Below, piece after piece: positions 1 to 22,666 of a DNA stretch of 22,666 nucleotides. Position numbers and translations under genes: made by a program. The notes under the pieces were generated by a model. That model was not told where the DNA came from, did no database searches, and worked only from the letters and a program-made list of their open reading frames with translations. Numbering within the stretch: position 1 is the first letter of the stretch; each line of letters starts with the position of its first letter. The stretch covers positions 1-22,666 of the forward strand of contig NWUY0300030335.1 of the NCBI GenBank assembly GCA_004151065.3, in the 5' to 3' direction. This stretch comes from Larix sibirica. Lineage: Eukaryota; Streptophyta; Pinopsida; Pinales; Pinaceae.

Positions 1-1250
1 TACATTATTTTCCCAAACAAATATGCCTCCACAAAAAATCAATTTTGAACCCATCTTGCAAAATTTCTATACATATATTTGCATTTCACTTCTTTTTACA
101 AAAATATGAGTCCCAACATTCTTTACATTTTATTTTTTCATATAGTTGTGTTCTAAGTAACCCTATCACAATCAAATAAACACCACCAAGAAAACTCTCA
201 AACTTTCACAATGAACAACTCTAATTGAATCATATGTCAAGGGGTCACCTATCACTCTTCAAAGGAATCGGCACACATCATATATCTCAAACTTTTTCAT
301 TCCTTGCATTCAAGCTCAATTCCAAGTCCCAAAACTCGATCAGGATCTTTGTTCCTATAGTTTTTGTTAAATCGAGTAGAAACTCTAGTCCATATCTCTC
401 TATGACCTACGTTATGGCCTTATAAGTAGCACACTATATGCCTTCCCTTGGATAGGCTATGTATCAATCATATATGTTCTAGCTATGTTCAAGTAATAAT
501 TGCCATACCATAACCCAATAGTGCAAACGATGATTTCCATGGATTTGTAAGTAAAGATACTTATTTTTCTTCCTTCACCTTAACCTTGTTCTTAAATAAA
601 ATTCACCTAATAATAAAAAATCAGATTTCTTGTTTATTGATTTGGATTCCAAAATACACATGCTTGGTGAACCTCCGCATTAACTCATTTTCATTGAAGC
701 CAATCTCTTTCTTCAATGATTTCGATGAGAAAAATTATTGATTAAAAAGTCCATGAATTATGATCCCTCACACTACTTTGCATCAAACCAACATTTAAGA
801 TTAAGATACAACTACGCCCACAGAATTTTATTATCTCAATATACATATTTCTTATACTCAAGTATTTAGACAATACACTATATCTCTTATGCCTTAATTC
901 ATCTTCAATATAAAATAAATAAATAAATAAATATTATTTAACTTCTTCTAGCTGCATTCTTAATATTCATATAGTAATACATAAAAAAATCTTCACATGT
1001 TATATGTGTTAATAAAATACACAATGGGTAAGCATGCATAATAGAATCAAAATTTAACTACAAAGTAATTATATTATCTTAATATAACCATCAAGGATTC
1101 AACAACCTTCGAAATTCATTGCATAAAACCCCACAAAGCCAAACCTATGCCTCTACAATATTTAATAGGCCTCTAGACCAAGTGTTCGTTATTAGGCCAA
1201 ACGCCATGGCATCCTCCATGATTCACTCTCTTCCTTAAATCTCAACATGA
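1..1250. other. A+T-rich non-coding DNA, no gene recognised
   Basis: I read both strands and found no domain, RNA gene or clear element boundary. A 66-codon open frame at 225-425 has no recognisable motif and its composition looks like chance. On the minus strand I looked specifically for the missing second half of the integrase that is truncated near 5370, and did not find it. A short (AAAT)n tract lies at 912-932. This is most likely eroded transposon or intergenic sequence. Confidence 0.6.
912..932. repeat. (AAAT)n microsatellite
   Basis: About five consecutive AAAT units in an otherwise A+T-rich stretch. Confidence 0.85.
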
Positions 1251-1284
1251 GGATCAAAGTCGAGATGATGTGACTCATCTTCAA

Positions 1285-1653
1285 CACATTCAAAAATACC
1301 ACTCTCTTTCACGATATATTTTCATCATATGGAGCTTGCATAATGTATGCTCATACATAAATGGACAATACATTAATAACCAATAACGATCCCATATATA
1401 TTGTTTGTAAAAAGGAGATATTAATGTAACCAAGAAAATGGTGGAAAAGGTCTTTATTTGAACCAAATGTAAATTAACACAATAAAAATATACAATCAAT
1501 AATATAATCAATAATAATCATCGTATAATGGTTAATGGTAACTAATCAAGAATACCATGATCCTAATTCATAATTCCTAAGTAAATATCCTAAGGTATGC
1601 GTGAGGTGGTCAAGGACTAAGGACTTAGGCTTAAAGTGATCAAAAGGCTAACA
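1285..1653 (-). repeat. LTR-like sequence, minus-strand copy
   Basis: Read on the minus strand from 1653, this begins TGTTAGCCTTTTGATCACT and is clearly related to the plus-strand sequence starting at 5049 (TGTTAGCATTTTGATCACT). Shared blocks occur in the same order: the first 20 bases with one difference, a TTAGGATAT block, an exact GATTATTATTGATTAT block, an exact run CCTTTTCCACCATTTTCTTG, and a weaker CAAGCT/GAAAATAT block. The terminal TGTT is typical of an LTR 5' end. There is no polypurine tract directly upstream on the minus strand, so this is not an obvious 3' LTR. It may be a 5' LTR or a solo LTR. The end near 1285 is approximate. A 73-codon open frame inside it is incidental. Confidence 0.6.
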
Positions 1654-1851
1654 TAATTCACTTAGTACCCATTAATTTCCTTGTTGGGAAACTATTTGCT
1701 CATGTTATATTCAAACCATAAATAATAGCATTGTGTTCCATTCTCCGTATCATTGTTTTATAGAATTCCACATGTAAACATAGATTGATATATTGCCTTG
1801 CATAAATATATTGAATGGGAGGACAATAAATGAATGGAATCCATCCAGAGA

Positions 1852-1893
1852 AACCATTTGGAATTCTAATGCAACCATTTGGAATTCTAATGC
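1852..1893. repeat. perfect 21-bp tandem duplication
   Basis: Two adjacent identical 21-base units (1852-1872 and 1873-1893), each beginning AACCATTTGG and ending CTAATGC. Perfect identity in such a decayed region suggests a recent slippage event. Confidence 0.95.
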
Positions 1894-2008
1894 AAGGCAA
1901 AGTCATGACATAGGATGGTTGGCTTGTGAAATGTTGGTGATAATCCAAAAAACGAGGTAAAGACATAAAACGATATAGGAAGTTTCTCTAAACAGAGATG
2001 TATTTGAT

Positions 2009-2072
2009 GGTTATTCCAATCCTTGCGTGATTCCAATTGTTAGTATATATTCCAATCATTGGTTATTCCAAT
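2009..2072. repeat. four ATTCCAAT motifs spaced about 17 bp
   Basis: ATTCCAAT occurs at 2013, 2030, 2049 and 2065. The longer GGTTATTCCAAT occurs at 2009 and 2061. The spacing is 16-19 bases. It could be a decayed minisatellite or a repeated regulatory motif inside an element; I cannot tell which. Confidence 0.8.
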
Positions 2073-2209
2073 TGGGAGCGTTGTTCATAGCTCTAATTCC
2101 CATAGAATCCCATCATCTAGTAGAAGAGAATCTGAGTCTCTAGTAAAAATATAGATTTGTTTTCCATGAGTGAATTGGTTTATTAAGGAGGAATATAATG
2201 TTCTTTTTA

Positions 2210-2291
2210 GGAAGAATAGACTCGGTGAATGGCAAAAATCAATTTTCTAAGGAGGAATAGCTTCAATGAATGGAAGAAATTGATTTTCCAA
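2210..2291. repeat. 41-bp imperfect tandem repeat, two units
   Basis: Units 2210-2250 and 2251-2291 are both 41 bases and match at about 31 of 41 positions by eye, sharing GAATAG, TGAATGG and ATTTTC blocks. A partial third unit (TTTTCCATGAGTGAATTGG followed by GGAGGAATA) lies just upstream at about 2160-2197. Confidence 0.75.
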
Positions 2292-2600
2292 TGAGCAACC
2301 AAAAATTTAAATGTCCAATTAAGGAAACTTTCGAGTAAGCTTAGATTCCAGACTAAAGGACAAAGAAAAAAATCTCATATTTAAGAAAATGGTTTTAGTT
2401 CGAGAGGATTGTTGTTATGAACCAAAGATGTTTTCATGATATCATTTCTTTAAAATCACTTTCTAAGCTCTATAATAATTAAAATTGAATTTCTTCTCTT
2501 ATTTCCTAGACCCACCCAAAATTGATTAAGGATTCTAAGAAAATTTATGTGTGGGTGCTCTAGTGACTATTGGTTCCTTATGATCATACCAATGCATTTT
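2292..2600. other. non-coding, nothing recognised
   Basis: A+T-rich DNA between the tandem repeats and the plus-strand coding remnant. No motif, open frame or boundary could be supported. It may be 5' untranslated or LTR sequence of the plus-strand element that follows. Confidence 0.4.
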
Positions 2601-3240
2601 TCTTATATTGTTTCAGCCAAACATATTCAAACTACCACATGAAAATAAGGAAACTATCTCTTTTTTGTATCACTTAGGAGGCCTTGAAGGCCTAACAATG
2701 TGGTGTGATATGTACCATTTTTGGATTTGTATTTAGATTTATTTTCTTGCTGACCTTTATTTGACCCGAAATTGAATAAGGGGACGAAAGATGTATGGTG
2801 ATTTTTTCTTTTGTCGTGAAACTTTGATGCTTATGCTTGTGACATCACTTGTTTGGTGACTTGTTGCACAATTGGAGCAATTATTTGATGTTTTTAACAT
2901 TTGAAATTGGTGAATGTTTTATATGTTGTGACACATGGAGGTCTATCATTGCTAAATACACATGGAGAATTTCTTTCTAAAATTGTCTTAATGAGGATTC
3001 CAAGTATAGAAGACTTGTTCAGTCTTCTACAAACTTTTATTAATGCTTCACTAGGAACACAAATTCAAATTGGTAAAATCTCCCTTAGTAATTTGGTTAC
3101 ATGTACACAGATAATTCACACAAAGATTTATCTTCTTAAAAAAAAGGTTGTTAGTTGTTGAGTTAAGAATACTTTGAAATCAAGAATTTCTTCAACATTC
3201 TAATCATCTACTTCTTTAGAATAATCCATTATTTGGATTA
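2600..3240 (+). pseudogene. possible 5' part of decayed plus-strand retroelement ORF
   Basis: Short stretches look protein-like on the plus strand (for example MWCDMYHFW near 2700), but they are broken by stops and frame changes. An 86-codon open frame runs 2901-3161 and contains no domain I recognise. The position, directly upstream of a better coding remnant on the same strand that ends at a polypurine tract, makes a decayed gag-like region a reasonable guess. No zinc knuckle or protease motif is visible. I cannot name the product. Confidence 0.25.
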
Positions 3241-4100
3241 ACCATTGTAGATAGTGAAAATCAAAACCTCAAGCAACATACACCTTTGGATGACATGGAT
3301 GAATTGGATGTAGACACTAAGAAGAAATAATATAAATTGCAAAAATACACTAAGAAGAAAGAGAATAAAGAAGAAATTGTAAAACCTTAGGAAGCATTGC
3401 ATTTAAAGAGGAACAAACATGACTTAGGATAAGAAAACACTAAGCCTAACATCTTTAATCATATTCCTAATTATTCCAAATATGTTACATTTGTGAGTGC
3501 ATGTTTTCTTAATGATGGTTTGCATATCCATGCAATTGATTTTGGGATTGAATCCAATATGAAGGAACTTGAGGATAAGGATGATGATGGTGATGCAATT
3601 GATGATGATAAGTTGGGTGATATGAATAATTTGGTGATGTACGTGAATAGTGCCAGCATTGATATTTAGTTGGTCATAAGGAGTTACAGGTTTTTGATAC
3701 TAAACCATTCATTGTTTGTGCCAAGAAAAACTAGCTTTTAGAAAGGTGTATAAAAAGAACAAAGATTGATCGAAAACAAGTACATTTCAGATGGTTAGGT
3801 ACTTGGTATTGGATTTTAGAAGCCAAGTAATTGTAATGGTCTTATCATCAATTTCATACATAGGCGCAAATATGTTCGACACTAAGGAGAAGTGTCTACA
3901 TCACATGGATATGAATGCTTTTAACGAGGAACTGATAATTAGTTCATGAACAAGAGCTAATATATTGAACTTGTGTTTTAAGGTGAATATTAAGTCTTTA
4001 GACTTCACTCAAATACGTTATGGTTACCATTTTTCTACATTCAAGCGGGTACATTTATGTTGTTGAGTTACAGGTACTAGGACTTCTCACATTTCAATTG
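3241..4100 (+). pseudogene. decayed unrecognised ORF of plus-strand LTR element
   Basis: One frame from 3241 to about 3725 carries roughly 160 codons with only about four stops. It is lysine-rich early and then strongly acidic: around 3556-3610 the frame reads MKELEDKDDDGDAIDDD. After a frame change it continues from about 3789 with MVRYLVLDFRSQVIVMVL and a later IGANMFDTKEKCLHHMD. Stops are mostly single substitutions, which suggests a once longer protein. No DSG protease, reverse transcriptase, RNase H or integrase motif is visible, so I cannot assign a family. It ends just before the polypurine tract at 4101, the expected place for the last ORF of an LTR retrotransposon. It could be a non-autonomous element's own ORF or an additional ORF of a larger element. 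Confidence 0.4.
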
Positions 4101-4112
4101 ACAAGGGGGGAG
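4101..4112 (+). other. candidate polypurine tract
   Basis: ACAAGGGGGGAG sits directly after the coding remnant and is followed by TTATTGATGATAATTG. Polypurine tracts of this form prime plus-strand DNA synthesis immediately before the 3' LTR. The presumed TG start of the LTR is not clean (TTATTG), so the boundary is uncertain. Confidence 0.4.
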
Positions 4113-4199
4113 TTATTGATGATAATTGTCAAAATCCAAGTTTCAAAGTCTACTTGATTTTATTTTGAGGAATGCAAATGATTTAAGATGATGGTTTAA

Positions 4200-4400
4200 T
4201 GATTTTCAAGATTTTAAGGATATTGGAAATAGAGTATATTTGTCGAGATTGTTCAAACTTTAGAATTTCACAATTTTTTAGGATTTTGAAGATAATGGTA
4301 TTACATAATATTCACCAAGACAGTTCAACACTAGGATATTTGTTGAGGTAGTTCAACAATTGGCATTTTTTAGGATTCATGGGATTTTGAGGATATTGGT
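4200..4400. repeat. imperfect tandem repeats, units of about 70-100 bp
   Basis: Variants of GGATTTTGAGGATATTGG recur near 4209, 4281 and 4382. Between them, TTTGTCGAGATTGTTCAA and TTTGTTGAGGTAGTTCAA recur, followed by TTTTTTAGG. The order of the sub-blocks is conserved, so these are diverged tandem units. Lying just downstream of the polypurine tract, they could be U3 repeats of an LTR. Confidence 0.55.
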
Positions 4401-5034
4401 ATGGATGATGTTTTATGCATAGTTGTCATTCTGGCATTTGAGGATTTAGTCACTTATTGCATATTTGTGACTTGCATGGTTGTTTGAATTTTTTCATCAA
4501 TAACTTGGTTTCAAATTTTAGACAATCCCAATAGTTCACCTTGTTACTTTCTCAATAATTTTTCATAAACAAGTTTTATAGAACATGAGATTGGAGTGTT
4601 GATTGACATTTTTTTTTCTTTTGGATGGAGTATTGATAGTTTTGTATGTGTCATTTTCTAATAGTAGTTTTGTAAACATATTTATTTACTTTATAGCATT
4701 CATAATTTACAAAAATTTCATTTTGAACTAGAATAGGGAAATCGGTTCTTATGCATTTTTCTTGGCACATCAGGCTGACTAACATTTTCAAGATTTAAGA
4801 TACATTGGACTAATTACCATTTCAATTCTCATTAGAGTTTTCTCTCATTGGTTTTTAGGTTCACATTAGTGAACACTTACATGTCATCTAGCTCATTTTT
4901 TACATAGTGAGATGCCCAAGCTTGGTATTACACAGTGAGATGAGTATCAAGTTGAAGTCTTGGATAAGTTACTAGATTTTGCACTAGTTTTAGTTGCCTA
5001 GTTGGTGCAATTGTATGTACTTATGATTAACGTT
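4401..5034. other. non-coding, retroelement LTR or 3' untranslated region
   Basis: No open frame or domain on either strand. The stretch lies between two polypurine tracts on the plus strand, so it is probably the rest of an LTR begun near 4113 and/or the 3' untranslated region of the element whose LTR starts at 5049. Confidence 0.35.
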
Positions 5035-5048
5035 GTGTGGGGGGGGAT
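5035..5048 (+). other. polypurine tract before LTR
   Basis: GTGTGGGGGGGGAT contains eight consecutive G (5039-5046) and is immediately followed by TGTTAG, the start of the plus-strand LTR-like copy. A G-run ending in AT directly before TGTT is the standard polypurine tract/3' LTR junction of plant LTR retrotransposons. Confidence 0.6.
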
Positions 5049-5355
5049 TGTTAGCATTTTGATCACTCTAACCTTAAGTTTTTGGCATCCTCATGTATAC
5101 TTTAGGATATAGTTCTTATCCTAGGTATCATGTACTTAGTTATGTGTTAGCAACATGTTACCAATCTTTCCAATTAAGTGTCATTGATTGTTATGTAATG
5201 ATTATTATTGATTATACATTGTTATGTGAATATACTGGTTTCCATAAGGGCCTTTTCCACCATTTTCTTGGTTCTTTATCTTTTTCCAAATTAGACACTA
5301 ATTTATAACAAGGCTATTAGCTACTCAAGCTAGAAATGAAAATATCCCTAGATCC
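5049..5355 (+). repeat. LTR-like sequence, plus-strand copy (3' LTR candidate)
   Basis: Starts TGTTAGCATTTTGATCACT right after a polypurine tract and is homologous to the minus-strand sequence at about 1285-1653, so the two are inverted relative to each other. The exact right end is unclear. Homology is detectable to about 5350 (CAAGCTAGAAATGAAAATAT), and recognisable integrase coding on the opposite strand begins within a few tens of bases. This means the LTR either inserted into, or was joined to, the gypsy integrase gene. The 71-codon open frame inside it is incidental. Confidence 0.6.
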
Positions 5356-5369
5356 AATTCAGATCAATT

Positions 5370-5720
5370 ATGCACAACATAAACGAGTGTTGTAAGGAAA
5401 AAAATGAGAATATTTAAAAAGGAGGTCAACTACCACCATAATGGAAATGTTTTTTCCAAATTTTAGAAAGGAAACTATAAAATATGTGGACATGTCAACC
5501 CAAATAGTGGCATGGATCAACATTGGTTAAAATGACACAAGGGTCTCCATTGATTCACCCTTGCTCATTTGAGATGTGTCATATTCAACTCTGAATATAT
5601 GGATGTCCATTTCCATGCCTTCCCCAAAAAGGGAGTTCTTAGCTCATTCATATGTATTTTGAATGATTAGATGAGAAATGGTAGGAGAGGAATGTAATTC
5701 CTCTAACACCTATTCTCTTA
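5370..5720 (-). pseudogene. Ty3/gypsy integrase, N-terminal half, truncated
   Basis: Read on the minus strand this contains the integrase HHCC zinc-binding domain and the first part of the catalytic core. Visible in order: ELHSSP (first His), SHL where GHSG is usual (second His), then EYDTSQMSKGES where family members read CDTCQ..KGE, so both cysteines are replaced (Tyr and Ser). Next comes TIWVDMSTYFIV, where the first catalytic Asp of the usual MDF motif is Tyr, then IMVVVDLLFKYSHFF. The other two acidic residues of the DD(35)E triad are absent because the gene stops near 5370, where the oppositely oriented LTR-like sequence begins. Integrase inserts the retrotransposon cDNA; this one cannot work. 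Confidence 0.85.
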
Positions 5721-5924
5721 TTGTAGAGTCTATACCAAAAGCATACACTCTTTATACCTCAAGGTGTCATGTTTCCAAGTATAGCTTGTAGAGGTGTTGG
5801 GGTCCTCCTTAATTCATTGGATGAGTTTAACACCACCTTGAATTATCCAATCATTCTTGTTGTACCTTTGCAATACAATCTCATGTCAGTAATAGTAAGG
5901 CAAAGAGGGACCCTTCCTCCTTAT

Positions 5925-6330
5925 ATTTCATAAACAAAGCATCGAATGTGGCTTTCTCCATTACATTTATTATATGTGATCTCATAATTATAACCTAAAA
6001 TCCCAGTGACTCACTTGTGTTTCTCTGACGACAACAACCATTGTTCCAAAAAGTAATACAACCTATGATGATCCATCTTGAAATGGAAGCACCTCCTAAT
6101 AAGATACGTGCACCATGTATCAATGACATGAATGATGTCCATGATTTATTTATCATAGCTTGAATTTACCAAGTTTTTGTCACACAATTGTTTACTATAC
6201 AACGCCAATGGTTTCCCCTCTTGCATCAACAATACCCCATGGACCAAGACATTTTCTATAGGCATCACATTCTAGGATGAAGGTCTTTGTGAAATCAGGC
6301 ACTGCTAAGATGATAGTAGTACAGATGGAT
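5925..6330 (-). pseudogene. Ty3/gypsy RNase H, decayed
   Basis: Minus-strand reading shows the classic start of the gypsy RNase H domain, PDFTKTFILECDA, carrying the first catalytic Asp. After a frame change it shows LLMQEGKPLALYSKQL. Further on, GYNYEITYNK corresponds to the family's GYDYEI.Y..GK segment. The domain degrades the RNA strand during reverse transcription and follows the reverse transcriptase in Pol, as it does here. Several stops and frameshifts break it. Order and spacing agree with one ancestral Pol reading frame. Confidence 0.8.
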
Positions 6331-7120
6331 CATTAAGGCATGAAATCCTTACTCTAGTGCATCATTCCACACATGTATTCTTATTGATAATGGTGGTTAA
6401 TGGGGTTATAATTTCCCCATAACTCTTCCAAAATTCTAATAGTAGCTAGTAAATCCTAGGAAACCACATGATATTTTACGAGTCTTATATCCTAGCCAAC
6501 CTTTCATAGCCTCAATTTTCTTGGGATTCACTCACACCGCTATCCTACTGACTATGTGAACCAAGTATTTCACTTAAGAAGTGACAAAAATGCATTTGGG
6601 GAATTTGAGGAACACATGTTTATCCTAGAGTAGTTGTAAGTATTTATCAACTTGCACTATATTTTCCTCTCAAGTCTTTCTATAAATGAAAATATCATCA
6701 AAGAAGAGATGCACAATTTGTGAAAAAAGGGTTGAAAAAGCTTGTTCATGAGGCTTTGGAAAGTGGATGAGGCATTAGAAAGACCAAAAGGTATCACAAA
6801 AACACCATTATGTCCTTCTTGTGTCTCAAGGTTAATATAATGAATGTCAAGATCCATCTAGATTTGGTGATATCGAGAGTGAAAGTCTAGTTTAGTGAAG
6901 AATTGGAAACAATGAAGCTCATCTAAGAGGTCATCAATCACTAGGATGGGAAATGTGTCTTTGGTCACCAACTTATTAAAAGCATAGAATTTGGGAACAT
7001 GTGCCTATTGCCTTGTTTTTTCAATACCATAGTGATCGGGAATGATTAGGGAAGTTGAGGGTAAAAGGATGTCAACCAAGATATGCATTGAGTAGTTAAT
7101 TTCCTAGACTTAATGGTATA
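6330..7120 (-). pseudogene. Ty3/gypsy reverse transcriptase, decayed
   Basis: The strongest gypsy signal in the window. On the minus strand from about 7050 downward the reading gives YAFNKLVTKDTFPILVIDDL, then LHCFQFFTKLDFHSRYHQI (motif A with its catalytic Asp), then ETQEGHNGVFVIPFGLSNAS and TFQSLMNKLF. After a frame shift comes FFDDIFIYRKT, the F/YxDD catalytic box with both Asp present, then VDKYLQLL. About 200 bases on is VNPKKIEAMKGW, from the connection to RNase H. Upstream near 7130, HGKHEHSIPL matches the segment that introduces the RT domain. At least three frame changes and several stops are present, so it is a pseudogene, although the key Asp residues survive. Confidence 0.9.
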
Positions 7121-7229
7121 CTATGTTCATGCTTTCCATGTGAAGGATGCAAGTATTGGGTCTTTGAAATAACTTATCATGGTTAGTAAAAACAACTAAA
7201 AATCATGGAGAATTTCCTATGGGGAGCTA

Positions 7230-7720
7230 TCCATAACTTGGATGGCATTAAGTTGAGAAATAATGCCCGAGTGATCTTTCTTCAATCACTCTTACATACA
7301 ATGAGAGTTGATAATTTTTGGTGAAATGACCTAAAGACCTTTAAGGGTGTGTTTACAATCCTCCTTATTGAATTTCATGTATCCTTGAAAATCATTGTTA
7401 TCAAACCTAATGTTTGCAACCATTCTTATCCAAGAACTACATCACATCCTCCCTTTTTAATAGAATAGTTGTTGGATTTGAGAAAACTGTCCCCCATTTG
7501 AAGTTTCACATTCTCACACTTACTACCATGTTTCATCATACATCTATTTCCTATCATTATTTGATCCTTGTGTAGTACATGGATATAATAATGAGTTTCC
7601 TCTACGACTCAATAATGAATAAAATTGTGGGTGTTGCCATTGTTGATCAAGACAATCACTTTTTTATACTTGATATAGCCAACCAACTTCAAGAACTAGG
7701 GAGTTGAGATTCTTGATAAA
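7230..7720 (-). pseudogene. Ty3/gypsy aspartic protease, active-site mutant
   Basis: Minus-strand reading: FLKLVGYIKYKKVIVLINNG then NTHNFI, matching the pepsin-like retroviral protease start in which IDSGSTHNFI is usual. The catalytic Asp codon is AAC (Asn) at 7642-7644 and the following Ser is also Asn. Downstream, CENVKLQMGD and GGCDVVLG (the ILG/VLG flap-end motif, followed by a stop where the usual residue precedes EWL) and EWLQTLG are clear. This enzyme cuts the Gag-Pol polyprotein into its parts; without the Asp it would be inactive. The frame is unusually long for this element, with only a few stops in about 150 codons. Confidence 0.88.
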
Positions 7721-8070
7721 GTATTGAAGGAGATTTGGGATTCCTCATGAGGGGGCTCCTAGGTGGTTCCTTCTTGAAGAGGTGGTGTAGTCTCTGTTAG
7801 AACCATCTTTGCAGTGTCTTGTTCTAATAATTCCTTAGGAACTTGGAATTGATCCATATCTATGAACAATAATTTATGTTCTTTATATTTATGCCCTTTG
7901 AAAAACAATCTTCACAATGATAGCAAAGGTTGAGACATTAACATTTGATTGCTTCTATTAGGGACAATTTGGGGGACCTCAATAGCTAAGAAGTAGATGA
8001 ATTTGTTGTAGGAACGAGAGGGATATGTGGACGGGGATAAAAAGTGTAGGATTGTTTGATTTGGGAAATT
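7720..8070 (-). pseudogene. Gag zinc knuckle and Gag-protease linker, decayed
   Basis: On the minus strand near 7925-7885 the sequence reads CYHCEDCFSK and then, in a shifted frame, GHKYKEHKLLF. This corresponds to the CCHC nucleocapsid knuckle (C-X2-C-X4-GH-X-C in relatives). The last Cys is Tyr (TAT where TGT is expected), so the knuckle could not hold zinc. The linker that follows (MDQFQVPKELLEQD, ISFNTLSRISTP) leads directly into the protease. The knuckle normally binds the genomic RNA during packaging. Confidence 0.7.
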
Positions 8071-8079
8071 ACTATTAGT

Positions 8080-8790
8080 TGTTCTTATCTATATCACTTA
8101 GAGGCGTCCAACCATGTAGCAGGGTGAGCTACCTAGATTTGTGCTCTAGACCATCGATAAAAAATTTATTTCAAAAAAGTATCAATAATGCCTTCTATGT
8201 GGATTGATAATTGCTTGAAGGAATCAATAAAGTATTTGAATGTTCCTATTTGGTACAACTTGGTTAACTACCCTAAAAAAATATCATATGTTTCAAGTTG
8301 AGGATAGATGGCCTTCACAAGATGGCCTAGGAAATGTAGCCTAAACAAGCCTTCTTATGCCAATGTCACCATTTCCAATGCACTTGATCCAAGTATAATA
8401 CACCCACCTGAAGTTTCAATAGGCCGTCATGAATACCTTGGAGCAAAAATCAACGTTCCATCTATTTAATCCATCTTTTTGGGTTGGAACTATAAAACTT
8501 GTTCAAATCTACCGTAGGAAATCTATGGAACATAGGGTGATGATTGTCCTGAAAGTGTGTCCCTATGTAGTTCCTACCCCGCGTAAATGATTCACTACCA
8601 TCCTTCTACACCAACAACTTCTACCCATTCCCCATGACTGCAAGGATGTGAATTTGTTGATCATAGAAACCTATGCTTTCAAGTCATCAATATTATAAAC
8701 ATGTGCTTGCAGGTTGTTGATCTTAAAGACCTATTCGTTGATATTAGAGACCTATATTTCTAGTTGGGCGATGATAATATTCATGGTTGT
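8080..8790 (-). pseudogene. Ty3/gypsy Gag, decayed
   Basis: Read on the minus strand: about 8760-8640 has an N-terminal heptad-like stretch (KINNLQAHVYNIDDLKA, with stops nearby), a likely coiled coil. About 8540-8380 reads RFPTVDLNKFYSSNPKRWIK, stop, ME, then GIHDGLLKLQVGVLYLDQVH, the conserved start of plant gypsy Gag (relatives read WI..ME.YF...GI....KL..GVLYLD). About 8270-8110 reads LTKLYQIGTFKYFIDSFKQL, IHIEGIIDTFLK and HPATWLDA, the rest of the retrotransposon Gag domain. Gag forms the virus-like particle. Stops are mainly TAG/TGA. A second copy of the first part lies in the duplicated block at 10239-10680. Confidence 0.85.
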
Positions 8791-8834
8791 GCTTCTAGTG
8801 GCCACTATGTGACTCTTTTGTCAACCATAAGAGT

Positions 8835-8852
8835 TTCCAGTGAGTTATACCA
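8835..8852 (-). other. candidate primer binding site (initiator tRNA-Met type)
   Basis: The minus strand reads TGGTATAACTCACTGGAA just upstream of gag. It shares the first six bases and several later ones with the usual tRNA-iMet-complementary site that begins TGGTATCAGAGC (about 10 of 18 matches). It lies three bases after a CA dinucleotide that could end an LTR. The match is partial, so the call is weak. The same site is present in the duplicate copy at 10698-10715. Confidence 0.3.
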
Positions 8853-8855
8853 GCA

Positions 8856-9836
8856 TGATCAACATCATGAAAGGAGCATTTTGAGATATGTCTCCCACAA
8901 TGGTATAGGATATCATGAGCCTTTTATCTTAGGATTATTGTACTGATAGAATTCTCAAATTCCTGATATTTTAAGGTAATGGAATCTCACAACTAATGAT
9001 AAATAGATTGGGGTTTGCAGGGTCCTAAGAGAAAATAAGTGTTAAGTATTTCATCTCTTTGATACTTGAATATTTCCAACAATAGTACTCAGTTTCTCTT
9101 TCATGTTGGTATATATGGAGGAAATACTTTACCCTTAGTCATACTACCTGATTCTATAGTCCATGACAATGAGCTCCTTGAGTGTTGTGTTCGATGTACC
9201 ATAACAAAAAAATGACCAATAGGTTTATGTGAGGAGGGTTTAAGTGCCCTAGGGGGATTCGTATAGACTTGAAGGTACATGAAATATTAACTCTCTATAT
9301 AGGTTCCATTTAATGTGGTACTACTTACTAGGTACTAACAAGGGCATACAAGGGAAACCACCAAGGTTACTCCACTTGTATTCCTTGCATATATGCCTCC
9401 CAACTATAGTTTTACTCAATGAATGACAAATAATTGTCTTTAAAGATGTTGGAATGTGTCTTTGGCCTTAAAAAAAATCTAAAAATTGGGCATGTGTTTG
9501 GAGTGAACATTTTCTTTTATTTCTTAGAAAAACAGGAAATCCTTTATTGCTTGGGTTAAAATAAAACAATTGAGACTTTGTTTATTTTATTTTGGGGAGA
9601 CGAGGAATTTGTGTGACGACGACATTAATGGAGGGATCTAATGAATTTAAAACGAGGATGATGAACTTGGCAAAAATTGATCAATAAGACATCTATGACT
9701 CTAACATGACAAAACTTTCCCAAAGGAGACGCAGAGGTAAAATGATGACAAAAATCATGAAACTGAATACGGTTAGGCATAGTGCTTCACTATAGAATCG
9801 ATAGCTGAGACAAATTTAAGTATGTTTTCTTAGACA
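8856..9836 (-). repeat. possible LTR between upstream ORF remnant and gag (copy A)
   Basis: About 980 bases with no coding signal. On the minus strand they begin TGTCTAAGAAAACATAC right after the stop codon of the upstream ORF remnant and end in CA just before the candidate primer binding site. A purine-rich stretch (CCAAAGGGTCAAAAAATAG) precedes the start. These are the expected LTR landmarks, but no second copy at the 3' end of the gypsy element is visible, because that element is truncated in integrase. It could also simply be an untranslated leader. The homologous stretch in block B is 10719-11759 and carries extra insertions of about 49 and 16 bases relative to copy A. Confidence 0.35.
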
Positions 9837-10237
9837 CTATTTTTTGACCCTTTGGAATTGTGTCGATGTTGCGAAATCAACAAATTCATCACCCCTGATC
9901 TCATTGGCTTGAGCAATCTTGAAGTCATGCTCATAATTTGAAGGGAACGAATCATGGATTAGCATCATAAAAGAGGCTACTTGCATGTTAAGATTAAAAA
10001 TCATATCAACCCAAGTAGGTTGAGAACATGTTTCATCTCCCAACTCCAAGGCACATTCATGGTCTTCTTCTTCTCAGAGCACAAACTCATTCTTCTCATC
10101 ACTAGCATACACATTATATAAGGATTATGGCTCCTCATTAAAACCATATTGGGTATGTTAGAGATAGGTTTCAAGTGAGATTCCTCATCCACTTCCAAGG
10201 TTACTTCATCACACTCACTTTACAAAGTGATATCTCA
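9837..10237 (-). pseudogene. C-terminal end of unrecognised acidic ORF (copy A)
   Basis: On the minus strand the frame reads EEDHECALELGDETCSQPTW, VDMIFNLNMQVASFMMLIHD and SNYEHDFKIAQANEIRG, and ends FQRVKK followed by a stop at 9837. Upstream the same frame continues with stops (NEEHN..., SDEKNEFVP in the B copy). It is the end of the protein remnant that starts in block C near 14740, if blocks A and C are truly adjacent. No retroelement enzyme motif is present. It is rich in Asp, Glu and His. It sits upstream of gag on the same strand, which would be odd for one element but fits the 3' end of another element followed by an LTR. Confidence 0.45.
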
Positions 10238-10238
10238 N
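10238..10238. other. single N (contig join)
   Basis: One ambiguous base at the exact boundary between repeat copies A and B. The last 63 bases before it (10175-10237) are identical to the first 63 bases after the next N (13356-13418). Confidence 0.95.
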
Positions 10239-11759
10239 CAATGCACTTGATCCAAGTATAATACACCCACCTAAAGTTTCAATAGGCCGTCATGAATACC
10301 TTGGAGCGAAAATCAGTGTTCCATCTATTTAATCCATCTTTTTGGGTTGGAACTATATAACTTGTTCAAATATACTATAGGAAATCTATGGAGCATATGG
10401 TGTTGATTGTCCTGAAAGTGTGTCCCTATGTAGTTCCTACCCTGCGCAAATGATTCACTACCATCCTTCTACACCACCAACTTCTACCCATGCCCCATGA
10501 CTACAAGGATGCAAAGTTTTTTATCATAGAAACCTATTCTTTCAAGTCATCAATCTTATAAACATGTGCTTGCAAGTTGTTGATATTAAAGACCTATTCT
10601 CTTATATTAGAGACCTATATTTCCAGTTGGGTGATCATAGTATCCATGGTTGTGCTTCTAGTGTCCACTATGTGACTCTTTTGTCAACCATACGAGATTC
10701 CAGTGAGTTATACCAGCATGATCAACATCATGCAAGGATCATTTTGAGATAGGTCTCCCACAATAGTATAGGCTAGCCTGAGCCTTTAATCTTAGGATTA
10801 CTATACTTATAGAATTCTCAAATTCCTGACATTTTAAGATAATGGAATTTCACAACTAATGATAAAGAAATTGGGTTTTGTAGGGTCCTAAGAGAAAATA
10901 CGTGTCAAGTATTTCATCTCTTTGATACTTGAAGATTTCCAACAATAGTACTCGATTTCTCTTTCATGGTGGTATATAAGGAGGATATACTTTACCCTTA
11001 GTCATACTACCTAATTCTATAGTCCATGACAATGAGCTCCTTGAGTGTTGTGTTTGATGTACTATAACAAAAATATGACCAATAGGTTTATGTGAGGAGG
11101 GTTTAGGTGCCCTAGGGGGATTCATATATACCTGAAGGTACATAAAATATTAACTCTCTATATAGGTTCCATTTAATGCGGTGCTACTTACTAGGTACTA
11201 ACAAGGGCATACAAGGTTAACCACCAAGGTTACTCCACTTGTATTCCTTGCATGTATGCTTCCCAACTATATTTTTACTCAATGAATGACAACTAATTGT
11301 GTTTAAAGATGTTGGAATGTGTATTTGGCCTTAAAAAAGCTATAAAATTGGGCATGTGTTTGGAGTGAACGTTTTCTTTTATTTCTTAGAAAAATGGGAA
11401 AGCCTTTATTGCTTGGGGTAAAATAAAACAATTGAGACTTTGTTTATTTTATTTTGGGAAGACGCGGAATTTTTTAAAAGAAAATTGATAAGTGAACTTT
11501 AGGGGGGAGGGGAATTTTTGTGACGACGACATTAATGGATGGAGCTGATGAATTTAAAATGAGGAGGATGAAATTGGAAAAAACTGATCGATAAGAAAAA
11601 TATGACTCTGACATGACAAAACTTTCCCAAGGGAGATGCAGAGGTCAAATGATAACAAAAATCATGAAACTGAATATGGTCAGGCATAGTGCTTCACTAT
11701 AGAATCAATAGCTGGGACAAAATGGAATATATACAAATTTAAGTATGTTTTCTTACACA

Positions 11760-12431
11760 CTATTTTTCGACCCTTTGGAATCATGTTGATGTTGCGAAAT
11801 CAACAAATTCATCACCCCCCGATCTCATTGGCTTGAGGAATCTTAAAGTCATGCTCATAATTTGAAGGGAAAGAATCATGGATTAGCATCATAAAAGAGG
11901 CTACTTGCCTGTAAATATTAAAAATCATGTCAACCCTAGTAGGTTGAGAACACGTTTCATATCCCAACTCCAAGGCACATTCATGCTCTTCTTCTTCTCA
12001 CGGCACAAACTCATTCTTCTCATCACTGGCATACACATTATAGAAGGAGAGATGCTCCTCATTAAAACCATATTGGGTATGTTAGAGATAGGTTTCAAGT
12101 GAGATTCCTCATCCACTTCCAAGGTTACTTCATCACACTCACTTTACAAAGTGATATCTCATGCGCTTCACAAGGGTAGTCATCAAAGATTAGGCAAGAG
12201 TAAAAAACACTCAAATGATCATGCACATGCACATTAAAATTAGAATCGAGACACGGAGTGAGGGTTTGAAGGTGGAATTCTTTGGCAAGGATATCGTGCA
12301 TGGTATTTTCATGCTTAATGCCATCCTTCATGTATACTACTTAGATTTCAAGTTGGCAAGTGCTAACAAAAATATCGACTATCATGTCTTCAAACTAAAA
12401 TCATATTGATGCTACATCACTCCCTAGGTCA
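11760..12431 (-). pseudogene. C-terminal half of unrecognised acidic ORF (copy B)
   Basis: Continuation of the acidic ORF below its stop at 12434. Readable minus-strand stretches are GIKHENTMHDILAKEFHLQT, LTPCLDSNFNVHVHDHLSVF and DYPCEAHEISLCKVSVMK (12331-12125), then in changed frames GFNEEHLSFYNVYASDEKNE, EEEEHECALELGYETCSQ and ASFMMLIHDSFPSNYEHDF. It ends just before the possible LTR. The reading is broken by several stops and frame changes. Family unknown. The same stretches are present in C (about 13419-13658) and A (9837-10237). Confidence 0.45.
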
Positions 12432-12433
12432 TT

Positions 12434-12855
12434 TTATTCATTGCGAAAGATTTCCTTATCAGGGTAATCATAATAAGGAGGATTGTTGTAAGTTGTTTCA
12501 TCAAGCATATTCACATCAGTTAAATCATGAAGTGGGAGCTCATTGAGATAGGACTCAATGGTTTCGGTGTGTTGATCATGAGGTTTAGGTTTATTTTCGA
12601 TAAGGTCTTGTCCATGAAGGATGGAAAGAAGGTCATGTTCAATAATAGCTTCAAAGAAGGAATCCTCAAATGCAAAGGCATCATGAAGGGTCTTGTTATC
12701 AAGGAGAGTGTCGATGTCATTTTGGTAATCAAGCTTATATGTAATATGAGGATCAGGAATCAAAGAATCACCATAACACAATTCTTCACAAATACCTAAT
12801 AACTCTTCAAGTGAAGACTGAGATGGATAATCATTTGTTTGGATTACTAAGAAGA
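12434..12855 (-). pseudogene. unrecognised acidic ORF, central part (copy B)
   Basis: An open minus-strand frame of about 140 codons without a stop, from about 12855 down to the stop at 12434-12436. Landmarks are NDYPSQSSLEELLGICEEL, GDSLIPDPHI, KLDYQNDIDTLLDN, FAFEDSFFEA, HDLLSILHGQDLIENKPKPH and ESYLNELPLHDLTDVNMLDE. It is strongly acidic with many His and Asp and no transmembrane segment or known motif. Compared with copy C about 23 bases differ in about 375, and about 15 of 115 residues change. Changes are therefore mostly amino-acid altering, as expected for drift without selection. No start codon is obvious upstream. Confidence 0.5.
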
Positions 12856-13354
12856 AGCTAGGATTATGTTTACCTTATTGATTGGCCTTTATAAATAATT
12901 GGAAAGTTTAAGGTTCATGAGGTCCATTACAAAAATTACACCAAAGGAGGACTTCAAAAGCTCAGAATGCCATTAGGAAACCTTTCCACCCAAAGAAGAA
13001 GTTAGGAGGGAAAAACCTAAACTAGTGAGTATAGCATATTTTCCATGAAGGGTGGTGAGAATGATCCAGTCTATCGTGGGGTCATCAAGTATGCCTATAG
13101 ATATACAACAATGGGAAAATTTCATAAGATAACAATTAGGGGATTCCCAAAAATGTCCTTCAAAAGTATTAATATCAACACTATGTAAGTAAGCAAGCTA
13201 CTTAGGTTCACCGGTCGCGTCGCAAGGGATGATGGATAGACACTATTGGTCAGTCATGCTAATGCACTATTTGGAATGAAATAGAAAGAACTAAAACAAA
13301 AATGGAAAATAAACATTGAACAATACTCCCCAATATGGTCTCCAAAATATGTTG

Positions 13355-13355
13355 N
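13355..13355. other. single N (contig join)
   Basis: One ambiguous base at the boundary between blocks B and C. The 63 bases before it (13292-13354) are identical to 14550-14612 in C, and the base before that run differs (C versus A). Confidence 0.95.
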
Positions 13356-14612
13356 GTGAGATTCCTCATCCACTTCCAAGGTTACTTCATCACACTCACT
13401 TTACAAAGTGATATCTCACGCGCTTCACAAGGGTATTCATCAAAGATCAGGCAAGAGTAAAAAAACACTCAAATGATCATGCACATACACATTAAAATTA
13501 GAATCGAGACAAGGAGTGAGGGTTTGAAGGTGGAATTCATTGGCAAGGATATCATGCATGGGATTTTCATGCTTAATTCCATCCTCCATGTACACCGCTT
13601 ATCTTTCAAGTTGGCAAGTGCTAACAAAAATATTGACTATCATGTCTTCAAACTAAAATCATATTGATGCTACATCACTCCCTAGGTCATTTTCTTCATT
13701 GTGAAAGATTTCCTTATCAGGGCAATCATCATAAGGATGATTGTTATAAGTTGTCTCATCAAGCAGATTCACATCAGTTAAATCATGAAGTGGGAGCTCA
13801 TTGAGGTAGGAATCAATGGTTTTGGTGTGTTGATCATGAGGTTTAGGTTTATTTTCGATAAGGTCTTGTCCATGAAGGATGGAAATAAGGTCATGTTCAA
13901 CACTAGCTTCAAAGAAGGAATCCTCAAATGCAAAGGAATCATGAAGGGTATCATTATCAAGGAGAGTGTGGATGTCATTTTGGTAATCAAGCTTATCTGT
14001 AATATGAGGATCGGGAATCAAAGAATCGCCACAACACAATTCTTCACAAAAACCTAATAACTCTTCAAGTGAAGAATGAGATGGATAATCATTTGTTTGG
14101 ATTACCAACAAGAAGCTAGGATTATGTTTACCTTATTGCTTGGCCTTTAGAAATAAATGGAAAGTTTAAGGGTCATGAGGTCCATTACAAAAATTACACC
14201 AAAGGAGGACTTCAAAACCTCAGAATGCCATTAGGAAACCTTTCCACCCAAAGAAGAAGTTAGGAGGGAAGGATCTAAACCAGTGAGTATAACATATTTT
14301 CCATGAAGGGTGGTGAGAAGGATGCAATTTATCGTGGGGTCATCAAGTATGCCTATAGATCTACAACAATGGGAATATATAATAAGATAACAATTAGGGG
14401 ATTCCCAAAAATGTCCTTCAAAAGTATGAATATCAACACTAGGTAAGTAAGCAAGCTAATTAGGTTCACCGGTGGCGTAGCAAGGGATGATGGCTAGCCA
14501 CTATTGGTTAGTCGTGCTAATGCACTATTTGGAATGAAATAGAAAGAAATAAAACAAAAATGGAAAATAAACATTGAACAATACTCCCCAATATGGTCTC
14601 CAAAATATGTTG
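13356..14612. repeat. duplicated segment, copy C
   Basis: Matches 12099-13354 of block B at about 94% identity, with small differences only. Its first 63 bases equal the last 63 bases of copy A. Past 14612 the sequence continues without a counterpart in B. It holds the central part of the acidic ORF. Confidence 0.9.
13659..14130 (-). pseudogene. unrecognised acidic ORF, central part (copy C)
   Basis: The longest clean open frame in the left two-thirds of the window: about 150 codons on the minus strand ending at 13659, and open some codons further upstream (KHNPSFLLVIQTNDYPSHSS). Landmarks: LEELLGFCEELCCGDSL, LDYQNDIHTLLDND, SFAFEDSFFEASVEHDL, GQDLIENKPKPHDQHT, DSYLNELPLHDLTDVNLLDE. Acidic, no cysteine pattern or catalytic motif I know. 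After its stop the frame continues with HENPMHDILANEF and DEYPCEAREISLCK, so the original protein was longer. It may be an additional ORF of an LTR retrotransposon; I do not recognise the family. Confidence 0.5.
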
Positions 14613-14740
14613 ATCTCGAAAATGGTTCTCTCAAGATCAACAAATTCAACCTCCCATGAGGCTAGGTGGGAAAAGGTTGGAATGTCACCCTTAAGTTTTA
14701 AGCCTCCTAAAGATGTGCAATGAATCCCTAATGAGTTCAA
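14131..14740 (-). pseudogene. upstream part of the acidic ORF, decayed
   Basis: Protein-like minus-strand stretches in changing frames lead into the frame that ends at 13659. Examples are IPTFSHLASWEVEFVDLE and FWRPYWGVLFNVYF (about 14700-14570), VDIHTFEGHFWESPNCYL (about 14440-14390) and RSIGILDDPTINCILL. The frame changes and stops indicate decay. I saw no integrase, chromodomain or other known motif. Assignment to the same ancestral protein as the 150-codon frame rests on strand and continuity only. Confidence 0.35.
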
Positions 14741-15470
14741 TTTCCAAGAATTAGAGATTCTTGCTTGATTTTTCTAAGTATATGATTTTTCGTACTTTTT
14801 ATGTTAAAATTATTGGAACTAAAAACCCAGAAAGAACTAATAGAAATAAAACAAGTAGGATGCTAAAAATAAACAAAAACATAAACAAATACAACTACAA
14901 ACATTCACATGGCACGACATTCTAAAACATTCTCTTATTGCTTGAAATAAAGTACTCAATATATATAACTTGCAGTAGTATAATGAAAGGAGCATCAAAA
15001 TAAACATCATATCTATTAAATAAGAAAAAATACAAAGAAATCTAAGTGTTCAAAGGAGTCAAGGAAGAGGAAATGCTAAGGAAATGCAAAATACCAATAG
15101 TATATTTTATTAGAAAGAGAAGGTTCCACAAGGTATTTCTGCTCTGACAATGGACCAAAGAAAGCTCAAAATTTTCCAAAACGTTTTCGAGACTATGCAC
15201 ATAAAAGTTAAGTAATAGAGAAAAAAGAAAAACACAATTAATCATGGATCGGTTGATTTAAATATCAAACAACAAGTGTATGCTTTGTCTCAGTGTAGAG
15301 GGGTGTCCTTGCGATATACCTAGTGTATATCCCACACAGTAGCAGTAATGTAATTACCCATGACTTATATTTAAAAGAGGTTTTGATATAACTCGATGTG
15401 CAGTGGAACATACGATGCCTCTAGGTTTGACTCCTTTGGGGGTTTGAACTTGGCATGTTTTTTGATGGCT
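14741..15470. other. non-coding, nothing firmly recognised
   Basis: A+T-rich, A-rich on the plus strand, with no sustained coding on either strand. A 67-codon minus-strand frame at 15042-15245 has no motif. The stretch separates the minus-strand LTR-element debris from the plus-strand LINE, and its right part may be LINE 5' leader. A short perfect inverted repeat (GATATAC...GTATATC, 15313-15331) is present but ordinary. Confidence 0.45.
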
Positions 15471-15479
15471 CGATCTAGG

Positions 15480-15997
15480 TTTGGCTTGTACTCACTTATG
15501 AAGCCTCAATTTGATTCTAGGTTGGGCCGATTCTCTTTCTAAAACTAAAAAAAATGAAGCTCGAGATGTGAAGGGGGAACATGATAGATATGGACATGAA
15601 GTTTTGGAGTCCCTAGTAGAGGATTTTAACCCTGGTCCATATGGTGTTTTTGTTGGAATTGGGAAATAAATTCTTGGGTCGAGAATGTAAGGGAGATGAT
15701 GAAATGGATGGGATTTGTGAGGAGAACCAAAATATGGAGAGGTTTTACTTAGGGAGGGTCCTCGATATGATCTCAAGACCTAAAAGAGTGATTGTTGGGA
15801 CCCAAAAGGAAGTTTTGAAAGGGTTTTCGCACTATCAAAGGATAGGGGGGAAAGGAGGGGGAATACGAGGCAAAAGATCTCATTTTTCTATTGCCCAAGA
15901 GAAACCAAATTTGGAGATTCAATCATGGAAACAAATAATATCTATTGTGGGGGTTCTTAGAGTGAATAAACCCAAATCAAAGGTGATGATCCAATGA
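15480..15997 (+). pseudogene. LINE ORF1, C-terminal part, decayed
   Basis: Plus-strand reading before 15641 gives SLSKTKKNEARDVKGEHDRY and then NPGPYGVFVGIGK, which resembles the YGPWLR.. region near the end of plant L1 ORF1 proteins. After a frame change an open frame runs 15641-15997 (LGNKFLGRECKGDDEMDGI, later GGKGGGIRGKRSHFS). ORF1 proteins of this group bind the element's RNA. The RNA-recognition domain and zinc knuckle expected further upstream are not visible, so the element is probably 5' truncated or too decayed there. The ORF1 stop overlaps the ORF2 start as ATGA at 15994-15997. Confidence 0.55.
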
Positions 15998-16640
15998 TAT
16001 TTTCATCTCTTAAATATAGAGGGATGGGATTTCCCTCAAAGAGATTGGCCTTGAAAAGGTTGGTTGAGGGCCAAAAACTTGATGTTGTGTTCTTTCAAGA
16101 AACAATTGGGGAAGGAGACAACCTATGCTCAAAACTAAGAAAGTTACTTGCCAGGTGGGATTTCATTTTTATTGATTCTAAATTTAGGTCATGTGGTTTG
16201 ATATCAAGTTGGAAAACTCATTCTCATAAATGCACAAACTCGTGGATTTTTAATCCAGGTTTGGAAATTTCTCTTTGCTATTAGATTCTACATTTGGAGT
16301 TCTTAGCAATCAATTTGTATGCACTTTATTAAAAAAGCATCATATATTGGGAAAAATATTATTCAACAGAAGTTAGATGTGGAATTTGTGATAGTGGGTG
16401 GTGATCTAATCTTTTCAATAGGAAATGCAAAAAATTTGGGGGAGGTAGCAACCCAAGTGGATAGGATGTTAAATTAATTTGTAAACAAATTGTTGGACAA
16501 GGTTTACACGATGTTTTGTTAATGCAAATAAAACCAACATGGAGGAATAAAAGAATGGCTCTAAAAGAATATCAAAGAGACTAGATCACATTTAAGGAGG
16601 GAATTTGACTACTTCCCCATTTTTATCGAGATTGACAATG
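15994..16640 (+). pseudogene. LINE ORF2 endonuclease domain (APE type), decayed
   Basis: Starts at ATG 15994: MIFSSLKYRGMGFPSKRLAL matches the M..LSWN.RG.G...KR start of plant LINE ORF2, with Lys where the conserved Asn sits. DVVFFQETIGEG follows, keeping the metal-binding Glu (16099-16101), then FRSCGLISSW. A stop at 16282-16284 interrupts. After frame changes EFVIVGGDLIFS appears near 16380-16415, the GDLN motif with Asp kept (16403-16405) and Asn changed to Ile. Further on IKPTWRN is the usual T(W)RN segment. The terminal SDH motif is not recognisable (PIFIEIDNGGIRPPSP follows its expected place). The domain nicks target DNA to start reverse transcription; the Asn losses suggest it is inactive. 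Confidence 0.85.
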
Positions 16641-17240
16641 GAGGAATTAGACCTCCTAGTCCATAAAAATTTAAATCACGTTGGTCGGAAGAGCAATCCT
16701 TTGTAAAATTATTTAAGGAACATTAGGTTCCTTATGTCAAACATAACAACAAATCAACAACTATTTGGTTCAAGGAAAATATTAGAAATTTAAGTTTATA
16801 AAAAAGAGATGGATAGTAAATTGGAGGAATTATATATGTAGGACTTAGCAAGATATAAAAGTGAACCTTGATTTGTGATTTGGAAAGGAAGAAAACAAGA
16901 TGATGGAAGAGAAGAAGAGGACATGGAGGTTAAAGAGAAGAACATTGTGGCTAGACGAAGGAGATGAAAACACCAAATTATTTCATCAATTTGCCAACCA
17001 TAAAAGAAATATGAATACTATATGGAGAATGCAAGGGCTAGAAGGTCATAGTAGAATTAGATTTAAAGATTTATCTCAAGATAGTGTGAAGCACTTCAAT
17101 AATATCTATAAGGAGGATAATAGGGAAACACTTGTTAAGGTTATTAGAATGGAATCCTTCTTCCCAAACTTTGTTTTGGAGGAATATAATTTACTGTTGA
17201 TGGAAGAAATTTCAAGAGATGAACATCAAGAGGTTTTGCA
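16641..17240 (+). pseudogene. LINE ORF2 linker between endonuclease and RT
   Basis: Begins with decayed frames (SRWSEEQSFVKLFKEH, TTIWFKENIRNL) and becomes a clean open frame from 16900: RTLWLDEGDENTKLFHQF and HKRNMNTIWRM match the W...GD.NTKFFH....R...N.I segment that precedes the reverse transcriptase in L1-type LINEs. HFNNIYKED and ESFFPNFVLEEYNLLLMEEI follow, leading into the RT. This region is known as part of the N-terminal extension of LINE RTs. The frame is continuous with the RT domain downstream. Confidence 0.8.
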
Positions 17241-18260
17241 GTCATTTCAAAATGACAAGAGTCTAGGTCCTGATGGATGGATTTTGGAAATCTTTATAGG
17301 ATTTTACGACTTTATTAGGGAAGATTTATTAAGAGTACTAGAGGAATATTGGTTTTCTTGTAAAAGTTAAGCTACTTTCAATTCCATTTTTTTGGATTTA
17401 ATTCCAAAATTAGATAACCCTACAAGCTTTGATGAGTACAAATCATTATATTTATGCAACTATATTTACAAGATAATTTCAAAGCTGGTAGCAAGGAGGG
17501 TGAAAGACCTATTATCCAAGTCAATTTATTGGGAAAAATTTGGTTTTCTTGGAAGGAGACAAATTGGTCATGAGGTAGTGAGGGTAGCTTAGGAGGCTTT
17601 CTACATTCTCAAAACCAAGAGTTTATTTGCAATTCCTATTAAGGTGGATCTTTCAAAATCATACGACCAAGTAATATGGTTATTATTGAGATTATTGATG
17701 ATACATATACAGTTGGCGAATTAGATAATGAGGTGTGTCATGACTATGTCTTTTGCAGTTATAATTAAAGCATCAACATTCAAATTATTTAGTCCAAGAA
17801 GGGGGATCCGATAGGATTGTCTCCTTTCTCCATTGCTCTTCCTTATCATGGTTGAAGGTTTAAGTGTATCCTTGATTGAGGTTAGATCATCTGGAGCATT
17901 CAAAGGGATTAGAGTTGGTAGTTCTTATACATTTTGCATTTTCTCTTTGTAGATGAAATATACTTATTTTGTGATGGCACCTCGATGGCACATGGAGGGA
18001 TGCTCTCAAGTTAAGGTAGATAATGGATTTATATTGTTTAGCCACTGGAATGATAAGCAATATCTCAAAGTCGATTGTCTCCTTATCAATCAATATGGAA
18101 AACAAGAACCAGTTCAAAAAAATGTTTTTGTATTATGATGTGGAATTTTATATGGGGATAGAGTACTTGGGATTCTACATAAATCCTAACAATTATTCAA
18201 AAAGGGGGTGGGTTGGATGATTTCAAAGGTAGAAAAAAGATTAACTTTATGTGTCAATAG
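17240..18260 (+). pseudogene. LINE reverse transcriptase, decayed
   Basis: The same frame runs from 16900 to about 17935 with only a few stops (17368, 17590, and two more). Motifs in order: NDKSLGPDGW; LDLIPKLDNPTSFDEYKSL then LCNYIYKIISKLVARRVK; FGFLGRRQI; KVDLSKSYDQV (motif A, Asp at 17647-17649); R-stop-DCLLSPLLF where RQGCPLSPLLF is usual. A one-base frame change follows, then HFLFVDEIYLF at 17937 onward: the catalytic FADD box with the second Asp changed to Glu (17955-17957). Downstream, CLATGMISNISKSI and MGIEYLGFYINP match the end of the fingers-palm and thumb region. The enzyme copies LINE RNA at the nicked target. Substitutions at the active site and in motif B indicate an inactive copy. 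Confidence 0.9.
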
Positions 18261-18925
18261 ATGGATTTTAGGGGGGGTAAATTGATATTAGTTAAATCGA
18301 TTTTGGAGGTTGTTGCAGTGTATTGGGTTTAATTGTCTTTCATCCCTAAAGGAATAATGGAATCAAGGAGGAAGATGAGATTTAGTTATCTATGGTTTAG
18401 TAAAAGGTAAAAAAGGCATTTCCCTTGGAATTCCTAGAAAAGGATTGCACTGTCGAAGGAGATGGAGGATGGGAGTAAAAATGATACATTATTTTGCAAA
18501 GGCTTTAGATGTTGAATGTGTATGGAGACTAGTAGAAGGAAAATGAATGTGATGCAAGGAAGTAAAGAAAAGATACATCGAGCCATTGACTATGGAATAA
18601 TGGATTGGATCTAGTACAAAGACTTATCGTGTTGGAAGGTTATCGTTTTGGCATACCCCTTGGTGGGAAGTTTCCTTGTATGGAAAGTTGGTGCAATAAG
18701 CAAAATAAGCATAGGTGAGGACCTATGGCTGGTATGCAATGATATGTATAAGTTTCTAAGGAATAAGGTATAGGAGTTAAGAGGCATATATATTTTCTTT
18801 CTAAGTCAAGTTGTTGATATGGAAAGATTCACCATTCTGAGTCAAGGATGGTGAAAGCATAAATTTTGGGCTTCAGAGGAGAGGAGGAGAGCATTTGTTT
18901 TAATATTTGTCAAAGCTTAAAGAAT
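18200..18925 (+). pseudogene. LINE ORF2 thumb and connection region, decayed
   Basis: Frames change often, but the order of conserved blocks is clear: WMISKVEKRL, then CVNRWILGG where WL..GGR....K is usual, a block corresponding to P.YW.SLF.IPKGI (VYWV near 18318, IVFHP.RNNGI), FPLEFLEKD and GDGGWE where SWK.I..P...GGWG is usual, and GIPLGGKFPC further on. This section links the RT to the zinc-finger region in plant L1 elements. No catalytic residue is expected here. Confidence 0.65.
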
Positions 18926-19325
18926 TTTCAGATCAGAATTAGAGAGGATGAAGATGAGTTAATATGGTCTAGGAACCTTGTAAGGGGGATATATAATCCT
19001 CAATTGGGATACAACGTGTTGAGAGAAGCATAATACATTCAAGAATTGAGGTGGCAGAATAAAGGAAACTAGAAGTTCAAATGTCGCTAAAAGTGAAACC
19101 TTTTATGTGGTTGAATATTAATAATAGAGTCCCCACATGGGATTTTATACAAAGGAGGGACTGGAAGGGACCAAAATATGTTCTCTATGCAAGGTAAGTG
19201 ATGAAGACACTTCTCATATGCGTATCCATTACAATTATGCTAAAGTTGTGGGGAAGAAAATTGTTTACATAGCAGGTATAGATATAATATGGGAACATAT
19301 TGGACCGGTTGGCCATTGTGCATAG
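18925..19325 (+). pseudogene. LINE zf-RVT unit, first copy
   Basis: QIRIREDEDELIWSRN and GIYNPQLGYNVL (about 18930-19025) introduce the unit. After frame changes come LKVKPFMWLNINNRVPTW and then, in the frame from 19137, TKICSLCKVSDEDTSHMRIH followed by YNYAKVV. This is the zinc-binding reverse-transcriptase zf-RVT pattern C-X2-C-X8-H-X4-C. The final Cys is Tyr (TAT), so the finger is broken. A second copy of the whole unit follows immediately. Confidence 0.75.
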
Positions 19326-19349
19326 TTATTGGATGGTTTCATGGATGAG

Positions 19350-19745
19350 CTTAAAATATCCCATATTAGAATTAAACAAGAGGAAGATGAATTGGTGTGG
19401 ATCTTCAACAACTTGGGAGGATCCTATTTGGCCCACCTAGGATATATGTCCACAGTATTAGGGGAAGGGAGAGTGATCCTATGGTGGTGGAGGAAGTTGT
19501 GGAAGGTGGAAGCTACTCCCACATGTGTCCTATTCCTATGGATGTTGTTGAACAAGAAAGTCCTGACTTGGGATAGAATGTAGAAATGGAACAAATATGG
19601 GCCGAGTATTTGCATGCTATGTCGAGGGGATGAGGAAACAAGTGAACACTTGTTTTTAAGATGTGATTATACCAAGAAATTATGGAGGGAAATTGAAAAT
19701 CAATTAAGCTTATAAGAGCTTTGGGAACTGTAATGGACTGTTTTT
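19350..19745 (+). pseudogene. LINE zf-RVT unit, second copy
   Basis: ISHIRIKQEEDELVWIFNNL then LAHLGYMS parallels the start of the first copy. FLWMLLNKKVLTWDRM, a stop at 19580, then GPSICMLCRGDEETSEHLF with LRC give an intact C-X2-C-X8-H-X4-C finger (Cys at 19611 and 19620, His at 19647, Cys at 19662), followed by YTKKLWREIENQL. The zf-RVT domain lies between RT and RNase H in plant LINEs and is thought to contact nucleic acid. Better preserved than the first copy. Either a tandem segmental duplication or the truncated 5' end of a second LINE. Confidence 0.82.
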
Positions 19746-19774
19746 CTAAAAAAAATATTGTAGATATCTAAAGG

Positions 19775-20345
19775 TATATTGATCACTTCCTTTCCTCACC
19801 TCATGGGGAATTTGGTCAATGCATAATGAAGCCATATTTGAGGGAAACATGCCTCCTTTAAAAATTCCTACCCAAGTGATTTCTTTCCTCCATAACTACA
19901 ACCAAGCAATGCCTAAGATTAAAGTATGGGTGGTGGGGGCCTTGAGAATTAAAAAATATGAAGCATGGAGCTTCTTTGATGGCGTGTTAGGGGTTGGACC
20001 GGTGATGTGGTATTGGTTTTACTTAGTATCTCTAGGATTTACGTTTCTTTCAGGGAAAATCTTCATTGGGGTCGATCTCCAACAACATGGCTAGATTGAC
20101 AATGTGTTTCCAATTTTTAAAGTAGGCTTCAGACTTGGGTTTGAGAAAGATCCACGTTTATGGTGATTTCGCTCTCATCATCGATTGGATGAAGGGAGAA
20201 CAACAAATTATGGATAATGGCTTGTTCCACTTGGATCTCTACATGAAAGAGATTAGCAATCTTTTTCTTCATATTGGTTTTGAGCATGTGTCTCGGGACA
20301 CAATTTAGAGGCCAAATTTCTCTCGAAACAAGCTCTTCATTAGAA
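19775..20345 (+). pseudogene. LINE RNase H domain, first of three
   Basis: LPFLTSWGIWSMHNEAIFEG (about 19786-19845) is the conserved W.IW..RN..IF block that precedes the RNase H in plant LINE ORF2. EAWSFFDG follows, with the first catalytic Asp at 19978-19980. The middle is frameshifted. Then VYGDFALIIDWMKGEQQ carries the second conserved Asp (20164-20166), and HIGFEHVSRDT matches the F.HV.R..N segment, after which the usual LSK motif is decayed. RNase H would remove the RNA template; an extra RNase H domain is characteristic of a group of plant L1 elements. Several frame breaks make it non-functional. Confidence 0.8.
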
Positions 20346-20880
20346 TATAGGGATGCTTCATGTGGATGAATTTCATGAAGGATCTTTAGTCTCTAACAAG
20401 TCATATAAATTCTAAAAATTTCTTGTATGATTAAGTCTACCAAAACTTATAATTTTTTTTTTTGCGGAAAGGGTAGTTGCTTTGATTAGTTATCGTTGAG
20501 GGGATCTTTTGTGTATTACCGTATTGGGATTTGTAGAAGGGTGTTTATTTGTCAATTGTGCCTTGGCACCTAAGGATTGTATTTTCTATTCTCCTTGAAT
20601 TGAAAGCATGCTTCTTCTTGTTTTCTGGAAATGTGTGTGTGTGTGAAGGGGAAGTCCCAAATGTGGAAAATGCTCTTAAAGATTGGTATAAGAACCCTAT
20701 GTATAAGAACTTAAAGGATTTACCTTTGTTGATGGATGGGGCATATGTCTTAGCCAGAATGTTGGTTTGTTTAATGACAATCAAGTACCTCATGGAGTTT
20801 GTGCAACATAGATTTGGGCTATTTTAAGATATTTATATCAGGAAAAAGAGATAAATCATCAAGGATGTTTCGAAAGGAAA
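20346..20880 (+). other. probable LINE 3' untranslated remnant
   Basis: Lies between the first and second RNase H segments. It starts with a T run (about 20450-20461) and includes (GT)7 at 20632-20645. A 92-codon open frame at 20549-20827 has no recognisable domain, and I see no W.IW..RN block that should precede the next RNase H. It may be the 3' tail of the first LINE, plus decayed lead-in to the second. Confidence 0.4.
20632..20645. repeat. (TG)7 dinucleotide repeat
   Basis: Seven consecutive TG units. Confidence 0.9.
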
Positions 20881-20884
20881 TCAG

Positions 20885-21290
20885 AGAAAATACATTGGGC
20901 TTACTTTGATGGGGTATCTCAAGGTAATCCCCAAATCCTGACAAGCTGTAAGGATTATATATATTTTTAGAAGCTCGCTAGTTTAAATTTAAAGTTGGAT
21001 TGGGAAATAATACAAACAATAAAGTGAAATTCATGGCTTTAAAACTAATCATTCGGGAAGCAATTATGAGTGGTATACAAAGGATACAAATTATGGGTGA
21101 CTCATCACTAGTTATAGATTGGATGAAGGGAAAGAAGGATTATGAAAATATCTTTCTAAGAACATTACTAGAGGAAATCTTAACCATAATAATTCTCTAA
21201 CTAAATTTATTTTTATGCATGTCTACAGACAAAGAAATGGTGTTGGGGAGCTGCTCTCCAAAGAAGGTCTTCTCATAGCCCCTCGGAATT
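20885..21290 (+). pseudogene. LINE RNase H domain, second of three
   Basis: IHWAYFDGVSQGNPQ starts the domain with its first Asp at 20908-20910. A broken stretch follows, then a clean frame from 21000: GNNTNNKVKFMALKLIIREA, IQIMGDSSLVIDWMKGKKDY. The conserved Glu of the usual N..AEF.AL motif is Lys (KVKFMAL). The Asp of GDS is intact (21099-21101). After a stop and frame change, FMHVYRQRNG and ELLSKEGLL match the end of the domain (the usual AD before LSKEGL is changed). This copy belongs to a different insertion, or to the older LINE into which another inserted. Confidence 0.82.
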
Positions 21291-22010
21291 GGCAGAGATG
21301 GTAAAGTGAGGGCAGATTGGCAGGATATGGTCTTAGTCCCTTTGACTGAATTCTTACTTTAGAGAAATAACAAGAGATCCAATTACTACATGTTGTCAAT
21401 TCTCAAAAGAGAGTGGTTTAGTGATTAGTATCTATAAGAGAGAGGAAGCAATTAATGGCAAGGTTTTGTAAGAGACGAGTTGTAGTCTAGAGGTTAGACT
21501 ACCTTAGGGATTTTGAAGATGGTCGAAAAACTAATGAAAAATGTAAATTTTGTTTTAACTTTTAAATTTAAAATTATGAATTTTTTCTTGGAAAAAAATA
21601 ATTCTATAAAAATGATGGGAGTGGGTTCATTATTTAGTTTTTGTTTTATTTGTAACTTGTATGGAAAAAATTATTATATTTAATGATTTTTTCATAATAA
21701 GTATTGGATTTGTATTGTGTGTGTAATATTAGAAGAGTTGCAACTTAGCTATATCAAATTTTATTTTATTAAATGTGTAGACCATTTAATTTCTTGTTGG
21801 TGATGTGGGGTTGATAGATTCATCCATATTTCTCAATTAAATTTAATATGCCTTATATTAATGTATTCACTTGTACTTAATGCAATTTAAAGTAACAAAA
21901 TTTAGAGTATTTGTCTAATCACTTATATTTGACATAGTTAATAACTATAAATTAAATTATCATTAATTAATTTTTGTGGGAGGCTGACTCTATTGAAACC
22001 AACTTAAAAT
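21291..22010. other. A+T-rich non-coding, likely LINE 3' untranslated DNA
   Basis: After the second RNase H the coding signal disappears. The stretch is very A+T rich with several runs of A and T (for example around 21590-21600 and 21660-21690). No domain or boundary is visible. It probably combines the 3' end of the second LINE segment with the insertion site of the third. Confidence 0.45.
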
Positions 22011-22039
22011 CTTGCTTTGTTAATCTCCAGATCTTAAAC

Positions 22040-22666
22040 CTTTGAGATGCATTCCCTTCCTGGTTGTGTGGTTCATCTGGATAGTCAGAAATGCAACAAT
22101 TTTTTAGGACATCCAATATCCAGATTTTTTTTTCATGTCCCAGGTTCTGTCATCTTATAGCTATTTTATTGATCGGGAAAGTAAGCCCAAGGCTAGGATT
22201 TTGAAAGAGATAAAAACTATAGAGGAAGAGATATTTGGGTTTTTTGATGGAGCATGCGAGGACGAGACTAGAACTTGTGGATTGGGAGGAATTTTGTTTC
22301 TTTCAAAGAATGTGTCAATATAATTCAAAGCCAATGGGGGTCCTGGAACCAAGAACAAAGTAGAAGGGTTAGCACTGAGAATTTTATTACAGATTACAAA
22401 AGAGGAACATGTGACTACCCTAAATATCTTCGGAGACTCGGAGCTTTGGATTAAACATATGAGTAAATATCATTGCAATAGGAATCTGTACTTGCAAAAC
22501 ATTGGAAAAAATATGGAATTATTAGCTTCCTCCTTCAGTAGAATCGATTTTAATCATGTTTACTGGGAACAATACGAGGAAGGAGATACATTATCCAAAG
22601 AAGGCTTGATTATCGAAGTTGGAGTATGTTTGATAACTACTAATAGAAATGTACTACAAGAACAAA
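22040..22666 (+). pseudogene. LINE RNase H domain, third and best preserved, runs off edge
   Basis: One frame is readable from about 22042 to the window edge with just two stops (TAG 22105-22107, TAA 22321-22323). It shows PFLVVWFIWIVRNATIF (the W.IW..RN..IF block), then EIFGFFDGACEDETRTCGLG with catalytic Asp at 22246-22248. GTKNKVEGLALRIL keeps the catalytic Glu (22363-22365), IFGDSELWIKHM keeps the Asp (22435-22437), then FNHVYWEQYEEGDTLSKEGL with the last Asp at 22585-22587. All four acidic positions are thus present. The GILFL strand is followed by the TAA stop. The rest of ORF2, if any, is not upstream, so this looks like a 5'-truncated copy beginning near 22000. Confidence 0.87.

Follow-up and report, generated by a model that had tools for sequence, protein, structure and literature searches.

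Published forms of false duplication include a layout in which a duplicate contig sits between two contigs that overlap each other at their ends (PMC2864568), and the falsely duplicated contigs reported in that account have a median identity of 98.1%. For heterotype false duplication (PMC9516828), the marks are gaps between the duplicated pair on one scaffold, read depth reduced to half, discordant read pairs and heterozygous k-mers present in one copy. A related signature, in which a variant sits at position k from a contig end, is described in PMC5368935, where most such cases are attributed to repeats and not to heterozygosity.

The locus described here resembles each of these in part. Our window, the whole 22,666-nucleotide stretch of Larix sibirica DNA that was analysed, is identical to scaffold C8174 of the searched assembly (618,328,334 bases in 19,862 contigs) and consists of three contigs, 1-10237, 10239-13354 (block B) and 13356-22666, separated by the only two Ns in the window (Table 1). 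Block A directly continues the left flank L (1-8375), and block C leads on into the right flank R. As in PMC2864568, A and C overlap end to end, by 63 bases, with the duplicate contig between them, and on the contained-contig criterion given there B aligns over its full length to A+C. The case differs from that account in its identity, 93% against the median of 98.1%, and in that the test described there relied on mate pairs. As in heterotype false duplication, diverged duplicates lie adjacent on one scaffold with gaps between them, each gap here being a single N of a kind that also occurs, in the other loci compared, without flanking repeats. As in the position-k signature, the first difference between A+C and B is at the 64th base, counted inward from either the start of C or the end of B, corresponding to K = 63; unlike that signature as described, it appears at just two of the four contig ends at Ns, the first difference falling on the 109th base at the end of A and on the 35th at the start of B.

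Table 1. Coordinates of features in the window, with the relatives that cross the left edge of the unit
Feature	Position	Strand	Remarks
Block A, left part of unit	8376-10237		Ends contig 1-10237; aligns with B 10239-12161
First N	10238		Separates A from B
Block B, complete second version of unit	10239-13354		Separate contig; end-to-end alignment with A+C
Second N	13355		Separates B from C
Block C, right part of unit	13356-14612		Opens contig 13356-22666; 94% to B 12099-13354
108-base run, end of A	10130-10237		Identical to B 12054-12161; stops where contig A stops
63-mer common to A end, C start and B interior	10175-10237		Identical to 13356-13418 and 12099-12161
63-base run, end of B	13292-13354		Identical to 14550-14612 within contig C-R
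Left end of B	10239-10272		34 bases match A (8376-8409), then a mismatch; not a 63-base overlap
zf-RVT zinc-binding RT piece	19326-19580	+	Pfam, below curated cut-off
RVT_3 RNase H-like pieces	20982-21197, 22324-22665	+	Pfam, above curated cut-off
Relatives aligning through left edge of unit	8375/8376		C160 (L006 and L040, overlapping loci), C501 (L007), C5916 (L012), C1261 (L014)

All 3116 bases of B align with A+C, which measures 3056 bases once the 63-base overlap is taken out, with 210 mismatches in 3054 columns (6.9%) and five gaps of 45, 16, 1, 1 and 1 bases. Divergence is 7.9% to the left of the 108-base run and 6.0% to its right. The layout of blocks and Ns given in a preliminary description of this DNA was confirmed by a position check, and the equivalence of B to A+C that it proposed, at about 6% divergence, holds over the full length at the slightly higher value.

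Exact shared runs and contig ends

The same description had read two exact matches, between the end of A and the start of C and between the end of B and the interior of contig C-R, as k-mer overlaps of a de Bruijn assembly. Direct comparison bears out both matches, each exactly 63 bases long and the second immediately preceded by a C/A mismatch. Exact runs of at least 63 bases between B and A+C number only two (108 and 63 bases). Each has a contig break at its right end, and the next longest run, of 62 bases, carries none. Contig A stops with the last base of the 108-base run, and C starts 63 bases before that point. Were the 215 differences placed randomly, 2.3 runs of at least 63 bases would be expected; the runs themselves are ordinary, and the telling point is that contig ends sit on them. 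Under a simple null with random break points and overlap lengths drawn evenly between 1 and 200, the probability of finding two overlaps of the same length, at least 20 bases, the first ending at a mismatch, is about 7e-5. The overlap geometry is that of de Bruijn contigs overlapping by K = 63.

The 63-base signature is real; the k-mer overlap reading does not extend to the left end of B, where the match to A is only 34 bases long. That end looks arbitrary, since 8.0% of the positions in B have at least 34 matching bases ahead of them. An artefact is the most economical reading, but the adjacency of A and C does not follow from their overlap by itself, because that 63-mer is present in B as well. 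The same overlap would likewise arise if A led into the right half of B and the left half of B led into C.

Contig ends in the window and in the one other place compared give a mixed picture, the exact overlap lengths being 63 (start of C), 63 (end of B), 108 (end of A), 34 (start of B) and 48 bases (L014). The single dispersed pair available for comparison, L011 (C5548) and L014 (C1261), which were fetched as distant relatives of the left flank and are 92-93% alike, have four exact runs in common, of 63, 64, 83 and 84 bases, and no N occurs at any of them. Since such runs were passed there, the stop of B on a 63-base run asks for another reason, of which its running into a shared right flank is one. 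The contig of L014 that starts after an N (base 1499) agrees with L011 for 48 bases and first differs at base 49, evidence against one overlap length holding for every contig end. In scaffold C14500 (L029), the first bases match 11 other places at 89-98%, with alignments ending at bases 62-72 (4 at 62 and 3 at 63), which lends weak support to a word size near 63.

The single Ns at the block boundaries had also been counted among the supports of the artefact reading, and comparison with other loci weakens them. Outside C8174, the loci compared contain four single Ns and one 279-N run at a locus edge in 150,198 bases, a figure that includes about 4.1 kb counted twice in overlapping loci. None of the four single Ns has a 30-base flank repeated within its own locus, and the suffix/prefix overlaps at them are 0, 0, 2 and 0 bases, with just 48 and 223 bases visible on the right of two of them. 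A single N is a usual gap mark in this assembly and by itself uninformative; for this reason its reading as the sign of a negative gap was dropped.

We compared the unitigs produced by 23 models of the assembly graph, including 16 that keep the printed order and vary its bases at the Ns. When nodes are 64 bases long, the end of A, the start of C and the end of B all come out of M1 and M1b, the two models that let B return to the right flank. The dispersed copy (M2), the direct and phase-swapped tandems (M3 and M4) and the three-copy models (M6 and M7) give the first two ends without the end of B. The printed order with one real base in place of each N gives all three ends in 4 of its 16 choices, namely whenever base 13355 is an A. 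Once nodes are 63 bases long, the three ends follow from every one of the 23 models. The start of B is predicted by none of the 23. Both M1 and M1b would in addition break a unitig at 14612, a position that the finished contig passes.

Copy number, relatives and sequence character

Among the matches listed when B was searched against the assembly (40 of 170 candidates scored), those of at least 90% are B itself, A (90%) and C (94%). The next lie on C1483 at 72-77% over about 300-600 bases; the remainder are members of an old repeat family at around 70% and short pieces (50-72 bases) reaching 85%. Among these matches, B is specifically the sister of A+C. For the left flank (4500-8375; 40 of 614 scored), the matches listed are the flank itself, relatives at 64-76% and one match of 84% over 60 bases; for the right flank (14613-18000; 40 of 103 scored), they are the flank itself and others at up to 84-87%. 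Neither flank has a second copy at 90% or above among the matches listed, nor is a whole second haplotype of the scaffold seen among them. A control region, L029:1-6000, similarly has no second copy at or above 90% beyond its first 72 bases among the matches listed (40 of 76 scored). If B is allelic, the two versions must therefore turn alike right after 14612, or the other contigs must be absent from the searched set; it is in this want of a second flank copy that the allelic reading has its main weakness.

Relatives of 64-68% at four places align unbroken through the left edge of the unit (Table 1), which indicates that A follows L as it does in the repeat family and that 8376 is merely where the contig of B starts. 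The same alignments led us to reject this edge as the end of a transposon. On C501, one of these relatives has three copies of a part of the unit 380-480 bases long, so local tandem copies occur in the repeat family of the unit.

Redundant scaffolds seem to be present in the assembly: L042 (C17516) and L043 (C16907) are identical over 2705 compared bases and match at equal coordinates, C17302 and C17342 also match at equal coordinates, and C46 and C8769 score equally. Pairs of equal-score matches on one scaffold, at C5663:40090-40537 and 46686-47133 (6.6 kb apart) and at C2689:88298-88585 and 91284-91571 (3.0 kb apart), are candidates for similar local duplication. Within the window, an imperfect inverted repeat of about 90 bases (79%) joins 1428-1520 and 5185-5273, and broken LINE-like remains occupy the plus strand at 15603-22666; a relative of 15603-18000 at 84-87% lies on C18622.

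The mismatches between the copies comprise 100 transitions and 110 transversions, a ratio of 0.91 that seems low for CpG-depleted DNA; the observed/expected CpG ratio in the window is 0.27, and CpG transitions make up 26 of the 210 mismatches. With eight relatives as outgroups, 47 changes were assigned to A+C and 31 to B, and 41 were unclear. By the assigned changes and the CpG figures, both copies look like real DNA. A duplicate built from read errors was rejected, given 210 substitutions against 5 indels and changes assignable to both copies.

We also rejected the block as a known gene or RNA: it has no Rfam hit and no tRNA, its reverse-strand open reading frames have no Pfam hit at E up to 1, and its longest open reading frame has no relatives. 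Matching minus-strand open frames, without a Pfam hit, run over 13662-14132 in C (157 codons) and 12437-12874 in B (146 codons). In the 146 codons compared, 25 differ, 18 of them nonsynonymously, which argues against strong constraint. Exact searches of genome_contigs and viral_contigs with 42 bases of the shared 63-mer found no match.

Competing explanations of the A-B-C order

The explanation we prefer, at a probability of roughly 55%, is that the A-B-C order is an artefact that sets B, an alternative version of one and the same locus, in series between A and C. A and C are then probably neighbours in the genome, and B is most likely an allelic or homeologous version at the same locus. Graph contigs would overlap by 63 bases, and the two versions share runs of that length at only two places, the 108- and 63-base runs. 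Contig L-A does stop at the right end of the 108-base run, C-R does start with its last 63 bases and B does stop on the 63-base run; B would have been assembled through the 108-base run as a path of its own and have stopped where this path was to merge into the right flank. Read pairs anchored in the common surroundings may then have led to the insertion of B between L-A and C-R, both joins being marked by an N. Support comes from the position of contig ends on the sole two runs of at least 63 bases, at the right end of both and not on the run of 62, from the 64-base-node models in which B rejoins the right flank and all three ends appear, and from the restriction of the listed matches to B of at least 90% to A and C. 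Against it stand the 34-base left end of B, which no model tried predicts, the finished contig passing the predicted break at 14612, the first difference at base 49 and not 64 of the L014 contig, and a divergence of 6.9%, which is high for a false duplication. The three ends are also obtained from the rival models with 63-base nodes, or from the printed order in a quarter of its base choices. A variant in which the block is sharply bounded and hyperdivergent, its versions 6.9% apart over 3.1 kb and near-identical from base 14613, as might result from introgression or conversion of a haplotype block within an old repeat, seems improbable to us.

A real local tandem, with at least two copies of a 3.1-kb unit partly assembled, is unlikely, though it would account for several features: B spanning the unit exactly, the start of B having no 63-base overlap, and the order A-B-C itself. 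The divergence fits an old duplication, the triple copies on C501 show a precedent among relatives, the three contig ends follow under every model tried once nodes are 63 bases long, and the gap lengths may be unknown because a single N is a usual gap mark. On the other hand, zero matching bases are found at the two would-be junctions, the end of B is not predicted with 64-base nodes, and nowhere in the window does the end of one unit meet the start of another without an N, both joins being Ns, though this could also come from incomplete assembly. A direct tandem further requires a false join between C and R. A two-copy, phase-swapped tandem would run L, A, right half of B, left half of B, C, R, with B a loop opened at its 63-base end, and supposes that the two halves of B were wrongly joined at the 108-base run and that a true join at a 63-base run was overlooked.

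It is slightly more doubtful that the order is an artefact in which B is a paralog from elsewhere, scaffolded in through the shared 108- and 63-base runs. A divergence of 6.9% fits paralogs as well, a related repeat has dispersed members about 93% identical (C5548 and C1261), and both flanks appear single-copy at 90% or above among the matches listed; but the contig of a dispersed copy, which leads into a right flank of its own, would continue beyond the 63-base run if nodes are 64 bases long, and apart from A, C and the short pieces no listed match to B exceeds 77%. What probability these three readings leave belongs to other causes. That the arrangement is an artefact, of whichever kind, is likely.

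The case is probably a routine error of assembly without biological meaning, and no biological claim follows from the A-B-C layout. A tandem duplication called at 8376-14612 would probably be false. If the order is an artefact, local copy number is inflated and reads map ambiguously here, which matters to users of the assembly only. For them, a fixed-length exact overlap at scaffold Ns provides a simple, read-free flag for candidate false duplications.
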